Positions 1-64,000 of a stretch of DNA of 64,000 nt are shown piece by piece. Made by a program: the position numbers and the translations under genes. Source of the stretch: Nocardia fluminea (GTDB taxonomy: Bacteria > Actinomycetota > Actinomycetes > Mycobacteriales > Mycobacteriaceae); contig NZ_PJMW01000002.1 in the NCBI RefSeq assembly GCF_002846365.1, forward strand, positions 2,356,001 to 2,420,000, written 5' to 3'. Position 1 is the first letter of the stretch. Every line of letters starts with the position of its first letter. The notes under the pieces are model-generated. The model was not told the DNA's origin and made no database searches. It saw only the letters and a program-made list of their open reading frames with translations.

Positions 1-1489
1 CGTGCGGCCGCCACGGCAGGAAGATCGCTACGACCACCGCGCAGACGAGCACCGCGACGGTGGCGACCAGGGACGCCGCGTGGGCGCCCTGCAGCGTCGC
101 GGCCTTCATGGCGACGATCAGGTTCTCGCGCTGGGTCTCGAAGAACGGCGCGAGTTCGCGTTTACGCAGTTCCAGCACGCTGAGTGGGCTGGCCTTGACC
201 AGGCTCTTCTCGTTGTCGTTCATGATGCCCATCGGGATGGCGTCGATGCGCGCGCCGATCCGGCTGGTGTAGTACGAGGCCACGATCGAGCCGAGCACCG
301 CGACACCGAGCGTGCCGCCGATCTCGCGGGTCGTGTCGTTGACGGCCGAACCCGCTCCCGCCTCGTTCAGCGGCAGCGAGGACATGATCGATTCGGTGGC
401 GGGTCCCTGCACGATGCCGAGACCCAGCGCCATCAGCACCATCGAGGGCAGTACACCGATCAGGTAGCTGCTGTCGACGGTGACCTGACCGCCCAGATAG
501 AGGCCCGCGCCGATGAGCAGCAGGCCGATCACCAGCACCGCGGTGGTGCCGACCCGCTGCGCCAGCAATGTCGCGACCGGTGCACCGATCGCGACGGAGA
601 AGGCGAAAGGCAATGAGGCGATACCGAATTCGAGCGGGGTGTATTCGCGCACGCCCTGGAAGTACTGGGTGATCAGGAAGAGAAAGCCGAACATCGAGAA
701 GTAGCCGATGGCGATCGCCAGTGCGGGCAACGAGAATCGGCGGTTGCGGAACAGTCGCATATCGAGAATCGGTGCGGCGGTGCGCAATTCCCAGATGACG
801 AACGCGGCGAGCAGGACGGTGCCGAGCGCCGCGGTGCACAGTGTGGTGAGCGAGAGCCAGCCGTTGTGCGGCGCTTCGATGATCGACCAGACCAGCAGCG
901 TGATCCCCGCGATCGAGAGCGCGATACCGGCGAGATCGAGTGTGCCGATGTGGTCGGCGCGCGATTCGGGGACCCAGATCAGCGTCGCGATCAGCGCGAC
1001 CACCGCGACCGGCACATTGATCCAGAACACCGAATGCCAGCTGAAGTGTTCGAGCAGCCAGCCCCCGGAGATCGGGCCGATGGCGATCGCGAACCCGGCC
1101 ACCGCGGTCCACGCGGCGATGGCCAGCGCGCGTTCGCGCCGGTCGGTGAAGATGTTGATGATCAGGGCCAGGGTGGCGGGGAAGACCGCGGCGGCGAAGA
1201 TTCCCATCGCGGCTCTGGCGACGATGACCTGCGTCATCGACTCCGCGAGCGCGCCGCCTACCGACATCACCGCGATGCCGGCCAGGCCGACGGTCATGAT
1301 CCGGCGGCGGCCGTAGCGGTCACCGAGGTTGCCCGCCGCCAGGAGCAGGCCGGCGAAGGTGAGGGTGTAGGCGTCGACGACCCACTGCAGGCCGGAGACG
1401 CCGGTCCGTAGTTGGACGCCGATCGTCGGACCGGGGGGCACCCGTTTTGGCAGTTGGGGGTAGGTGCAGGTACAGTGGTCAACGGTCAT
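1..1489 (-). CDS. MFS multidrug exporter (DHA2/EmrB-QacA type), 3' end outside window, 5' end apparently truncated
   Basis: The minus strand reads through as a 14-TM-type drug:proton antiporter. After the segment PTIGVQLRTGVSGLQW come VVDAYTLTFAGLL and the MFS loop motif GNLGDRYGRRR. Later comes the TM5 antiporter region (AIGPISGGWLL), then many hydrophobic helices and LNEAGAGSAVNDTTREIGG, typical of DHA2 exporters. The C-terminus runs off base 1. The first in-frame ATG is at 1489, with a GTG at 1441. Family members have a complete first TM helix (LD-TVVNVAL type) just before the PTI segment; here it is replaced by a short Pro/Cys-rich stretch with no hydrophobic helix in any frame. The gene therefore looks 5'-truncated and may be non-functional. 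It is divergent from rplJ. The family call is firm; the functional state is uncertain. Confidence 0.8.
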   Translation of the reverse strand, partial: MTVDHCTCTYPQLPKRVPPGPTIGVQLRTGVSGLQWVVDAYTLTFAGLLLAAGNLGDRYGRRRIMTVGLAGIAVMSVGGALAESMTQVIVARAAMGIFAAAVFPATLALIINIFTDRRERALAIAAWTAVAGFAIAIGPISGGWLLEHFSWHSVFWINVPVAVVALIATLIWVPESRADHIGTLDLAGIALSIAGITLLVWSIIEAPHNGWLSLTTLCTAALGTVLLAAFVIWELRTAAPILDMRLFRNRRFSLPALAIAIGYFSMFGFLFLITQYFQGVREYTPLEFGIASLPFAFSVAIGAPVATLLAQRVGTTAVLVIGLLLIGAGLYLGGQVTVDSSYLIGVLPSMVLMALGLGIVQGPATESIMSSLPLNEAGAGSAVNDTTREIGGTLGVAVLGSIVASYYTSRIGARIDAIPMGIMNDNEKSLVKASPLSVLELRKRELAPFFETQRENLIVAMKAATLQGAHAASLVATVAVLVCAVVVAIFLPWRPH

Positions 1490-1585
1490 GCGGGATGTGC
1501 ATACATCCGGCGAAGACCACACCCATTCGTTCTACCGAAGACCGTTGGTCGTTGATGCCGAATTTCTCGGTGTCGATCGAAGGTC

Positions 1586-1680
1586 CGGCGACATTGCCGG
1601 CGACCCACGCAGGGAGAGCTGAGGCCGAAGATATTTTGCGCCCCGGTACGCCTTGCGTCCGGGGCGTTCGTTTTGTCGCC
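1586..1680 (+). promoter_or_regulatory. Putative ribosomal protein L10 leader (autoregulatory)
   Basis: The 245-nt stretch between the MFS gene and rplJ holds a GGGAGAGCUGAGGCCGAAGAU-like segment (about 1612-1632), resembling the L10-binding kink-turn region of L10 leaders. A perfect 8-bp hairpin follows (CGCCCCGG 1639-1646 with CCGGGGCG 1659-1666), then a T-rich tail (1667-1675) resembling an intrinsic terminator. Known L10 leaders let the L10-(L12) complex repress rplJ-rplL. The assignment rests on position and partial motif resemblance; no covariance model was run. Confidence 0.55.
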
Positions 1681-1734
1681 GGCCCCTGATTCGGTAGTGC
1701 ATCAACGAAACCGACATCAGAGAGGAGGCGAAGT

Positions 1735-2298
1735 ATGGCGAAACCTGAAAAGGTCACCGCTGTCGCGGAGATCGCGGAGCAGTTCAAGAACTCCACGGCC
1801 ACTGTTGTCACGGAATACCGTGGCCTGTCGGTCGGCAAGCTCACCGAGCTGCGTCGTGCGCTCGGCGCCGACGCCACGTACTCCGTCGCCAAGAACACCC
1901 TGGTCAAGATCGCTGCCGGCGAAGCCGGTGTGGCGGGTCTCGACGAGCTGTTCGTCGGCCCGACCGCCATCACCTTCATCCAGGGTGAGCCGGTCGATGC
2001 CGCCAAGGCGCTCAAGCAGTTCGCCAAGGACAACAAGTCCCTGGTCATCAAGGGCGGATATATGGACGGCCGCGCGCTGTCCGTGTCCGAGGTCGAGCGC
2101 ATCGCCGACCTCGATTCGCGCGAGGTGCTGCTGGCCAAGCTGGCCGGTGCGTTCAAGGCCAAGCCTTCGCAGGCCGCCGCCCTGTTCGCCGCTCCCGCTT
2201 CGCAGGTCGCCCGGCTCGCCCAGGCGCTGCTCGAGAAGCGCACGAGTGCCGAAGGCGCTCCTGCTGCCGAAGAAGCACCCGCGGCTGACGCCGAATAA
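1735..2298 (+). CDS. rplJ: 50S ribosomal protein L10
   Basis: This 187-aa protein anchors the L7/L12 dimers of the ribosomal stalk to 23S rRNA. Its N-terminus, [20 protein letters not shown], and the segment [18 protein letters not shown] are classic L10. The C-terminal part (about 150-187) is the helical L12-binding tail, ending in an Ala/Glu-rich stretch usual in actinobacteria. An excellent Shine-Dalgarno sequence (AGAGGAGG, 1721-1728) fixes the ATG. rplL follows after 62 nt and the two are presumably co-transcribed behind the L10-type leader. Confidence 0.98.
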
Positions 2299-2360
2299 GA
2301 CATCTATTACCCGCCTCGGGGTGCGTATGCGCCGCGGGGTACACCACGAAAGGAACCACC

Positions 2361-2747
2361 ATGGCAAAGCTGAGCACCGAAGAACTGATCGGCGCCTTCA
2401 AGGAGCTGACCCTGCTCGAGCTCGCTGAGTTCGTCAAGGTCTTCGAAGAGACCTTCGACGTCACCGCCGCCGCCCCCGTCGCGGTCGCCGCCGCCGGTGG
2501 CGCTGCCGCGCCGGCCGACGCCGCCGAAGAGCAGGACGAGTTCGACGTCATCCTCGAGGGTGCCGGCGACAAGAAGATCCAGGTCATCAAGGTGGTCCGT
2601 GAGATCGTCTCGGGCCTGGGCCTGAAGGAAGCCAAGGACCTGGTCGAGGGTGCCCCGAAGCCGATCCTGGAGAAGGTCGCCAAGGACGCCGCCGAGGCCG
2701 CCAAGGCGAAGCTCGAAGAGGCCGGCGCCAAGGTTTCCGTCAAGTAA
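2361..2747 (+). CDS. rplL: 50S ribosomal protein L7/L12
   Basis: This 128-aa acidic stalk protein recruits and activates translational GTPases. The N-terminal dimerisation domain ([20 protein letters not shown]) is followed by an Ala/Pro-rich hinge at about 35-55 ([20 protein letters not shown]). The C-terminal domain contains [12 protein letters not shown] and [17 protein letters not shown], the helix that contacts EF-G and EF-Tu. The length is normal. The Shine-Dalgarno sequence AAAGGA lies at 2350-2355, before the ATG. A terminator follows directly. Confidence 0.98.
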
Positions 2748-2770
2748 TTCGGAACCAGTGCTTGTTGTGA

Positions 2771-2803
2771 ACGGGCGGTCCTTTCCGGGCCGCCCGTTTG
2801 CTA
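2771..2803 (+). terminator. Intrinsic terminator after rplL
   Basis: The stem ACGGGCGG (2771-2778) pairs with CCGCCCGT (2790-2797) and is followed by a T-rich tail, 24 nt after the rplL stop codon. Confidence 0.8.
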
Positions 2804-2991
2804 TTTGTCCGGACATGCGAAAGTGATCCGGGTCGTGGGAGCCGCACCACGTTACTCTTCAGTCATGTAGGGGTGTGCCCCGTCTCACTGATGGGTTACA
2901 GTGACCGGACCCACAGAGTCGTAGCGCACCGCCGTGATGTGAGCGCGCGGGAACGCGGGTGGGGTGCTCGCAGGGATCAATGGAGGTAGCA

Positions 2992-4059
2992 GTGGGCGTC
3001 GAGGTCAGAACCGAGGGTGTAACAAAATCCTTCGGTTCACAGCGAATTTGGCAGGACGTGTCGATCACGCTCCCTTCGGGTGAGGTCAGTGCGTTGCTCG
3101 GCCCTTCGGGTACGGGTAAGTCGGTGTTCCTGAAGTCGCTCATCGGTCTGCTGCGGCCCGAGCGCGGGTCGATCTTCATCGATGGCACCGACATCATGAC
3201 CTGCTCCAACAAGGAGCTCTACGAGATCCGCAAACTGTTCGGCGTCCTTTTCCAGGACGGCGCGCTGTTCGGCTCGATGAATTTGTACGACAACATCGCT
3301 TTCCCGCTTCGTGAGCACACGAAGAAGTCGGAATCCGAGATCCGCCGCGTGGTCATGGAGAAGCTCGAGCTGACCGGTCTGCTCGGCGCCGAGGGCAAGC
3401 TGCCCGGCGAGATCTCCGGTGGTATGCGCAAGCGCGCCGGTCTGGCCCGCGCGCTGGTCCTCGATCCGCAGATCATCCTCGTCGACGAGCCCGACTCCGG
3501 CCTGGACCCGGTGCGTACCTCGTACCTGGCGCAGCTGCTGCTCAACATCAACGCGCAGATCGACGCCACGATCCTGATCGTGACGCACAACATCAACCTG
3601 GCCCGTACCGTGCCGGACAACATCGGCATGCTCTTCCGCCGCAACCTCGTGATGTTCGGCCCCCGCGAGGTGCTGCTCACCAGCGAGGAGCCGGTGGTCA
3701 AGCAGTTCCTCAACGGCCGCATGATCGGTCCGATCGGTATGTCGGAGGAGAAGGACGAGGCGCAGATGGCGCGCGAGCAGGCGCTCGTCGACGCCGGTCA
3801 CCACCACGGTGGCGCCGAGGAGATCGACGGCATCATCCCGCAGATGAAGGCCGAGCCCGGCATGCCCGCCCGTCAGGCCGTGTTCCGCCGGCAGGCGCGC
3901 GTGCGCGAGATCATCCACACCCTGCCGCACGCGGCACAGGTGGCGATCCGCGAGTCGCTCGATTCCTCCGACGACACTCAGGTGATGGCTGCCTACGGCG
4001 GCAGCGATCAGCCCACGGAAACATTCAAGACGGTTCCGCACGGCCAGCTCAACGGCTGA
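2992..4059 (+). CDS. mkl: Mce-system ABC transporter ATP-binding protein (Mkl/MceG, MlaF-like)
   Basis: This 355-aa ATPase is thought to energise the Mce lipid/sterol importers of mycolata by pairing with YrbE permeases at the inner membrane. Walker A is GPSGTGKS (37-44), the signature is SGGM (about 142-145), and Walker B is VDEPDSGLD (from about 164). The H-loop is in VTHNINLA. An extended C-terminal tail beyond about 250, with an Arg-rich helix (FRRQARVREIIHTLP), is typical of Mkl rather than short MlaF proteins. I chose GTG 2992 because GGAGG sits 5 nt upstream; ATG 2980 is in frame but less well spaced. The position between rplL and rpoB matches mycobacteria and nocardiae. A terminator follows. 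Confidence 0.93.
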   Translation: MGVEVRTEGVTKSFGSQRIWQDVSITLPSGEVSALLGPSGTGKSVFLKSLIGLLRPERGSIFIDGTDIMTCSNKELYEIRKLFGVLFQDGALFGSMNLYDNIAFPLREHTKKSESEIRRVVMEKLELTGLLGAEGKLPGEISGGMRKRAGLARALVLDPQIILVDEPDSGLDPVRTSYLAQLLLNINAQIDATILIVTHNINLARTVPDNIGMLFRRNLVMFGPREVLLTSEEPVVKQFLNGRMIGPIGMSEEKDEAQMAREQALVDAGHHHGGAEEIDGIIPQMKAEPGMPARQAVFRRQARVREIIHTLPHAAQVAIRESLDSSDDTQVMAAYGGSDQPTETFKTVPHGQLNG

Positions 4060-4080
4060 GCGACTTTCACGCCTCGGATG

Positions 4081-4109
4081 AGCCCCGGCGCCTACGGCCG
4101 GGGCTTTTC
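4081..4109 (+). terminator. Intrinsic terminator after mkl
   Basis: The stem AGCCCCGGC (4081-4089) pairs with GCCGGGGCT (4097-4105) around a 7-nt loop, and is followed by TTTT. Confidence 0.85.
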
Positions 4110-4508
4110 TGCGTGACGGGGCGGAAAACAGCTGCTGACCGGCCGTCTGCCGGCTGGCGCGCACGGCGTGTCGCGAGTAAAATAACCGCGGCGCTGGGAG
4201 GGGGATCCCCAGCGCGCCAGGCGATCTCGCATCGCGAGCCGACCTCCGCGCGCCACTTGACGAGGGGCCCGGAAACCGTCACCCTATTCACAGCGGTGTG
4301 AGCTGCTGAGGGCATCAGTGCCAGCGAGGATTCGGCCCAGCGCCGACCGGCGGGGGCCCAGCGCCAGTTGAATAGAGGGCTCAGCGCCAGGTGGGCAGTC
4401 GGCTCGGGGGAGTCGGTTGCGGGGCGCGTGGCGGTGAAGGAACCCGACGCGGCCAGCGTCCAGGGCTTCGGCGCGTTATCCCGTGCGTCCGGTCACACGG
4501 ATGGTATG
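4110..4508. other. Gene-free region upstream of the rpoB promoter, with short direct repeats
   Basis: No convincing gene is present in this stretch. It contains a possible -10-like TAAAAT (4178-4183) and three copies of GGCYCAGCGCC at 4334-4344, 4355-4365 and 4378-4388, spaced 21 and 23 nt apart (about two helical turns). These could be binding sites for a regulator of rpoBC. Confidence 0.5.
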
Positions 4509-4538
4509 TTGACACTCCCTTGTCTAGGGGTGTAAGTT
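4509..4538 (+). promoter_or_regulatory. Likely rpoBC promoter
   Basis: A perfect -35 TTGACA (4509-4514) is followed after 18 nt by TAAGTT (4533-4538) as a weak -10. A transcript starting near 4545 would carry a leader of about 180 nt before rpoB. Confidence 0.6.
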
Positions 4539-4722
4539 TGGACGTTGCGCTGGCTGCCTCCTGTCCACACCTTGATTCGCACTCGAAAGTTCCACCTTCC
4601 GGTGTTACTTCCGCTGCTGCTTGTTCTGGTTTCGTTCGGGCTGTAACCAGCGGAATTCGTAGCAGACAAGCGACGGTCGCGGACCACCACGCGACGCGCG
4701 TGAGGTGCTGGAAGGACGCATC

Positions 4723-7700
4723 TTGGCAGTCTCCACCCAGACCAAGGCTGGTATCCCCGGAGCCCCGTTGAGGGTTTCGTTCGCGAAGATCCGAGAGCCC
4801 TTGGAGGTGCCCGGACTTCTCGACCTACAAACGGACTCGTTCGCCTGGTTGGTCGGTACACCCGACTGGCGTGAGAAGGCAGCCGCTCGCGGCGACGTCG
4901 GTCTCGCAGGCGGCCTCGAGGAGGTGCTCGAGGAGCTCTCGCCGATCGAGGACTTCTCCGGTTCCATGTCCCTGTCGTTCTCTGATCCGCGCTTCGAAGA
5001 GGTCAAGGCCTCCATCGACGAGTGCAAAGAGAAGGACATGACCTACGCGGCGCCGTTGTTCGTCACCGCGGAGTTCATCAACAACAACACCGGCGAGATC
5101 AAGAGCCAGACGGTGTTCATGGGCGATTTCCCCATGATGACCGACAAGGGCACCTTCATCATCAACGGCACCGAGCGTGTCGTCGTCTCCCAGCTGGTCC
5201 GTTCCCCGGGCGTCTACTTCGATCACAACATCGACAAGACCACCGAGAAGGACCTGCACAGCGTGCGCGTGATCCCGTCGCGCGGCGCGTGGCTGGAGTT
5301 CGACGTCGACAAGCGCGACACCGTCGGTGTCCGTATCGACCGCAAGCGCCGTCAGCCGGTCACCGTGCTGCTGAAGGCACTGGGTTGGACGACCGAGGAG
5401 ATCGTCGAGCGTTTCGGCTTCTCCGAGATCATGATGTCCACCCTGGAGAAGGACAGCACGCCCGGCCAGGACGAGGCGCTGCTCGACATCTACCGCAAGC
5501 TGCGTCCGGGCGAGCCGCCGACCAAGGAGTCCGCGCAGACTCTGCTGGAGAACCTGTTCTTCAAGGAGAAGCGCTACGACCTGGCCCGCGTCGGTCGCTA
5601 CAAGATCAACAAGAAGCTCGGCATCCACGTGCACGAGCCGGTGACCTCCTCGGTTCTCACCAAGGAAGACATCGTCGACACCATCGAGTACCTGGTGCGC
5701 CTGCACGCCGGTGACCGCACGATGACCGCCCCCGGCGGTGAAGAGGTCCCCGTCGAGATCGACGACATCGACCACTTCGGTAACCGTCGTCTGCGCACCG
5801 TCGGTGAGCTCATCCAGAACCAGATCCGCGTGGGCCTGTCCCGCATGGAGCGTGTCGTTCGTGAGCGGATGACGACTCAGGACGTCGAGGCGATCACGCC
5901 GCAGACCCTGATCAACATCCGTCCGGTGGTCGCGGCGATCAAGGAGTTCTTCGGAACCTCCCAGCTGTCGCAGTTCATGGACCAGAACAACCCGCTGTCG
6001 GGTCTGACCCACAAGCGCCGCCTGTCGGCGCTGGGCCCGGGTGGTCTGTCCCGTGAGCGCGCCGGTCTGGAAGTTCGTGACGTCCACCCGTCGCACTACG
6101 GCCGCATGTGCCCGATCGAGACCCCGGAAGGCCCGAACATCGGCCTGATCGGCTCGCTGTCGGTGTACGCGCGGGTCAACCCGTTCGGCTTCATCGAGAC
6201 GCCGTACCAGAAGGTTGTCGACGGCAAGGTCACCGACGAGGTCAAGTACCTGACCGCCGACGAGGAAGACCGCTACGTTCGCGCGCAGGCCAATTCCCCG
6301 GTCGACGCCGAGGGTCGCTTCCTCGAGGAGAAGGTCCTCGTCCGCCGTGCGGGCGAAGAGGTCGAGTTCGTGACGCCGGCGCAGGTCGACTTCATGGACA
6401 TCTCGCCGCGCCAGATGGTGTCGGTCGCGACGGCCATGATCCCGTTCCTCGAGCACGACGATGCCAACCGTGCCCTCATGGGTGCGAACATGCAGCGTCA
6501 GGCCGTGCCGCTGATCCGTTCCGAGTCCCCGATCGTGGGCACCGGCATGGAGCTGCGCGCAGCCGTCGACGCCGGTGACGTGGTTGTCAACGAGAAGCCC
6601 GGTGTCGTCGAAGAGGTCTCGGCCGATTACGTCACCGTGATGGCCGACGACGGCAGCCGCAAGTCCTACCGGATGCGCAAGTTCAACCGGTCGAACCAGG
6701 GCACCTGCTCGAACCAGCGTCCGATCGTGGACGAGGGCGATCGGGTGGAGAAGGGGCAGGTCCTCGCGGACGGCCCCTGCACCGAGAACGGTGAGATGGC
6801 GCTGGGCAAGAACTTGCTCGTCGCGATCATGCCGTGGGAAGGCCACAACTACGAGGACGCGATCATCCTGTCGCAGCGCCTCGTGGAAGAGGACGTTCTC
6901 ACCTCGATCCACATCGAAGAGCACGAGATCGATGCCCGCGACACCAAGCTCGGTGCCGAGGAGATCACTCGGGACATCCCGAACGTCTCCGACGAGGTCC
7001 TCGCCGACCTCGACGAGCGCGGCATCATCCGCATCGGTGCCGAGGTCCGCGACGGCGACATCCTGGTCGGCAAGGTCACGCCCAAGGGCGAGACCGAGCT
7101 CACCCCGGAAGAGCGTCTGCTGCGTGCCATCTTCGGTGAGAAGGCTCGCGAAGTGCGCGACACCTCGCTCAAGGTGCCCCACGGTGAGTCCGGCAAGGTC
7201 ATCGGCATTCGCGTGTTCTCGCGCGAGGACGACGACGATCTGCCTCCCGGTGTGAACGAGCTGGTCCGCGTCTACGTGGCCCAGAAGCGCAAGATCCAGG
7301 ACGGCGACAAGCTCGCCGGTCGCCACGGCAACAAGGGCGTCATCGGCAAGATCCTCCCCATCGAGGACATGCCGTTCATGCCCGACGGCACGCCGGTCGA
7401 CATCATCCTGAACACCCACGGTGTGCCCCGTCGTATGAACATCGGCCAGATCCTGGAAACCCATCTCGGGTGGATCGGTAAGGCCGGCTGGAATATCGAC
7501 GTGGCCGCGGACGGCACCCGCCCCGACTGGGCGGCTACGCTGCCCGAGGAGATGCTGTCGGCGCCGGCCGACTCGAACATCGCCACGCCCGTCTTCGACG
7601 GTGCCAAGGATGACGAGCTGACCGGTCTGCTCGGCTCGACCCTGCCCAACCGTGACGGTGAGCGGATGGTCAACGCCGACGGCAAGTCGACGCTGTTCGA

Positions 7701-8205
7701 CGGTCGTTCGGGTGAGCCGTTCCCGTACCCGGTCGCGGTCGGTTACATGTACATCCTGAAGCTGCACCACTTGGTCGACGACAAGATCCACGCCCGTTCG
7801 ACCGGTCCGTACTCGATGATCACGCAGCAGCCGCTGGGTGGTAAGGCGCAGTTCGGTGGTCAGCGATTCGGTGAGATGGAGTGCTGGGCCATGCAGGCCT
7901 ACGGCGCGGCGTACACGCTGCAGGAACTCCTGACCATCAAGTCCGACGACGTGGTCGGCCGCGTGAAGGTCTACGAGGCCATCGTCAAGGGCGAGAACAT
8001 TCCGGAGCCGGGCATTCCGGAGTCGTTCAAGGTGCTCCTCAAGGAACTCCAGTCACTGTGCCTCAACGTCGAGGTGCTGTCTTCGGACGGCGCCGCGATC
8101 GAGATGGGCGGCGGCGAAGACGAGGATCTGGAGCGCGCGGCCGCGAACCTGGGCATCAACCTGTCCAGGAACGAAGCCGCCACCATCGACGATCTGGCGA
8201 ACTAG
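4723..8205 (+). CDS. rpoB: DNA-directed RNA polymerase subunit beta
   Basis: This is the core RNA polymerase beta subunit (1160 aa from TTG 4723). GAAGGA at 4711-4716 is ideally placed for TTG 4723. GTG 4705 would add MLEGRI, as in some mycobacterial annotations. Landmarks include [21 protein letters not shown] near the N-terminus, the rifampicin region (about 411-442: [23 protein letters not shown], then LSALGPGG), and [18 protein letters not shown]. The C-terminal part has [18 protein letters not shown]. The main rifampicin contact positions (Asp in MDQN, His in THKR, Ser in RLSAL) are wild type, so this copy should encode a drug-sensitive enzyme. rpoC follows after 114 nt. Confidence 0.98.
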
Positions 8206-8212
8206 GTGGTAA

Positions 8213-8254
8213 GCGCGGTGCGGCTGTTCCGTGGAAAGGACAGCCGCACCGCGC
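8213..8254 (+). other. Perfect 15-bp stem-loop between rpoB and rpoC
   Basis: The arm GCGCGGTGCGGCTGT (8213-8227) is exactly complementary to 8240-8254, with a 12-nt loop. No T-run follows, so it is probably not a terminator. RNA processing, transcript stabilisation or partial attenuation are possible roles. Confidence 0.75.
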
Positions 8255-8319
8255 ACCGCGCACGACCAAACTAGTGAACTTTTGCTCGAATTCGACCCGA
8301 ATAGGGGAAAGGAAGTTAC

Positions 8320-11300
8320 GTGCTAGACGTCAACTTCTTCGATGAACTCCGGATCGGCCTTGCCTCCGCCGATGACATCCGCCAGTGGTCTTTCGGCGAG
8401 GTGAAGAAGCCGGAGACCATCAACTACCGCACGCTCAAGCCGGAGAAGGACGGGCTCTTCTGCGAGAAGATCTTCGGTCCCACCCGGGACTGGGAGTGCT
8501 ACTGCGGCAAGTACAAGCGTGTCCGCTTCAAGGGCATCATCTGTGAGCGCTGTGGCGTCGAGGTGACTCGCGCCAAGGTGCGTCGTGAGCGGATGGGCCA
8601 CATCGAGCTGGCCGCCCCGGTTACTCACATCTGGTACTTCAAGGGCGTTCCGTCGCGCTTGGGTTACCTGCTCGACCTGGCGCCGAAGGATCTCGAGAAG
8701 ATCATCTACTTCGCCGCCTACGTCATCGTCGGTGTCGACGAGGAGCTGCGTCACAACGAGCTCTCCACGCTCGAAGCCGAGATGGAGGTCGAGAAGAAGG
8801 CTGTCGCCGATCAGCGCGACGCCGACCTCGAGGCCCGCGCGCAGAAGCTCGAAGCCGATCTGGCCGAGCTGGAAGCCGAGGGCGCCAAGTCCGACGTGCG
8901 TCGCAAGGTCAAGGACGGCGGCGAGCGCGAGATGCGTCAGCTGCGCGACCGCTCGCAGCGTGAGCTGGACCGGCTCGACGAGATCTGGACGACCTTCACC
9001 AAGCTGTCGGTCAAGCAGCTCATCGTCGACGAGGTGCTCTACCGCGAGCTCGTCGACCGTTACGGCGAGTACTTCACCGGCGCCATGGGTGCGGAGTCCA
9101 TCCAGAAGCTGATGGAGAACTTCGACATCAACGCCGAGGCCGAGAGCCTGCGCGAGACCATTCGCTCCGGCAAGGGTCAGAAGAAGCTGCGCGCGCTCAA
9201 GCGTCTGAAGGTCGTCGCGGCCTTCCAGACCAACGGCAACTCGCCCATGGGCATGGTGCTCGACGCTGTCCCGGTGATCCCGCCGGAGCTGCGTCCGATG
9301 GTTCAGCTCGACGGTGGCCGTTTCGCCACCTCCGACCTGAACGACCTGTACCGCCGCGTGATCAACCGCAACAACCGTTTGAAGCGACTGATCGATCTGG
9401 GTGCGCCCGAGATCATCGTGAACAACGAGAAGCGGATGCTGCAGGAGTCGGTCGACGCACTGTTCGACAACGGCCGTCGTGGCCGTCCGGTCACCGGACC
9501 GGGTAACCGCCCGCTGAAGTCCCTGAGCGATCTGCTCAAGGGCAAGCAGGGTCGTTTCCGTCAGAACCTGCTCGGCAAGCGCGTCGACTACTCGGGCCGT
9601 TCGGTCATCGTGGTCGGTCCGCAGCTCAAGCTGCACCAGTGTGGTCTGCCGAAGCTGATGGCGCTCGAGCTGTTCAAGCCGTTCGTCATGAAGCGTCTGG
9701 TCGACCTGAACCACGCGCAGAACATCAAGTCCGCCAAGCGGATGGTCGAGCGTCAGCGCGCACAGGTGTGGGATGTCCTCGAAGAGGTCATCGCCGAGCA
9801 CCCCGTGCTGCTGAACCGCGCGCCCACCCTGCACCGCCTCGGCATCCAGGCCTTCGAGCCCCAGCTGGTCGAAGGCAAGGCCATTCAGCTGCACCCGCTC
9901 GTCTGTGAGGCGTTCAACGCCGACTTCGACGGTGACCAGATGGCCGTGCACCTTCCGCTGTCCGCGGAGGCGCAGGCCGAGGCACGCATCCTGATGCTGT
10001 CGTCGAACAACATCCTGTCCCCGGCGTCGGGTCGCCCGCTGGCGATGCCGCGTCTGGACATGGTGACGGGCCTGTTCTACCTGACTCGTCTCGACGAGAA
10101 CGGTGCGGGCACCTACCGGGCAGGCGCCAAGGACGTGCCGGAGTACGGCGTGTACTCCTCGCCCGCCGAGGCGCAGATGGCCGTCGATCGTGGCGAGCTG
10201 ACCGTGCGGTCCACCATCAAGGTGCGACTGACCGAGCAGCGCCCGCCGCGCGATATCGAGACCGAGCTGTTCCCGGACGGCTGGAAGCGCGGCGAGGCCT
10301 GGCTGGCCGAGACCACGCTGGGGCGCGTGATCTTCAACGAGCTGCTCCCGGCGGACTACGCGTTCATCAACGAGCCGATGCCGAAGAAGCGTCAGGCCAC
10401 GATCATCAACGATCTGGCCGAGCGCTACCCGATGATCGTCGTCGCGCAGACCGTCGACAAGCTCAAGGACGCCGGCTTCTACTGGGCCACGCGTTCGGGT
10501 GTCACCGTCTCCATGTCGGACGTGCTCGTTCCGCCGGAGAAGCCCGAGATCATGGAACGCTACGAGTCGATGGCGGACCTGATCGAGAAGAAGTACCAGC
10601 GTGGCGCGCTCGATCACTCCGAGCGCAACAACGCCCTGGTCAAGATCTGGCAGGAAGCCACCGAGGAAGTGGGCGCCGCGCTGCGGACCCACTACCCGCC
10701 GGACAACCCGATCATCACGATCGTCGACTCCGGCGCCACGGGTAACTTCACCCAGACCCGTACCCTCGCGGGTATGAAGGGCCTGGTGACGAACCCGAAG
10801 GGTGAGTTCATCCCGCGCCCGATCAAGTCCTCGTTCCGTGAGGGCCTGACCGTGCTCGAGTACTTCATCAACACCCACGGTGCTCGTAAGGGTCTGGCCG
10901 ATACGGCGCTTCGTACCGCCGACTCGGGTTACCTGACCCGTCGTCTGGTCGATGTGTCGCAGGACGTCATCGTCCGCGAAGAGGACTGTGGCACCGAGCG
11001 CGGCATCCTGGTGCCGATCGCGGAGAAGCTGGCCGACGGCACGATCATCCGTGACGCGCACGTCGAGACCTCCACCTACGCCCGGACGCTCGCGTCCGAC
11101 GCGGTGGATGCCAAGGGCAATGTCATCGTGACGAAGGGCGCCGACCTCGGCGACCCCGCGCTCGACGCGCTGCTCGCGGCCGGTATCACCGAGGTGAAGG
11201 TTCGCTCCGTGCTGACCTGCACCACCGGCACCGGCGTCTGTGCCACCTGCTACGGCCGTTCGATGGCCACCGGCAAGCTGGTCGACATCGGCGAGGCCGT

Positions 11301-12273
11301 CGGCATCGTCGCGGCCCAGTCCATCGGTGAGCCCGGTACCCAGCTGACCATGCGTACCTTCCACCAGGGTGGCGTCGCCGGCGACGACATCACCGGTGGT
11401 CTGCCGCGTGTTCAGGAGCTCTTCGAGGCCCGTGTCCCCAAGGGCAAGGCGCCGATCGCGGAGGTCTCGGGCCGGGTGCGTCTCGAGGACGACGACCGCT
11501 TCTACAAGATCACGATCATCCCTGATGACGGGTCGGAGGAAGTCGTCTACGACAAGCTCTCGAAGCGTCAGCGTCTGCGTGTCTTCAAGCACGACGACGG
11601 CTCCGAGCGTCTGCTGGCCGACGGTGACCACGTGGAGGTGGGTCAGCAGCTGCTCGAGGGCGCTGCCGATCCGCACGAGGTGCTGCGCGTGATGGGCCCC
11701 CGTCAGGTGCAGGTCCACCTGGTCCACGAGGTCCAGGAGGTCTACCGCTCGCAGGGTGTGTCGATCCACGACAAGCACATCGAGGTCATCGTTCGCCAGA
11801 TGCTGCGTCGTGTGACGATCATCGATTCGGGTGCGACCGAGTTCCTGCCCGGTTCGCTCACCGAGCGCGCCGAGTTCGAGAACTCGAACCGTCGTGTGGT
11901 GGCCGAAGGCCGCGAGCCGGCCTCGGGCCGTCCCGTGCTGATGGGTATCACCAAGGCGTCGCTGGCCACCGATTCGTGGCTGTCGGCGGCCTCCTTCCAG
12001 GAGACCACCCGAGTGCTGACGGACGCGGCCATCAACTGCCGCTCCGACAAGCTGATCGGCCTGAAGGAGAACGTGATCATCGGTAAGCTCATCCCGGCCG
12101 GTACCGGTATCAACCGTTACCGCAACATCCAGGTGCAGCCGACCGAAGAAGCCCGTGCCGCGGCGTACGCGGTGCCGTCCTACGACGACACCTACTACTC
12201 CCCGGACAGCTTCGGCTCCTCCACCGGCGCAGCGGTGCCGCTGGACGACTACGGCTTCAGCGACTACCGCTAG
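8320..12273 (+). CDS. rpoC: DNA-directed RNA polymerase subunit beta'
   Basis: This 1317-aa catalytic subunit starts at GTG 8320 ([20 protein letters not shown]) with AAAGGAAG just upstream. The N-terminal zinc-binding motif is [21 protein letters not shown]. The Mg2+-binding triad NADFDGD has aspartates at 535, 537 and 539. The C-terminal zinc site (about 966-1053) uses CGTERG and [13 protein letters not shown], followed by [25 protein letters not shown]. The insert at about 140-230 is an Ala/Glu-rich coiled coil typical of actinobacterial beta'. A strong terminator follows. Confidence 0.98.
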
Positions 12274-12296
12274 TCCGTAGGCGAGCAACAGATTTC

Positions 12297-12330
12297 GGCC
12301 CCCGCTCTTTCGAGAGCGGGGGCCGTTTCT
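12297..12330 (+). terminator. Intrinsic terminator after rpoC
   Basis: The stem GGCCCCCGCTCT (12297-12308) with a TTCG tetraloop pairs with AGAGCGGGGGCC (12313-12324), followed by GTTTCT. It ends the rpoBC operon. Confidence 0.9.
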
Positions 12331-12438
12331 GTGTGCAGTCACTTGGGATTGACGATCACGATGCCCGCTCGTTCCTCACTCCAGCGGATACATCGACAGC
12401 AGGTAGCTCGTCAGTTCTGCCAGGTGTGCAACGGAGCT

Positions 12439-13278
12439 TCAGTCCGCCGCAACGGGTTCCGTAGGTTCGGGGCGCGGCCGGGAGGGGGCGGTGCGGGCGT
12501 GGGTGGCGTACAGGGTCAGGCCGACGAAGGTGAGGCCGCCCACTAGGTTGCCTACGACAGTGGGGATCTCGTTCCAGATCAGGTAGTCGCCGAGGGAGAA
12601 GTCGCCGCCGAGGAGCAGGCCGGAGGGAAACAGGAACATGTTGACGATGGAGTGCTCGAAGCCCATGTAGAAGAACAGCATGATGGGCATCCACATCGCG
12701 ATCACCTTGCCCGACACCGAGGTCGACATCATCGCGGCGACCACACCGGTGGAGACCATCCAGTTGCACAGCACGGCGCGGATGAACAGCGTGAGCATGC
12801 CGGCAGCGCCGTGTTCGGCGTAGCCGAGGGTCCGGGATTCGCCGATCTCGCCGAGTTTCTCGCCGACGGCGCTGGGGTCGACGGAGAAGCCCATGGTGAG
12901 GATGACCGCCATCATCACCGCGACGGTGAAGGCCCCGGCGAAGTTGCCGACGAAGACCAGTCCCCAATTGCGCAGCATGGAGCGCACCGTGACCCCGCGC
13001 CGTTTGTCGATCAGCGCCAGTGGCACCAGCGTGAAAACGCCGGTGAGCAGGTCGAATCCGAGCAGGTAGAGCATGCAGAAACCGACCGGGAAGAGGACGG
13101 CTCCGAGGAGTGGTTCGCCGGTGTTCACGGTGATGGTCACCGCGAAGGCGGCGGCGAGTGCGAGGATCGCGCCCGCCATATAGGCGCGGATCACGGTGTC
13201 GCGGGTGGACATGAACGCTTTGGTCTCGCCCGCGTCGATCATCTTCTCGACGAAGTCCGCCGGTGGGAGATAGGACAT
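12439..13278 (-). CDS. Formate/nitrite transporter (FNT) family channel
   Basis: This 279-aa integral membrane protein belongs to the FocA/NirC/HSC pentameric anion channels. The chosen start, MSYLPPADFVEKM, has GAAGGGG upstream; the open frame extends further without homology. Six hydrophobic helices are visible. Family marks include GNFAGAF, WMVSTGVV, and the central-His region MGFEHSIVNMFLFP, whose His gates or protonates the permeating anion. The C-terminus is a short Pro/Arg-rich tail. It is divergent from cynS across a perfect inverted repeat, so a role in cyanate, nitrite or bicarbonate movement coupled to cyanase is a reasonable inference. The exact substrate cannot be read from sequence. 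Confidence 0.88.
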   Translation of the reverse strand: MSYLPPADFVEKMIDAGETKAFMSTRDTVIRAYMAGAILALAAAFAVTITVNTGEPLLGAVLFPVGFCMLYLLGFDLLTGVFTLVPLALIDKRRGVTVRSMLRNWGLVFVGNFAGAFTVAVMMAVILTMGFSVDPSAVGEKLGEIGESRTLGYAEHGAAGMLTLFIRAVLCNWMVSTGVVAAMMSTSVSGKVIAMWMPIMLFFYMGFEHSIVNMFLFPSGLLLGGDFSLGDYLIWNEIPTVVGNLVGGLTFVGLTLYATHARTAPSRPRPEPTEPVAAD

Positions 13279-13361
13279 GGAAACCCCTTCGTAGTGCCTC
13301 TGGCGCAGGAGTTTTCGCTGTCGAGGTTGCCGCGCGATCACCGGACGTTGCTCCCACGTAA

Positions 13362-13379
13362 ATAGTGGTATTCCACTAT
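13362..13379. promoter_or_regulatory. Inverted repeat between FNT channel and cynS (candidate operator)
   Basis: ATAGTGG (13362-13368) and CCACTAT (13373-13379) form a perfect 7-bp dyad with a TATT spacer, central in the 157-nt divergent intergenic region. It is AT-rich against the background and well placed to control both genes. Confidence 0.55.
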
Positions 13380-13435
13380 GGCGGCATGTGCCCCCGAATG
13401 GCAGGCTAGCGGCGACCCCGACCCCAGGAGCCCGT

Positions 13436-13885
13436 ATGCAACCGATCCTGAGCAAGTCCGACGCCGCGGACCTCATCGTCGCCGCCCGTATTCGCCAGGG
13501 CCTGACATGGTCCGGCATCGCCGAGACGATCGGCGCACCTCTGGTCTGGACGACAGCCGCCCTCCTCGGCCAGCACCCCATGACCGAGGAACAAGCCGCC
13601 GCCGTCTGCACCCTGCTCGACCTCGACGACACCGTCGCCGAAAGCCTGCGCCTGCAACCCTCCCGCGGCGCCGACCCGGCGAAACTGTCCGACCCCACCA
13701 TCTACCGCCTCGTCGAAGCCGTCTCGGTCTACGGCCCCGCCCTCAAAGAACTCATCCACGAGGAATTCGGCGACGGCATCATGAGCGCCATCAACTTCAA
13801 CATCGACATAGCCCGCCGCCCCCACCCCGACGGCGACCGCGTCGTCATCACCCTGGACGGCAAATTCCTCGACTACCGCTGGTGA
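13436..13885 (+). CDS. cynS: Cyanate hydratase (cyanase)
   Basis: This 149-aa decameric cytosolic enzyme converts cyanate plus bicarbonate to ammonia and CO2. The catalytic triad of the family is present as Arg91, Glu94 (YRLVEAVSVYG) and Ser117 (DGIMSAINF). The N-terminal half is the helical HTH-like domain (SDAADLIVAARIRQGLTW). The C-terminal dimerisation part ends in GKFLDYRW, the expected terminus. I chose ATG 13436 because CAGGAG lies 5 nt upstream; the 16-residue upstream extension has no homology. Length matches bacterial CynS (about 150-156 aa). The likely partner is the divergent FNT channel. Confidence 0.96.
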   Translation: MQPILSKSDAADLIVAARIRQGLTWSGIAETIGAPLVWTTAALLGQHPMTEEQAAAVCTLLDLDDTVAESLRLQPSRGADPAKLSDPTIYRLVEAVSVYGPALKELIHEEFGDGIMSAINFNIDIARRPHPDGDRVVITLDGKFLDYRW

Positions 13886-13944
13886 ATCGGGTTCCGCACG
13901 GCCGGCGCCGGGGACGACGCACTGTCGTGTGGTAGTTGTTGCGG

Positions 13945-15129
13945 ATGTACTTCCCCTCCCGTCGGTTGCTAATAGCGTTGTGCGCCTTCGTGTTCACAGC
14001 TGGGTGCTCGACGGGCGGCGGTACTCCGGGAATCGCTGTGCCCGAGGTCCGGTCGTATGCGGCGCTGCCTTCATCGTGCGAGGAGGTGGATTCGGCGGTA
14101 CGAGAGGCGTTGGGCCGGTTCGCTGGGCGTCTGGAAGACACGAAGACGCGATTGCAGGACGCGGACGTCGCAACGCCGCTCGGGCCGAACGAGCTGTTCT
14201 GTTCGGTGAGCTTCGATGCGGACCCGGTGCCGGTCGGCGATGCCATGCCTGCTGCTGGTCCATTGCTGCGCACCGTGACCGTCGCACTGGAGCGGAGTCC
14301 GGTCGTACTGCCGCCGCAGATTCACCTGACGAGGACGCCCATGGCGTCGAATGCTGGTGAGCGTGAGCACTTCAGCTCGCCGCGTCAACTCGACGGAATC
14401 GGTGACGACGCGATGATCAGGGACGAGGATCAAGCCGGGGTGATGCGGAGCTGGGCGACCGCGATGGTGGGTAACGTCAGGCTCGAGGTTGTCACGTCCG
14501 GTATGGACTGGAGTGGCGGTGGGGCGCCTCCGGTCTGGAGGTCATCGGCCATGCGTGACGATCTGAGCTCGGGTGCGGAGGCGATCCTCGCCGATCTCGC
14601 CCGTGCGCTGCCCGAAAGCCTGCCCGTTGCGACAAGTGAACCGCCGCCGAGTACCGCTCGGCCCGGTAGGACGACAACCGCGGTGCCGGTGCCCGTATGG
14701 GACCCGTGCGGTATCCCCGAATCGGCGCTTACCGCAGCGGGATTGGACCCGTCGAAGAAAGAGGACGGAATGAGCGGCGGCTGTCGATGGCGCGACGACA
14801 GATACACCGTCGAGATCTTGGCGGGCGCCGAACCATTTCATGAGGTGTATTACAGCCACTACGGCTGGTACCCGACGCCGAGACCGATCAAGATCCGAGA
14901 TCGGGCCGCGCTCATGGTCACCAAGGCTTTCGATGGCGCAGGGACCACCCCCGACGATGGCTACTGCGAGCTCGGTTTCGATACGCCATTCGGCAAGAAG
15001 AACGGCATCCCGGCCGGTCGAGTCAGCATCGAGCTGTGGGACAGCGGCGACCGCGAGCCGGCTGCGGTGTGCAAGGACCTCGCGCGCCTGGCGGAACCAC
15101 TCGTCGCTCACATCCCGCCCAGCAGATGA
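13945..15129 (+). CDS. Secreted lipoprotein with C-terminal DUF3558-like domain
   Basis: The 394-aa product begins with Arg residues and a hydrophobic stretch ending in a lipobox (FTAGC), predicting a membrane-anchored lipoprotein. The first half (about 40-230) is a non-catalytic-looking domain with an SCEEVDSAVREAL start. After a Pro/Thr-rich linker, the second half starts WDPCGIPESALTAAGLDP and includes GGCRWRDDRYTVEIL, the paired-Cys pattern of DUF3558 proteins of nocardiae and mycobacteria. ATG 13945 is preferred over TTG 13936. Function unknown. It stands alone between cynS and a convergent EamA gene. Confidence 0.75.
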   Translation: MYFPSRRLLIALCAFVFTAGCSTGGGTPGIAVPEVRSYAALPSSCEEVDSAVREALGRFAGRLEDTKTRLQDADVATPLGPNELFCSVSFDADPVPVGDAMPAAGPLLRTVTVALERSPVVLPPQIHLTRTPMASNAGEREHFSSPRQLDGIGDDAMIRDEDQAGVMRSWATAMVGNVRLEVVTSGMDWSGGGAPPVWRSSAMRDDLSSGAEAILADLARALPESLPVATSEPPPSTARPGRTTTAVPVPVWDPCGIPESALTAAGLDPSKKEDGMSGGCRWRDDRYTVEILAGAEPFHEVYYSHYGWYPTPRPIKIRDRAALMVTKAFDGAGTTPDDGYCELGFDTPFGKKNGIPAGRVSIELWDSGDREPAAVCKDLARLAEPLVAHIPPSR

Positions 15130-15143
15130 CCAGCGGCTGAGGT

Positions 15144-16142
15144 TCAGGGTTCCGGCTGCGACAGCGTGGACGCGTCGTCGAGGAGGTCTGCCGGGGTTTC
15201 GGGGTCGCCGAGGGCGGAGGTGGTGGGTTCGCCGAGGCGGACGGTGACTACGCCGATGAGGATGAGGGCGCCGCCGAGTAGCTGGATGGGGCGGGGGGCT
15301 TCGGCGAGGAGGAGCCAGGCGAAGAGGAGGGCGGCGAGGACTTCGGTAAGGGCTACGAAGGAGGCCAGGCGGGAGCCGAGGCGGCGGGTGGCGGCGATGC
15401 CGGTGACGTAGGCGATGGCGGCGGTGACGATGCCGATGACGAGGATGGGGATCCACCAGGGGGTGGTGAAGTCGGCGAAGGCGACCTCGTGGGTGGTGGC
15501 GTGGAACGGCACGATGCCGAGGGCGCCTGCCAGGATCAGGGTGAGGCCGCCGATCAGGAGCCCGCCGCAGGCCAGGACGGTGCCGGGCAGGTCGCCGCCG
15601 TGGGCGGAGAGAACGAAATAGGCCGCAGCCCCGAGCATCGCGGCGAGAGCCCAGGTGATGCCGATCGGGTCGGTCGACAGACCGGCGGCCACATCCAGCA
15701 CGAGCAGTAGGCCGGCGATGCCGAGGACCGCACCGGCGATGGTGGCCGCGCCGGGCTGTTGCCGGTGGCGCACCCACAGCCAGCCGACCACGGCGATCGG
15801 CGCCGTGTATTCGATCAGCAGGGCGGCGCCGACCTCCATGTGCGCGACGGCGTTGAAGTAGGCGAGCTGGGTGCCCGCCACGGCGACCAGTCCGTACGCG
15901 ACGATGAGATTCGCGTTGGCGCGCAACAGGGTCCAGTTCCCGCGCAGGTGTGGGAGGGCGAGCGGCAGCAGAACCACGCCGGCGAGAAGTACGCGCGCGG
16001 CGACGACGGCGGCGGCACTCCAGCCCGCGTTCATCAGCCCGCGCGCGAGCGGGCCCGACAGTCCGAACGAGGTGGCCGACGCCAGCGCGAGCAGCAGCCC
16101 GGACCGCATCCGAATCGCACTGTCATGAGTCAAGGTCGCCAT
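15144..16142 (-). CDS. EamA/DMT-family small-molecule exporter
   Basis: The 332-aa protein has ten hydrophobic segments arranged as two EamA repeats (about 14-140 and 160-300). Tell-tale segments are ATSFGLSGPLARGLM in TM1, YFNAVAHMEVGAALLIEYTAPI at the end of repeat 1, and FVALTEVLAALLFAWLLLAE in repeat 2. Such proteins export amino acids or metabolites using the proton gradient. It diverges from the CGNR-domain gene with only 38 nt between start codons, an arrangement suggesting the neighbour controls it. The substrate is not predictable. Confidence 0.85.
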   Translation of the reverse strand: MATLTHDSAIRMRSGLLLALASATSFGLSGPLARGLMNAGWSAAAVVAARVLLAGVVLLPLALPHLRGNWTLLRANANLIVAYGLVAVAGTQLAYFNAVAHMEVGAALLIEYTAPIAVVGWLWVRHRQQPGAATIAGAVLGIAGLLLVLDVAAGLSTDPIGITWALAAMLGAAAYFVLSAHGGDLPGTVLACGGLLIGGLTLILAGALGIVPFHATTHEVAFADFTTPWWIPILVIGIVTAAIAYVTGIAATRRLGSRLASFVALTEVLAALLFAWLLLAEAPRPIQLLGGALILIGVVTVRLGEPTTSALGDPETPADLLDDASTLSQPEP

Positions 16143-16168
16143 GACTAATGACGGTAAGGAGGCTGCGG

Positions 16169-16181
16169 TAATATGTCAACG
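16169..16181 (+). promoter_or_regulatory. Perfect -10 box for a leaderless CGNR transcript
   Basis: TAATAT (16169-16174) lies 6 nt before GTG 16181, so transcription probably starts at the start codon itself. No Shine-Dalgarno sequence is present. Confidence 0.5.
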
Positions 16182-16711
16182 TGGTTTTTGCTCATGACAC
16201 CGAGGCCGCCCTGCTGGCGGCGGTCGAACTGGTCAATTCCGCCGAAGAACCCGACACGTTGACCGAGACGGCTCAGCTCGCCGAGTTCTTCGAACGGCAC
16301 GTCTACACGGGTGCGCACACCGGCGACGCGGCTGAACTAGCCGCTGTCCGAGCGCTGCGCGCGCCGCTTCGAGTGATGCTCACCAGCGAACGCGAGGCCG
16401 CTGTCACGCTGGTGAACGAGACCCTCGCCGAGCACCGTGCCCTGCCGCAGCTGGTCCGCCACGGCGACGTCGACTACCACGTACACGCGGTCCCCCCGCA
16501 AGCTCCACTCCCGGTCCGCATCGCGGTCGAAACCGCGATGGCGATGATCGACCTGATCCGCGCCGACGACCTGAGCCGGCTCTCGATCTGCGCCGACGCG
16601 GACTGCGCGGGTCTGGTACTCGACCTGTCCCGCAACCGCTCCCGCCGCTATTGCAGCACCGCCTGCGGCAATCGCAACGCCGTCGCGGCCTATCGCGCAC
16701 GCCAGCGCTGA
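16181..16711 (+). CDS. ABATE/CGNR zinc-finger transcriptional regulator
   Basis: This 176-aa protein has an N-terminal alpha/beta ABATE-like ligand-sensing region (about 1-125) and a C-terminal CGNR zinc finger. The finger reads CADADCAGLVLDLSRNRSRRYC and then STACGNRNAVAAYRARQR, with the four zinc cysteines and the name-giving CGNR motif. These proteins are stress-linked DNA-binding regulators in actinobacteria. The GTG start sits 6 nt after a TAATAT box. It probably regulates the divergent EamA exporter. Confidence 0.85.
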   Translation: MVFAHDTEAALLAAVELVNSAEEPDTLTETAQLAEFFERHVYTGAHTGDAAELAAVRALRAPLRVMLTSEREAAVTLVNETLAEHRALPQLVRHGDVDYHVHAVPPQAPLPVRIAVETAMAMIDLIRADDLSRLSICADADCAGLVLDLSRNRSRRYCSTACGNRNAVAAYRARQR

Positions 16712-16746
16712 GCGCCGCGCAGTCATCCGATCGCTGAGTGGCAGTG

Positions 16747-17436
16747 TCAGCCCAGCGTGCGCACCTTCGGGCACTTCTTACCCGCGAGATGGCACTTGTC
16801 CTCGAATCCCGCGGGCAGCCAGGTGCCGTTCTTCAACAGCGGATGATGCGGGAAGTGCCGCAGGGCGGCGGTGACGAAAAGCAGCACCGCCCAAGGGCTT
16901 TGGGCCTGGATCTGCTGTAGCTTGCCGTCCCGGTCGGGGAATCGGCACCCGACACGATCCGGCGCGGTGAGATCGATGGATTCGAGCGCGGACCAGTACA
17001 GCGAGAACGACCGGTCGGGGTTGGTGAGGTGCAGCCGCCGGTCCGAGATCATCACCGACCCCGGTCGTTCCGCCACCCAGCGCGGTTGCGCGGCCGCTGC
17101 TGCCTGGGTGCGCCGGGTCCGGTTCACGACGGCATTGCCCAAGTGCGCGGCCGCGACGATCGGGGCCGGACCGGCGACAGGGCCCCGGCTGCGAGTCCAG
17201 TTGCCGTCGCCGGTCGCCCGCCACGTGTACCAGTTGACCGCCCCCTCGGCGAGGCCGACCTCGCCCGGTTCGATTCGCACCCGCGTCGCGGTGTGGGGGA
17301 TGAGTGCCACCTCGCCGCGCGCCAGTAGATCGGCCACCCCGCAGGTGTACAGCAAGTAGTCGTCGAACCACGTCCACCCGGCCTGTTCGGCCAGGGCGCG
17401 CTCGATATCGGCCAGCGGGTCGAACACCATTCTCAT
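16747..17436 (-). CDS. Conserved hypothetical protein
   Basis: This is a 229-aa soluble protein of unknown function. It starts MRMVFDPLADIERALAEQAGW and ends with a Cys/Lys-rich tail (CHLAGKKCPKVRTLG). The middle contains ISDRRLHL and SLYWSALESIDLTAPDRVGCRFPD. That pattern resembles the beta-strand fold of bacterial GRAM/PH-like domains reading small ligands or lipids, but this is only a visual likeness. No signal peptide or TM helix is seen. ATG 17436 is preferred because homology-like composition stops upstream. It lies tail to tail with the CGNR gene. Confidence 0.6.
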   Translation of the reverse strand: MRMVFDPLADIERALAEQAGWTWFDDYLLYTCGVADLLARGEVALIPHTATRVRIEPGEVGLAEGAVNWYTWRATGDGNWTRSRGPVAGPAPIVAAAHLGNAVVNRTRRTQAAAAAQPRWVAERPGSVMISDRRLHLTNPDRSFSLYWSALESIDLTAPDRVGCRFPDRDGKLQQIQAQSPWAVLLFVTAALRHFPHHPLLKNGTWLPAGFEDKCHLAGKKCPKVRTLG

Positions 17437-17517
17437 CACCACCCACCCGTGCGGACTCACTGCTGTCAACGGTAGCGGAGACCGGCGACAACGCACGGCC
17501 GGGTGACCCGGCGAAAA

Positions 17518-18528
17518 TCAGTTTTCGCTGTCCAGCATCGCCATCTGCTCGGCCGCGTACCGCTCGCCGGCGACGGCGTCGGCCGGTGCGGCCGCCTCGA
17601 TCACGGCCAGCTCGTGCGGCGTGAGCGAGATCGCGAGCGCGCCGAGCGTCTCGTCGAGGCGCGTACGGGTGCGCGCGCCGATGACCGGCACGATGTCCTC
17701 GCCACGGCTCAGCGCCCAGGCAATCGCGAGCTGGGCGACCGAAACCTGTTTCGTGGCAGCGATATCGGCCAGCGCCTCGACCAAGCGCAAGTTCCGGGTG
17801 AGGTTCTCGCCCTGGAAGCGCGGGCTGTGGGCGCGGAAGTCACCGGCCGTCGTCGGCCCGCCGTCGCGGAATGTATCGCTGAGCAGTCCCCGCGAGAGCA
17901 CGCCGTAGGCGGTGATGCCCGTGCCGAGTTGCCGTGCGACCGGGAGGATTTCCTTCTCGATGCCGCGGGAGATGAGCGAGTACTCGATCTGCAGGTCGGC
18001 GATCGGATGCACGGCGGCGGCACGCCGCAACGTGTCGGCGCCGATCTCGGAGAGTCCGATGTGCCGTACGTACCCCGCCGCGACGAGTTCGCCGATCGCG
18101 CCGACGGTGTCCTCGATCGGCACGCCGGGATCCAGGCGCGCGGGCCGGTAGATGTCGATGTGGTCGACGCCGAGTCGAGTCAGCGTGTAGGTGAGGAAGT
18201 TGCGCAGTGCGGCCGGACGCCCGTCGAATCCGCCCCATGTTCCGCCCGGCCCGCGTAGCGCACCGAACTTCACGCTGAGCACCACGTCCTCGCGGCCGCG
18301 TTCGGCGATGGCCTTGCCGATCAGCATCTCGTTGTGGCCCGCGCCGTAGAAGTCGCCGGTGTCGATGAGGTTGATGCCCGCGTCGAGGGCGGCGTGGACG
18401 GTCGCGACCGATTCACGGTCGTCGGAGGCGCCGTACATCCCGGACATGCCCATCGCGCCGAGGCCGATGCGGCTGACCCGGGGGCCGGCGCCGCCGAGGA
18501 CGACGGTAGGGATCTGTGAGTTCGTCAT
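17518..18528 (-). CDS. Aldo/keto reductase family oxidoreductase with altered catalytic tetrad
   Basis: The 336-aa TIM-barrel protein has AKR landmarks: Asp56 and Tyr61 in IDTGDFYG, Lys87 in SVKFGAL, and a NADPH-binding C-terminal segment (VIGARTRTRLDETLGAL). At the position of the fourth tetrad residue, normally His as in the neighbour at 23810 (YYMHRRDP), this protein reads YRPARLDP, so His is replaced by Ala130. Such a change usually lowers or redirects carbonyl reduction. The start MTNSQIPT is taken at 18528. It is divergent from an MmyB-like regulator gene starting at 18630, which probably controls it. Confidence 0.85.
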   Translation of the reverse strand: MTNSQIPTVVLGGAGPRVSRIGLGAMGMSGMYGASDDRESVATVHAALDAGINLIDTGDFYGAGHNEMLIGKAIAERGREDVVLSVKFGALRGPGGTWGGFDGRPAALRNFLTYTLTRLGVDHIDIYRPARLDPGVPIEDTVGAIGELVAAGYVRHIGLSEIGADTLRRAAAVHPIADLQIEYSLISRGIEKEILPVARQLGTGITAYGVLSRGLLSDTFRDGGPTTAGDFRAHSPRFQGENLTRNLRLVEALADIAATKQVSVAQLAIAWALSRGEDIVPVIGARTRTRLDETLGALAISLTPHELAVIEAAAPADAVAGERYAAEQMAMLDSEN

Positions 18529-18629
18529 GCTTCGAGCCTGCGCCGCGAGCACCGGACGCGGGGAGAGATCGTCTATCGGGGGATCGCCGGTCCCTGGCTG
18601 GGCGCTGCCGCGAAGCGCACCATGGAGAC

Positions 18630-19475
18630 ATGGACCGATCCGAGCTGGCCGACTTCCTGCGCCGTCACCGGGAACTGCTCGCCCCCGCCGACGTGGGCCT
18701 GCCCCCCGGCGTGCGCCGACGCACCCCCGGTCTGCGACGCGACGAGGTCGCGCTGCTCACCGGCATGTCGACCGACTACTACACCCGACTCGAACAGGCG
18801 CGTGGTCCACGCCCGTCCACCCAGGTCCTTGCCGCGCTGGCTCGGGCGCTGCGCCTGAGTGCCGACGAGCGCGACCACCTGTTCCATCTGTGCGGCCACC
18901 CGTCCCCGGACCGTGGGCTGCGCGACAAGCACGTGGGCCCCGGGCTGCTGCACATGTTGGACAAACTCGACGACGTGCCAGCCGCTGTGATCACCGACCT
19001 CGGCGAGGTCCTCGTGCAGAACCGCATGCACAGCCTGCTGGCCGGTGACCACAGCACCCGCAGCGGCCTCGATCGCTTCTATTCCTGGCGCTGGTTCACC
19101 GACCTGACGGCCAGAACGCTGTTCCCCGAAGCGGATTGGGCCCGCATGAGTCGCAGTCATGTGGCCGATCTGCGTGCCACCGCGGCACGCCGCGCCGACG
19201 ATGCCGAAGTCACCGGTTTCATCAGTGAGTTACGCCGCAACAGTGCGGAATTCGAAGAACTGTGGACCGAACACGAAGTCGCCGTGCGGATCTCCGACAC
19301 CAAACAGTTCCTGCACCCGGAAGTCGGCCTGATCGATACGATCTGCGAAACCTTGCTCACCCCGAACGCGGCCCAGCGACTGCTGGTCTATCTGCCGCGT
19401 CCCGGCACCGACGCGGCGGAGAAGATGGCACTGCTGCGCGTGATCGGCAACCAACTGCTCAGCCCGACACAGTGA
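18630..19475 (+). CDS. XRE-family regulator with MmyB-like ligand domain
   Basis: The 281-aa protein has an N-terminal helix-turn-helix (about 1-85: MDRSELADFLRRHRELL, GLRRDEVALLTGMSTDYYTRLEQ). A C-terminal PAS-like MmyB domain (about 105-270: VITDLGEVLVQN, FTDLTARTLFPEADW) probably binds a lipid-like or aromatic ligand. It diverges from the aldo/keto reductase gene, the usual pairing for this family of local repressors. ATG 18630 is preferred because the upstream in-frame extension has no family resemblance. It is the intact counterpart of the truncated regulator at 51571. Confidence 0.9.
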   Translation: MDRSELADFLRRHRELLAPADVGLPPGVRRRTPGLRRDEVALLTGMSTDYYTRLEQARGPRPSTQVLAALARALRLSADERDHLFHLCGHPSPDRGLRDKHVGPGLLHMLDKLDDVPAAVITDLGEVLVQNRMHSLLAGDHSTRSGLDRFYSWRWFTDLTARTLFPEADWARMSRSHVADLRATAARRADDAEVTGFISELRRNSAEFEELWTEHEVAVRISDTKQFLHPEVGLIDTICETLLTPNAAQRLLVYLPRPGTDAAEKMALLRVIGNQLLSPTQ

Positions 19476-19476
19476 T

Positions 19477-20118
19477 TCAGGGTGCCCCGGTGACGTAGGC
19501 GAGTGCGGTGTCGATTGCGGGCTGACCGCCCGCCAGCGCGTATCCGGCGAGCGCGCCGATCGCGGCGCCGGCCACGGTGGCGACCGGGACGGTGATGAAG
19601 TCCAGGATGAACAGGCCGAGCGGGAAGCCGAGCACGAAACCGATGGCTGCCCCGATGGCGGCACCTTCGATGATCTTCGGTTGCAGGCGCTGGGTTTCGG
19701 CGAAGAAGCGTTCCTGCGCGCTGATGTCGCGGACCGGGGTGGTGGATTCGCTGATCGGGGTGAGGGTCAGGCTTTTGCCCTGCTCGTCGATCGACGGCGT
19801 CAGCGGCACCGCGTGCTCACCGACGCGCACGACCATCGGCAGTGCCGCGAGTACCGCACCCGATTCGTCGGTGATCGCGACGACTTTCGCGTCGTGGACG
19901 AGCTGGAACCGACCCGCGTCGATGGTGGTGATCACCGCACGCCGATCATCGGTCGCGCTCACCTGGTAGTTCAGGCCCTTGTCCATGCCGCGCAGTGACG
20001 GCGCCTCGACCGGCTGCTCGGCGACCACCGGAGCCGGTTCGGCGTGCCCGTTCCCGGCTGCCGCCACGATGACCCCCATCGCGAGCAGTGCCGCGCCGAC
20101 CCCAGTGCCGATCCTCAT
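19477..20118 (-). CDS. Exported protein with C-terminal glycine-zipper membrane segments
   Basis: The 213-aa product starts MRIGTGVGAALLAMGVIVAAAG with a signal peptide ending near GHAEP. The mature N-terminal part (LNYQVSATDDRRAVITTIDAGRF, VVRVGEHAVPLTP) is a predicted beta-rich extracytoplasmic domain. The C-terminal third has two glycine-rich hydrophobic stretches (AAIGAAIGFVLGFPLG and AGAAIGALAGYALAGG), glycine-zipper patterns that can oligomerise in membranes. A GGGAGG Shine-Dalgarno sequence supports ATG 20118. This architecture is common in Nocardia envelopes; the function is unknown. Confidence 0.7.
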   Translation of the reverse strand: MRIGTGVGAALLAMGVIVAAAGNGHAEPAPVVAEQPVEAPSLRGMDKGLNYQVSATDDRRAVITTIDAGRFQLVHDAKVVAITDESGAVLAALPMVVRVGEHAVPLTPSIDEQGKSLTLTPISESTTPVRDISAQERFFAETQRLQPKIIEGAAIGAAIGFVLGFPLGLFILDFITVPVATVAGAAIGALAGYALAGGQPAIDTALAYVTGAP

Positions 20119-20222
20119 TCCGCAAGCCTCCCGCTGCTCCACCCGGGACCGATTCGTCCCGTTCGTCGCGGCAAACCTAGCTGTTGCGGCCACGTTCGGA
20201 AAGTCGGCGCCTGCGAGCCGGA

Positions 20223-21479
20223 TCAGCGCCGCACGTTGGAGGATTCGATGCCGCGCTGGGGGCGTCGCGCGAACTCCGGCGCGCGCTCGGGGCGCAGCCC
20301 GATGCCGCCGAGATAGGCGGTGATTCCGGCGAGCGCGGGTACGGAGTCGACGACACGGAGCGGCAGCGGCGCGGCGTGCAGGGTTCCACGCAGCGCGGGC
20401 GCGATGAGCATGTCGTGTTCGCCGCGCTGGGATCGCTGCGTGAAGCTCGCGGGCAGCATCCGCCTGCGCTGCACCTTTTCCAGATCGGCGGTCTGCACGG
20501 CGCCGTCGAGCAGCGGCTGGGCCAGGATGCGCGCTGCCGCGACGGCGTCCTGCACCGCGAGGTTCACCCCGACCCCGCCGACCGGTGACATCGTGTGCGC
20601 GGCATCGCCGATGCACAGCAGGCCGGGGACGTACCACCGGTCGAGCATGCCCACGCTCACCTCGAGCAGCTTCACGTCGTCCCAGGTTCGGATCGCCGCT
20701 GTCGCCTCGGCGGACCAGCCGAAGAGTTCGGTGACGCGATCGCGCAGCCACCGCACGTCGTGGGCGGCGCGAAGCTCTGCGTCGCAACCCTTTTCGATGA
20801 TGTAGCCGGTCTGGTAGTAGTCGCCGCGGTCGATCGCCACGGCGGAGTTGCCGCTGGTGAATCGGGCGTGCACGGCACCGCCGTCGATGTCGTCTTCCGC
20901 CTTCGGGACGCGGAAGAACCACATGTCCATCGGCACGTCCTCCATGCGCCTGCGCAGGCCCGCCGCTTCGCGTGTCACGGAATCGCGCCCGTCGCAGGCG
21001 ATCACGAGATCAGCGTGCAGGGCGTGTTCGACACCGTCGGCATCGAGGTAGCGCACGCCCGCCACCCGGCCCGCCTCGTCGATCAGTCCGGTCGCGGTCG
21101 AGCGCATGCGCAGGGTGAAGGTCGGTTCCTCGGCGGCGGCGCTGGTGAGCAGGTCGAGGAAGTCCCACTGCGGCACCATGGCGATGTGCCGGTACTTGCC
21201 GGGGATACGGGCGAAATCGGCGGCGATCACCATGCGGTCGCCCGCGTACATGCACATCCGGGTGAGCTCGGAGCGCGGCAACCTGGCGAACTCGGCGCCG
21301 AGTCCCAGTTCGTCGATCAGCCGCACCGTCGACGGGTGCACCGTGTCGCCGCGGAAATCCCGCAGGAAGTCGGCGTGCTTTTCCAGCACTGTCACTTCGA
21401 CACCCGCTCTGGCGAGCAGCAGACCGGCCATCGTGCCCGCGGGACCGCCGCCGACGATGCAACAGGTGGTCGTGTCCAT
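20223..21479 (-). CDS. FAD-dependent aromatic-type monooxygenase (PHBH fold)
   Basis: The 418-aa flavoprotein has the group A monooxygenase signatures. These are the dinucleotide fold CCIVGGGPAGTMAGLLLARAG at the N-terminus, the DG motif CDGRDSVTREAAG (about 165), and the GD motif CIGDAAHTMSPVGGVGVNLAVQDA (about 290) that binds the FAD ribityl chain. These enzymes use NAD(P)H and O2 to hydroxylate or epoxidise aromatic or polyketide-like substrates. The tail after about 390 is Arg-rich and probably disordered. It is divergent from the ArsR-SRPBCC pair with 124 nt between. The substrate is unknown. Confidence 0.88.
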   Translation of the reverse strand: MDTTTCCIVGGGPAGTMAGLLLARAGVEVTVLEKHADFLRDFRGDTVHPSTVRLIDELGLGAEFARLPRSELTRMCMYAGDRMVIAADFARIPGKYRHIAMVPQWDFLDLLTSAAAEEPTFTLRMRSTATGLIDEAGRVAGVRYLDADGVEHALHADLVIACDGRDSVTREAAGLRRRMEDVPMDMWFFRVPKAEDDIDGGAVHARFTSGNSAVAIDRGDYYQTGYIIEKGCDAELRAAHDVRWLRDRVTELFGWSAEATAAIRTWDDVKLLEVSVGMLDRWYVPGLLCIGDAAHTMSPVGGVGVNLAVQDAVAAARILAQPLLDGAVQTADLEKVQRRRMLPASFTQRSQRGEHDMLIAPALRGTLHAAPLPLRVVDSVPALAGITAYLGGIGLRPERAPEFARRPQRGIESSNVRR

Positions 21480-21567
21480 GAGTGTTCCCCCTCGATGATC
21501 CCGCCAAGTTCTACGACAAAGCGTAGTAGTTGATCCCTCGGCCCGTCCAGGGATTTGCGGAGGAGGG

Positions 21568-21614
21568 TTGACCGGATGGCGTCGCCGCGCAATACTGAAC
21601 TAGATGGTTCAGTA
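21568..21614 (+). promoter_or_regulatory. Promoter and overlapping operator of the ArsR-SRPBCC operon
   Basis: TTGACC (21568-21573), 17 nt, AATACT (21591-21596) and a start point at or near ATG 21604 suggest a leaderless transcript. An 8-bp perfect dyad (TACTGAAC 21593-21600, GTTCAGTA 21607-21614) covers the -10 and the first codons, an ideal autorepression site. Confidence 0.7.
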
Positions 21615-21936
21615 TGACTTCCTAGACGCCTCGTTCGGGGCGCTCGCGGACCCCACCCGGCGGGGCATCCTCGAGCAGCTCGGGCGTGGGCCCGCGAGTG
21701 TCAGCGAGTTGGCCGAGCGATTCGAGATGACCTTGACCGGCATCAAGAAGCACATCGGCTTGCTCGAGGACGCGGGCATGGTGGTCACCGAGAAGCGTGG
21801 ACGGGTGCGGTACTGCCGCATCTGCGAGCACGTCTTCGATCGTGAGGTGGCCTGGATGCAGGGTTATCGGCAGATGCTCGAGGCCCGGATGGACCGTCTC
21901 GGTGAATTCCTGCAACGAACGGAGCCAGAGCAATGA
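21604..21936 (+). CDS. ArsR-family winged-helix repressor
   Basis: This 110-aa protein has the ArsR fold (FGALADPTRRGILEQLGRGPASVSELAERFEMTLTGIKKHIGLLEDAGMV). It lacks the CxCxx metal motif in the recognition helix, so it is probably one of the non-metal ArsR proteins that pair with SRPBCC genes. Its ATG overlaps a strong dyad, and its stop overlaps the next ATG by 4 nt. Autoregulation of the two-gene operon is therefore likely. Confidence 0.92.
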   Translation: MVQYDFLDASFGALADPTRRGILEQLGRGPASVSELAERFEMTLTGIKKHIGLLEDAGMVVTEKRGRVRYCRICEHVFDREVAWMQGYRQMLEARMDRLGEFLQRTEPEQ

Positions 21937-22412
21937 GCACAACCACCAACGACGCCGCCATTACCTCCACCTCGGACCGCGAAGTCCACATCGAACGCGA
22001 CTTCGACGCGCCGCTGGACCGGGTATGGGCCGCCTACAGCCGCATCGAGCAGCTCTCGCGCTGGTGGGGCCGCGGCCATGTCGTCGATGTCGAGCGCTGG
22101 GAGTTCCGCAAGGGCGGGCACTGGCGTTTCGTCGAACACGACGGCGACCAGTCCTACGCTTTCGAGGGCCGCTTCCGCGAGATCACCCCGAAGGAACGCA
22201 TCGTGCAGTCCTTCGAGTGGGACGGCATGCCCGCCCATATCTCCATCGACTCGACCACTTTCGTCGATCTCGGCGACGGCCGCACCAGGGTCGTCACCGA
22301 CAGCATCTTCCACACCGCCGAGGAATGCGCGGGCATGCTCGCCTCGGGCATGGAGGGCGGCCTCAACGACAGCTACCGGGCCCTCGACGCCCTGCTGGCC
22401 GACGGGCGCTGA
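21933..22412 (+). CDS. SRPBCC/AHSA1-domain protein
   Basis: The 159-aa START-like helix-grip protein contains REVHIERDFDAPLDRVWAAYSRIEQLSRWWG at the N-terminus and ends with a long C-terminal helix (MLASGMEGGLNDSYRALDALL). Such proteins bind hydrophobic ligands or act as Hsp90-activator-like factors. It is translationally coupled to the upstream ArsR gene (ATGA overlap); these two families commonly occur together, with the regulator sensing a ligand the SRPBCC protein handles. Confidence 0.9.
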   Translation: MSTTTNDAAITSTSDREVHIERDFDAPLDRVWAAYSRIEQLSRWWGRGHVVDVERWEFRKGGHWRFVEHDGDQSYAFEGRFREITPKERIVQSFEWDGMPAHISIDSTTFVDLGDGRTRVVTDSIFHTAEECAGMLASGMEGGLNDSYRALDALLADGR

Positions 22413-22420
22413 GCGCGCGA

Positions 22421-22456
22421 AACCCGATGCGGCGCAGGCGGAGTCCGCATCGGGTT
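22421..22456. terminator. Bidirectional stem-loop between convergent genes
   Basis: AACCCGATGCGG (22421-22432) pairs perfectly with CCGCATCGGGTT (22445-22456) around a 12-nt loop, between the convergent SRPBCC and pirin genes. The T-run is weak. Confidence 0.6.
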
Positions 22457-22492
22457 CGGGCGGCGCCGAGCTGATTCGGCCTCGCCGGTGAG

Positions 22493-23482
22493 TCAGAGGT
22501 GAGTGCAGTCGGTCGCTCGTTTGCGCGGCTTCAAGCGCAACGGCGGTAGCGGCGGGGCGGGGATCCGCTCCTCGGCGGCGTGGCCGACGACAGTGGGAAA
22601 GCGGCTGGTGTCCCGCGCTTCCCACGCCTGCCGGGCCTCGATGATCTCCTCGTGACTGCGGCCGACGAAGTTCCACCACATCACCAATTCCTCGGCGAAG
22701 GGTTCGCCGCCGAGCAGCGCGAAATGCGCGCCGCCGGTACTGGACAGACGCAGTTCGGCGCGGTCGGTGCCCAGATACAGCAGCGGCCCCACACTCAGTT
22801 CGGTGCCGTCGATCGTCACCGTGCCCTCGATCACCAGCACCGCGTGCTCGAACGCGCGATCCAGCGGTAGCAACACATCGCCGCCGGGGTCCAGCGCGAT
22901 GTCGGCCCCGACGATGGGCGTATAGGCCTCGGCCGGTGAGGTGACACCGCCCAGCGTGCCGATCAGCACGGTGGCGCGCAGTCCCGGCGTCGTGTAGCGC
23001 GGCAGTTCGCGATGCTGCTCGAAATGTGGGGCGGTGCCGGTGGCGGTGCCGGGCAGCGCGATCCACAGCTGGAGGCCGTGGCCCGCTTCGGCGCCGGGCA
23101 CGCCGAACTCCGAATGCGCGATGCCGCGACCGGAGGTCATCAGGTTCAGCTGCCCCGGCTCGATCTCGACGTCGGAACCCACCGAATCGCGATGCCGGAT
23201 GCGGCCGTCGAGCGGCCAGGTCACCGTCTGTAAGCCGATGTGGGGGTGCGGCAGGATATCGGGGGAGGCGCCGGCCTCGGTGGCGGTGGCCGATCCGAAC
23301 CGGTCGAGGAAACACCACGCGCCGACGGTCGGCAGATCCCGTTGCGGCAGTGTGCGTTCCACGTACACCCCGCGTACCCCGCCGAGCGGGACCTCCCTGG
23401 CCGGATACAACTCGGTGATCGGACCCGGACGCGGCGACGGCTCACACCGCGCCTCGTCCGGGTCGATCTCCAAGTCGCTCAC
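22493..23482 (-). CDS. Pirin-family cupin protein
   Basis: The 329-aa bicupin has the pirin N-terminal metal motif HPHIGLQTVTW and RGIAHSEF, providing the His/Glu iron ligands. The C-terminal pirin domain includes GGEPFAEELVMWWNFVGRSHEEI, almost diagnostic for the family. Bacterial pirins are reported as quercetinase-like dioxygenases or as redox-linked regulators; which applies cannot be told. Its start codon overlaps the stop of the upstream GNAT gene (ATGA), so the two are coupled. The C-terminus is Lys/Arg-rich. Confidence 0.93.
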   Translation of the reverse strand: MSDLEIDPDEARCEPSPRPGPITELYPAREVPLGGVRGVYVERTLPQRDLPTVGAWCFLDRFGSATATEAGASPDILPHPHIGLQTVTWPLDGRIRHRDSVGSDVEIEPGQLNLMTSGRGIAHSEFGVPGAEAGHGLQLWIALPGTATGTAPHFEQHRELPRYTTPGLRATVLIGTLGGVTSPAEAYTPIVGADIALDPGGDVLLPLDRAFEHAVLVIEGTVTIDGTELSVGPLLYLGTDRAELRLSSTGGAHFALLGGEPFAEELVMWWNFVGRSHEEIIEARQAWEARDTSRFPTVVGHAAEERIPAPPLPPLRLKPRKRATDCTHL

Positions 23483-23799
23483 GGCGTGATGCCCTTGCCC
23501 ACCACATGCGCGTCGTACTGGGGGTGTTTGTCCAGCCAGCCACGGATGAACGGGCAGTGCGCGGTGATGATGCGACCGCGCGCGATCACGTCCTCGACAG
23601 CCTCGCGGGCGAGCACTCCGCCGAGTCCCTTGCCCGCGAACGCGTCGTCGATCTCGGTGTGGACGAAATCGGTGTCGTTGTCGCGCTCGACGTACTCGGC
23701 GAAGCCGGCGAGTTCGTCGTCGAGGAACACGTCGTAGCGGTTCTTGTCCGCGTTGCGCACGACGCGGCGCTGCGGCTCTGCGGTGGTGGCATCGGTCAT
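23479..23799 (-). CDS. Small GNAT-fold N-acetyltransferase (YjdJ/NATD1-like)
   Basis: This 106-aa single-domain protein starts at ATG 23799 (MTDATTAEPQRRVVRN). It contains NRYDVFLDDELAGFAEYVERDN, FVHTEIDDAFAGKGLGGVLAREAVED and ITAHCPFIRGWLDKHPQY, the compact acetyl-CoA-binding core of the COG2388 family. The KGLGG loop is the pyrophosphate-binding signature. It overlaps the pirin gene by 4 nt and forms a small operon with it. The acceptor substrate is unknown. Confidence 0.88.
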   Translation of the reverse strand: MTDATTAEPQRRVVRNADKNRYDVFLDDELAGFAEYVERDNDTDFVHTEIDDAFAGKGLGGVLAREAVEDVIARGRIITAHCPFIRGWLDKHPQYDAHVVGKGITP

Positions 23800-23809
23800 G
23801 GACTCGATC

Positions 23810-24826
23810 CTATTCACGCCCGGCCGAGGTGGCCGACATATCCGCGTAGCGGCTGCCCGCCACCTGCCCGGCGATCGGTTCCAGTGTCGCGAGTTCGCCG
23901 GCCGACAGGCGCACGGAGGCCGCGGCGACGTTCTCGGCGAGCCTGGTCCGTTTGCGGGTGCCGGGGATCGGCACCACGGACAGGTTGTGCACACCGGCCC
24001 GCGCATGGACCCACGCGAGGGCGACCTGGGCCCGGGTGATGTCGTGCGCTGCGGCGATCGTGGCCAGTGGCGCGAGCAACGCGGCGTTGTGCTGGGCGTT
24101 GTCGCCGGTGAAGCGGGGCTGGAACTTGCGGAAGTCCTTGTCGCTCAGCTCTGTCGCCGAGGTGAACGCGCCGGTGAGAAAACCGCGGCCCAGCGGCGAG
24201 TACGGCACGAACGCCACACCCAGTTCGGCCGCGGCGGGCACGGCGGTGTGCTCCACGTCGCGGGAGAACAGCGACCACTCCGACTGCACTGCCGCGATCG
24301 GGTGCACCGCGTGCGCGGCCCGCAGCTCGTCACCGGTCACCTCGGACAATCCGAGCGCCCGCACCTTGCCCGCCGCGACGAGTTCGGCCATCGTGGCGAC
24401 GGTCTCCTCGATCGGGACCCGGGGATCGCGCCGGTGCATGTAGTACAGGTCGATCGTGTCGACGCCGAGCCTGCGCAGGCTGGCCTCGACAGACGCGCGG
24501 ATGTAAGCGGGGGAGTTGTCGAAGCCGCGGAAGGACGGATCGCCGGCCTTGCGCACGATGCCGAATTTCGTGGCGATGAGCAGGTTGTCGCGGTTGGCGC
24601 ACACGAAGTCGGCGAGGAATTCCTCGTTGTGGCCGGATCCGTACACATCGGCGGTGTCGAAGAGGGTGACACCGAGTTCGAGCGCGTGATCGAGAGTGGC
24701 CCGCGATTCGGCCGCGTCGGTGTCGCCGTAGAACTCGCTGATGCCCATGCAGCCGAGCCCCTGGGTACCGATCAGCGGTCCCTCGGCGCCCAGCGTGGTG
24801 GTCGGCAATGTGGCGGTGGTGCTCAT
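23810..24826 (-). CDS. Aldo/keto reductase (complete catalytic tetrad)
   Basis: This 338-aa NADPH-dependent TIM-barrel reductase has all four tetrad residues: Asp57 and Tyr62 (FDTADVYGSGHNE), Lys87 (IATKFGI) and His131 (DLYYMHRRDP). The cofactor segment is VVPIPGTRKRTRLAENVAA. It is close to the YakC-type AKR13 group. Its ATG overlaps the stop of the MerR regulator gene by 4 nt, so it is coupled to the regulator and probably induced by reactive aldehydes or similar electrophiles. Confidence 0.93.
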   Translation of the reverse strand: MSTTATLPTTTLGAEGPLIGTQGLGCMGISEFYGDTDAAESRATLDHALELGVTLFDTADVYGSGHNEEFLADFVCANRDNLLIATKFGIVRKAGDPSFRGFDNSPAYIRASVEASLRRLGVDTIDLYYMHRRDPRVPIEETVATMAELVAAGKVRALGLSEVTGDELRAAHAVHPIAAVQSEWSLFSRDVEHTAVPAAAELGVAFVPYSPLGRGFLTGAFTSATELSDKDFRKFQPRFTGDNAQHNAALLAPLATIAAAHDITRAQVALAWVHARAGVHNLSVVPIPGTRKRTRLAENVAAASVRLSAGELATLEPIAGQVAGSRYADMSATSAGRE

Positions 24827-25284
24827 GTATCGCTTCCTTCGCTCGTGTGCACGGTGATCGTGGCGGGACGGACCGCATCGGATCGGCCTTCGTAGATGGC
24901 GATCTTGTAGTCGAGAACGGCCACGGTCTGCTGCAGCTCCGCGATCTTGTCGAGCACGTCGGATCTGGTCTGCCGGAACATCTCCAGCCGGTCCGGGTAG
25001 GTCTGCTCACCTGCCCGCACCAGTTCGGCGTAGCGGATCATGTCGGCCACCGGCATGCCGGTGAGCCGCAGCCGCCCGATCAGCGCCAGCCACTCCAGGT
25101 CGCGGTCGCTGAACCGGCGGTTGCCGGTGTGGTCGCGACCGACGTAGCCCATCAGCCCGATCCGCTCGTACCAGCGCAGGGTGTCGCGGCTCAGGCCCGA
25201 ACGCTGAGCCACCTGGCCGATCGAATACCGCGGGCGCTCGTGCTCGTCGTCGCTTTCGGCGCGTAGCGCCGCGTCCTGATCCAT
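24823..25284 (-). CDS. MerR-family transcriptional activator
   Basis: The 153-aa protein has the MerR winged-helix start YSIGQVAQRSGLSRDTLRWYERIGLMGYVGRDHTGNRRFSDRDLEWLALI, followed by a dimerisation helix (FRQTRSDVLDKIAELQQTVAVLDYKIAIYEG). No metal-binding cysteines are present, so it resembles the aldehyde/electrophile-sensing AdhR-type MerRs. ATG 25284 has GGGAAGGG upstream. A classical MerR promoter with an elongated spacer lies about 45 nt upstream. It is co-transcribed with the AKR gene. Confidence 0.92.
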   Translation of the reverse strand: MDQDAALRAESDDEHERPRYSIGQVAQRSGLSRDTLRWYERIGLMGYVGRDHTGNRRFSDRDLEWLALIGRLRLTGMPVADMIRYAELVRAGEQTYPDRLEMFRQTRSDVLDKIAELQQTVAVLDYKIAIYEGRSDAVRPATITVHTSEGSDT

Positions 25285-25323
25285 CGTGCTCGTCCCTTCC
25301 CGTGGAACTTCCTGGACGCTATC

Positions 25324-25350
25324 CACCTGGAGTGCACTCCAAGCAAGACC
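25324..25350 (-). promoter_or_regulatory. MerR-type promoter with 19-bp spacer and dyad operator
   Basis: On the minus strand TTGCTT and TAGCGT are separated by 19 nt. The perfect palindrome TGGAGTGCACTCCA (25328-25341) sits in the spacer. This is the layout MerR proteins untwist to activate their own operons. Confidence 0.75.
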
Positions 25351-25376
25351 TATTGTCACGGGACGAGCGAACGAAG

Positions 25377-25745
25377 TCAGCTGTAGTTCGGCAGCTCCTG
25401 GACGGCCCATTTGTTGCCGTCGGGATCGGCGAAGAAGGTGAACCGGCCCCAGCCCATGTCCTCGACGGGAGTCGCCGCCACCCCCGCGGCGATCAGCTGT
25501 TCATAGGCCTTGTCGGCGCTGGCCACGACCATCTGCATGCCCTCGACGCTGCCCGGCGCGGCGCTGGTGAGGCCACGCCCGATGCAGATCGAGCACCCCG
25601 AACCCGGCGGGGTGAGCTGCACGAATCGGATCTCCGGGGACGGGGTGTGGTCGTGATCGGCGTTGAAGCCGATGCTGGTGTAGAAATCCTTGGCCCGGTC
25701 GACATCGGTGACCGGGATGGCAACGAGTTCGATTTTCCAATCCAT
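25377..25745 (-). CDS. VOC-superfamily (glyoxalase/bleomycin-resistance fold) protein
   Basis: The 122-aa protein consists of two beta-alpha-beta-beta-beta modules: MDWKIELVAIPVTDVDRAKDFYTSIGFN and MQMVVASADKAYEQLIAAGV, ending FADPDGNKWAVQEL. These are typical VOC strands. Some metal ligands of true glyoxalase I are not obvious, so it may be a binding protein or a dioxygenase-like enzyme. The start MDWKIE (25745) is preferred over an upstream ATG. It lies next to, but on its own from, the MerR-AKR pair. Confidence 0.85.
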   Translation of the reverse strand: MDWKIELVAIPVTDVDRAKDFYTSIGFNADHDHTPSPEIRFVQLTPPGSGCSICIGRGLTSAAPGSVEGMQMVVASADKAYEQLIAAGVAATPVEDMGWGRFTFFADPDGNKWAVQELPNYS

Positions 25746-25793
25746 GTGGTCGAGCATGACACGGGGGTCCGACGGAAACGTAGTGTGGATCAC

Positions 25794-25997
25794 ATGGCTG
25801 GTAAGGACATCGACCGCGTCAGGGCCCGCTCGGCTTGGGAAACGGTCAAGGAGAGCCCGGTGATCACCGCTATCGCGGTGGCACCGGTGGTACTCGTGCT
25901 CGGCGTGGTCTGGGCGCTGACGAACGGATTCGTCGCGTTCGTGCTCCTCGCGCTGCTGGGGGTGGGCATCGTCGTCGGCGGCAAGTTGCTCAAGTGA
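25794..25997 (+). CDS. Small membrane protein with two TM segments
   Basis: The 67-aa product begins MAGKDIDRVRARSAWETVKESPV and then has two hydrophobic segments (ITAIAVAPVVLVLGVVWAL and FVAFVLLALLGVGIVVGG), ending KLLK. The charged N-terminus with two helices is typical of small actinobacterial envelope proteins. No homologue or function is recognised. Confidence 0.6.
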   Translation: MAGKDIDRVRARSAWETVKESPVITAIAVAPVVLVLGVVWALTNGFVAFVLLALLGVGIVVGGKLLK

Positions 25998-26013
25998 GCT
26001 GTTCGGGATGAAG

Positions 26014-26505
26014 TCAGCGCGGCACGTGGAACACCGTGAGTTCGCCCGTGCCGGGACCGAGTTGTGCCCAGGGGCGCTCGAACTCGAGTACCGCCAGCGC
26101 CGAGGTGGGGAACTTGCGGCTGAGTTCGGTCGCCTGCTCGGATTCGCGGTTGCCCGCCAGTTCCCACGCCGTCCAGGGAATCCCGGGGACGTGGCCGACG
26201 ACGAGCAGGGTGGAGATCGAGTCGTCGGTGAGCCCGATCAGTTCCATGAGGGTGTGCGGGTTCGCGTCGTAGATGTCATCGGTGTACTCGACCGGCGCGG
26301 TGATGCCGGTGGCGCGCAGGGTCTGTCTGGTGCGCTCGGCCGTCGAGCAGCGCACCGCGTCGATCGGCGGCGCCGCGGTGCGCAACCAGTCCCCGGCCAG
26401 CGCCGCTTCGCGTTCGCCACGCGGCGCGAGCGGGCGCGCGTGGTCGTCGACGTTGTCGGGATAGGCCGATTTTCCGTGCCGCATCAGGATCAGGGTCGCC
26501 ACCAT
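26014..26505 (-). CDS. SixA-like histidine phosphatase
   Basis: The 163-aa protein carries the branch-2 phosphatase signature TLILMRHGKSAYP (RHG near residue 9) and the second catalytic His in TLLVVGHVPGIPW. It is shorter than phosphoglycerate mutases and matches SixA, which dephosphorylates phospho-histidine in phosphorelay proteins. ATG 26505 starts MVATLILMRHG; the upstream in-frame ATG adds an unrelated Cys-rich stretch. It is convergent with the small membrane protein gene and divergent from fprB. Confidence 0.9.
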   Translation of the reverse strand: MVATLILMRHGKSAYPDNVDDHARPLAPRGEREAALAGDWLRTAAPPIDAVRCSTAERTRQTLRATGITAPVEYTDDIYDANPHTLMELIGLTDDSISTLLVVGHVPGIPWTAWELAGNRESEQATELSRKFPTSALAVLEFERPWAQLGPGTGELTVFHVPR

Positions 26506-26660
26506 CAGACCACCGTAATCCCGGGCAGCGGTGAGGTAGCAGTCACACTCGAGGCACACTGAAAGCTGCGTCACCATCGATGGGTTCGTGGTTCACCCGC
26601 CACGGGCCCTGATGGGAGACGTCTCGAGCCACCGACCACACATTTCGAGGATCTGCACCT

Positions 26661-28328
26661 ATGGCCTACGTCATCACGCAGCGTTGTTGCAACGACGCCA
26701 GCTGCGTCACCGAATGCCCGGTCGACTGCATCCGCCCGACCCCGGATCAGCCGGAGTTCGCCACGGCGGAGATGTTGTACATCGACCCTGACACCTGCAT
26801 CGACTGCGGTGCCTGCGTTGACGCATGTCCGGTGGACGCGATCTTCTCCGAGGACGACCTGCTCGCCTCGCTGTCCAGGTACCGCGAGATCAACGCAGCC
26901 TACTTCCAGCGTCATCCCCTCGAGTCGAACTTCGACCCGTTGAGCACGCCGACCCGTCCGCCCAAGAACTTGGGCACATTACGGGTCGCGATCGTCGGCG
27001 CGGGCCCCGCGGCCTGCTACGCCGCCGACGAACTGCTGCGGCGCAGCGATGTCGAGGTCGAGATGTTCGACCGGCTGCCGACCCCGTGGGGCCTGGTACG
27101 CGCGGGCGTGGCACCCGATCACGCGGGCACCAAGGGCGTCGCCGAGATGTTCGAGTCGGCGTTCCGTCGCGACACGCTGCAGTACTACCTCAATGTCGAG
27201 GTCGGTGAGCACATCGATCACCAGGAGCTGCTCGACCATCACCACGCGGTGATCTACGCCGTCGGCGCCTCGAGCGACCGCTCGCTCGACATCCCCGGCG
27301 AGGATCTGCCCGGCAGTCACTCGGCCACCGAGTTCGTGGCCTGGTACAACGGCCACCCCGACTTCGCCGAGCGGGAGTTCGACCTGTCCGGCGAGCGCGC
27401 GGTGATCGTCGGCAACGGCAACGTCGCCCTCGATGTGGCGCGCGTGCTCACCGGCGACCCGGACGAGCTGGCCAAGACCGACATCGCCGACCACGCGCTG
27501 GACGCGCTGCGCCGCAGCAACATTCGCGAGGTCGTGATCCTCGGGCGCCGTGGTCCGCTGCAAGCGGCCTACAGCTCGCCGGAGTTCCTGGCGCTCACAC
27601 ACCGCAAGGGCGTCGACGTGATCGTCGATCCCGCCGATGTCGAGCTCGACCCGCACAGCCGCGCGTTGCTCGACGATCCGAACATCGAGCCGTCGTTGCG
27701 CTTGAAGTACGAGCTCGCGCAGGAATATTCGACGGCGCAGCCCGACCTGTCGAACAAGCGGATCGTCTTCCGCTACCTCACCGCGCCGACCGCCGTGCAC
27801 GGCACCGACGCGGTCACCGCGATCGAGTTCGCGCACAACGAATTGTCCGAGGAGAACGGGCAATTGGTGGCCACTGCCACCGACCGCACCGAGACCCTCG
27901 AGACCGGCCTGGTGTTGCGCGCGATCGGCTACCGCGGCGAACCCGTCGCCGGCCTGCCCTTCGACGAGCGCCGCGGCACCGTGCCGAGCGAGCACGGCCG
28001 GGTCATCGACGCGGCCGAGCCCGTCCCCGGCGTCTACGTCTCCGGCTGGATCAAGCGCGGCCCGCGCGGGGTGATCGGCTCCAACCGGATCGACGCCGAG
28101 GAAACCGTCGAAGCGGTGATCGCCGACTTCATGGCGGGCAAACTCACCGCGCCGACCGGCGACCGGGCCGCACTGCGCGCACTGCTCGCACAGCGCCAGC
28201 CCGATCTGGTCGACCGCAAGGGCTGGAAGACCATCGACCAGGCCGAGAAGACCGCGGGCAAGGCGGCAGGCAGGCCGCGAGTCAAGTTCACCACCCGCGC
28301 CGACCTGCTCAAAGCAGCCAAGGGCTAG
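26661..28328 (+). CDS. fprB: Ferredoxin/ferredoxin-NADP+ reductase fusion (FprB)
   Basis: The 555-aa protein is a natural fusion. Residues 1-107 form a seven-iron-type ferredoxin (CCNDASCVTECPVDC and CIDCGACVDACPVDAI). Residues about 108-470 form an adrenodoxin-reductase-like FNR with the FAD motif VAIVGAGPAACYAADELL, PWGLVRAGVAPDH, and the NADP motif VIVGNGNVALDVARVL followed by VVILGRRGPLQAAYSSPE. FprB-type enzymes of mycobacteria transfer electrons from NADPH to internal or external iron-sulfur proteins, including P450 partners. The Lys-rich C-terminus is typical. It is monocistronic, divergent from the SixA gene. Confidence 0.95.
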   Translation: MAYVITQRCCNDASCVTECPVDCIRPTPDQPEFATAEMLYIDPDTCIDCGACVDACPVDAIFSEDDLLASLSRYREINAAYFQRHPLESNFDPLSTPTRPPKNLGTLRVAIVGAGPAACYAADELLRRSDVEVEMFDRLPTPWGLVRAGVAPDHAGTKGVAEMFESAFRRDTLQYYLNVEVGEHIDHQELLDHHHAVIYAVGASSDRSLDIPGEDLPGSHSATEFVAWYNGHPDFAEREFDLSGERAVIVGNGNVALDVARVLTGDPDELAKTDIADHALDALRRSNIREVVILGRRGPLQAAYSSPEFLALTHRKGVDVIVDPADVELDPHSRALLDDPNIEPSLRLKYELAQEYSTAQPDLSNKRIVFRYLTAPTAVHGTDAVTAIEFAHNELSEENGQLVATATDRTETLETGLVLRAIGYRGEPVAGLPFDERRGTVPSEHGRVIDAAEPVPGVYVSGWIKRGPRGVIGSNRIDAEETVEAVIADFMAGKLTAPTGDRAALRALLAQRQPDLVDRKGWKTIDQAEKTAGKAAGRPRVKFTTRADLLKAAKG

Positions 28329-28348
28329 GCGCAGCTCCGGCAGGGGGT

Positions 28349-28376
28349 CCGCCGCCCGTGCCGACACGGGCGGCGG
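28349..28376. terminator. Strong stem-loop downstream of fprB
   Basis: CCGCCGCCCGTG (28349-28360), CCGA loop, CACGGGCGGCGG (28365-28376): 12 perfect base pairs, 20 nt after the fprB stop. No T-run follows. Confidence 0.6.
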
Positions 28377-28381
28377 CAGCC

Positions 28382-28496
28382 GCCGAGAGCACGGCCGAAG
28401 GCCGGTTCTCGGCGCGCCTCCGCCGATGGACTGACCGAAGGGCGCGACGAAGGAGTGCCCGTAGGGAGGGAAGAGGCGGAGTTCAGCGCCGAGAAC
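28382..28496. repeat. Nested, mutually exclusive inverted repeats in the fprB/thioesterase convergent gap
   Basis: GCCGAGA (28382-28388) can pair with TCTCGGC (28407-28413). Alternatively GTTCTCGGCGC (28405-28415) plus CTCCGCC (28418-28424) can pair with GGCGGAG (28475-28481) plus GCGCCGAGAAC (28486-28496). The element looks like a dispersed extragenic palindrome or a bidirectional termination structure. Confidence 0.55.
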
Positions 28497-28517
28497 ACGC
28501 GGCGCCAGCCGCCAAAA

Positions 28518-29288
28518 TTACGGCAGCGGCATGATCCGGACGACCGTCGTGGTGACGCCGCCGACCACGAACCACAGGCGCAGCACCATCTGCCCGGTCC
28601 GGTCGCCCGGTTCGTGGCGGGCGCGCACGGTGATGTGTTCGCGGGCCAGCACCGGCGCCACATACTCGATCACGGCGCGGTGCGGTCCGGCGACCAGCTT
28701 CGGGAAGTCGACCAGGAACTGTTCGACGGCCTGCCAGTAGCAGGCGTTGTTGACGTGGTTGTACTGGTCGATGTCGGTCGCCCGCACCGGGAACGGCAGG
28801 TCGGCGTCGGATTCGCGCGGCGCCGGATCGGTGAGATAGGGCCGCCAGCGCAGGCGGTGCTCGTCGGTGGAACGGGCCAGGTAGGCCAGGCCGTCGTCGC
28901 TGATCCGGGCGGGCAGATTGCTCGACTCGCTGAGGTTGATCCAGAATCCCTCGGTCTCGATCAACCCGCCGCGTTCGCTGGTGATCCGCGTGCGCATGTT
29001 CGTCCACCGGGTGGACATCGACGAACACCAGCGCTCGAGATGCACGTGATCGGGCCATACGACCGGGCGGATCACGTCGATGACGGTGCGGCGCACGATC
29101 CAGGTGGGGTCGGTGAGGTGCAGCGCCGTCTGATTGAGTTCGTCCCAGGCGATATCGGACAGGTAGCGCGCTACGGCGTCGAGGCGCAGTCGCCGATAAG
29201 GATCCACGTCGCCGGCCCGGACGGGCCACGCCGTGGCGAAACCCGTGCCCTCCTCGGGAAGCGGGGCCAGTGGCTGATCGAGTGACAC
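28518..29288 (-). CDS. Acyl-[acyl-carrier-protein] thioesterase family (double hot-dog)
   Basis: The 256-aa protein contains two hot-dog repeats, like plant FatA/FatB and bacterial acyl-ACP thioesterases. The first starts FATAWPVRAGDVDPYRRLRLDAVARYLSDIAWDELN. The second contains VRATDIDQYNHVNNACYWQAVEQFL, where the NxHVNN motif holds the catalytic Asn/His. The chosen start is ATG 29288. It probably releases fatty acids from ACP in the cytosol. It is convergent with fprB and faces the kinase gene divergently. Confidence 0.87.
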   Translation of the reverse strand: MSLDQPLAPLPEEGTGFATAWPVRAGDVDPYRRLRLDAVARYLSDIAWDELNQTALHLTDPTWIVRRTVIDVIRPVVWPDHVHLERWCSSMSTRWTNMRTRITSERGGLIETEGFWINLSESSNLPARISDDGLAYLARSTDEHRLRWRPYLTDPAPRESDADLPFPVRATDIDQYNHVNNACYWQAVEQFLVDFPKLVAGPHRAVIEYVAPVLAREHITVRARHEPGDRTGQMVLRLWFVVGGVTTTVVRIMPLP

Positions 29289-29439
29289 GTGTGCTCCTTG
29301 CGCGGCACACGAGTGCGCCGCGACTTCTTGCGTAGTTCTGTAGACGACTTTACGGGTCGCAGATCACACCCTCACGCCGAGTCGGGACTAGCGGTAACAG
29401 GTGCGGGTCACCAAGGCCGTAGCGGCGGCGTTGTCCTAA

Positions 29440-29469
29440 ATGACAGACCTGTCCGCGCCCAGGTAGCCT
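29440..29469 (+). promoter_or_regulatory. Promoter of the kinase gene (leaderless)
   Basis: ATGACA (29440-29445), an 18-nt spacer and TAGCCT (29464-29469) place the transcription start on ATG 29476. No Shine-Dalgarno sequence is present. Confidence 0.55.
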
Positions 29470-29475
29470 GCTCTA

Positions 29476-31509
29476 ATGGCCGGCGGAGCGATGGCGGGCT
29501 CGATGTTCGGGCGCTATGAAATTCGCAGACTTCTCGGAGTCGGCGGTATGGGGGAGGTCTACGAGGCATACGACACTTCGAAGAATCGTGTCGTCGCCCT
29601 CAAGATGCTCAACCGTGAACTCGCCGGTGACCCCACCTTCGTGCAGCGTTTCCGCCGCGAATCGCACGCCATGGCGAGCGTGCAGGAACCGCACGTCATA
29701 CCGGTGCACGACTGGGGCGAGGTCGACGGTGTGCTCTATATCGACATGCGCCTGGTCAAGGGGGTCGATCTCAAGGAGCGTCTGCAGCAGTACGGCAGGC
29801 TCACGCCCGTCGAAGCGGTGCAGGTGGTCGAGCAGATCGCGTTCGCGCTCGATGCCGCGCACGAGGTCGGCCTGGTCCATCGGGACGTGAAACCGGCCAA
29901 CATCCTGCTCACCGGCAATCTGTTCGCCTACCTGGTCGACTTCGGCATCGCGCACGCCGCCACCGACCCGCAGCTCACCAGCGCGGGCAGCGCGGTGGGC
30001 TCGATGGCCTATATGGCGCCGGAGCGGTTCGAGAGTGTGCCGATGTCGCCGTCGGTGGACACCTACGCGCTCACCTGTGTTCTCTACGAGTGCCTGGTCG
30101 GCCGGGTGCCGTTCCCGGTGAACAGCCTCGCGGGCGCGATCGGCTCACATCAGATGGCGCCCGCCCCCCGGCCCAGCGCCGCCGACTCCTCGCTGGCCAC
30201 CTTCGACGCGGTCATCGAGCGGGGCATGGCCAAGCGCCCCGACCAGCGTTACGCGACCCCGGTCGACCTGGCCCGTGCTGCCAAAGCCGCTTTGATCCAG
30301 GCCGAACGCTCGACTCCCGCAACGGTATCCGGCCCGCGCATCGAGATCACCGGCCCGCAGACACCGCCGCACCGGCCGGACGATCCTGGCGCCCCGCCGA
30401 CAACCCGTGGCTCGGCCGTCGTCCCCGCCGACTCGCCATCGGCTCGTGACTCTGCGGCCCTGTCGCCCGACTCGCACTCGCCCCCTACCCGGGATTCGGC
30501 GGCCTTCTCACCTGACGCGCACTCGCCCCCGACTCGGGATTCCGCGGCCCTGTCGCCCGACTCGCGTTCACCCGCTACCCGAAATTCCGCCGCGCTGTCC
30601 CGTGATTCGCAGTCGCCCCCGACGGTCCACGGCTCGGCGGCCTATTCCGCCGACTCGCTGTCGCCGCCGACCGCCAAGGGCCCGTTGCCCCAGTCGCCAC
30701 GGCCGGCGACCGGCGCCCCGACCACTCGGGTCACTGGCCCGCAAGCCGCCGGACCGTATGCGACGCGCCGCGTGACCGGTCCGCAGTCCGCCGAACCGCA
30801 GCCGACGCGCCGCGTGACCGGACCCCAACCCGCGGGCGCGTATCCGGCGGCGGGGTACGAGGCCACGGTCCTGCGCGCGTCACCCGCGGTGACCGGTCCC
30901 GGCCGGGGGAGCTATACCCATCCGTCGGCGCCGCTACCGATTCCCCCGCAACGCAATTCGGCGACGCCGGTGCTGGCCGGTGCGCTGGGTTCGCTGATCG
31001 TGTTGGCGGCGGTCGGTATCGGGGTGTGGTTCATGATGACCGTCGACGACCGCCGCGATGTGGCCGTCCCGCCACCGCCCGCCTCCGGCGTCGTGGATCC
31101 GTCCGTGATCGAGACGGTGAGCCAGACGGTCCCCACGACAGCGCCGTGGCCGACGATGACCACCGTCCCCCCACTGCAATCGACCGTCTCCGGCGCCGAC
31201 GGCCAGGGCTTCCTGTCAGCGGGTCCGCGGTGCAACGACAACGACGCCGCGATGTCCATCGCGCGCACCACCAGATCGCGTGTCGTCATCTGTCACACCG
31301 GCGACCAGCGGTACTACTACAAGGGTGTACGAGCCAGCGACGGCGCCGGGATCGAACTCGACGATCCGGTACCCAACGGCGACGGCGCGTACACCGTGAC
31401 CAATCCGGTCGACGGCACCCAGTACCAGCTCAATTCCTCCGGTCTGACGATCATCAAGGCCGGTTCGGTGCTCGCCAGCGAGCCGGTGACCGAGTTCGCC
31501 CATCGTTGA
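29476..31509 (+). CDS. Receptor-type serine/threonine protein kinase (PASTA-less, Pkn family)
   Basis: The 677-aa membrane kinase has a full Hanks domain (about 14-275). The Gly loop is LLGVGGMGEVYEAYD, the ATP Lys is Lys43, the catalytic Asp is Asp137 in HRDVKPANILL, and the Mg Asp is Asp155 in VDFGIAH; APE reads MAPERFES. HRD makes it an RD kinase, activated by activation-loop phosphorylation. A long Pro/Ser/Thr-rich linker (about 285-495) with tandem repeats precedes one TM helix (about 499-521: VLAGALGSLIVLAAVGIG). An extracytoplasmic domain of about 155 aa with two Cys follows. No PASTA repeats are seen. ATG 29476 is supported by the leaderless promoter. Confidence 0.93.
   Translation: MAGGAMAGSMFGRYEIRRLLGVGGMGEVYEAYDTSKNRVVALKMLNRELAGDPTFVQRFRRESHAMASVQEPHVIPVHDWGEVDGVLYIDMRLVKGVDLKERLQQYGRLTPVEAVQVVEQIAFALDAAHEVGLVHRDVKPANILLTGNLFAYLVDFGIAHAATDPQLTSAGSAVGSMAYMAPERFESVPMSPSVDTYALTCVLYECLVGRVPFPVNSLAGAIGSHQMAPAPRPSAADSSLATFDAVIERGMAKRPDQRYATPVDLARAAKAALIQAERSTPATVSGPRIEITGPQTPPHRPDDPGAPPTTRGSAVVPADSPSARDSAALSPDSHSPPTRDSAAFSPDAHSPPTRDSAALSPDSRSPATRNSAALSRDSQSPPTVHGSAAYSADSLSPPTAKGPLPQSPRPATGAPTTRVTGPQAAGPYATRRVTGPQSAEPQPTRRVTGPQPAGAYPAAGYEATVLRASPAVTGPGRGSYTHPSAPLPIPPQRNSATPVLAGALGSLIVLAAVGIGVWFMMTVDDRRDVAVPPPPASGVVDPSVIETVSQTVPTTAPWPTMTTVPPLQSTVSGADGQGFLSAGPRCNDNDAAMSIARTTRSRVVICHTGDQRYYYKGVRASDGAGIELDDPVPNGDGAYTVTNPVDGTQYQLNSSGLTIIKAGSVLASEPVTEFAHR
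30445..30672 (+). repeat. Degenerate 45-nt tandem repeat in the kinase linker
   Basis: Five copies encode a 15-16-residue unit of the form RDSAALSPDSHSPPT, RDSAAFSPDAHSPPT, RDSAALSPDSRSPAT and variants. A second set of RVTGPQ units follows (about 30727-30835). The units are rich in Ser/Thr-Pro and are plausible phosphorylation or length-variable linker sequence. Confidence 0.85.
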
Positions 31510-31562
31510 TCCCGCCGCCGGGTTATGTTCGCGGGTGAATGTCATCGAGAGAGGTGTCGAAA

Positions 31563-32537
31563 ATGCGCGCAGCCCAGGTCGGCAAGTTGGACGGACCGTC
31601 GGCGATCGAGATCGTCGATCTGCCCGAGCCGGTGGCCTATCCGGGCGGTGTACTGATCGACGTGCACGCCGCGGGCATCGCCTTTCCCGATGTGCTGATG
31701 ACGCGCGGGCTCTACCAGATGAAGCCGGGCCTGCCGTTCGTCGTCGGCGGCGAGGTGGCCGGGGTGGTGCGCGAGGCGCCGGAGGGTTCGTCGCTGCGCC
31801 CCGGTGACCGGGTCGCCGCGCTGACCATGCTCGGCAACGGTGTCGCCGAGGTGGCGGTCTCGCCGGAACACGCCGTGTTCGCCCTGCCGGACAACATCTC
31901 GCTCGAAGCGGGCGCGGGCGTGCTGTTCAACGACCTCACCGTGCACTTCTGCCTGACCCAGCGCGGCAGGCTCGCCGAGGGCGAGACGGTGCTGGTGCAC
32001 GGCGCGGCGGGTGGCGTGGGTACCTCCACGCTGCGGATGGCCAAGGCCCTCGGCGCGGGCCGGGTGATCGCGGTGGTGAGCACCGAGTCCAAAGCCCAGG
32101 TGGCCAAGGCCAACGGCGCCACCGACGTGGTGCTGGCCGAAGGCTGGCTCGCCGCGGTGAAAGAACTGACCGAGGGTCGCGGTGTGGACATCGTCCTCGA
32201 CCCGGTCGGTGGCGACCGCTTCACCGACAGCGTCCGGTCCCTGGCGGGCGGCGGCCGGCTGCTGGTCGTCGGTTTCACCGCGGGGGAGATCCCGACGGTG
32301 AAGGTGAACCGTCTGCTGCTCAAGAACGTCGAGGTCGTCGGCGCGGCCTGGGGCGAATGGGTGATGAGCCACCCCACCTACCTGGCCGAACAGTGGGCCG
32401 AGATCGCGCCGCTGCTGGCCTCCGGTGCGATCGCCGCTCCCGACCCGGTGCTGTACCCGCTCGACAAGACCGCGGAAGCCGTTGCGGCACTGGACAACCG
32501 GACCGCCACCGGCAAGGTGGTCGTGCGGCTGCGCTGA
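31563..32537 (+). CDS. NADPH:quinone oxidoreductase (zinc-free MDR family)
   Basis: The 324-aa medium-chain dehydrogenase/reductase has a GroES-like N-terminal half (MRAAQVGKLDGPSAIEIVDLPEP, AGIAFPDVLMTRGLYQMKP). The nucleotide fold carries VLVHGAAGGVGTSTLRMAKALGAGRVIAVVS. The zinc-binding Cys/His set of alcohol dehydrogenases is absent, placing it with quinone oxidoreductases and enoyl reductases. ATG 31563 has GAGAGG nearby; the upstream in-frame ATG 31539 is less suitable. It follows the kinase gene by 53 nt and may be co-transcribed. Confidence 0.9.
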   Translation: MRAAQVGKLDGPSAIEIVDLPEPVAYPGGVLIDVHAAGIAFPDVLMTRGLYQMKPGLPFVVGGEVAGVVREAPEGSSLRPGDRVAALTMLGNGVAEVAVSPEHAVFALPDNISLEAGAGVLFNDLTVHFCLTQRGRLAEGETVLVHGAAGGVGTSTLRMAKALGAGRVIAVVSTESKAQVAKANGATDVVLAEGWLAAVKELTEGRGVDIVLDPVGGDRFTDSVRSLAGGGRLLVVGFTAGEIPTVKVNRLLLKNVEVVGAAWGEWVMSHPTYLAEQWAEIAPLLASGAIAAPDPVLYPLDKTAEAVAALDNRTATGKVVVRLR

Positions 32538-32603
32538 CCGCGTCGACTGTCACCGGTCGGCGGTAGTGTCGGCGGATCATCTCGGGTCGACGAAGGAAAC
32601 CGA

Positions 32604-33716
32604 ATGCGGCTGTCGAACAGAACGCTCAACCGGACGTTGCTGGCCCGGCAGCATCTGCTGGAGCGCTCGACGCTGACCACCCACCAGATGTGTGAGCACC
32701 TGGTCGGCTTGCAGGCCCAGGACGTACCGCCGCCGTTCATCGGATTGTGGAGCCGGATAGCCGATTTCGATCCGGCGACGGTATCGAAGGGTCTCGATGA
32801 CCGGTCGCTGGTGCGGATCACCTTGATGCGCGGCACGATTCATCTCGTCACGCCGATCGACGCGTTGCGGATCGCGCCGCACATTCAGCCCGAGCTCGAG
32901 AAGGCCCCGTTCCGGAAGGGTTTCAACTACGGCGCGATGGTCGGGCTCGACCCCGACGAGGTGCGCGCGCACGGCGAGGCGGCGCTCGGTGACGAGCCGA
33001 AGCCGGCTGCCGACCTGCGCGCCGAAGCCGCCCGCCGCTACCCCGACCGCGACGCCGGGGCGGTCCTGCAGACGTGGCTGTACCAGCTCCCGGTCCTGCA
33101 AACACCGCCGCGCGGCCGCTGGGGCGACAACAGCCGCCCGGTCTGGTCGCGCGTTCAGCCCTGGCTGGGCGCACCATTGGACCCGACCTACCCGGTGTCG
33201 GAGCTGATCCTGCGCTACCTGCGCGCTTTCGGTCCGGCGAGCACGATGGACATGCAGGCCTGGTCACGCCTGCCCGCCATGAAGAAGGCCGTCGCCGAAC
33301 TCGGTGATCGGGTCCGCACCTACACCGACGCCCGCGGCCGCACGCTCTACGACGCGGCCGACCTCGAACTCGCCGATCCGGACCTGCCCGCGCCCGTCCG
33401 GCTGCTCGGCTGGTACGACAACGCGCTGCTGTCCCACCAGGACCGCGCGCGGATCACCGGCGACGACAACCCGCCGACCCTGCGCGCCTTCGCCACCAAT
33501 GTCTCACCGATCCTGATCGACGGCTTCGCGGCCGGGGTGTACAAGGTCTTCGTCAAGGCCGGGACCGCGCGCCTGCGGATCAGTCCGGCCCGGCCGTGGA
33601 CGAAAACCGAAGCGGCGCAGGTGGAGGCGGAAGCGAGTGCCCTGCTCGCTTTCCTCGAAGCCGAATCCGAACCCGTCGTCGAGATCCTCGAACCCGGCGC
33701 CGACCTTCGCCCGTGA
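32604..33716 (+). CDS. Winged-helix DNA-binding domain protein (AlkZ/YcaQ superfamily)
   Basis: The 370-aa protein has the HTH_42/AlkZ-like layout: LNRTLLARQHLLERS, HLVGLQAQDVPPPFIGLWSRI, LVRITLMRGTIHLVTPIDAL, and a C-terminal winged-helix part with VRLLGWYDNALLSHQDRARI. AlkZ relatives are DNA glycosylases that unhook alkylated or crosslinked bases, and QxQ-type residues supply catalysis; here LQAQD lies at the matching place. Many actinobacterial members are uncharacterised. AAGGAA precedes the ATG. It stands alone. Confidence 0.82.
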   Translation: MRLSNRTLNRTLLARQHLLERSTLTTHQMCEHLVGLQAQDVPPPFIGLWSRIADFDPATVSKGLDDRSLVRITLMRGTIHLVTPIDALRIAPHIQPELEKAPFRKGFNYGAMVGLDPDEVRAHGEAALGDEPKPAADLRAEAARRYPDRDAGAVLQTWLYQLPVLQTPPRGRWGDNSRPVWSRVQPWLGAPLDPTYPVSELILRYLRAFGPASTMDMQAWSRLPAMKKAVAELGDRVRTYTDARGRTLYDAADLELADPDLPAPVRLLGWYDNALLSHQDRARITGDDNPPTLRAFATNVSPILIDGFAAGVYKVFVKAGTARLRISPARPWTKTEAAQVEAEASALLAFLEAESEPVVEILEPGADLRP

Positions 33717-33843
33717 CATCGCTTTAACGTCGAGGCAACAACCGCTTCCTATGGTCGTCCCCACGACGTTCATGGCTGCAACGGACGACGTGCTCCGCTG
33801 AATCCGGCGAGCGAACCAGCCGCATCCCGAAAGAGGTGCGCGC

Positions 33844-35157
33844 ATGGAATCTGTTGCGTCCGTAGTCATTACCGATGTCACCGTCTATACCGAGCAGGGC
33901 TGGGCGCCCGGCGAGGTCGTGCTCGAAGACGGTGTGGTCAGCGCCGTCGGCGTCGCGCCCGAACATGCGGATCTGCCCCGTTTCGACGGTGGCGGTGGTT
34001 ACCTGCTGCCGGGCTTCGTCAATACGCACACTCACCTACAGCAGGCAGTGCTGCGCGGCGCAGGCGAGGGCCTGCCGCTGCTGGAATGGCTGCGCTGCGT
34101 CGGCGAACACACCGTGGCCGCCACCCCGGAACAGACCTACCTCTCGGCGCTGGCAGGTGGCCTCGAGCTGCTGCGCAGCGGCGTCACGACGGTGGTCGAA
34201 CACATGTGGCCGAGCCCGTCCGACGAGATCCACCAGGCGATGATCCGCGCGCTGCGAGAGCTGGGCATCCGTGTGGTTCTCGGTCGCGGCATCGCCGACC
34301 GTGCCGACATCACCCGCAAATGGGGCCTCGACCCGCGCCTCCTGCAACCGCTCGACGAGGCGCTCGCCCACGTCGACGAACTCGACAAGCAACTCGTCGG
34401 CACCCGCATCACCACCGCCCTCGCCGTCCCCAACCCGCGCTGCCTCACCCCCGACGGTATGGCGGCCGCCCGCGAGTACGCGCAGGCCACCGGCAAAACG
34501 GTGTCGATACATGTTCTCGAGACCACCACCGACGACGACATGTGCCGATTGCATGCACATGCCACGGCGGTCGACTACCTCGACGCGAGCGGTTTCCTCT
34601 GGGACCGCACCCTCGCCGTGCACTGCGTCAACCTCGACGGCCACGGCCGCGAGGTCTTCGCCGAGCGCGGTGTCGCCGTCTCCTACAACCCGCTCTCGAA
34701 TATGCGCCTCGGCAGTGGCGTTTCCCCGGTACCGGAAATGCTGGCCGCGGGCATCGATGTCACGCTCGGCGTCGACGGTGCCGCGAGCAACGACACCCAG
34801 GACATGCTGCTCGCCCTGCGTATCGGCGCGTACCTGCAGCGTGCTGCCCACAAGAAGGCCGACCTGCTCGGCTTCGAGCAGATGCTGCGAATGGCGACCG
34901 GTGCCGCCGGTCGCGTTTTGGGCCGCCCCTCGCACACCGGCATCGCGGTGGGCGACCGCGCCGACCTCACCCTGGTGCGCTTCGACCGCGACTTCGCCTG
35001 CCTGCCGGTGCGCGACCCCGGCGCCACCCTGCTCACCGCCGCGTCGCCGCGGGTGATCGACACCGTCTGGGTCGACGGCGAGCCCGTGATCCGCGACGGG
35101 GTCAGCACCCGCGTCGACCATCAGGATCTCGCGCAGCGTCTGATCCGCATGCGATGA
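33844..35157 (+). CDS. Amidohydrolase of the TrzN/AtzA/SsnA (aminohydrolase) group
   Basis: The 437-aa metallo-enzyme has the subtype III amidohydrolase pattern. The HxH motif is NTHTHLQQAVLRGAGE (about 61-63), with His in SIHVLE (about 222), His in AVHCVN (about 260), and metal Asp in LGVDGAASND (about 311). C-terminal VDGEPVIRDG is typical. Such enzymes deaminate or dechlorinate N-heterocycles (guanine, 8-oxoguanine, s-triazines, methylthioadenosine). It opens a cluster with an ABC importer and an oxygenase, suggesting catabolism of an imported N-heterocycle. The actual substrate is unknown. Confidence 0.88.
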   Translation: MESVASVVITDVTVYTEQGWAPGEVVLEDGVVSAVGVAPEHADLPRFDGGGGYLLPGFVNTHTHLQQAVLRGAGEGLPLLEWLRCVGEHTVAATPEQTYLSALAGGLELLRSGVTTVVEHMWPSPSDEIHQAMIRALRELGIRVVLGRGIADRADITRKWGLDPRLLQPLDEALAHVDELDKQLVGTRITTALAVPNPRCLTPDGMAAAREYAQATGKTVSIHVLETTTDDDMCRLHAHATAVDYLDASGFLWDRTLAVHCVNLDGHGREVFAERGVAVSYNPLSNMRLGSGVSPVPEMLAAGIDVTLGVDGAASNDTQDMLLALRIGAYLQRAAHKKADLLGFEQMLRMATGAAGRVLGRPSHTGIAVGDRADLTLVRFDRDFACLPVRDPGATLLTAASPRVIDTVWVDGEPVIRDGVSTRVDHQDLAQRLIRMR

Positions 35158-35194
35158 CTGTTAATCCATCCGAAACCAACGACTCATTGCATGT

Positions 35195-35217
35195 AATCAG
35201 ACTAGAAGAAACTGATT
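35195..35217. promoter_or_regulatory. Candidate operator ahead of the ABC transporter operon
   Basis: The AT-rich 103-nt gap before the ATPase gene contains AATCAG (35195-35200) and its exact reverse complement CTGATT (35212-35217), 11 nt apart. This is suitable for the cluster's GntR regulator (39191). Confidence 0.4.
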
Positions 35218-35260
35218 TGAACACACGGTTGCACGCAATGCCGACATACCGCAGGAGAAG

Positions 35261-36055
35261 GTGATCACGGTGACGCTCTACGACACGGTGAACGACGCCG
35301 ACGCGAGGACACTGCTGTCCGGCATGGAGGTTTCCTTCGCCGGCGTGAGCAAGCGATTCGGCGGCGACGCGGGCACGCTCGCCCTGACCGACATCGACCT
35401 CGACATCCGCGAAGGCGAGTTCGTCGCGGTGGTCGGCCCGTCCGGCTGCGGCAAGTCCACGCTGTTGCGCCTGGCCGCCGGGCTCGAGCCGGTGAGCTCG
35501 GGTGCCGTCGCGGTGCGCACGCACTCGATCGGGTTCATCTTCCAGGAGGCCACGCTGCTTCCGTGGCGCAAGGTGCGCCGCAATGTCGAACTCTCGGCCG
35601 AACTGGCCGGGGTCGACCGCAAGACCCGCCGCGCCCGGGTCGAGCGGGCGATCGAAGCCGTGGGCCTCGCCGACTTCGCGAACAAGCTGCCCAGCCAGCT
35701 CTCCGGCGGCATGCGCATGCGTGTCTCGCTGGCCAGGGCGCTGTCGCTGGAACCACGCCTGATGCTGCTGGACGAACCGTTCGGCGCGCTCGACGAGATG
35801 ACCAGGCTGAACATGCAGGAGGAGTTGCTTCGCCTCTATCGCGACAACGCCTTCACCGCCCTTTTCATCACCCATTCGGTATCCGAGGCCGTGTTCCTCG
35901 CCTCGCGGGTGGTGGTGATGTCGGCCAGGCCGGGCCGCATCCACGAGGTGATCGACGTCGGCCTGCCCTACCCGCGGGAACGCGAACTCCGCTTCGAACC
36001 CGCGTTCACCCAACTCGTCTCGCGCATCTCGCGCTCGTTGAAAGAGGCTGCCTGA
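35261..36055 (+). CDS. ABC transporter ATPase (nitrate/sulfonate/taurine type)
   Basis: The 264-aa ATPase shows Walker A GPSGCGKST, Q-loop IFQEATLLPWRKVRRNV, signature QLSGGMRMRVSLARAL, Walker B LMLLDEPFGALDEMTR and H-loop ITHSVSEAVFLASRV, the TauB/SsuB/NrtD subfamily pattern. GTG 35261 follows AGGAGA; GTG 35270 is an alternative. It overlaps the permease gene by one base (TGATG), showing tight coupling. Confidence 0.93.
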   Translation: MITVTLYDTVNDADARTLLSGMEVSFAGVSKRFGGDAGTLALTDIDLDIREGEFVAVVGPSGCGKSTLLRLAAGLEPVSSGAVAVRTHSIGFIFQEATLLPWRKVRRNVELSAELAGVDRKTRRARVERAIEAVGLADFANKLPSQLSGGMRMRVSLARALSLEPRLMLLDEPFGALDEMTRLNMQEELLRLYRDNAFTALFITHSVSEAVFLASRVVVMSARPGRIHEVIDVGLPYPRERELRFEPAFTQLVSRISRSLKEAA

Positions 36056-36897
36056 TGGTGAGTGTCGCGGCCCGAGTGCCCGCCGCAGCGAAACTTCGGG
36101 TGCCGACGGCGCCACTGCGCAAGTTCGGCGGTGCCCTGATCGCGCCCCTTGTTTCGGTCACCTTGGCACTGGCCGCCTGGTACGCGGTGTCGATGCTGAT
36201 CCTCAGCGAGGGCCGCCGGTTCCTGTTGCCGCCGCCGCACGTGGTGTTCGGCGAATCCCTCGCCGACCCGAAGAAGCTCGAGGTGATGCTCGAGGCGCTG
36301 GCCGTCACCGCCAGGGTCGCGATCACCGGCCTGCTGATCTCGGCGGTGCTCGGGGTGGCGATCGCGGTGCTGATGAGCCAGGCCAAACCGATCGAGAGCG
36401 TCGTCTACCCGTACGCGGTTGTCCTCCAGGCGATCCCGGTGCTGGCGGTGGTCCCGCTCATCGGCTTGTGGCTGGGCTACGGCTTCGCCGCTCGCACCAC
36501 CGTGTGCGTGCTCATCGCGATCCACCCGATCATCGCGATGACCCTGTTCGGCATCAAATCCGTCGACGGCAATCTGCAAGAGCTGTTCACCCTCGGCCGG
36601 GCGGGCCGCCTGCGCCGCCTCTGGTCGCTGCAACTGCCCGCCGCGCTGCCCTCGACACTGACCGGATTGCGCACCGCCGCAGGGCTTTCGGTGACCGGCG
36701 CCATCATCGGCGACATGTTCTTCGCGCAGGGCAAACCCGGCATCGGCACCCTGCTCGACACCTACCGCGCCCGCCTGCAATCCGAGGACCTGATCGGTGC
36801 GCTGCTGCTGGCCGCCCTGTTCGGCGTGCTCGTGTTCACCGTGTTCACCGTCATCCAGAAGGTCAGCGTCGGCCGCTGGCACAACTCCGCCCAATAG
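36055..36897 (+). CDS. ABC transporter permease (BPD inner-membrane component)
   Basis: This 280-aa permease has six hydrophobic segments and the EAA loop AHPI-to-GRAG region (TLFGIKSVDGNLQELFTLGRAGRLRRLWSLQLPAALPSTLTGLRTAAGLS), matching SsuC/TauC-type permeases. The chosen ATG at 36055 overlaps the ATPase stop by one base. It forms the membrane pore for the lipoprotein-bound substrate. Confidence 0.92.
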   Translation: MVSVAARVPAAAKLRVPTAPLRKFGGALIAPLVSVTLALAAWYAVSMLILSEGRRFLLPPPHVVFGESLADPKKLEVMLEALAVTARVAITGLLISAVLGVAIAVLMSQAKPIESVVYPYAVVLQAIPVLAVVPLIGLWLGYGFAARTTVCVLIAIHPIIAMTLFGIKSVDGNLQELFTLGRAGRLRRLWSLQLPAALPSTLTGLRTAAGLSVTGAIIGDMFFAQGKPGIGTLLDTYRARLQSEDLIGALLLAALFGVLVFTVFTVIQKVSVGRWHNSAQ

Positions 36898-36913
36898 CTC
36901 GACAGGACTCCCC

Positions 36914-38083
36914 ATGAAGACACCTCCCTTGCGTCGCATCGGTTTCGCCGCGCTCGCCGTGCTGCTCACCGGCACCGCGTCCGCCTGTGCCGACGACACC
37001 ACCGCCGCCCCCGCCGTGGCGCTCGAACCGGCGCCGGCCGAACAGCAACTCGCCGGTGCCTGTCCCGCCACCGTGGTCGTCCAGCTGCAGTGGGCGCCGG
37101 AAACCGACTCCGGCCCCCTCTTCGGGTTGCTCGGCCCCGGCTACACGGTCGACGCCGACAACAACAAGATCACCGGGCCGCTCGTCGCCGACGGCAAGGA
37201 CACCGGCGTGCGGCTGGAGATCCGGGCAGGCGGCCCGGCCATCGGCTTCCAGACCGTGCCGTCTCAGATGTACGTCGACCCGAGCATCACCCTCGGGCTC
37301 GCGCACTCCGAGCACGCCATCGCCGCCGCGGGGCAGCAGCCGATCGTCGCCGTCACGACGTTGCTGCGCAACAGCCCGCAGATGCTGATGTGGGACCCGA
37401 AGACCAACCCCGACTGGCAGGGCATCGCCGATATCGGCAAGTCCGGCAAGCCGGTCGTGGTCTCCAAGGGTCAGCTGTACCCGGACTGGCTCGTCGCCCG
37501 CGGGCTGGTGCGCAAGGAGCAGATCGACGCCTCCTACGACAACTCGCCCTCGCGCTTCGTCACCGATCCGTCCTTCGCCCAGCAGGGCTTCGCCAACGCC
37601 GAACCCTTCACCTACGAGCACGAGGTACGGGCCTGGAACAAGCCGGTCGGCTACCAACTGCTCAAGGACGTCGGCTACGAGGGCTATGCCCGCACTGTGA
37701 ACGTGCGCGCCGACAAGCTGGCCGAACTGCGCCCGTGCCTGCGGAAGCTGGTGCCGATGATCCAGCGGGCCACCGCGTCGTTCAAGGCCGATCCCGGCCA
37801 CGTCAACGACGTCGTCGTCGACGTGGTGGAGCAGAACCCCAAGCTCAGCCCCTACAGCGCCGAACTCGCCGAATTCGGCTCCAGGGCGCTCATCGACGGC
37901 GGCCTGATCGGCAACGACACCGACGGCGTACTCGGCAGTTTCGACGAGACCCGCGTTCAGCGCATCATCGACGAATTCGGACCCATCCTGCGAGCGGGCG
38001 GCGCGAACGTGCCCACCGGCCTGACCGCGAAGGACCTGGTCACCAAGGAATTCCTCGACCCCGCCATTTCCGTCACCGGCTAA
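36914..38083 (+). CDS. ABC transporter substrate-binding lipoprotein (NMT1/SsuA-like)
   Basis: The 389-aa secreted protein starts MKTPPLRRIGFAALAVLLTG with a hydrophobic signal and a lipobox-like ASAC. The mature part (CPATVVVQLQWAPETDSGPLFG) resembles the entry strand of NMT1-type binding proteins for sulfonates, nitrate or pyrimidines. The region YPDWLVARGLVRKEQIDASYDNSPSRFVTDP is a typical inter-lobe segment. It lies 16 nt after the permease and completes the importer. The substrate is unidentified. Confidence 0.88.
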   Translation: MKTPPLRRIGFAALAVLLTGTASACADDTTAAPAVALEPAPAEQQLAGACPATVVVQLQWAPETDSGPLFGLLGPGYTVDADNNKITGPLVADGKDTGVRLEIRAGGPAIGFQTVPSQMYVDPSITLGLAHSEHAIAAAGQQPIVAVTTLLRNSPQMLMWDPKTNPDWQGIADIGKSGKPVVVSKGQLYPDWLVARGLVRKEQIDASYDNSPSRFVTDPSFAQQGFANAEPFTYEHEVRAWNKPVGYQLLKDVGYEGYARTVNVRADKLAELRPCLRKLVPMIQRATASFKADPGHVNDVVVDVVEQNPKLSPYSAELAEFGSRALIDGGLIGNDTDGVLGSFDETRVQRIIDEFGPILRAGGANVPTGLTAKDLVTKEFLDPAISVTG

Positions 38084-38095
38084 GGAGACACCCCC

Positions 38096-39088
38096 ATGAC
38101 CACCAGTTACGACCTGTCCGAAGTCTCGCGCGAGAAGCAGATGGGCGGTCTCGGCAAGGAGACCACCGACCGCGAGATCCGCGTGGTGGACCTCACCGAC
38201 TTCGAGAACCGGCGCGCCGAGATCACCGAGGAACTGTGGGCCGCCGCCACCGAGATCGGCTTCTTCCAGCTCTCCGGCCACGGCATCGCGCAGGACCTCA
38301 TCGACGAGATGTTCGGCACCACAGCCGATTTCTTCGCCCTGCCCGAGGAGATCAAGGCGCAGTACCCCCTCGTCAAGAAGAACAACGCGGGCTGGGAGAG
38401 CCTGAGTCAAGTGCGCCCGTCCATCGGCGTGCCGGATCAGAAGGAGTCGTATCAGATCACCCGGCCGCACATGGACGGGCTGTGGCCCAGCGAGACCGAG
38501 CTGGCCGGATTCCGCTCCCGCGTACTCGATTTCGAGAGGCGGGCCTGGGAAGTGGCGATGCGGGTACTGTCCTGCTTCGCCGATCGCCTCGGCCTCGAAC
38601 GCGAACACTTCACCGCCGCACACGATCCCGGCTCCGAGAGCTACCAGAGTGCCCTGCGGCTGCTGCACTACTTCGCTGTTCCCGAAGAGCTGCGCGGCGT
38701 ACCCGGACGCTGGCGGGCCGGCGCTCACACCGACTTCGACTGCCTCACCCTGCTTTTCCAGCGGGACAGACAGGGCGGGCTCCAGGTGTGCCCCGGCAAG
38801 GAGATGCACGAGCAGGAGTGGACCTCCATCACCCCGTCGTCGAGCCTGATCACCTGCAATATCGGTGACATGCTCACCCGCTGGAGCGACGACCTGCTGC
38901 CGTCGAACTTCCACCGCGTTCGCAGCCCCGGCGAGGGCGAATACCAGGGCGAGCGCTACAGCATCGCGTACTTCGCCCAGGCCGACCGCGACGCCGTCAT
39001 CCAAGGGCCCGCCGGCAAGTACCCGCCCGTCACCGCGGCGGACTTCCTGACTCAGCGGGTGCAGGCGAACTACCGCTCCCAGGGATAA
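38096..39088 (+). CDS. 2-oxoglutarate/Fe(II) oxygenase, isopenicillin-N-synthase family
   Basis: The 330-aa enzyme has the DIOX_N region (IRVVDLTDFENRRAEI, GFFQLSGHGIAQDLIDEM). The facial triad is His211-x-Asp213 (GAHTDFDCLTLL) and His273 (FHRVRSP). Arg287 and Ser289 (RYSIAYF) are positioned to bind 2-oxoglutarate. It is coded 12 nt after the binding-protein gene, so it should oxidise the imported compound or its product. It might also act like TauD, hydroxylating to release a leaving group. The substrate is not readable. Confidence 0.9.
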   Translation: MTTSYDLSEVSREKQMGGLGKETTDREIRVVDLTDFENRRAEITEELWAAATEIGFFQLSGHGIAQDLIDEMFGTTADFFALPEEIKAQYPLVKKNNAGWESLSQVRPSIGVPDQKESYQITRPHMDGLWPSETELAGFRSRVLDFERRAWEVAMRVLSCFADRLGLEREHFTAAHDPGSESYQSALRLLHYFAVPEELRGVPGRWRAGAHTDFDCLTLLFQRDRQGGLQVCPGKEMHEQEWTSITPSSSLITCNIGDMLTRWSDDLLPSNFHRVRSPGEGEYQGERYSIAYFAQADRDAVIQGPAGKYPPVTAADFLTQRVQANYRSQG

Positions 39089-39116
39089 TCACCGCAATCG
39101 ACGGAAAGGACACGGC

Positions 39117-39194
39117 ATGAGCGGTCAGCGCCCGGCGGAGGCAGCCCGCGTCACCACGCGGGGCGCCCGAGCCTGCCCAAGGATTCCGCGGTGA
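39117..39194 (+). CDS. 25-aa ORF coupled to the GntR regulator gene
   Basis: An ATG at 39117 has a strong GGAAAGGA (39103-39110) and encodes MSGQRPAEAARVTTRGARAC followed by PRIPR. Its stop TGA overlaps GTG 39191 (GTGA, 4 nt). It may be a leader peptide that couples translation of the regulator, or a remnant of a lost gene. There is no homology. Confidence 0.45.
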   Translation: MSGQRPAEAARVTTRGARACPRIPR

Positions 39195-39829
39195 CCGAAG
39201 CCTCGCTGCTCGGCCAGTCCGTCCATCGACGCATCCGGCAGATGGTCCTCTCCGGCGAGCTGACGTCGGGCCAGTCGCTCAGTGTGCCCGCGCTGGCGAC
39301 CGAGCTCGGGGTCAGCCGCAGCCCCGTCCGCGAGGCGGTGCAGCAGCTGATCTACGAGGGTCTCGCCGTGAGCGCGCCGCACGCGGGGGCGAAGGTGGCC
39401 GCCGTCGACGACGACCGCATCCGCGACGTCCTCGCGGTCCGGGCCGCCCTCGACGGTCTCGCCGCCGCGGCGGCCGCCACCCGCCTCACCGAGGCCGACC
39501 TCGACAAGCTCACCGGCATCATCACCGCCCAGCGAGCGCATCTGGACGACCCCGCCGATCCCGTGCGCGACGCCCAGCTCGACCTGGAGTTCCACACCTT
39601 CATCCGCGATGCCTCCGGCAACACGTGCGTCGTCGACGAACTGGCCCGCCTGGAAGCCCAGGCCCACCTCTACCGCGGCGACCTGTGGTGCTCGGCCCGC
39701 AACCGCCGCGTTGCCCTGCGCGAACATCGCCGCATCGTCGAAGCCCTCGAATCCGGCCACCCCGAGTCCGCCCGCGCCGCCGCCGAAGCCCACGTGCAGG
39801 GTCTGCTCACTCGCCTCGCCCGGCAGTAG
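39191..39829 (+). CDS. GntR-family repressor with FCD ligand domain
   Basis: The 212-aa protein has the GntR winged helix (SVHRRIRQMVLSGELTSGQSLSVPALATELGVSRSPVREAVQQLIYEGL) and an all-helical FCD domain (VLAVRAALDGLAAAAAATRL, LDLEFHTFIRDASGN, LREHRRIVEALESGHPESARAAAEAHV). FCD proteins sense carboxylates or nitrogenous metabolites; this one probably controls the preceding transporter/oxygenase cluster. The start is GTG 39191. Confidence 0.92.
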   Translation: MTEASLLGQSVHRRIRQMVLSGELTSGQSLSVPALATELGVSRSPVREAVQQLIYEGLAVSAPHAGAKVAAVDDDRIRDVLAVRAALDGLAAAAAATRLTEADLDKLTGIITAQRAHLDDPADPVRDAQLDLEFHTFIRDASGNTCVVDELARLEAQAHLYRGDLWCSARNRRVALREHRRIVEALESGHPESARAAAEAHVQGLLTRLARQ

Positions 39830-39832
39830 CCG

Positions 39833-40348
39833 TCAGCGGTGATCGCGGTAGGCGGGGGCCTTGGCGGTGCCCGCCGGGGTCAAGGTGTGCAGCAACGGCA
39901 TCGTCCGATGCGCGACCACCGTCGACAGCACGATCACACTGTGCGAGCGCACCACCGACCCGGTCCGATCGATGCTCAGCAACACCGCCTGCAAACCGGC
40001 ATGGGAATCGGCCCCGATCCGGCACAGCACGTCGCCGGAGCCGGTTGTCGCGTATGCCTCGAGCACTCCCGGAATCGCCGCCAGCTCCGCGCTCACCGTG
40101 TCCAGCGCGCCCTGCGCGATCTCCAAGGTCACGAACGCCTGCACATCGAAACCCGCTGCGGTGACATCGATCTGCGGGTTGTAGGAGGCGATCACCCCGG
40201 ATTCCTCCATCCGGTTGATCCGCGCCTGCACCGTCGCCCGCGCGACCTTCGTCCGCCGCGACAGTTCGAGGATCCCGGCCTTCTGGAACTCGTGCATCGC
40301 GGTGAGGATCGCCAGGTCGAGTTCATCCAATTTCGCGGGCGCGCGCAT
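39833..40348 (-). CDS. Lrp/AsnC-family regulator
   Basis: The 171-aa protein has the N-terminal HTH (LDELDLAILTAMHEFQKAGILELSRRTKVARATVQARINRMEESGVI) and the RAM ligand-binding domain (FDVQAFVTLEIAQGALDTVSAELAAIPGVLEAYATTGSGDVLCRIGA). It is divergent from hpd, and Lrp proteins commonly sense aromatic amino acids, so control of tyrosine catabolism is probable. Start codon ATG 40348. Confidence 0.93.
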   Translation of the reverse strand: MRAPAKLDELDLAILTAMHEFQKAGILELSRRTKVARATVQARINRMEESGVIASYNPQIDVTAAGFDVQAFVTLEIAQGALDTVSAELAAIPGVLEAYATTGSGDVLCRIGADSHAGLQAVLLSIDRTGSVVRSHSVIVLSTVVAHRTMPLLHTLTPAGTAKAPAYRDHR

Positions 40349-40477
40349 GCGAAGACCTCCATGTCCGGTTGCTATTCAAATTGTCCACCATTCGGGGGCA
40401 TCCGGTGGCTTCTCGAGCCAGCCTGTTCAGACAAAGATGGAGTAGTTGCCCACCTGCGGCCCCGCGCGATTTCCTAG

Positions 40478-41623
<1,146 letters not shown>

Positions 41624-41654
41624 CCGGGTCCGCGGACCTACTACAGTTCATGGC

Positions 41655-42182
41655 ATGCGGATCCCCTCGGCGATCATCACCGGCATGACCTTGGTCGTCA
41701 TGCTGACGTCGTGCGGATCGGGGGGCGACTCCGATGCGCCGGCAGGGCCCAACCGGCCACCACCGAAGGTCGCCTCACTGGGCCCCTTCGTCGGCGAGTG
41801 CGGCCATGTCACCGACGACGAAGTGCGCACGCTCGCCGGTCTCGGCCAGATCGCGCGGGTCTACAAGAACGCGACCGGCTGCAACTGGCAGTCAGCCGGA
41901 ATGTCCGCCCCCAGCGTTACTTTCGCCTCCTACCGGGGCAGTCCGATCGAACGGGAGAAGGCGTGGGTGTCCAGCGTGGGCCGTGCACCGGAGACCATCG
42001 ACGTGGGTGGGCACGCCGGTTTCATGGCGCTCGACCCACAGGGCACGGTGTGCGACCTCGCCGTGCAACTCGACGACGACTTCTTCGAGTGGTCGATGTC
42101 CACCGGCATCTTCGCCACCGGCGGCAACCCGTGCGATCGGACCAGGAAACTGGCCGAGCTGACCGTGGGACGGTTGCGGTGA
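41655..42182 (+). CDS. DUF3558 lipoprotein
   Basis: The 175-aa product has a signal peptide ending in lipobox MLTSC. The mature domain contains FVGECGHVTDDEVRTLAGLGQIARVYKNATGCNWQSAG and ends NPCDRTRKLAELTVGRL, the Cys-pair pattern of DUF3558. It is an envelope lipoprotein of unknown function. It overlaps the following DUF3558 gene by 4 nt (GTGA), so the two are coupled. Confidence 0.85.
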   Translation: MRIPSAIITGMTLVVMLTSCGSGGDSDAPAGPNRPPPKVASLGPFVGECGHVTDDEVRTLAGLGQIARVYKNATGCNWQSAGMSAPSVTFASYRGSPIEREKAWVSSVGRAPETIDVGGHAGFMALDPQGTVCDLAVQLDDDFFEWSMSTGIFATGGNPCDRTRKLAELTVGRLR

Positions 42183-42724
42183 GGGCGGGCCGGATCGCCG
42201 CCACCGCGCTGCTGCTCACCCTCGCGCTCGCCGGCTGCGGCGACAAGATCGAGGGCAGCGCGCAGCCACTGGGCCAGGGCGGCGGCGATGAAACGATCAA
42301 CACCGACTTCGACAAGCTGCTGCGCGAGTGCGAGGTGGTGGCCGGCGACAAGATCGGCGAGATCGTCGGCAACGCCAAGTTCGTCACCGGGTCGTTCAGC
42401 GGCGCGGTCTGCATGTGGGACATCGAGGACGCACCCGGTGGGGGAGCCATGGCCAGCCTCAACTGGTACGAGATGGGTACCCTGAACAACGAGAAGACCA
42501 CCAACGACAAGTTGGGCTACCTCTCCGGCGACATCACCGTGCAGGGCCGCAGGGCGCTGCAGGTACGCAGGCCCGGCGACAACGATTCCTGCGGCGTCAC
42601 CGCCCCGGCCGCCGACGTCGGTGTGGTCGGTTGGTGGATCAACTACAAGCCCGGCTCGGCGCACCCCGATCCGTGCGTCGCGGCCCAGAAATTGGTCGAG
42701 CTCACTCTGGATCTCGCCCGGTAG
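42179..42724 (+). CDS. DUF3558 lipoprotein (second of a pair)
   Basis: This is a 181-aa lipoprotein with a GTG start overlapping the upstream stop. The signal ends in a clean lipobox (LALAGC). The mature domain, LLRECEVVAGDKIGEIVGNAKF, with AVCMWDIEDAPGGGAMASLNWYEMGTL and a C-terminal DPCVAAQKLVELTLDLA, mirrors its neighbour. The two probably work together at the cell surface. A strong promoter for rpsL follows. Confidence 0.85.
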   Translation: MRAGRIAATALLLTLALAGCGDKIEGSAQPLGQGGGDETINTDFDKLLRECEVVAGDKIGEIVGNAKFVTGSFSGAVCMWDIEDAPGGGAMASLNWYEMGTLNNEKTTNDKLGYLSGDITVQGRRALQVRRPGDNDSCGVTAPAADVGVVGWWINYKPGSAHPDPCVAAQKLVELTLDLAR

Positions 42725-42747
42725 AAGGCTTGACGCGGCCCCCCGCT

Positions 42748-42777
42748 TTGACCCCGAATCGGGCACGCGGGTATCGT
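42748..42777 (+). promoter_or_regulatory. Likely rpsL operon promoter
   Basis: TTGACC (42748-42753), 18-nt spacer, TATCGT (42772-42777). The start near 42784 gives a leader of about 210 nt. A second TTGACG lies at 42730-42735. Confidence 0.6.
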
Positions 42778-42996
42778 GGATCCCTGTGCCCGGATTACTG
42801 CGGGCAAGTTCGTGTGTGAACGTAGGCCAGCGAAAGCGGCCGATACGTTCCAGCGTGCCTTGAAAAGGGTACTGAGCGCCTCAGCGACACGCCCGACCAC
42901 GGGTTAACGGAAACGTGGTCTGACGTGCGGGTGAAAGCTCGATGAACTGCAAGACACTGCACACCAAGCGCAATTACCAATAAGGAAAGCCGGTCT

Positions 42997-43371
42997 ATGC
43001 CAACCATCAACCAGCTGGTCCGCAAGGGTCGCCGCGACAAGGTCACCAAGACCAAGACTGCGGCCCTGAAGGGGAGCCCGCAGCGTCGTGGCGTGTGCAC
43101 TCGCGTGTACACCACCACCCCCAAGAAGCCGAACTCCGCGCTCCGTAAGGTCGCGCGTGTTCGCCTGACCAGCGCGATCGAGGTCACGGCGTACATCCCC
43201 GGTGAAGGCCACAACCTGCAGGAGCACTCGATGGTGCTCGTTCGCGGCGGTCGTGTGAAGGACCTTCCGGGTGTCCGTTACAAGATCATCCGTGGATCGC
43301 TCGACACCCAGGGCGTGAAGAACCGCAAGCAGGCGCGCAGCCGCTACGGCGCCAAGAAGGAGAAGAGCTGA
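42997..43371 (+). CDS. rpsL: 30S ribosomal protein S12
   Basis: The 124-aa decoding-centre protein includes [34 protein letters not shown] and [19 protein letters not shown]. The lysines of the PKKPNS and GRVKDLP motifs, targets of streptomycin resistance, are wild type. The position upstream of rpsG is standard. Confidence 0.98.
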
Positions 43372-43372
43372 T

Positions 43373-43843
43373 ATGCCACGCAAGGGCCCCGCACCCAAGC
43401 GTCCGCTGATCAACGACCCGGTCTACGGGTCCCCGCTGGTCACTCAGCTGGTCAACAAGATCCTGATGGACGGCAAGAAGTCCACCGCCGAGCGCATCGT
43501 CTACGGTGCCCTCGAGCAGGCGCGTGAGAAGACCGGCACCGATCCGGTCGTCACCCTCAAGCGCGCGCTGGACAACGTCAAGCCCGCCCTCGAGGTGAAG
43601 CCCCGCCGCGTCGGTGGCGCCACCTACCAGGTGCCGGTCGAGGTCCGTCCGGGCCGCGCCAACACCCTGGCGCTGCGCTGGCTGGTCAGCTACTCCCGCG
43701 CCCGTCGCGAGAAGACCATGGTCGAGCGTCTCGCCAACGAGCTCCTCGATGCCAGCAACGGCCTCGGTGCCGCCGTGAAGCGTCGCGAGGACACCCACAA
43801 GATGGCCGAGTCGAACCGGGCCTTCGCGCACTACCGCTGGTGA
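43373..43843 (+). CDS. rpsG: 30S ribosomal protein S7
   Basis: The 156-aa protein starts [20 protein letters not shown], one base after the rpsL stop codon, and contains [41 protein letters not shown] and [14 protein letters not shown], all S7 hallmarks. S7 nucleates the 30S head and forms part of the E-site. Confidence 0.98.
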
Positions 43844-43876
43844 TAGTCCGGCCCGTCACTTAAAAGGGAGAATTTC

Positions 43877-45979
43877 GTGGCACAGGACGTGCTCACCGAC
43901 CTGAACAAGGTCCGCAACATCGGCATCATGGCCCACATCGATGCGGGCAAGACCACCACGACCGAACGCATCCTGTTCTACACCGGTATCACGTACAAGA
44001 TCGGTGAAGTTCACGATGGCGCGGCCACGATGGACTGGATGGAGCAGGAGCAGGAGCGTGGTATCACCATCACCTCCGCGGCTACCACCTGTTTCTGGAA
44101 AGACAACCAGATCAACATCATCGACACCCCCGGGCACGTCGACTTCACCGTCGAGGTGGAGCGATCGCTGCGCGTCCTCGACGGCGCTGTCGCGGTGTTC
44201 GACGGCAAAGAGGGTGTCGAGCCCCAGTCCGAGCAGGTGTGGCGTCAGGCCGACAAGTACGACGTGCCGCGTATCTGCTTCGTGAACAAGATGGACAAGC
44301 TCGGTGCGGATTTCTACTTCACCGTGCAGACCATCAAGGACCGTCTCGGCGCTCGCCCGCTCGTGATCCAGCTGCCCATCGGTGCTGAGAACGACTTCGA
44401 GGGCATCGTCGACCTGGTCGAGAACAACGCCAAGGTCTGGAAGGGCGAGACCAAGCTCGGCGAAGAGTACGAGGTCGTCGCGATTCCGGCCGACCTCGAG
44501 GAGAAGGCCGCGCAGTACCGTCAGGAACTGCTCGAGACCGTCGCCGAGTCCGACGAGGCACTGCTCGAGAAGTTCTTCGGTGGCGAGGATCTCACCATCG
44601 AGGAGATCAAGGGCGCCATCCGCAAGATGACGGTCAACTCCGAGCTGTACCCGGTGCTGTGTGGTTCCGCGTTCAAGAACAAGGGCGTTCAGCCCATGCT
44701 CGACGCGGTCATCGATTACCTCCCCTCCCCGCTGGACGTCGAGGCCACCACCGGCCACGTCCCCGGCAAGGAAGAGGAGCTGATCACCCGCAAGCCCAAC
44801 GTCGAGGATCCGTTCGCGGCCCTGGCGTTCAAGATCGCGGTGCACCCGTTCTTCGGTGAACTCACCTACGTGCGTGTGTACTCGGGTCAGGTCGCCTCCG
44901 GAGCCCAGGTCGTCAACTCGACCAAGGGCAAGAAGGAGCGTCTGGGCAAGCTGTTCCAGATGCACTCCAACAAGGAGATGCCGGTCGCGACGGCTTCGGC
45001 CGGCCACATCTACGCGGTCATCGGCCTGAAGGACACCACCACCGGTGACACCCTGTCCGACGCGCAGAACCAGGTCGTCCTCGAGTCGATGACCTTCCCG
45101 GATCCGGTCATCGAGGTCTCGATCGAGCCCAAGACCAAGTCCGACCAGGAAAAGCTCGGCACCGCGATCCAGAAGCTGGCGCGCGAAGACCCGACGTTCT
45201 CGGTCAAGCTCGACCAGGAGACCGGCCAGACCGTCATCGGCGGCATGGGCGAGCTCCACCTCGACATCCTCGTCGACCGTATGCGTCGCGAGTTCAAGGT
45301 CGAGGCGAACGTCGGCAAGCCGCAGGTGGCCTACCGCGAGACCATCACCAAGAAGGTCGAGAAGCACGAGTTCACCCACAAGAAGCAGACGGGTGGCTCC
45401 GGCCAGTTCGCGAAGGTCATCATCGCCCTCGAGCCGTTCGTCGGCGAAGACGGCGCGACCTACGAGTTCGAGAACAAGGTCTCCGGCGGTCGCGTGCCCC
45501 GTGAGTACATCCCGTCGGTCGACGCGGGCGCCCAGGATGCCATGCAGTACGGCGTGCTCGCCGGCTACCCGCTGGTGAACCTGAAGGTCAGCCTGCTCGA
45601 CGGCGCGTACCACGACGTCGACTCCTCGGAAATGGCGTTCAAGATCGCGGGCTCGCAGGCCCTCAAGGAAGCGGCCCGTAAGGCCGGTCCGGTGATCCTC
45701 GAGCCGCTCATGGCGGTCGAGGTCATCACGCCCGAGGATTACATGGGCGACGTGATCGGCGACCTCAACTCCCGCCGTGGCCAGATTCAGGCCATGGAGG
45801 AACGCAGTGGTGCCCGTGTCGTCAAGGCGCTGGTTCCGCTCTCGGAGATGTTCGGTTACATCGGTGACCTGCGGTCCAAGACCCAGGGTCGCGCGAACTA
45901 CTCCATGGTGTTCGCCCAGTACGCAGAGGTTCCGGCCAATGTGTCCAAGGAGATCATCGCCAAGGCGACCGGCGAATAA
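43877..45979 (+). CDS. fusA: Elongation factor G (canonical copy)
   Basis: The 700-aa GTPase drives translocation. G1 is [12 protein letters not shown] (19-30), switch I is [16 protein letters not shown]3 is DTPGHVDFT and G4 is NKMD. Domain IV carries loop [10 protein letters not shown] and the tip [11 protein letters not shown] with His579. A GTG start follows AAAAGGGAGAA. tuf follows after a 136-nt gap with a strong hairpin. Confidence 0.98.
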
Positions 45980-45985
45980 AACCTG

Positions 45986-46016
45986 CTTGCGGTCCAGTGG
46001 CACACTGGACCGCAAG
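45986..46016 (+). other. Perfect 14-bp stem-loop between fusA and tuf
   Basis: CTTGCGGTCCAGTG (45986-45999), a GCA loop, and its exact complement (46003-46016), without a U-tail. A smaller hairpin (ATCCCCGC 46042-46049 with GCGGGGAT 46055-46062) follows. Processing or partial attenuation is likely. Confidence 0.75.
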
Positions 46017-46115
46017 TGCCGGGCGTCAAGTAATACCCCCGATCCCCGCCTCCAGCGGGGATGACACACGCACTGCTGCAAATGCACGCACCAACAAGTC
46101 CAGGAGGACCCAAAA

Positions 46116-47306
46116 GTGGCGAAGGCGAAGTTCGAGCGGACGAAGCCGCACGTCAACATCGGCACCATCGGTCACGTCGACCACGGCAAGACCACGCTGA
46201 CTGCAGCGATCACCAAGGTGCTGGCTGACAAGTTCCCGACCCTGAACGACGCGTTCGCGTTCGATCAGATCGACAAGGCGCCGGAGGAGAAGGCTCGTGG
46301 TATCACGATCAACATCTCCCACGTCGAGTACCAGACCGAGAAGCGCCACTACGCGCACGTCGACGCCCCGGGTCACGCGGACTACATCAAGAACATGATC
46401 ACCGGTGCGGCGCAGATGGACGGCGCCATCCTGGTGGTCGCGGCCACCGATGGCCCGATGCCGCAGACTCGCGAGCACGTGCTGCTCGCCCGTCAGGTCG
46501 GCGTGCCCTACATCCTGGTCGCGCTGAACAAGTCGGACATGGTCGACGACGAGGAAATCCTCGAGCTCGTCGAGATGGAGGTCCGCGAACTGCTGGCCTC
46601 GCAGGAATTCGACGAGGACGCGCCGGTCGTGCGTGTCTCCGGTCTGAAGGCCCTCGAGGGCGACGAGAAGTGGGCCGAGGCCATCGTCGAGCTCATGCAG
46701 GCCGTCGACGACTCGATCCCGGACCCGGTCCGCGAGACCGAGCTCCCGTTCCTGATGCCCGTTGAGGACGTCTTCACGATCACCGGTCGTGGCACCGTCG
46801 TCACCGGTCGTGTCGAGCGCGGCATCGTCAACGTGAACGAGGAGGTGGAAATCGTCGGCATCAAGGAGAAGTCGACCAAGACCACCGTCACCGGCATCGA
46901 GATGTTCCGCAAGCTGCTCGACCAGGGCCAGGCGGGCGACAACGTCGGCCTGCTGGTTCGTGGCATCAAGCGCGAAGATGTCGAGCGTGGCCAGGTTGTC
47001 GTCAAGCCGGGCACCACGACTCCCCACACGGAGTTCGAGGGCCAGGCGTACATCCTGTCGAAGGACGAGGGCGGCCGCCACACCCCGTTCTTCAACAACT
47101 ACCGCCCGCAGTTCTACTTCCGTACCACGGACGTGACCGGCGTCGTTACCCTCCCCGAGGGCACCGAGATGGTCATGCCCGGCGACAACACCGAGATGCT
47201 GGTCAAGCTGATCCAGCCGGTCGCCATGGACGAAGGCCTGCGCTTCGCGATCCGCGAAGGTGGCCGCACCGTCGGTGCCGGTCGCGTCACGAAGATCATC
47301 AAGTGA
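46116..47306 (+). CDS. tuf: Elongation factor Tu
   Basis: The 396-aa GTPase delivers aminoacyl-tRNA. GTG 46116 is preceded by AGGAGG. G1 is GHVDHGKTT, switch [18 protein letters not shown]3 [13 protein letters not shown]4 NKSDMVD. Domains II and III end with [14 protein letters not shown] bidirectional terminator follows. Confidence 0.99.
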
Positions 47307-47330
47307 GTCTGTAAGACCCACTGACACCGC

Positions 47331-47370
47331 AACGGCGTCACCCCTTCCGGGGTGGCGCCGTTCGGCGTTT
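47331..47370 (+). terminator. Terminator after tuf
   Basis: AACGGCGTCACCCC (47331-47344), TTCC loop, and complementary GGGGTGGCGCCGTT (47349-47362) with one G-T wobble, followed by a short T-run. Confidence 0.85.
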
Positions 47371-47378
47371 CCGGGCTG

Positions 47379-47735
47379 TCAGGCCAACGCGTCGAGGTGC
47401 ACCCGGACGGTGACCCGGCCCTTGGAATCGCGATGGGCGACCGCGTGGCCGGAGTGGTCGACGCCGTCGATGCGGAGGCTGACCGGGCCACCAGCACCTA
47501 GGAAGTTGCGCCACCATTTCTTCTTGTCCGGCATCGCGGCGCCGATGATGTACTCGTCACCGGAACGCCGATAGTTGACCGGCGTCGTGAAGGTGCGCCC
47601 GGAACGCCGGCCCACATAACTGATCTGCGCGAACGACTTACCCAGGACCTTCCCGATCACCGGAGCTTCGGTCAATGCCACCACCCCGGCATTCATCCCC
47701 TTCAATCCCCGACGCAACAACGATTCTCGAGTCAA
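47379..47735 (-). CDS. Deazaflavin (F420)-dependent nitroreductase-family protein
   Basis: The 118-aa split-barrel protein has the DUF385/Ddn-family core ISYVGRRSGRTFTTPVNYRRSGDEYIIGAAMPDKKKWWRNFL. Family members use reduced F420 to reduce quinones or nitro compounds, or bind related cofactors. TTG 47735 is chosen because AGGAGA sits just upstream and no ATG lies in homologous sequence. It sits convergent with tuf. Confidence 0.83.
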   Translation of the reverse strand: MTRESLLRRGLKGMNAGVVALTEAPVIGKVLGKSFAQISYVGRRSGRTFTTPVNYRRSGDEYIIGAAMPDKKKWWRNFLGAGGPVSLRIDGVDHSGHAVAHRDSKGRVTVRVHLDALA

Positions 47736-47921
47736 CGGCTTCTCCTGCCTGCTGAAGAACGAACGTGTTGTTCTCGAAGCTACCGAGCATCTTTGGCAAA
47801 GCGCTGAGAGTCCTCGACGCTCGCGGCATGCCGATACTGGATGACGTCGCAGGTCATCGTGGTTGTCGGTGGTGCTCGGTAGCGTTGGGGTGGTTGCGCA
47901 TTCGACGGGATCGGAGACGTT

Positions 47922-48740
47922 ATGGGTAGGGCACTCGAGCGGGAGCTGGATGTCACGGAAGGGGTGCTCGAGCACGGGATGCCTTATCTCGCGTTCGGGG
48001 CGGGGCGGCCGCTGGTGTTCTCGCGGTGGTTCATGCCCGACCATGCCAATCCGCGGGGGTGGCTGCGGTCGAGTGAGATCAAGACGATGGCGCCGTTGGC
48101 CAGGAACTTCCGGGTGTACGCGGTCAATCGTGCGCCGGGGATGGCGGCCGGGACCTCGATGGGCGATATCGCGCGGGAGCATGCGGAAGCCCTGCACAAG
48201 GAGTTCGGCGCGCCCGTAGACGTTCTCGGCATTTCGTCGGGTGGTTCGGTGGCTCTGCAACTCGCCGCCGACCATCCCTCCGTGGTGCGCCGACTGGTGA
48301 TCGCTTCCTCCGCCTACCGCCTCGATCAGTCCGCGCGGGTGTCGCAGATGAACTACGCGGAGGCCGCCGCCGCGGGCAAACGCTCGCTGCACCATCTGGC
48401 GACCCAGGGCATCGAGTCACCACTGAAGGCGCGACTCGTCGGGGCCGCCGCCTGGCTCGCGGACCCGCTGCTCCGCCCGAAGAACCCCGCCGACACCCTT
48501 GCCTTCGTGCATGCCGAGGATGCCTTCGACCTCACCGGCCGACTGGCCGACATCACGGCCCCCACCCTGGTCGTGGCAGGCGAACGCGACGAGTTCTACG
48601 ACCAATCGTCCTTCCGCCACACCGCCGAAGGTATTCCCGATTCCCGCTTGATCGTCTACCCGGCGACAAGCCATCTCGGTGCGATCAAACACGCCCGGTT
48701 CGCGCCGGATGTCACCGAATTCCTCTCGGCGACAGAATGA
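47922..48740 (+). CDS. Alpha/beta-hydrolase
   Basis: The 272-aa hydrolase has a nucleophile elbow GISSGGS (Ser about 106), acid Asp in GERDEFYD, and His in ATSHLGAIKH. It lacks a signal peptide. It is probably an esterase or C-C hydrolase; the substrate is unknown. GGAG precedes ATG 47922. Confidence 0.87.
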   Translation: MGRALERELDVTEGVLEHGMPYLAFGAGRPLVFSRWFMPDHANPRGWLRSSEIKTMAPLARNFRVYAVNRAPGMAAGTSMGDIAREHAEALHKEFGAPVDVLGISSGGSVALQLAADHPSVVRRLVIASSAYRLDQSARVSQMNYAEAAAAGKRSLHHLATQGIESPLKARLVGAAAWLADPLLRPKNPADTLAFVHAEDAFDLTGRLADITAPTLVVAGERDEFYDQSSFRHTAEGIPDSRLIVYPATSHLGAIKHARFAPDVTEFLSATE

Positions 48741-48741
48741 T

Positions 48742-49173
48742 CTAGCGAATCTTGGCGCCGTAGACGTGTTCGACGGACAGTGCCATGAGTACGCGGCGGT
48801 CGGAGACCATGACCTCGCGGTACTCGGTCCAGTCGGGGTGCTCGCCTGCCGCTGCCCGGTAGTAGTCGACCAGCGCCTCGACCTCCGGGCCGTTGGGGTC
48901 GGTGCCGGGGCCGGTCAGGGTGGCGGTGCCCTCGGCGGTGGCCCACGACCAGCCGTCGGCGCTGGTGACCTCCAGCGTGGCGCGGGGGTCGCGGCGGAGG
49001 TTGACCGTTTTGGCGCGGCCTTCGGTCATGGAGACGTAGATGATGCCCGCGGCGCGGTCGTAGTACGGGGTGACGGGGGAGAGTTGGGGGCGGCCGTCGG
49101 ATTTGATGGTGGCGAGGATGCCGATACGCGAGTCGGCGATGAGGGCGTGCAGGTCGAGCGGGGTTTCGGGCAT
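48742..49173 (-). CDS. PPOX-class (split barrel) F420/FMN-binding oxidoreductase
   Basis: The 143-aa protein starts MPETPLDLHALIADSRIGILATIKSDGRPQLSPVTPYYD and contains RAKTVNLRRDPRATLEVTSADGWSWATAEGTATL, the pattern of Rv1155-like PPOX proteins that bind F420 or FMN. ATG 49173 is the start of homologous sequence; the ORF extends further upstream without similarity. It is convergent with the hydrolase gene. Confidence 0.87.
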   Translation of the reverse strand: MPETPLDLHALIADSRIGILATIKSDGRPQLSPVTPYYDRAAGIIYVSMTEGRAKTVNLRRDPRATLEVTSADGWSWATAEGTATLTGPGTDPNGPEVEALVDYYRAAAGEHPDWTEYREVMVSDRRVLMALSVEHVYGAKIR

Positions 49174-49445
49174 AGGTCGGCTCCTTGGGGTGGCGGGTCT
49201 GCTCGTTGTGACGAACCGCCGTGGCCGCGCGTTTATGCCCGCGTGGCGGAAAACCCGTCGACAGCGCGCGAGCTCCTCGCGTAGAACTTGTCGCATGGTT
49301 ACAGCACGTCCGCAGTCGCGGTTCTAGTTCGCATCGGGTCATGAAGGCGCCGGTGCGGCGCCGCGTGATCCGACGCCCGTGCCGTCCCCGGAACGCCCCA
49401 CCGGCGAGCGTCGATTCATCGACCGAACCAGCCTGGGGGCTTCCC

Positions 49446-51524
49446 ATGACCAGAATCGATCTCGCCCGGATACGCAATATCGGCATCGCCGCCCACATCG
49501 ACGCGGGCAAGACCACGACCACCGAACGGGTGCTGTTCTACACCGGTGTCACCCGGACTCTCGGCGAGGTGCACGACGGCACCGCGGTGATGGACCGGAT
49601 GATCCAGGAGCGCGAGCACGGGATCACCATCGCGGCGGCGGCGACCACCTGCTGGTGGAACGAGCACCAGATCACCATCCTCGACACCCCCGGCCACGTC
49701 GACTTCACCGTCGAGGTGGAGCGTTCGCTGCGGGTGCTCGACGGTGCGATCGCGGTCTTCGATGCCAAGGAGGGCGTGGAGCCGCAGTCGGAGCAGGTGT
49801 GGCGGCAGGCCGACAAGTACGGCGTCCCGCGGATCTGCTTCGTGAACAAGATGGACAAGCTCGGTGCCGACTTCGCGTTCACCGTGCGGACCATCGCGGA
49901 GCGACTCGGTGTGCGCCCGTTGGTGATTCAGCTGCCGATCGGTGCGGAACGCGAGTTCGAAGGCATCATCGACCTGGTCGAGATGACCGCGAAGGTGTGG
50001 CGTGGCGACACCGACCGCGGTGCTCGTTTCGAGACCGTCGAAATTCCGGAAGATCTGCGCACCAGAGCTTTCCAGCATCGTGAGGCGCTGGAGGCGGCAG
50101 TCGCCGAGGCCGATGAGGACGTGCTGGAACGCTACCTCGCGGGCGAGCCGATCACCGCCGCCATCCTGAAGGCGGCGATCCGGCGGATGACGATCGACGC
50201 ACAGGCCTACCCGGTCCTGTGCGGCTCGGCGCTGGCCAACATCGGCGTGCAGCCGCTGCTGGACGCCGTCGTCGACTACCTGCCGTCGCCGCTGGACGTC
50301 GTTGCCGTGCACGGGTTCTCGCCGGAAGGCGAGCACATCCACCGCGCGCCCGATGTCGCCGAGCCGTTCGCGGCACTGGCGTTCAAGGTCGCGCTGCACC
50401 CGTTCTTCGGCAAGCTGGTGTACCTGCGGGTGTACTCCGGTACCGCCGAACCCGGTGCGACCGTACTGAATTCGACCAATGGACGAAAGGAGCGCCTGGG
50501 CAAACTGTTCCAGATGCATTCGAGCACCGAGATCGCCGTCGAGCGGGTGCGGGCCGGGCAGATCTGTGCCGTGATCGGCCTGAAGGCGACGGGAACCGGC
50601 GACACCCTGTGCGATCGGGCAGCGCCCGTCGTCCTGGAGTCGATGACGTTCCCCGATCCCGTACTCGCCGTCTCGATCGAACCGAGGACCCGCGCCGACC
50701 AGGACAAGCTGGGCACCGCCCTGGCTCGCCTGGCCGAGGAGGACCCGACGTTCACCGTGCACGTCGACGCCGAAACCGGTCAGACGGTCATCGGCGGCAT
50801 GGGCGAACTGCATCTGGAGATCCTGGTCGACCGGATGAAACGGGAGTTCCGGGTCGACGCCGGCATCGGCGCCCCACGCGTGGCCTATCGCGAAACCGTC
50901 ACCGCGGCGGTCGATCTGTTCGAGTACACCCACCGCAAGCAACAGGGTGGGCACGGGCAGTTCGCCAAGGTGGTGATCGCGCTGGAACCACACGTGGCCG
51001 ACGACGACGCGATCTACGAATTCGAGAGCCGGGTCACCGGCGGGCGGGTACCGCGGGAGTACATCCCCGCGGTGGACGCGGGCGCGCAAGACGCGTTGCG
51101 TGCCGGCACGCTCGCCGGCTTCCCCCTGGTGAACGTGAAGGTGACGCTGCTCGACGGTGCCGCCCACGTGCAGGATTCGTCGGAACTGGCGTTCCGTCTG
51201 GCGGGCGCGGCGGCGGTTCGCGCGGCGCTCGCGCGGGCGAAGCCGGTACTGCTCGAACCGGTGATGGCCGTGGAGGTCGTGACCCCGGAGGAGTACGTCG
51301 GCGAGGTGATCGGTGACCTGAACGCTCGTCGTGGCCGGGTCACCGAGCTCACGGAACGGGGCGGCGCGCATGTCGTGCGCGCGCTGACCCCGCTCCAGGA
51401 GATGTTCGGCTACATCGGGGACCTGCGCTCCAAAACCCGTGGCCGAGCCAACTACTCGATGGTGTTCGACTCCTACGCCCCGGTCCCACCGGGTGCCGCG
51501 GAGTCGATCATCGCGGGTAGCTGA
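49446..51524 (+). CDS. fusA2: Second elongation factor G paralogue with altered switch I and domain IV tip
   Basis: The 692-aa protein aligns with the fusA product (43877) over its whole length with long identical runs, so it is a close duplicate, unlike the distant FusA2 type of mycobacteria. G1 ([12 protein letters not shown]), DTPGHVDFT and NKMDKLG are intact, but switch I reads [15 protein letters not shown] (canonical [15 protein letters not shown]; Arg61 becomes His58). The domain IV tip reads [11 protein letters not shown] (canonical [11 protein letters not shown]), keeping the tip His. ATG 49446 has TGGGGG upstream; an in-frame ATG at 49341 would add 35 Arg-rich residues. Possible roles are drug tolerance, stress or specialised translocation; none is proven. 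Confidence 0.92.
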
Positions 51525-51570
51525 TCGAGAACCGGTGGCGTCGTCGATGCGGCGCCACCGGTTCGCCGGC

Positions 51571-52332
51571 CTAGGTGTGGGTGTCGTCCGAGGTCTCGGT
51601 GTCGACCATCGCTGGAAGCCGGTGCATCCTGGATCCGGCTGTCAGCAGGCGCAGCGCGTCCGCCGAACTCTCGTCGCGTGCGGTGTAGATCTCGAGCCGG
51701 TGGTCGGGACTGTCGGGCTGCAACCACACCTGATAATCGACATCCACGCGCCCCACCGTCGGATGGCGCAGATCCATCGGCCCGACGGTGCAGTCGGCGA
51801 CCTCCGCGGCGGCCCACAATGCCGCGAAGGTGGTACTGCGCATGGCGAGTTCGCCGATCAGTTCGGCCAGCCGGGCGTCGGTGGGATACCGTCCCGCGGT
51901 CAGCCGCAGGTAGCCCACGTGCACTCGGGCGAGCTCGTCCCAGTTCCGGTACAGATCCCTGGCGAGCGGATCGAGGAAGAACAGGCGTGGAATCGACGGA
52001 CGCCGGGCGGGGTCGTCGGGCGCGGTGAAGTCGAGGTGCTCGCCGACGAGCGCGTGCCCGGCGTGGTTCCAGGCGAGGACATCGCCACGGCGCCCGAGGA
52101 CGACGGCGGGCATGGTGTCGCCGAGCGAGCTGAGCAGCGTGAGCACGCGTGGGTGCGGTTGTTCCGGCTCGTCCCGGACCAGACGCGGCACGGCCGGTTG
52201 ACCGGCGAGGTTGTGCAGGTGGGCCGTTTCCGCGGGGTCGAGCCGCAGTACCCGGGCGATGGCGTCGATGACCTGCGCGGAAACGGTCCCGGCCTGGTCC
52301 TGTTCGAGGCGGGTGTAATACCCGGCGCTCAC
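51571..52332 (-). pseudogene. N-terminally truncated XRE/MmyB-type regulator
   Basis: The 253-aa reading frame begins at VSAGYYTRLEQDQAGTVSAQVIDAIARVLRL, which aligns with residue 46 of the intact regulator at 18630 (GMSTDYYTRLEQ). The preceding 45 residues (first HTH helices) are missing. Upstream in the same frame lies unrelated open sequence. The MmyB ligand domain (VVLGRRGDVLAWNHAG, RLFFLDPLARDLYRNWDELA) is complete. A short protein could still start at GTG 52332. DNA binding is probably lost. The break coincides with the left edge of the accessory region. Confidence 0.8.
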
Positions 52333-52656
52333 TCCAGCTGACGTGTTATTAGTGCATACTATCTGACTTGCGGGAATGCTGCAATCGGGGTTGGTTCGGA
52401 TTCAGCTGGGACGCTTCCCCATTGTGATGCAGCGTGGAGGGACCCCAGTTGGCCTGCGCTCGGAACTCCGCCTCTCTGGTGGTCCGGGCTATGGGCGGCC
52501 TACCCAGTCCACTGGCGTCGGGTATGCGTCCGGTCTCTGTTCTGCTCCGGCTCTTGCTTCTTTGGAAAGGTCTTTTTGCTCTATTTGCTTCCTATTAACT
52601 GTGTTGGGATTGTGGTCCCGTCAAATGCTCCACAGCGCAGGATGTGAGGTGGTCAG
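52333..52656. other. Gene-free junction region, locally AT-rich
   Basis: There is no convincing gene here. The stretch begins where homology of the truncated regulator stops. It includes a T-rich segment (about 52553-52605) unlike the surrounding GC-rich DNA, possibly a promoter region for 52657. Confidence 0.5.
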
Positions 52657-53172
52657 ATGATCAATTCCACACAAAATCCCGATGTTTGCGAAACAAACGA
52701 ATCCGCAGTGGATGGCCAGTCCGTTCGGATGAGGTCGAGGACTCCGAGCCGATCTTGCGCGCAGCGCAATCTCGGGAGCAAGTGTCTACATTCCAGCTGT
52801 CCAGACGATCCCGGTGCAGCGTGCTCGGGCATGGGTAGTCGGTCCGGGGCTGTAGCTCCTGCCGCTTCTTCCGGCGGGTCCCGCAGTGAATTCCATGTCA
52901 TCGCCCGTCTCGACGCCGGTGACACTGTCGCCGATGTATTCAGCAGCGATATCGTCGATGTGGCAAGTGGTATTCGCCACACCGCTGATTGGCCGCAGTC
53001 GTTGCCGGTGCGGCCGCGCAAGGCGGTCGGTCTGGACGAGCTCGATCACGCGCTGGCCGACGCCGGGTATCAGCGCTCCAGTAGCTGGCGCAAGCGGGTT
53101 ACCAACAGCGGTGTCGTGCGCTACTTCGCCTATGCGACCACTCCCTTCTGCAACCGTGGGCAGAATCGTTAG
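52657..53172 (+). CDS. Hypothetical protein, orphan
   Basis: The 171-aa product starts MINSTQNPDVCETNESAVDG after a GTGAGG-like site. The first half has low complexity (Ser, Arg, Cys). The second half (about 77-171) looks globular: FHVIARLDAGDTVADVFSSDI and GLDELDHALADAGYQRSSSWRKRVTNSGVVRYFAYATTP. No family is recognised. The composition of the first half is unlike neighbouring genes. It may belong to the accessory element. Confidence 0.5.
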   Translation: MINSTQNPDVCETNESAVDGQSVRMRSRTPSRSCAQRNLGSKCLHSSCPDDPGAACSGMGSRSGAVAPAASSGGSRSEFHVIARLDAGDTVADVFSSDIVDVASGIRHTADWPQSLPVRPRKAVGLDELDHALADAGYQRSSSWRKRVTNSGVVRYFAYATTPFCNRGQNR

Positions 53173-53275
53173 CCCCTCGCAAAGGCGCCTCGCCTTGCGC
53201 GGTTTCTCGGACGCCGCCCTCCCTCCCGCCCTTGCTGTGCGCGCGCATGGCACAAGACCAAAGGTAAGAGACCTA

Positions 53276-53674
53276 ATGGACGTACAGATCTCGGATTCGG
53301 CAGGTGCGCAGTTGTTCACTCGTGCCGCAGCATGCGCCGGGTTCGCCCGTCGACCTCGACACGCGGCCGCCAGCACGGCCATCGGCTATGTGCGTACCGA
53401 CTTGCCCGGTCCTGGCCAGTCACAGTGTGAATCGCTGATCCGCACCGCCGCTGCCGATCTTGGCTATGACCTGCTCGGGACCCTGGTGTTCGCGGCGACC
53501 CCGCTGGACCGGCTGCAGGCCTTGGTCGCAGAGGTCGCCGTCGATGCGGTGTTGTGTCCCTCATTCGCCCACCTCGATGGACAGGTGCCCACCGAACTGC
53601 TGACGGTTACCGATGTGATCGTTGTGGACCCGCCCATCACCTACTGCCGCTGGGATCCCCAGTTTCTGGACTGA
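53276..53674 (+). CDS. Small resolvase-fold-like protein lacking the catalytic serine
   Basis: The 132-aa protein reads AIGYVRTDLPGPGQSQCESLIRTAAADLGYDLLGTLVF, LDRLQALVAEVAVDAVLCPSFAHL and TVTDVIVVDPPITYCRW. The order of strands and helices mirrors the N-terminal domain of serine recombinases, but the catalytic Ser (normally YxRVS) is replaced by Thr-Asp. No DNA-binding C-terminal domain is present. It is therefore probably a recombinase-derived accessory protein. The assignment is by pattern only. Confidence 0.5.
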   Translation: MDVQISDSAGAQLFTRAAACAGFARRPRHAAASTAIGYVRTDLPGPGQSQCESLIRTAAADLGYDLLGTLVFAATPLDRLQALVAEVAVDAVLCPSFAHLDGQVPTELLTVTDVIVVDPPITYCRWDPQFLD

Positions 53675-53773
53675 GCATTTCCGAGGCGAATCGCGGTCGT
53701 GCAGTCGTTCTCGCACCCCATGCATCCACCGTTGCCGATCACCGGCGGCGGGTCGGTCCCTTCGCGCACCATG

Positions 53774-54628
53774 TCACCGGCCACCACGCACCCCCACGGG
53801 TCTCAGCTGGCCGATGGCGGCGTAAGCGCTCAGGTTCCACGCCGCCCGATGGCGGGGTGCGATAGCCGACAACCGCCGAACTCCCTCCCCGTCGCCGTCG
53901 TCGTCGCGGTTCGGATTGGGTGCCCACCGATGCGGGGCGACCAGACCGGGTGCGAGCAGCTCGTATCCGGCGAGCATGGCCGTGATCTCGTCTCGTCCGC
54001 GTGGGTGGTAAGGGATGCCGACGCAGGCCAGGCTGTCAGCGGCTGCCTGGATGTGCTGGGGGTAGAACTCGTCGGTGACGTGGGTGAGCACGAGCCATGT
54101 CCCGACCGGGAGTCGTTCGGTCAATTCGGCGAGCACAGTGGGGGCGTCGGCGATCAATTCCGCGGTGCCCGACACACACACCGCCGCCGGTGCCGTCATG
54201 TCCATCACCGTGGTGATGTCGCGCATGATCGCGTCGGTGTCGGTGATGTCGGTATCGGTGAAGAACCGTCTAGGCGGTTCGTGCAGCATCGCCCGCCCGT
54301 GAGTGGCCGCGAGGATGTCGGTGTCGACGTACAACGTCCGCGCGGTGCTGTTGTGTTGTCCGGCGAGGTCGTGGATTTCGGGGGCGTGGGGCAGACCACA
54401 CCCCAGCTCTACGAACTGGGACACCCCGTGATGGTCGGACAGGTATTCGACCGCGCGTCGGGTGAAGCGACGGGATTCGGTGAGTGCGGGTCTGAGGGTG
54501 CTGCTTGACAGAGCGTCGGCTAGCGCCTTGTCGGTTTCGTAGTGGTCTTTCCCGCGCAGGAACACGTTGTGCAGGCGTGCGGGTGTGGGCTGGTATGGGT
54601 CGATCACGTGGGGTGGGCGGGTGGTCAC
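53774..54628 (-). CDS. DUF574 S-adenosylmethionine-dependent methyltransferase
   Basis: The 284-aa protein begins MTTRPPHVIDPYQPTPARLHNVFLRGKDHYETD, the DUF574 (Methyltransf_19) opening. The SAM motif is QFVELGCGLPHAPEIHDLA, followed by YVDTDILAATHGRAML and the VCVSGTAELIADAPTVLAELTERLPVGTWLVLTHV region. The start is GTG 54628, with GGAG 8-9 nt upstream. The natural acceptor of this actinobacterial family is unknown. Members often sit next to HTH-DUF397/DUF5753 genes, as here with DUF5753 upstream. Confidence 0.88.
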   Translation of the reverse strand: MTTRPPHVIDPYQPTPARLHNVFLRGKDHYETDKALADALSSSTLRPALTESRRFTRRAVEYLSDHHGVSQFVELGCGLPHAPEIHDLAGQHNSTARTLYVDTDILAATHGRAMLHEPPRRFFTDTDITDTDAIMRDITTVMDMTAPAAVCVSGTAELIADAPTVLAELTERLPVGTWLVLTHVTDEFYPQHIQAAADSLACVGIPYHPRGRDEITAMLAGYELLAPGLVAPHRWAPNPNRDDDGDGEGVRRLSAIAPRHRAAWNLSAYAAIGQLRPVGVRGGR

Positions 54629-55456
54629 GGTGGGGGCTCCTGCCGCGTCGTGTGCGACGGAAGGCCCCCGACCGACCCCGGGTGTCCGTGGCGAGGGCGC
54701 ACGGTGTGGGGGTGTTGGTCCGGGCCTTCCGGTGTTATCGGTCAGTGGGTGGTGTGGGTGCTCCCGGAGGTCGTTTGGGTAGCCTCCGGGAGCGTTTCCC
54801 CACCCTCGAACCGGCGGCTCGGGGGTCGCCGGTGTGGTTCGAGGTATTAGGTGGTCTTGTGGCGTCGCGGCTGTGCCGGTGCCGGGCGGTCGCTTTTGTG
54901 GGGAGTGGATCGACAAGGTTTGGTGGGCGCCGGACATCGCGACTTCGCCGGTTACGTGTCCCGGGCCCGCCTTGGCGCGCCGTGGTGAGGGTATCTCGGG
55001 TCCTCACCGGGCGCGAAGGCCATTCAGTCGGTCGGGAGTTGCGGGCTGATGACACAGGTCCGGGCAGTAAATCGGTCGCTCGTTGGGAATCAGGTGGTTT
55101 GTGGTGTGCGGTGGCGGGTGTGGGCCGTCAGGGCAACAGATAGAGCCGCTCAGTCGGCAAGCGCGGCAACCCTGCGCACATCCCGGACACGACCGCGACG
55201 GTGCACGGTCGGCGCGCACCGACCTCCTGAACGAACACGAGCGCAGCCGTCAGGCACGCCGCGAATTCGATACGGACAGTAGCGAATTGGACGAGAAGCC
55301 GGATGTCGGGTTCCTCGGGGCACGGCGACGCAGGTGGGGGTGTCATCGGGGAAGTGCTCGCTCGGCGGTGGTGAGACTGTGGCGTACCGCAGTCGAGTCC
55401 GATGGTGCCCGATCGGGTGTGGTGCACGGTGCCCCCTGGGTTGCCGGTGTGGGTGG
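54629..55456 (-). other. Structured gene-free region upstream of the DUF574 gene
   Basis: Overlapping ORFs in several frames are Arg/Pro-rich and unconvincing. Two strong hairpins lie in the presumed leader of the DUF574 transcript: CTCCCGGAGG (54761-54770) with CCTCCGGGAG (54783-54792), and CCTCGAACC (54804-54812) with GGTTCGAGG (54836-54844) with an inner GGCG/CGCC stem. A structured 5' leader or attenuator is possible. Confidence 0.5.
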
Positions 55457-56026
55457 CTAGTTGGTGGCGTGGGTGGACAGGGCGCGGTGCAGGATCGCGC
55501 GAGCGTCTTCGCCATAGGCGGCTTGGGTGGTGAGCAGTTCAAAGTTGCGTTCGGCGTTTTCGATGTCGCCGCGCCTGTGCGACACCGATATGCCGAAGAG
55601 TTCTTCGGTATCGACCCAGATTCCTTCCCCTTCCACGCCCCAGATTCTGAAATGCCTTACGGGAGTGAGAAATCGGGCGCTGAGTGGAATGATCCCGATC
55701 TTGATGTGGCTTCTGGTGGCCAAGGCCGCAAGTAGCGTGTGAATCTGTTCGGTCATCACATCGGCGCTGTCCACGGTGCGCAGTAGCGCGGGTTCGCCGA
55801 TGAGCCAGTGGTACCGGCTGCCGAGGGAGTCGAGTGTGTCTTGATGTTCGATGCTTTCGGCAAGGGTTGCCTCGATGTCGGGGTCGTCCACCCCCATGGC
55901 GTGTGTGCTGGCGACGATGTAGGCGCGCAGGTAGCCGGGTGTGCGTAGCGGGTCCGGCACGATATCGGGGTGGTAGGCGCGCTCGATGCGCGTCACTTCG
56001 CGCGGGTTGTCGTCGCGGGCGGGCAT
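55457..56026 (-). CDS. Orphan DUF5753-domain protein without HTH
   Basis: The 189-aa protein carries the DUF5753 sensor domain (IERAYHPDIVPDPLRTPGYLRAYIV, AESIEHQDTLDSLGSRYHWLIGEPALL, HIKIGIIPLSARFLTPVRHFRIW). Normally an N-terminal XRE HTH precedes it; here only about 12 residues do. It cannot bind DNA alone by that route and may act as a ligand-binding or anti-regulator partner. It lies 32 nt downstream of the coupled operon. Confidence 0.72.
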   Translation of the reverse strand: MPARDDNPREVTRIERAYHPDIVPDPLRTPGYLRAYIVASTHAMGVDDPDIEATLAESIEHQDTLDSLGSRYHWLIGEPALLRTVDSADVMTEQIHTLLAALATRSHIKIGIIPLSARFLTPVRHFRIWGVEGEGIWVDTEELFGISVSHRRGDIENAERNFELLTTQAAYGEDARAILHRALSTHATN

Positions 56027-56058
56027 GGTTTCCTTTCGGCGATCAGTTCCGGGCGAGG

Positions 56059-56553
56059 TCAGTAGGGGCCGTGGTTGCGCGGCTTGGCCGCGTCCAAGAC
56101 GTGGCGCACGCAGGCCAAGACCGCGGACCCGGACGGCCGGAACGGTGTGGTCGCGGGGACTATCCAGGTTCGGTGGGTGTGGTGGTCTGGGCTCGGGGTC
56201 GGCAACACGATGTTGCCGTCGCGGATCACGACCACGTGCGCGCGCCAGAGTTCAGCGAGTGCGGCGGGGTCACCGATCGGGCGCATGTCGGCGGTGCGGA
56301 CGAGGTAGGACCATGCTCGCGCGCGGGGGTGGCCGATGGTCGGGCATGGTCCGACGTTGCGGCGTTGCAACTCGACTTTGACTCGTTGGGCGAGGTCAGT
56401 CGGCATCATGACCGCGCCGGTCGATCCGGCCGTCATCATGATCTGCCCCGTCACGGTGTCCACGAACGTCGGTAGGCTACAGATCCGCCGGTAGAACATG
56501 CTGCGCGTGAGCGGCGAATCTTGCATGGAGGCAGCGCTTTTCGCGTACGTCAT
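56059..56553 (-). CDS. Hypothetical protein, distantly like actinobacterial Prim-Pol-type small proteins
   Basis: The 164-aa product contains TVTGQIMMTAGSTGAVMMPTDLAQRVKVELQRRNVGPCPTIGHPRARAWSYLVR and later RTWIVPATTPFRPSGSAVLACVR. The conserved pattern (GA-x-x-MP, G-P-x-I-x-HPR) is familiar from small actinobacterial proteins sometimes compared with primase-polymerase N-termini; I do not assign a function. The ATG overlaps the upstream methyltransferase stop by 4 nt. Confidence 0.55.
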   Translation of the reverse strand: MTYAKSAASMQDSPLTRSMFYRRICSLPTFVDTVTGQIMMTAGSTGAVMMPTDLAQRVKVELQRRNVGPCPTIGHPRARAWSYLVRTADMRPIGDPAALAELWRAHVVVIRDGNIVLPTPSPDHHTHRTWIVPATTPFRPSGSAVLACVRHVLDAAKPRNHGPY

Positions 56554-57284
56554 TGCCTACCCCTCGGGTGGGCGTGGCCTGGGGTCGCGGTGGCGATAGC
56601 GACGATGCGGTGGATGTCGGTGACCTCGCATCCGAACCCGGCGGCCTCGAGGAGGTCGGTGAGTTCGCCGACCGTGAGCGGCCATTCGCCGTAGGTTGAG
56701 AGCAGCCCGACCGCCTCGGCGTGGGGTAGGTGCGGGTAGAACGTTTCGGCCACTGCCGCGCGCATCGCCTCGACAGACAGAGGCGGGTCGGGCTGGACCT
56801 GGTCGGCCAAAATCAACATGCCGTCTTCCCCGAGCACGCGTCGCAATTCGCGCAGCACCGCCAACTGTTGGGTGGGTGGTACGTGGTGGAGGGTGAACGT
56901 CGACACGACCAGATCGAACCCGCCGTCATCGAACGGCAAAGCACACAGGTCGGCGTAGACGAACGACAACGACCCGCGAGCTTTGTGGGGTGCGTGGACT
57001 CTGGCTTGGTGCAGCATCGCCGGTGACAGGTCGCAACCGACGATGTCGGACTCAGGGTGCAGTCCCTGGATCAGCCGTGCCATGGTCCGTCCGCTGCCGG
57101 TGCCTGCGTCCAATGCGGTACAGGGCTCGGTGGGCAACTGCCGCGATATCTGGTCCAACACTTGTTCGCGCACGGGGGCTTGGGTGAAGTCGGTGTCGAA
57201 CCCGTTCGCGCGGCGGTCCCAGTGGGCCTCGCGCGCTTCGATCCCCGGATCGGCGGTCGGGGTGGTGTCGTATTCGGTACTCAT
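56550..57284 (-). CDS. Class I SAM-dependent methyltransferase
   Basis: The 244-aa enzyme has motif I ALDAGTGSGRT (57-67), motif II IVGCDLSPAMLHQARVH and the post-motif DLVVSTFTLHHVPPTQQLAVLRELRRVLGEDG, a Methyltransf_11-type small-molecule or tRNA methyltransferase. It is coupled to both neighbours by 4-nt overlaps. The acceptor is unknown. Confidence 0.88.
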   Translation of the reverse strand: MSTEYDTTPTADPGIEAREAHWDRRANGFDTDFTQAPVREQVLDQISRQLPTEPCTALDAGTGSGRTMARLIQGLHPESDIVGCDLSPAMLHQARVHAPHKARGSLSFVYADLCALPFDDGGFDLVVSTFTLHHVPPTQQLAVLRELRRVLGEDGMLILADQVQPDPPLSVEAMRAAVAETFYPHLPHAEAVGLLSTYGEWPLTVGELTDLLEAAGFGCEVTDIHRIVAIATATPGHAHPRGRQ

Positions 57285-57961
57285 GCCTGGGCCTCGAGAT
57301 CGATCGGTGGCTGTGCGCCGAGGTGTTCGGCCAGCAAGTCCGCGAGTCGGTCCTTAGCGGTGGTGAGGTCGGCACTGTCGCGGCCGGGGCTTGCGTGAAT
57401 GATGAACAGGGCGTCGTTGGTCTGCGGGGTGGTTTTGGACTTCTCGCACTGGCGGACTTCGAGGCGGCACAGCACGTCGTCGTGGTCGAGGTAGGCGTAT
57501 TCCCCTGCGGGCACCGGTACGGGGTCGGTGGCACCGAGGGGGACGAATCGTTCATGGCCGGTCGTTATCGCCAACTGCACATCACCGGCGATCGATGCCA
57601 GATCGTGTGCGCCGAACGCGAACCGGGTTTCTGCCGAGACCAGGTTGTAGATATCGACGAGCGGATTGATGCGAGGCAACCGTCCGGCGCGGTGCAGCAA
57701 CCGCAACAGTGTTTCCGGTGCCGCGATTTCGCTTTTCGCGGCCTTGCCGACCTGGGCGTGTACTGCCCGGAAGGCTTTGAACTCGGGTTCGGTCTTGAGG
57801 GTCTTCGGGTCCGTCGCGGCGAGTATGGACTTCTCCGAGGTCTCGATCTCGTGGTTGAGTGCCGGGCTGGTCTCCGCTGGCACGGTGATTCCGGGCACGA
57901 CGAAAGCGATGGCTTGGATACCGAGATCGCTGACCTGTTGATCGATGCTGAACGACTTCAC
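57281..57961 (-). CDS. Free-standing B3/B4 (PheT editing-domain) protein
   Basis: The 226-aa protein matches the B3/B4 tRNA-binding/editing domain (COG3382): LLHRAGRLPRINPLVDIYNLVSAETRFAFGAHDLASIAGDVQL, and EYAYLDHDDVLCRLEVRQCEKSKTTPQTNDALFIIHA. In PheRS this domain hydrolyses Tyr-tRNA(Phe). Stand-alone copies are thought to proofread tRNA or bind related amino acids, but most are uncharacterised. The coupled operon context suggests a partner methyltransferase. The start is ATG 57961. Confidence 0.82.
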   Translation of the reverse strand: MKSFSIDQQVSDLGIQAIAFVVPGITVPAETSPALNHEIETSEKSILAATDPKTLKTEPEFKAFRAVHAQVGKAAKSEIAAPETLLRLLHRAGRLPRINPLVDIYNLVSAETRFAFGAHDLASIAGDVQLAITTGHERFVPLGATDPVPVPAGEYAYLDHDDVLCRLEVRQCEKSKTTPQTNDALFIIHASPGRDSADLTTAKDRLADLLAEHLGAQPPIDLEAQA

Positions 57962-58164
57962 TTCGTCTCCTCATTGGTTGGATGAAATGCGTTGCGGGCG
58001 TGGGGCAATCGTTGATCGCGTGACGCGGTCGCATCGTCTGTGGGTGTGGCGGGCGCTGTTGTTAGCCACCCGGCTTCGCGCATTCCCTCGAGCGTTCGGA
58101 CGAAATCGGTAAGCGATCGGCGGAACTTGAGTGCGTCGCCGGGATGATTGGTCTCTTGAGTCAT
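57958..58164 (-). CDS. Small hypothetical protein
   Basis: The 68-aa acidic/basic mix begins MTQETNHPGDALKFRRSLTDFVRTLEGMREAGWL and ends with a disordered Thr/Asp tail. It overlaps the genes on both sides by 4 nt. The helical N-terminal part could be an adaptor or leader protein. No family is recognised. Confidence 0.6.
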   Translation of the reverse strand: MTQETNHPGDALKFRRSLTDFVRTLEGMREAGWLTTAPATPTDDATASRDQRLPHARNAFHPTNEETK

Positions 58165-58385
58165 GGGGCGGCGCTCCACTGCCCGCGCCGGTTTGCCCAC
58201 GCGAGGTTCTTCGCCCGCAGCGAGTTAGTGGCGCGACGAACTTCGCGCACCTGGCGACCGGTACGGCGCGCAAGGGCGTCGAGGGTGAGCAACCCGCCCG
58301 GTGCAAGGATCTCGAGCACCGAACGCTCAACTGTGGTCAGGTCGTAGTTCTGTTGCGGCTCAATATAATTCGAAGGGTCTCGCAC
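58161..58385 (-). CDS. Small winged-helix protein, first gene of the coupled operon
   Basis: The 74-aa product has a compact wHTH: LTTVERSVLEILAPGGLLTLDALARRTGRQVREVRRATNSLRAKNLAWANRRGQW. GTG 58385 follows GGGGAG; an ATG at 58460 would add a 25-residue stretch without similarity. It may regulate its own operon or the divergent XRE gene. Confidence 0.68.
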   Translation of the reverse strand: MRDPSNYIEPQQNYDLTTVERSVLEILAPGGLLTLDALARRTGRQVREVRRATNSLRAKNLAWANRRGQWSAAP

Positions 58386-58572
58386 GACGTCTCCCCGTGT
58401 GTGTGCGCCCCCGCGCTGGTACCGGCTGCCGGACCATCGCGTCTGGGTTACGTTTGGCACCCGCCCAGCCGACCTCCCGTGGCCGCCGAATTTCGGCGGG
58501 CGGTAGGCATTTCAGACGACTGACCCGAACCACTCGGCTAGGTGCGTAAACCAAACATTAAGTACCAGCGCG

Positions 58573-58601
58573 CTATCACACTGATAGAAAACTATCAGTG
58601 T
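58573..58601. promoter_or_regulatory. Three-half-site operator between the divergent operons
   Basis: CTATCA (58573-58578), TGATAG (58582-58587) and CTATCA (58592-58597) form two overlapping dyads. The second extends to ACACTGATA (58578-58586) with TATCAGTGT (58593-58601). They sit just upstream of TACCGT (58609-58614), the probable -10 of the leaderless XRE transcript. Confidence 0.7.
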
Positions 58602-58620
58602 TGGCCTGTACCGTTGTGGT

Positions 58621-59856
58621 ATGAACCCAGATATTCCGCCGCTCCTGATCGAGGGCATCGGTGACCGCATCAAGATCTACCGCGAGGCCGCTGGGCTGTA
58701 CCAAACGCAGCTCGCGGCGCTGATCGGCAAGTCGACCCCGTGGGTGTCGCAGGTCGAGCGCGGCATCCAGGCGGCCGAACGGCTCCCGGACCTGATCAAC
58801 ATCGCCAACGCCTGCCGATGCACGCTGACCGACCTGCTCGGCGGTCCGCTTGACTCGCTCACCCGCAGTCCATCGCCACGCGGAGCTCAGGTCGCGAAGG
58901 TGCGCGAGGTCATCATGCGAACAGCGCTGCCGATCTTGGCACCCTCGTCAACACCGCCTACTCCACCCGAGCTACTCGGCCGACGGGTCGCGCAGGCGTG
59001 GCAGACCTGGCACAGTTCCCCGACCGCGCACGATGCCGTTGGGCGCGTATTGCCTGATCTGATCGCTGACGTGAACGCCGCGTACCTCACCGCCGACGAC
59101 AAACGTGGCGCTGCTCGCCTTCTGTCGGGCACCTACCAAATCGCCCGTATTTGGTTGCACCACCTGCCCGAGCCCGAGCTCGCCTGGGTGACCGCGGAAC
59201 GCTCGGTATCGACAGCGCGCGAAGCTGACGACCCGCGTTTACTCGCACTCGCCGCGTGGGCGATGTCGGCAAGTTACCGCCGTGCCGGTCAGCAAGAGGA
59301 AGCCACGCGGGTATGCCTGGCAGCAGCCGACGACCTGAAACGCCTACTCGCGGTCGATTCCTCGAACGACCTTCTCGCCGCGTTCGGGATGCTCAACTTG
59401 GCCGCCGCCATCTCCTCTGCGCAATCCGACCAGTCCGGTCGGGCGTGGGCCCTACATCAAGCGGCCGAAGAGGCGGCCCGAGCGCTGGGCAACACCTACG
59501 ATCCGTGGACCATGTTCGGCGTCGGCAACGTTGATGTTCACGGCTTGGCGATCTCGGCCGAATTGGGCGACCACGACGCGGTTGTAGATCGCATCTCGCG
59601 ACTGAACACCGACCGGATTCCCTCGGTCGAACGCCGCTCTCGGCCGCTGATCGACGCGGCACGTGGATATGTGCAGCGCAAAGAGGACTACGCGGCTGTC
59701 ATGTCGCTGCTCGAGGCCGAGAAGATCTCTTCCGACGAAGTGCACGACTCCGGTCTCGTGCGCGAACTCGTGCGTGAAATCCTTGTCCGCGACCACGCAC
59801 AGGCCCGACCACACACACGCGCCCTCGCCAGGCGTTGCCATCTACTCATCGACTGA
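58621..59856 (+). CDS. XRE-family regulator with TPR-like C-terminus
   Basis: The 411-aa protein has an N-terminal HTH (IGDRIKIYREAAGLYQTQLAALIGKSTPWVSQVERGIQAAERLPDLINIANACRCTLTDLLG) and a long helical repeat region (about 120-400), including ARLLSGTYQIARIWLHHLPEPELAWVTAERSVSTAREADDPRLLALAAWAMSASYRRAGQ, resembling TPR/RRNPP-style peptide-sensing or protein-interaction repeats. ATG 58621 lies 6 nt after TACCGT, consistent with a leaderless transcript. It is divergent from the B3/B4 operon. Confidence 0.85.
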   Translation: MNPDIPPLLIEGIGDRIKIYREAAGLYQTQLAALIGKSTPWVSQVERGIQAAERLPDLINIANACRCTLTDLLGGPLDSLTRSPSPRGAQVAKVREVIMRTALPILAPSSTPPTPPELLGRRVAQAWQTWHSSPTAHDAVGRVLPDLIADVNAAYLTADDKRGAARLLSGTYQIARIWLHHLPEPELAWVTAERSVSTAREADDPRLLALAAWAMSASYRRAGQQEEATRVCLAAADDLKRLLAVDSSNDLLAAFGMLNLAAAISSAQSDQSGRAWALHQAAEEAARALGNTYDPWTMFGVGNVDVHGLAISAELGDHDAVVDRISRLNTDRIPSVERRSRPLIDAARGYVQRKEDYAAVMSLLEAEKISSDEVHDSGLVRELVREILVRDHAQARPHTRALARRCHLLID

Positions 59857-59885
59857 TCGGCAGTGTGTCTGATGGAATCTTCACC

Positions 59886-61373
59886 GTGACCGCGAAATGG
59901 GATGCCTACCGTGCCGCTGATCTGCTCGCGACTGTAGCGGCAGAGCTGGATCGACAAGGACCGCCCGATCGCCTGCTGCGCCGCGCCGCAGCAGGATTGG
60001 CGAATATCTGTGCCGAAGAGCTCGACCAACGCACTGGTGGCATCTACGGACGCCGGGTGGCGATGTTGGTCGGCACCGGCAACAACGGCGCTGACGCGCT
60101 CCTGGCGGGCGTCCGCTTACAGCGCCGAGGCGTGCATGTCGACGCAATACTCGTCGGCGACACCGCCTACGAACCCGGCATACGCGCCCTCGGCCGTGTC
60201 ATCGGCGTGGACAATATCGAAGCCGCCGACGAAGCGATCAGCCGAGCCGACCTTATCGTCGACGGCATCATCGGTGAGAGTGGAGTCGGCCCGCTACGTG
60301 GCCGCGCTGCTGAACTCGTCGCCGCAATACCGACCCTGACACCGGTGATCGCCGTCGACCTGCCCTCAGGTGTTGACCCAGACACCGGCGAGGTCAACGG
60401 TCCCCACGTCAAAGCCGATGTCACCGTGACGTTCTCGGCCGCGAAGGGCTGCGTGCTGATGCCGCCCGGAGCTTATGCCGTTGGTTCGTTGCGGATGGTC
60501 GACGTGGGTCTGCCACCGGTCACGGGTGATCCGATCGCGTGCCGCCTCGGTGACGCCGAGATCGCGGCGCGCTGGCCGGTACCGCAACGCACCTCGCACA
60601 AGTACACACGCGGTGTCCTCGGTGTTGTCGCGGGATCTGATGCCTACCCCGGTGCCGCAGTCCTCGCGGTCATGGGCGCGGTGCAGTCCGGCGTCGCAGG
60701 CATCACCCGATTCGTCGGCCCGCCCGCAGTAACCGCGCAGGTCCTGTCCGCTGTGCCTGAAGCCGTGCCCGGTATCGGACGTGTGCAAGCCTGGCTGCTG
60801 GGTAGTGGTGTCGAAGATGACGACGAACAAGACCACGCCATCGACACCGCCCTCGCCTCTGGGCTGCCGTGCGTAGTGGACGCCGGCGCCCTCGAAGCAT
60901 TGGTAGCCCATCGCAAGGCAGGCAATCGCACAGCCTCCGCTGACCAGGTACTGCTCACCCCGCACGCGGGCGAGATGGCTCGCATCATGGGATGGCTCGG
61001 CAAAGAGGTTCCCCGAGCCGAGGTCGAAGCCCGCCCACGGCACTACGGTGTCGAGATCGCACGCGCGTTCGAAGTGACGGTACTGGTCAAGGGAGCGACG
61101 ACGCTGATCGCGCGACCGGACGGCCTGGTCGCGAGCCAAGCCGAGGCCCCGCCATGGCTGGCGACCGCAGGAGCCGGTGATGTGTTGGCCGGAATTGCCG
61201 GTGCGCTCCTGGCCGCTGGACTCGACGCATTCGATGCGGGGGAGATGGCGGCATTCATACACGGCCGCGCCGCAGCGCTCGCGCACCAACGCCGAGGAGG
61301 AGGCCCGCTCACCGCGACGGCGGTCGCTGACGCCACACCCGAAGCGATCGGCCAACTTCTCGAGGCTAGATGA
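59886..61373 (+). CDS. nnr: Bifunctional NAD(P)H-hydrate repair enzyme (epimerase plus ADP/ATP-dependent dehydratase)
   Basis: The 495-aa protein fuses YjeF_N (epimerase; GTGNNGAD at 63-70 where GNNGGD is usual, VIAVDLPSGVDPDTGEV) with a ribokinase-like dehydratase (TSHKYTRGVLGVVAGSDAYPGAAVLA, LLTPHAGEMARIMG, ATAGAGDVLAGIAGALLAAG with catalytic Asp432). It repairs damaged NADHX/NADPHX. GTG 59886 is chosen; GTG 59865 and TTG 59835 are possible, the last overlapping the XRE gene. A Gly-to-Ala change in the N-terminal loop may affect epimerase activity. Confidence 0.88.
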   Translation: MTAKWDAYRAADLLATVAAELDRQGPPDRLLRRAAAGLANICAEELDQRTGGIYGRRVAMLVGTGNNGADALLAGVRLQRRGVHVDAILVGDTAYEPGIRALGRVIGVDNIEAADEAISRADLIVDGIIGESGVGPLRGRAAELVAAIPTLTPVIAVDLPSGVDPDTGEVNGPHVKADVTVTFSAAKGCVLMPPGAYAVGSLRMVDVGLPPVTGDPIACRLGDAEIAARWPVPQRTSHKYTRGVLGVVAGSDAYPGAAVLAVMGAVQSGVAGITRFVGPPAVTAQVLSAVPEAVPGIGRVQAWLLGSGVEDDDEQDHAIDTALASGLPCVVDAGALEALVAHRKAGNRTASADQVLLTPHAGEMARIMGWLGKEVPRAEVEARPRHYGVEIARAFEVTVLVKGATTLIARPDGLVASQAEAPPWLATAGAGDVLAGIAGALLAAGLDAFDAGEMAAFIHGRAAALAHQRRGGGPLTATAVADATPEAIGQLLEAR

Positions 61374-61387
61374 AGATGGATAACACC

Positions 61388-61416
61388 GAGTCGAGGGAGC
61401 ACGGCGTGTACCGGGA
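61388..61416. repeat. Direct repeat copy 1 of a 29-nt element
   Basis: The element runs from GAGTCGAGGG to GTGTACCGGGA. It matches positions 62398-62426 with one mismatch (A versus T after the GAGTCGAGGG block). The copies lie on the same strand, 1010 nt apart, bracketing the 61571 and 62125 genes. Confidence 0.75.
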
Positions 61417-61570
61417 TGCCCCGGCCGACATGAGGTGTGGGCTTAGGAACGCAAGGAGCGGGCCTTCACGCGCAGGCAGTCCCACGCGGAGCTCAAAAGC
61501 GTTTGTAGCGGCGTAGTTTGGTGGGCTGTCGGGGGGTGCGGTGTCGCTCGTCTGGACCTAGAGTCGAGTC

Positions 61571-62128
61571 ATGACGAATTTGGAGGGGGAGCTCCAGTGC
61601 CTTTTGGCGGCGCAGTATCCCGAGCACACGCCTATCAGCTCGATCCTCGCGAGCGTCGATCATTGGCTTCAGGCCGACTATCACTTGACGAGCAGCGTCC
61701 ACGCTGCGCTCGAACACGGGACGACACCACAACAGGTCCGGGTGGCGCTCGAGGGTACAGCGTTGGCCGGGGAGATCGATCGACTTCTGGAGGGCCAGCA
61801 GCCTCGTCAGAGAGTCGAGCAGGTGCTGATCGAGGGGGGTATACGGCTGCGCGGACCCGATGATCAGGTGGAGCTCTTTGTGGATGTACTCAGCCTGCCG
61901 CTGCGGGGGGTGTCGATCTGTCAAACAGATGGTGGAGATCCGTCGCAGCCACTGGACTTCGAGTTCATGCGTGAGGTCGCCGAAGCCGCTGTGCCAGTCC
62001 TCTACGATGCCGGGTACCAGCTGGCTAGGATCGACGGCGACCGGATCACCCCGCTCGACCGTGCGAGGGCAGTGGCCGAGCTGGCGGTATCGACAGCCAA
62101 TTTCGGTGTCCTCAAGCTGCCCGGTTAG
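61571..62128 (+). CDS. Hypothetical protein (CDS 61571)
   Basis: The 185-aa product begins MTNLEGELQCLLAAQYPEHTPISSILASVDHWL. The N-terminal part is helical; the C-terminal half has ELFVDVLSLPLRGVSICQTDGGDPSQPLDFEF and a hydrophobic VAEAAVPVLYDAGYQLARIDGDRITPLDRARAVAEL. The ATG is 6 nt after TAGAGT, a possible leaderless promoter. No family is recognised. It lies between the direct repeats. Confidence 0.55.
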   Translation: MTNLEGELQCLLAAQYPEHTPISSILASVDHWLQADYHLTSSVHAALEHGTTPQQVRVALEGTALAGEIDRLLEGQQPRQRVEQVLIEGGIRLRGPDDQVELFVDVLSLPLRGVSICQTDGGDPSQPLDFEFMREVAEAAVPVLYDAGYQLARIDGDRITPLDRARAVAELAVSTANFGVLKLPG

Positions 62129-62289
62129 TAGCAGTCCGCACGATGAACCTCCTCGTCCTCCTCCTGGTTGCGGGTAGCGGCGGCGTCGGCGCGATCGGCG
62201 AATCCTGAGGTCGCGGTCGATGAGTCAGGGTCGCGGTCCGCTGCGGCGATAATGCGGTCGGCGGACTCGCGGTCCATGTCCTTGCCCAT
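62125..62289 (-). CDS. Small SMP-like protein (54 aa)
   Basis: The 54-aa frame starts MGKDMDRESADRIIAAADRD and contains SGFADRADAAATRNQEEDEE, a pattern like the repeat of small seed-maturation-like actinobacterial stress proteins (ADRI-x-SA and F-x-x-RAQ-x-AA-x-RN). GGAAGG lies about 8 nt upstream of ATG 62289. It is convergent with, and overlaps by 4 nt, the 61571 gene. Confidence 0.6.
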   Translation of the reverse strand: MGKDMDRESADRIIAAADRDPDSSTATSGFADRADAAATRNQEEDEEVHRADCY

Positions 62290-63137
62290 GACGATCACCT
62301 TCCAGATACGGGTTGCGGATGTGCCCACGTCCGGGAGCGTCATTGGTGAGGTTTCGGCCCCAGGCATGGGTGTACTGGTGGCGGTCTGCTTGGCCTGGAG
62401 TCGAGGGTGCACGGCGTGTACCGGGAAAGCCTCGGTCGCCGTGATAACTGCCGTCGATGCGCCGACTCGCATCTTCGGGCAGTCGATCAACGTAGTGCCG
62501 CCACGTTTCGAGGTGCGCCGACCGCCTGAGCGCACCTTGCCCGAGAAACGAAACCGTTGACGCCCGGCGGAAGGGCAGCGTCAACATCCCGTCCGTCCAG
62601 TATCCGCCGTGCACCTCGGGCTCGCTAGTGCCCGCGTCGACGATGGACTTCGTCGTGTGTAGCGCTCAGCTCGGCCTCGAGCCGGGAGCCGAGGAACCGC
62701 GTATCGACCTCGTACGCCTGGCGGCGTGAGCGGTGCAGTGCACTCTCTCGGGGTACGAGGCCGCACCGGGCACAACCACGCGCGAGGCATGGCTCAGTAG
62801 AGCGGCGCTCTGCGCGCACTTTCGCCTGGTGGGCTCGCGGCGGTGTGGTTGCCCGCGGCGAGAACGCTTCACTTCGCAGACATGGTGTGCGGAGGGTGGC
62901 CGAAATAGCGGTGTGAGTCGAATTCATCTCGCGCTGTTCGCATTCCGGAAGCTGACGAGCGGGATGCGGGCGTAGGAATTTGTTTTCACGTTCCGCTTGA
63001 CATCGGCCCTGGTATCGAGCGTCCATGGAAACGGGAACGACACGCCCCCGGGGATTTCGCCCCCGGTCGGTGTGGTTTCCGTCCCAACCGGGACGTCACC
63101 CGATTTCACCCGAACCCCATTGTTGGAGGGACCTGTC
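62290..63137. other. Region without a convincing gene, containing a second direct-repeat copy
   Basis: Several Arg/Ser-rich ORFs run on both strands with no domain. Copy 2 of the 29-nt direct repeat (62398-62426) is inside. It could contain remnants or regulatory sequence; no clear function is seen. Confidence 0.4.
62398..62426. repeat. Direct repeat copy 2 of a 29-nt element
   Basis: It matches 61388-61416 in 28 of 29 positions by eye; see that entry. Confidence 0.75.
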
Positions 63138-63830
63138 ATGTCCAAAAGGAAGAACACCGCCACCGCGCGCCCGGCATCTGCCGGACCCGCCCCGGATACC
63201 GCTCCTGCCGCCCCGGACGGCGGTTCGGGGGCGGCGGGTGTGCCCGTACTGCGCACCGACAACGACCGGGCATTGTGGGCGGCGCTGGGCACCCATCCCG
63301 GCGGTGCCACCGCCGTGTTGGCAGCTGCGGCGGGGGTCAGTTTGTCGACCGCGCGGCGCGTGCTGTTGGGGTGGAAAACCGCTGGGGCCGTGCGGTCCCA
63401 CAGCGATGCAGCATCGCCCCGGGCCACCAAAACCTGGACCGCCGTCGAATCGGCCGCGCCCGTACCCGCCGGGCAGGAACCGGCCACCCCGGACCCGACC
63501 CCGGCCGATCCCGCCGCGCCGGATGTGGCGGTCGTTGCCTCCACGGGCGACGATCCCGCCGATCCGGCCCCGGTGACCCCGGCCCCGGACGATGACGCGG
63601 TAGCGGCCGAGCAGGAGTCGGTGGTGCGGTTGCCCGCCGGTGCGTTGCGGGGACAGGTCGAGGACTTCCTGCGCGATCACCCCGATGACGAGTACTCGCC
63701 GCATCAGATCGGCAAAGCGCTCGACCGTTCGGGCGGCGCGGTCCACAACGCCCTGCTCACCCTGACCAAGGCCGGGACCGCTCGCCAGACCAGCACGGCC
63801 CCTAAGCGATTCACCCTCGCCTCGGCCTGA
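63138..63830 (+). CDS. Two-domain winged-helix protein with acidic Pro/Ala linker
   Basis: The 230-aa protein has an N-terminal HTH (about 40-85: NDRALWAALGTHPGGATAVLAAAAGVSLSTARRVLLGWKTAGAV), a linker of about 80 residues rich in Pro/Ala/Asp, and a second wHTH (about 165-225: LRGQVEDFLRDHPDDEYSPHQIGKALDRSGGAVHNALLTLTKAGTARQ). GGAGGG supports ATG 63138. Such dual-HTH proteins occur in actinobacterial mobile elements. Its precise role is unknown. Confidence 0.72.
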   Translation: MSKRKNTATARPASAGPAPDTAPAAPDGGSGAAGVPVLRTDNDRALWAALGTHPGGATAVLAAAAGVSLSTARRVLLGWKTAGAVRSHSDAASPRATKTWTAVESAAPVPAGQEPATPDPTPADPAAPDVAVVASTGDDPADPAPVTPAPDDDAVAAEQESVVRLPAGALRGQVEDFLRDHPDDEYSPHQIGKALDRSGGAVHNALLTLTKAGTARQTSTAPKRFTLASA

Positions 63831-63918
63831 CTGGGCGATGCCGGTATCCCCGGAGTACCTAGCTCCGGGGAGCCCGGCACCGCTCCCACAATCTATCTCT
63901 TTCGAAAGGTGCTCGACC

Positions 63919-64000
63919 ATGTTCATCACCCCTTCCCCTTCGGCTGTCATCGCAGCGGAGCTACACCGTGTGTTCGTCAGTTCTCCCCATGCCGCCGACA
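63919..64000 (+). CDS. Partial CDS continuing past the window
   Basis: An ATG at 63919 preceded by GAAAGG (63903-63908) opens MFITPSPSAVIAAELHRVFV and continues to the window end without a stop. The product cannot be judged. Confidence 0.4.
   Translation, partial: MFITPSPSAVIAAELHRVFVSSPHAAD

Follow-up and report, generated by a model that had tools for sequence, protein, structure and literature searches.

The window analysed here, a 64,000-nucleotide stretch of the Nocardia fluminea genome, carries the adjacent genes of a stand-alone B3/4 domain protein and a class I SAM-dependent methyltransferase, and it is this pair, not the set of five overlapping genes in which it lies, that constitutes the conserved unit. 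Stand-alone B3/4 deacylases are already known; what is new here is a variant with a methyltransferase partner. The reading that we tentatively put forward, and rate a little short of probable, is that the two proteins combine trans-editing with detoxification against a methionine analogue, and that their genes were inserted into a regulator cassette of Nocardia.

A conserved two-gene unit

The minus strand of the window bears five genes chained by four overlaps (Table 1), each neighbouring pair sharing exactly 4 nt. The first-pass annotation had described all four overlaps as ATGA, which applies to three of them, the junctions reading ATGA, GTGA, ATGA and ATGA in gene order; its assignment of a B3/4 domain and a SAM methyltransferase is borne out by Pfam. 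Overlaps of 4 nt are common in high-GC operons. The row extends past the five genes through a DUF5753 gene, a small conserved ORF and a Methyltransf_19 gene, and the winged-helix gene may alternatively start at 58460 to encode 99 aa.

Table 1. Features of the cassette locus, with positions in the window
Feature	Position	Strand	Remarks
Small winged-helix protein, 74 aa	58161..58385	-	GTG start at 58385; HTH_15 and DprA_WH both just below curated Pfam cut-offs
s68, 68-aa cassette protein	57958..58164	-	No Pfam match up to E 0.1; iterated-profile matches abut the 164-aa gene elsewhere
Stand-alone B3/4 domain protein, 226 aa	57281..57961	-	PF03483, E 9.1e-22; GAHD...CRLEVRQ subfamily
Class I SAM-dependent methyltransferase, 244 aa	56550..57284	-	B3/4 partner; Methyltransf_25, E 3.8e-22
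u164, 164-aa cassette protein	56059..56553	-	No Pfam match up to E 0.1; possible degenerate Prim-Pol-like fold
DUF5753 cassette gene	55457..56026	-	PF19054, E 8.3e-25; no recognised helix-turn-helix; family F4
Small conserved cassette ORF	55128..55427	-	Family F3, 11 members, window included
Methyltransf_19 (S-adenosyl methyltransferase) cassette gene	53774..54937	-	PF04672, E 1.4e-55; start probably over-called; family F1
Divergent XRE-type regulator	58621..59856	+	HTH_31, E 2.2e-9

The window genes look real, as the N. salmonicida copy (L039) keeps four of them, with identities to the window of 94% for the B3/4 protein, 97% for the methyltransferase, 95% for the 164-aa protein and 71% across 52 residues for the 68-aa protein. 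The overlaps are kept there at the 68-aa/B3/4 and B3/4/methyltransferase junctions, and 3 nt separate the methyltransferase gene from the 164-aa gene; no winged-helix gene was recognised upstream. Genes in unannotated loci were called with a GC3-based script, and some starts are over-called.

The B3/4 and methyltransferase genes are adjacent in all three lineages whose DNA was read: the window together with N. salmonicida, and two loci that we infer to be from N. amamiensis (L128) and Catellatospora tritici (L186). The coupling of a free-standing tRNA-editing-type domain to a SAM methyltransferase, as originally proposed, is thus upheld. In L128 and L186, no 68-aa or 164-aa protein was found next to the pair, and the cassette form of the pair occurs in only two of the genomes read. 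On the first-pass annotation's own test, whether the gene set is random across genomes, the outcome is split: the five-gene set is largely two things joined, but its two-gene core is conserved. As an indirect indication, the longest contigs of the B3/4 and methyltransferase clusters are of the same size for N. fluminea and for an 18,004-base contig.

The pair is rare. Among 29 actinobacterial B3/4 loci (L139-L167, flanks of about 1.5 kb; B3/4 match in 28, only L139 and L140 having H119, see below), the window methyltransferase matched none at E 0.01, and among 11 wide loci its type was present only in L128; a Patescibacteria locus (L075) has a methyltransferase-like match at 25% identity on the opposite strand. 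At E 1e-3, B3/4 itself was found in 6 of 148 Nocardia genomes and in 81 of 394 genomes across the class; at E 1e-20, 3 of 150 Nocardia genomes had it. The 81 matches across the class lie at 24-35% identity, other than that in the window genome and two more at 40-48%. The C. tritici B3/4 protein as query gave 0/22, 1/397 (the window genome itself) and 1/300 (C. tritici itself). On mobile elements, B3/4 was encountered in 96 of 72,556 plasmid records, all below 60% identity, and in 4 of 50,697 phages. Among the open-access papers searched, none was recognised as describing B3/4 together with a methyltransferase, with MetK or with MetRS; a stand-alone B3/4 deacylase is already on record in CtdA (PMC10018355).

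The B3/4 protein and its relation to CtdA

The window B3/4 protein, with PF03483 as its sole Pfam match and no synthetase core, is likely an aminoacyl-tRNA deacylase as predicted from sequence, its nearest solved structure being CtdA (9f7e; E 5.1e-12, and E 1e-22 by profile). CtdA is described as a stand-alone B3/4 canavanyl-tRNA-Arg deacylase of about 230 aa, and a distant homologue from C. perfringens (35% identity) also edited canavanyl-tRNA-Arg (PMC10018355, accessible part). These likenesses invite the view that the window protein is a CtdA equivalent which deacylates canavanyl-tRNA-Arg, the methyltransferase and the Met genes being incidental, a view that we consider improbable on the following grounds.

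Both solved chains, CtdA 9f7e and 9mkl, have E119 and N168 (window numbering) in the printed alignments, as do all 11 guanidine-I riboswitch loci among 19 loci scanned, whereas the window protein has H119 and E168; this residue criterion was set in the present analysis, not taken from the literature. In a FastTree phylogeny with midpoint root (150 rows, i.e., 152 minus fragments below 170 aa, duplicates such as L128/P0006 and L186/P0007 included), all 47 H119 rows form one clade (support 0.943) that contains none of the 86 E119 rows. A subclade of 13 rows, which also takes in N. fluminea, N. rhizosphaerihabitans and the 18,004-base contig, has a support of 0.997, with one inner branch at 0.276 and the next branch out at 0.169. 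On this tree, the window B3/4 clade is separate from the characterised CtdA.

The surroundings also differ. In CtdA loci the guanidine riboswitch is frequent, though not required, and a canavanine-degradation operon adjoins in two legume-associated species; COG3382 in Clostridiaceae has been linked to ykkC/mini-ykkC riboswitches (PMC3766115, in part). Rfam gave no match in the window (53000-61500, E up to 1), nor in L128, L186 or L039, but since a riboswitch is also missing from 7 of 18 scanned E119/N168 loci, its absence alone says little. Unlike CtdA, the window protein has a methyltransferase partner, and in two islands the pair is accompanied by MetK and MetRS.

Other H119 members have varied neighbours, none of which matched MetK or MetRS in the seven loci L040-L044, L168 and L169: by Pfam, an amine oxidase in the Burkholderiales loci L040 and L041 (judged by eye in L042), a PALP-family PLP enzyme in L043, a glutaminase and a gamma-glutamyl cyclotransferase in L044, and LEH/SnoaL-type proteins in the Frankia-type L168 and L169. 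L169 has a leucine-carboxyl-methyltransferase-like gene about 3 kb from B3/4, and L168 an unrelated-looking methyltransferase (Methyltransf_25, E 5.4e-12) two genes upstream of it; a methyltransferase beside such a B3/4 therefore need not mean methionine.

The methyltransferase and the MetK/MetRS islands

The model of the window methyltransferase (pLDDT 90.0) has class I methyltransferases as structural matches, of a generic kind. It shares this SAM-using fold with the azetidine-carboxylate (AZE) synthases AzeJ/VioH, for which the accessible text of PMC11794875 gives the motifs PFNxxGN, RxxYYxxC and FY. The idea that it makes azetidine-carboxylate from SAM, with B3/4 as self-protection, was rejected because two of these three signatures are absent from a ten-sequence alignment: PFNxxGN and RxxYYxxC were not found by eye in the window protein or nine relatives, and a motif as short as FY would need a structure-based alignment to be assessed. 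PDB entries 9fcd and 9fce were also discarded as AZE synthases, being CysG/BelI O-methyltransferases. Enzymes of this metal-dependent type have a His-His-Asp metal site (PMC11408123, in part); H133-H134 of the window protein is invariant in the ten sequences and aligned to a His pair of 9fce, and the Asp falls outside the stretch aligned to 9fce.

In two loci the pair lies in a fuller island. The L128 row comprises MetK, MetRS, B3/4 and methyltransferase, and the L186 row SAM_HAT_C (SAM hydroxide adenosyltransferase-like), MetK, B3/4, methyltransferase, a TIR-pentapeptide gene and MetRS. Genomes G096 and G997 each have two MetK genes and two strong MetRS matches, and G000, G128, G062 and G900 have one MetK each. 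The two island MetKs share 72% identity with one another and 54-60% with all six housekeeping MetKs compared, those of their own genomes included; by these identities they are a pair apart from the housekeeping copies. Between the island MetRS of C. tritici and the housekeeping MetRS of its genome the identity is 72%, and that of N. amamiensis is 34-37% identical to Catellatospora MetRSs and 25-26% to Nocardia housekeeping MetRSs (G000, G128, G062); given these different origins, MetRS seems to have been recruited to the islands twice. In the window genome MetK and MetRS occur once each, the MetRS being recovered in two profile pieces along with weak matches to other class I synthetases, and neither lies beside the pair. 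A second MetRS-like match (E 8.5e-79) is also present in G900, which belongs to the same genus as C. tritici but lacks the pair at the cut-off applied.

Under the reading favoured here, the B3/4 protein would be a free-standing, trans-acting editor that hydrolyses mischarged aminoacyl-tRNA in the manner of CtdA. Its substrate would most likely be a tRNA, probably tRNA-Met, with a methionine analogue or SAM-derived amino acid, and not canavanyl-tRNA-Arg. With SAM as cofactor, the methyltransferase may modify this amino acid or its free precursor and thereby, probably, inactivate it. In the fuller islands the second MetK and MetRS, joined in Catellatospora by the SAM hydroxide adenosyltransferase-like gene, could serve to shield SAM synthesis and tRNA charging too. 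The methionine specificity of B3/4 is suggested by the two loci at which MetK and MetRS are linked to the pair. It is possible, though on balance doubtful, that the pair, the dedicated MetK lineage and the recruited MetRS form the core of an undescribed methionine-antimetabolite island with a trans-editing factor for tRNA-Met. A model for how the pair may work is FthB, a fluorothreonyl-tRNA-Thr deacylase that protects an organofluorine producer, as named in a title in the reference list of PMC11295145; it resembles the pair in being a free-standing editor that guards its strain against an amino-acid analogue, and differs from the window protein in being, in the accessible part of PMC11295145, ProXp-ST1-related and not B3/4.

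The same four genes could also be taken as a self-contained path of tRNA-dependent small-molecule synthesis, in which MetRS would charge an amino acid, the methyltransferase would modify it, either while tRNA-bound or once released, and B3/4 would set the product free by hydrolysing the ester. Close to these genes in L186 are an EamA transporter, a DAO-family FAD oxidoreductase and a flavodoxin, but the cassette form has neither MetK nor MetRS beside the pair, and a scan of 9 genes in L128 and 10 in L186 showed no peptide-synthetase domain; we think such a path unlikely. More doubtful still is antiphage defence, with B3/4 and the methyltransferase acting on tRNA or SAM during infection. TIR proteins occur near both MetK/MetRS islands (one matches PADLOC TIR-TM, E 3.2e-56), the TIR gene inside the C. 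tritici row could be a pointer to defence, and the methyltransferase matches PADLOC mad2 (E 3.4e-20) and a phage tRNA-methyltransferase family (E 5.5e-19). However, of the 492 positions of the mad2 model only 265-421 are matched, a stretch that is probably the generic methyltransferase portion; PADLOC and PHROGs gave no match for the B3/4 protein, and no TIR domain was found among the ten window proteins scanned.

The Nocardia cassette and the meaning of the locus

The 68-aa and 164-aa proteins, often with a winged helix, are parts of a multicopy Nocardia cassette and not of the pair. In 29 close copies, a non-random sample made up of the best-scoring 164-aa matches and a few chosen ones, the s68 gene abuts the 164-aa gene at 20 places (iterated profile), and B3/4 and methyltransferase lie between the two only in the window and N. 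salmonicida. Thirteen of the 20 abutting s68 genes end in ATGA and two in GTGA, the junction itself having been read at 7 distinct places; the 68-aa to 164-aa coupling is a cassette property, present in copies without the pair. Winged-helix profile matches stand upstream of the 164-aa family at 15 of the 29 places, window included. Both profiles were iterated at E 1e-3, each from a single short sequence, and in L025 they match one common stretch, which makes the winged-helix match there doubtful and means that single calls may be wrong. Neither s68 nor winged helix was recognised at the remaining, more distant 11 of 40 cassette places. The DUF5753 family (8 members) also lies near the 164-aa family in other copies, and the Methyltransf_19 family has 15 members, window included. 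The 164-aa protein had no Foldseek match at E 0.001 in the PDB or the viral library. The cassette recalls the XRE-DUF397 regulator pairs known from Streptomyces (PMC10364602, in part), as in both an actinobacterial locus that combines XRE regulators with small proteins occurs repeatedly, but it differs in its s68, u164 and Methyltransf_19 genes and, here, B3/4 and methyltransferase; no DUF397 was found among the ten window proteins scanned with Pfam.

The five-protein stoichiometric complex under winged-helix control that the first-pass annotation had drawn from the four overlaps is very improbable, given that in other close copies s68 and the 164-aa gene stand directly together and the pair is missing, that no winged helix was recognised in N. 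salmonicida, and that the 68-aa and 164-aa proteins were not found next to the pair in L128 and L186. The favoured explanation is instead that one copy of the multicopy regulator cassette took in the conserved two-gene module; on this view, close ATGA coupling at such Nocardia loci would be the mark of a cassette slot, not of a protein complex.

The free-standing editors known to us have arginine, threonine, proline and alanine tRNAs as their targets, and we know of no free-standing post-transfer editing enzyme for tRNA-Met. If the proposed reading is true, trans-editing would be extended to a methionine-type error, and the pair could be used to spot, from the genome, organisms that produce a methionine analogue or respond to one.

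Two components of the five-gene row

The five-gene row is two separate things joined: a conserved core of adjoining B3/4 and methyltransferase genes (the pair) and a gene set found in multiple copies in Nocardia (the cassette). The first-pass annotation had described five genes linked by four 4-nt ATGA overlaps; all the genes, on the minus strand, and the 4-nt overlaps are present, one junction being GTGA. Pfam recognized the B3/4 domain, and the methyltransferase is of class I; the winged-helix gene gave only sub-threshold Pfam matches, and the 68-aa (s68) and 164-aa proteins gave none. For both the B3/4 and the 164-aa protein, the nearest named relatives come from Nocardia; the nearest named locus is that of N. 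salmonicida (L039).

The 164-aa family is multicopy: the window genome yields 13 matches, with 24 of 42 candidates scored, and 148/148 Nocardia genomes carry one or more. Many named relatives are labelled “DNA-directed RNA polymerase subunit beta” by NCBI, a name for which we saw no support and which is apparently a misnomer that has spread between records. The genes that recur near the 164-aa copies are those for a small winged helix, s68, the small ORF F3, DUF5753 proteins and Methyltransf_19. Merging of duplicates among the fetched copies left 40 distinct places, of which 29 are close relatives. Among these 29, s68 abuts the 164-aa gene in 20 (with an ATGA ending in 13 of the 20); it was unrecognized in 7, and in two, the window and N. 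salmonicida, it lies ~1.4 kb upstream with the pair in between. The winged helix was recognized in 15 of the 29 (one doubtful) and not in the N. salmonicida copy, where a 3-nt gap separates the methyltransferase and 164-aa genes. Since s68 abuts the 164-aa gene in copies devoid of the pair, the overlap coupling noted in the first pass is a feature of the cassette; the pair fills a slot between two cassette genes. Because the pair is rare, it was presumably gained by insertion rather than lost from the other copies. Insertion-sequence genes lie near one cassette copy (L119). PHROGs gave no match for the F3 family.

The pair itself is real, rare and conserved, in an unexpected cassette. Its two genes adjoin in the window, N. 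salmonicida, N. amamiensis (L128) and Catellatospora tritici (L186), with frames that overlap by 4 nt in the first two, by 8 nt in L186 and, counting from the first in-frame ATG, by 1 nt in L128. The B3/4 and methyltransferase clusters list equal-sized contigs twice more (277,322 in N. fluminea, and 18,004), an indirect sign of pairing. In two more Nocardia (46,769- and 200,781-base contigs), the methyltransferase and 164-aa clusters match in name and contig size, which fits the window-type arrangement. The methyltransferase was modelled with confidence as a class I fold (pLDDT 90.0), and its nearest structures are generic (Trm112-partner 6f5z, PE N-methyltransferase, AtmM, BelI/CysG). Two AZE-synthase motifs are absent; an invariant His pair aligns to one in BelI, and the third metal ligand falls outside the aligned stretch.

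Features of the window and of related loci
Locus	Position	Feature	Remark
Window	58161-58385 (minus)	Winged helix	
Window	57958-58164 (minus)	s68, 68 aa	
Window	57281-57961 (minus)	B3/4	
Window	56550-57284 (minus)	Methyltransferase	
Window	56059-56553 (minus)	164-aa protein	
Window	55128-55427	F3 small ORF	Beside 164-aa gene, as in ten other loci; most C-termini LYLLP, LFLLP or LYLQP
Window	49221-51524	Second EF-G-like frame	767 aa as called, ~1.9 kb past tuf (translations, by eye)
Window	43877-45979	fusA-like frame	Apart from the EF-G-like frame
L119, L122, L123 (cassette copies, window genome)		Reverse transcriptase/group II maturase	Common family downstream (Pfam on L119 member alone)
L186 (C. 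tritici)	7402-8229	SAM hydroxide adenosyltransferase C-terminal domain (PF20257)	Ahead of island MetK; N-terminal part without Pfam family at E 0.001
L186	10907-12142	TIR-pentapeptide protein	PADLOC TIR-TM match, E 3.2e-56
L128 (N. amamiensis)		TIR-TPR protein	Near island
L040, L041, L042 (Burkholderiales MAGs)		Flavin amine oxidase (PF01593)	Directly after H119-clade B3/4; L042 by eye
L043 (Faecalibacillus intestinalis)	7014-7943	PALP-family enzyme	Ends ~40 nt before H119 B3/4; cysteine synthase-like by eye
L044		Glutaminase, gamma-glutamyl cyclotransferase	Near H119 B3/4
L168 (Frankia-type)		LEH/SnoaL-type gene	Upstream of H119 B3/4; Methyltransf_25 gene ahead of it, unlike the window's methyltransferase
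L169 (Frankia-type)		LEH gene	Upstream of H119 B3/4

The B3/4 protein among its relatives

The closest solved structures to the B3/4 protein are those of the canavanyl-tRNA deacylase CtdA (9f7e, 9mkl), with PheRS beta far behind. Column 119, in window numbering, is E in 87 and H in 11 of 111 sequences, and residues 119 and 168 may line the pocket. All 11 guanidine-I riboswitch loci among 19 scanned are E119/N168, as are 7 of the other 8, the eighth (L043) being H119; neither the window region nor L128, L186 or L039 gave an Rfam match. In a 150-row tree, 47/47 H119 rows and none of 86 E119 rows fall in one clade (support 0.943), and the window's 13-row subclade has a support of 0.997. Beyond this subclade, H119 relatives have mixed neighbours, chiefly amino-acid or detoxification-type genes by Pfam, which is consistent with editors of differing substrates within the clade; methionine should not be assumed for the clade as a whole. 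The PALP-family neighbour in L043 is a possible sulfur amino-acid link.

Methionine genes beside the pair

Two loci place the pair in an island with MetK and MetRS. The order is MetK, MetRS, B3/4, methyltransferase in L128, and SAM_HAT_C protein, MetK, B3/4, methyltransferase, TIR-pentapeptide protein, MetRS in L186; a divergent AAA/TPR protein at the L186 row is 36% identical to one beside the L128 row. Each island genome carries two MetK genes, where the four others tested carry one apiece, and gives two strong MetRS matches. The island MetKs share 72% identity with one another vs. 54–60% with six housekeeping MetKs (genomes G000, G062, G096, G128, G900 and G997) and therefore form a separate lineage. 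In C. tritici, the island MetRS and the housekeeping MetRS of the same genome share 72% identity; the N. amamiensis island MetRS (HLGN, KFSTS) shares 37% identity with the Catellatospora housekeeping type and 25–26% with three Nocardia housekeeping copies. Judged by sequence, the two island MetRSs are of different origins, and MetRS was apparently recruited twice to the same pair. This twofold recruitment, at two loci only, is the strongest single hint of a methionine-like substrate. G900, which belongs to the same genus as C. tritici and showed no pair at the cut-off applied, also has a second MetRS-like match (E 8.5e-79), so extra MetRS genes exist without the pair.

Proposed role

The B3/4 protein would deacylate an aminoacyl-tRNA, which is likely because it is related to CtdA, a deacylase that acts without its synthetase (PMC10018355). 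The gene neighbourhood suggests that the substrate may be a methionine analogue and that the methyltransferase could have a part in the same process. The fluorothreonyl-tRNA deacylase FthB provides a works-like precedent (PMC11295145). In the literature searched, we found no description of a methionine/SAM neighbourhood for this kind of deacylase. The pair is a variant within the known kind of stand-alone B3/4 deacylases, with a methionine/SAM neighbourhood at L128 and L186.
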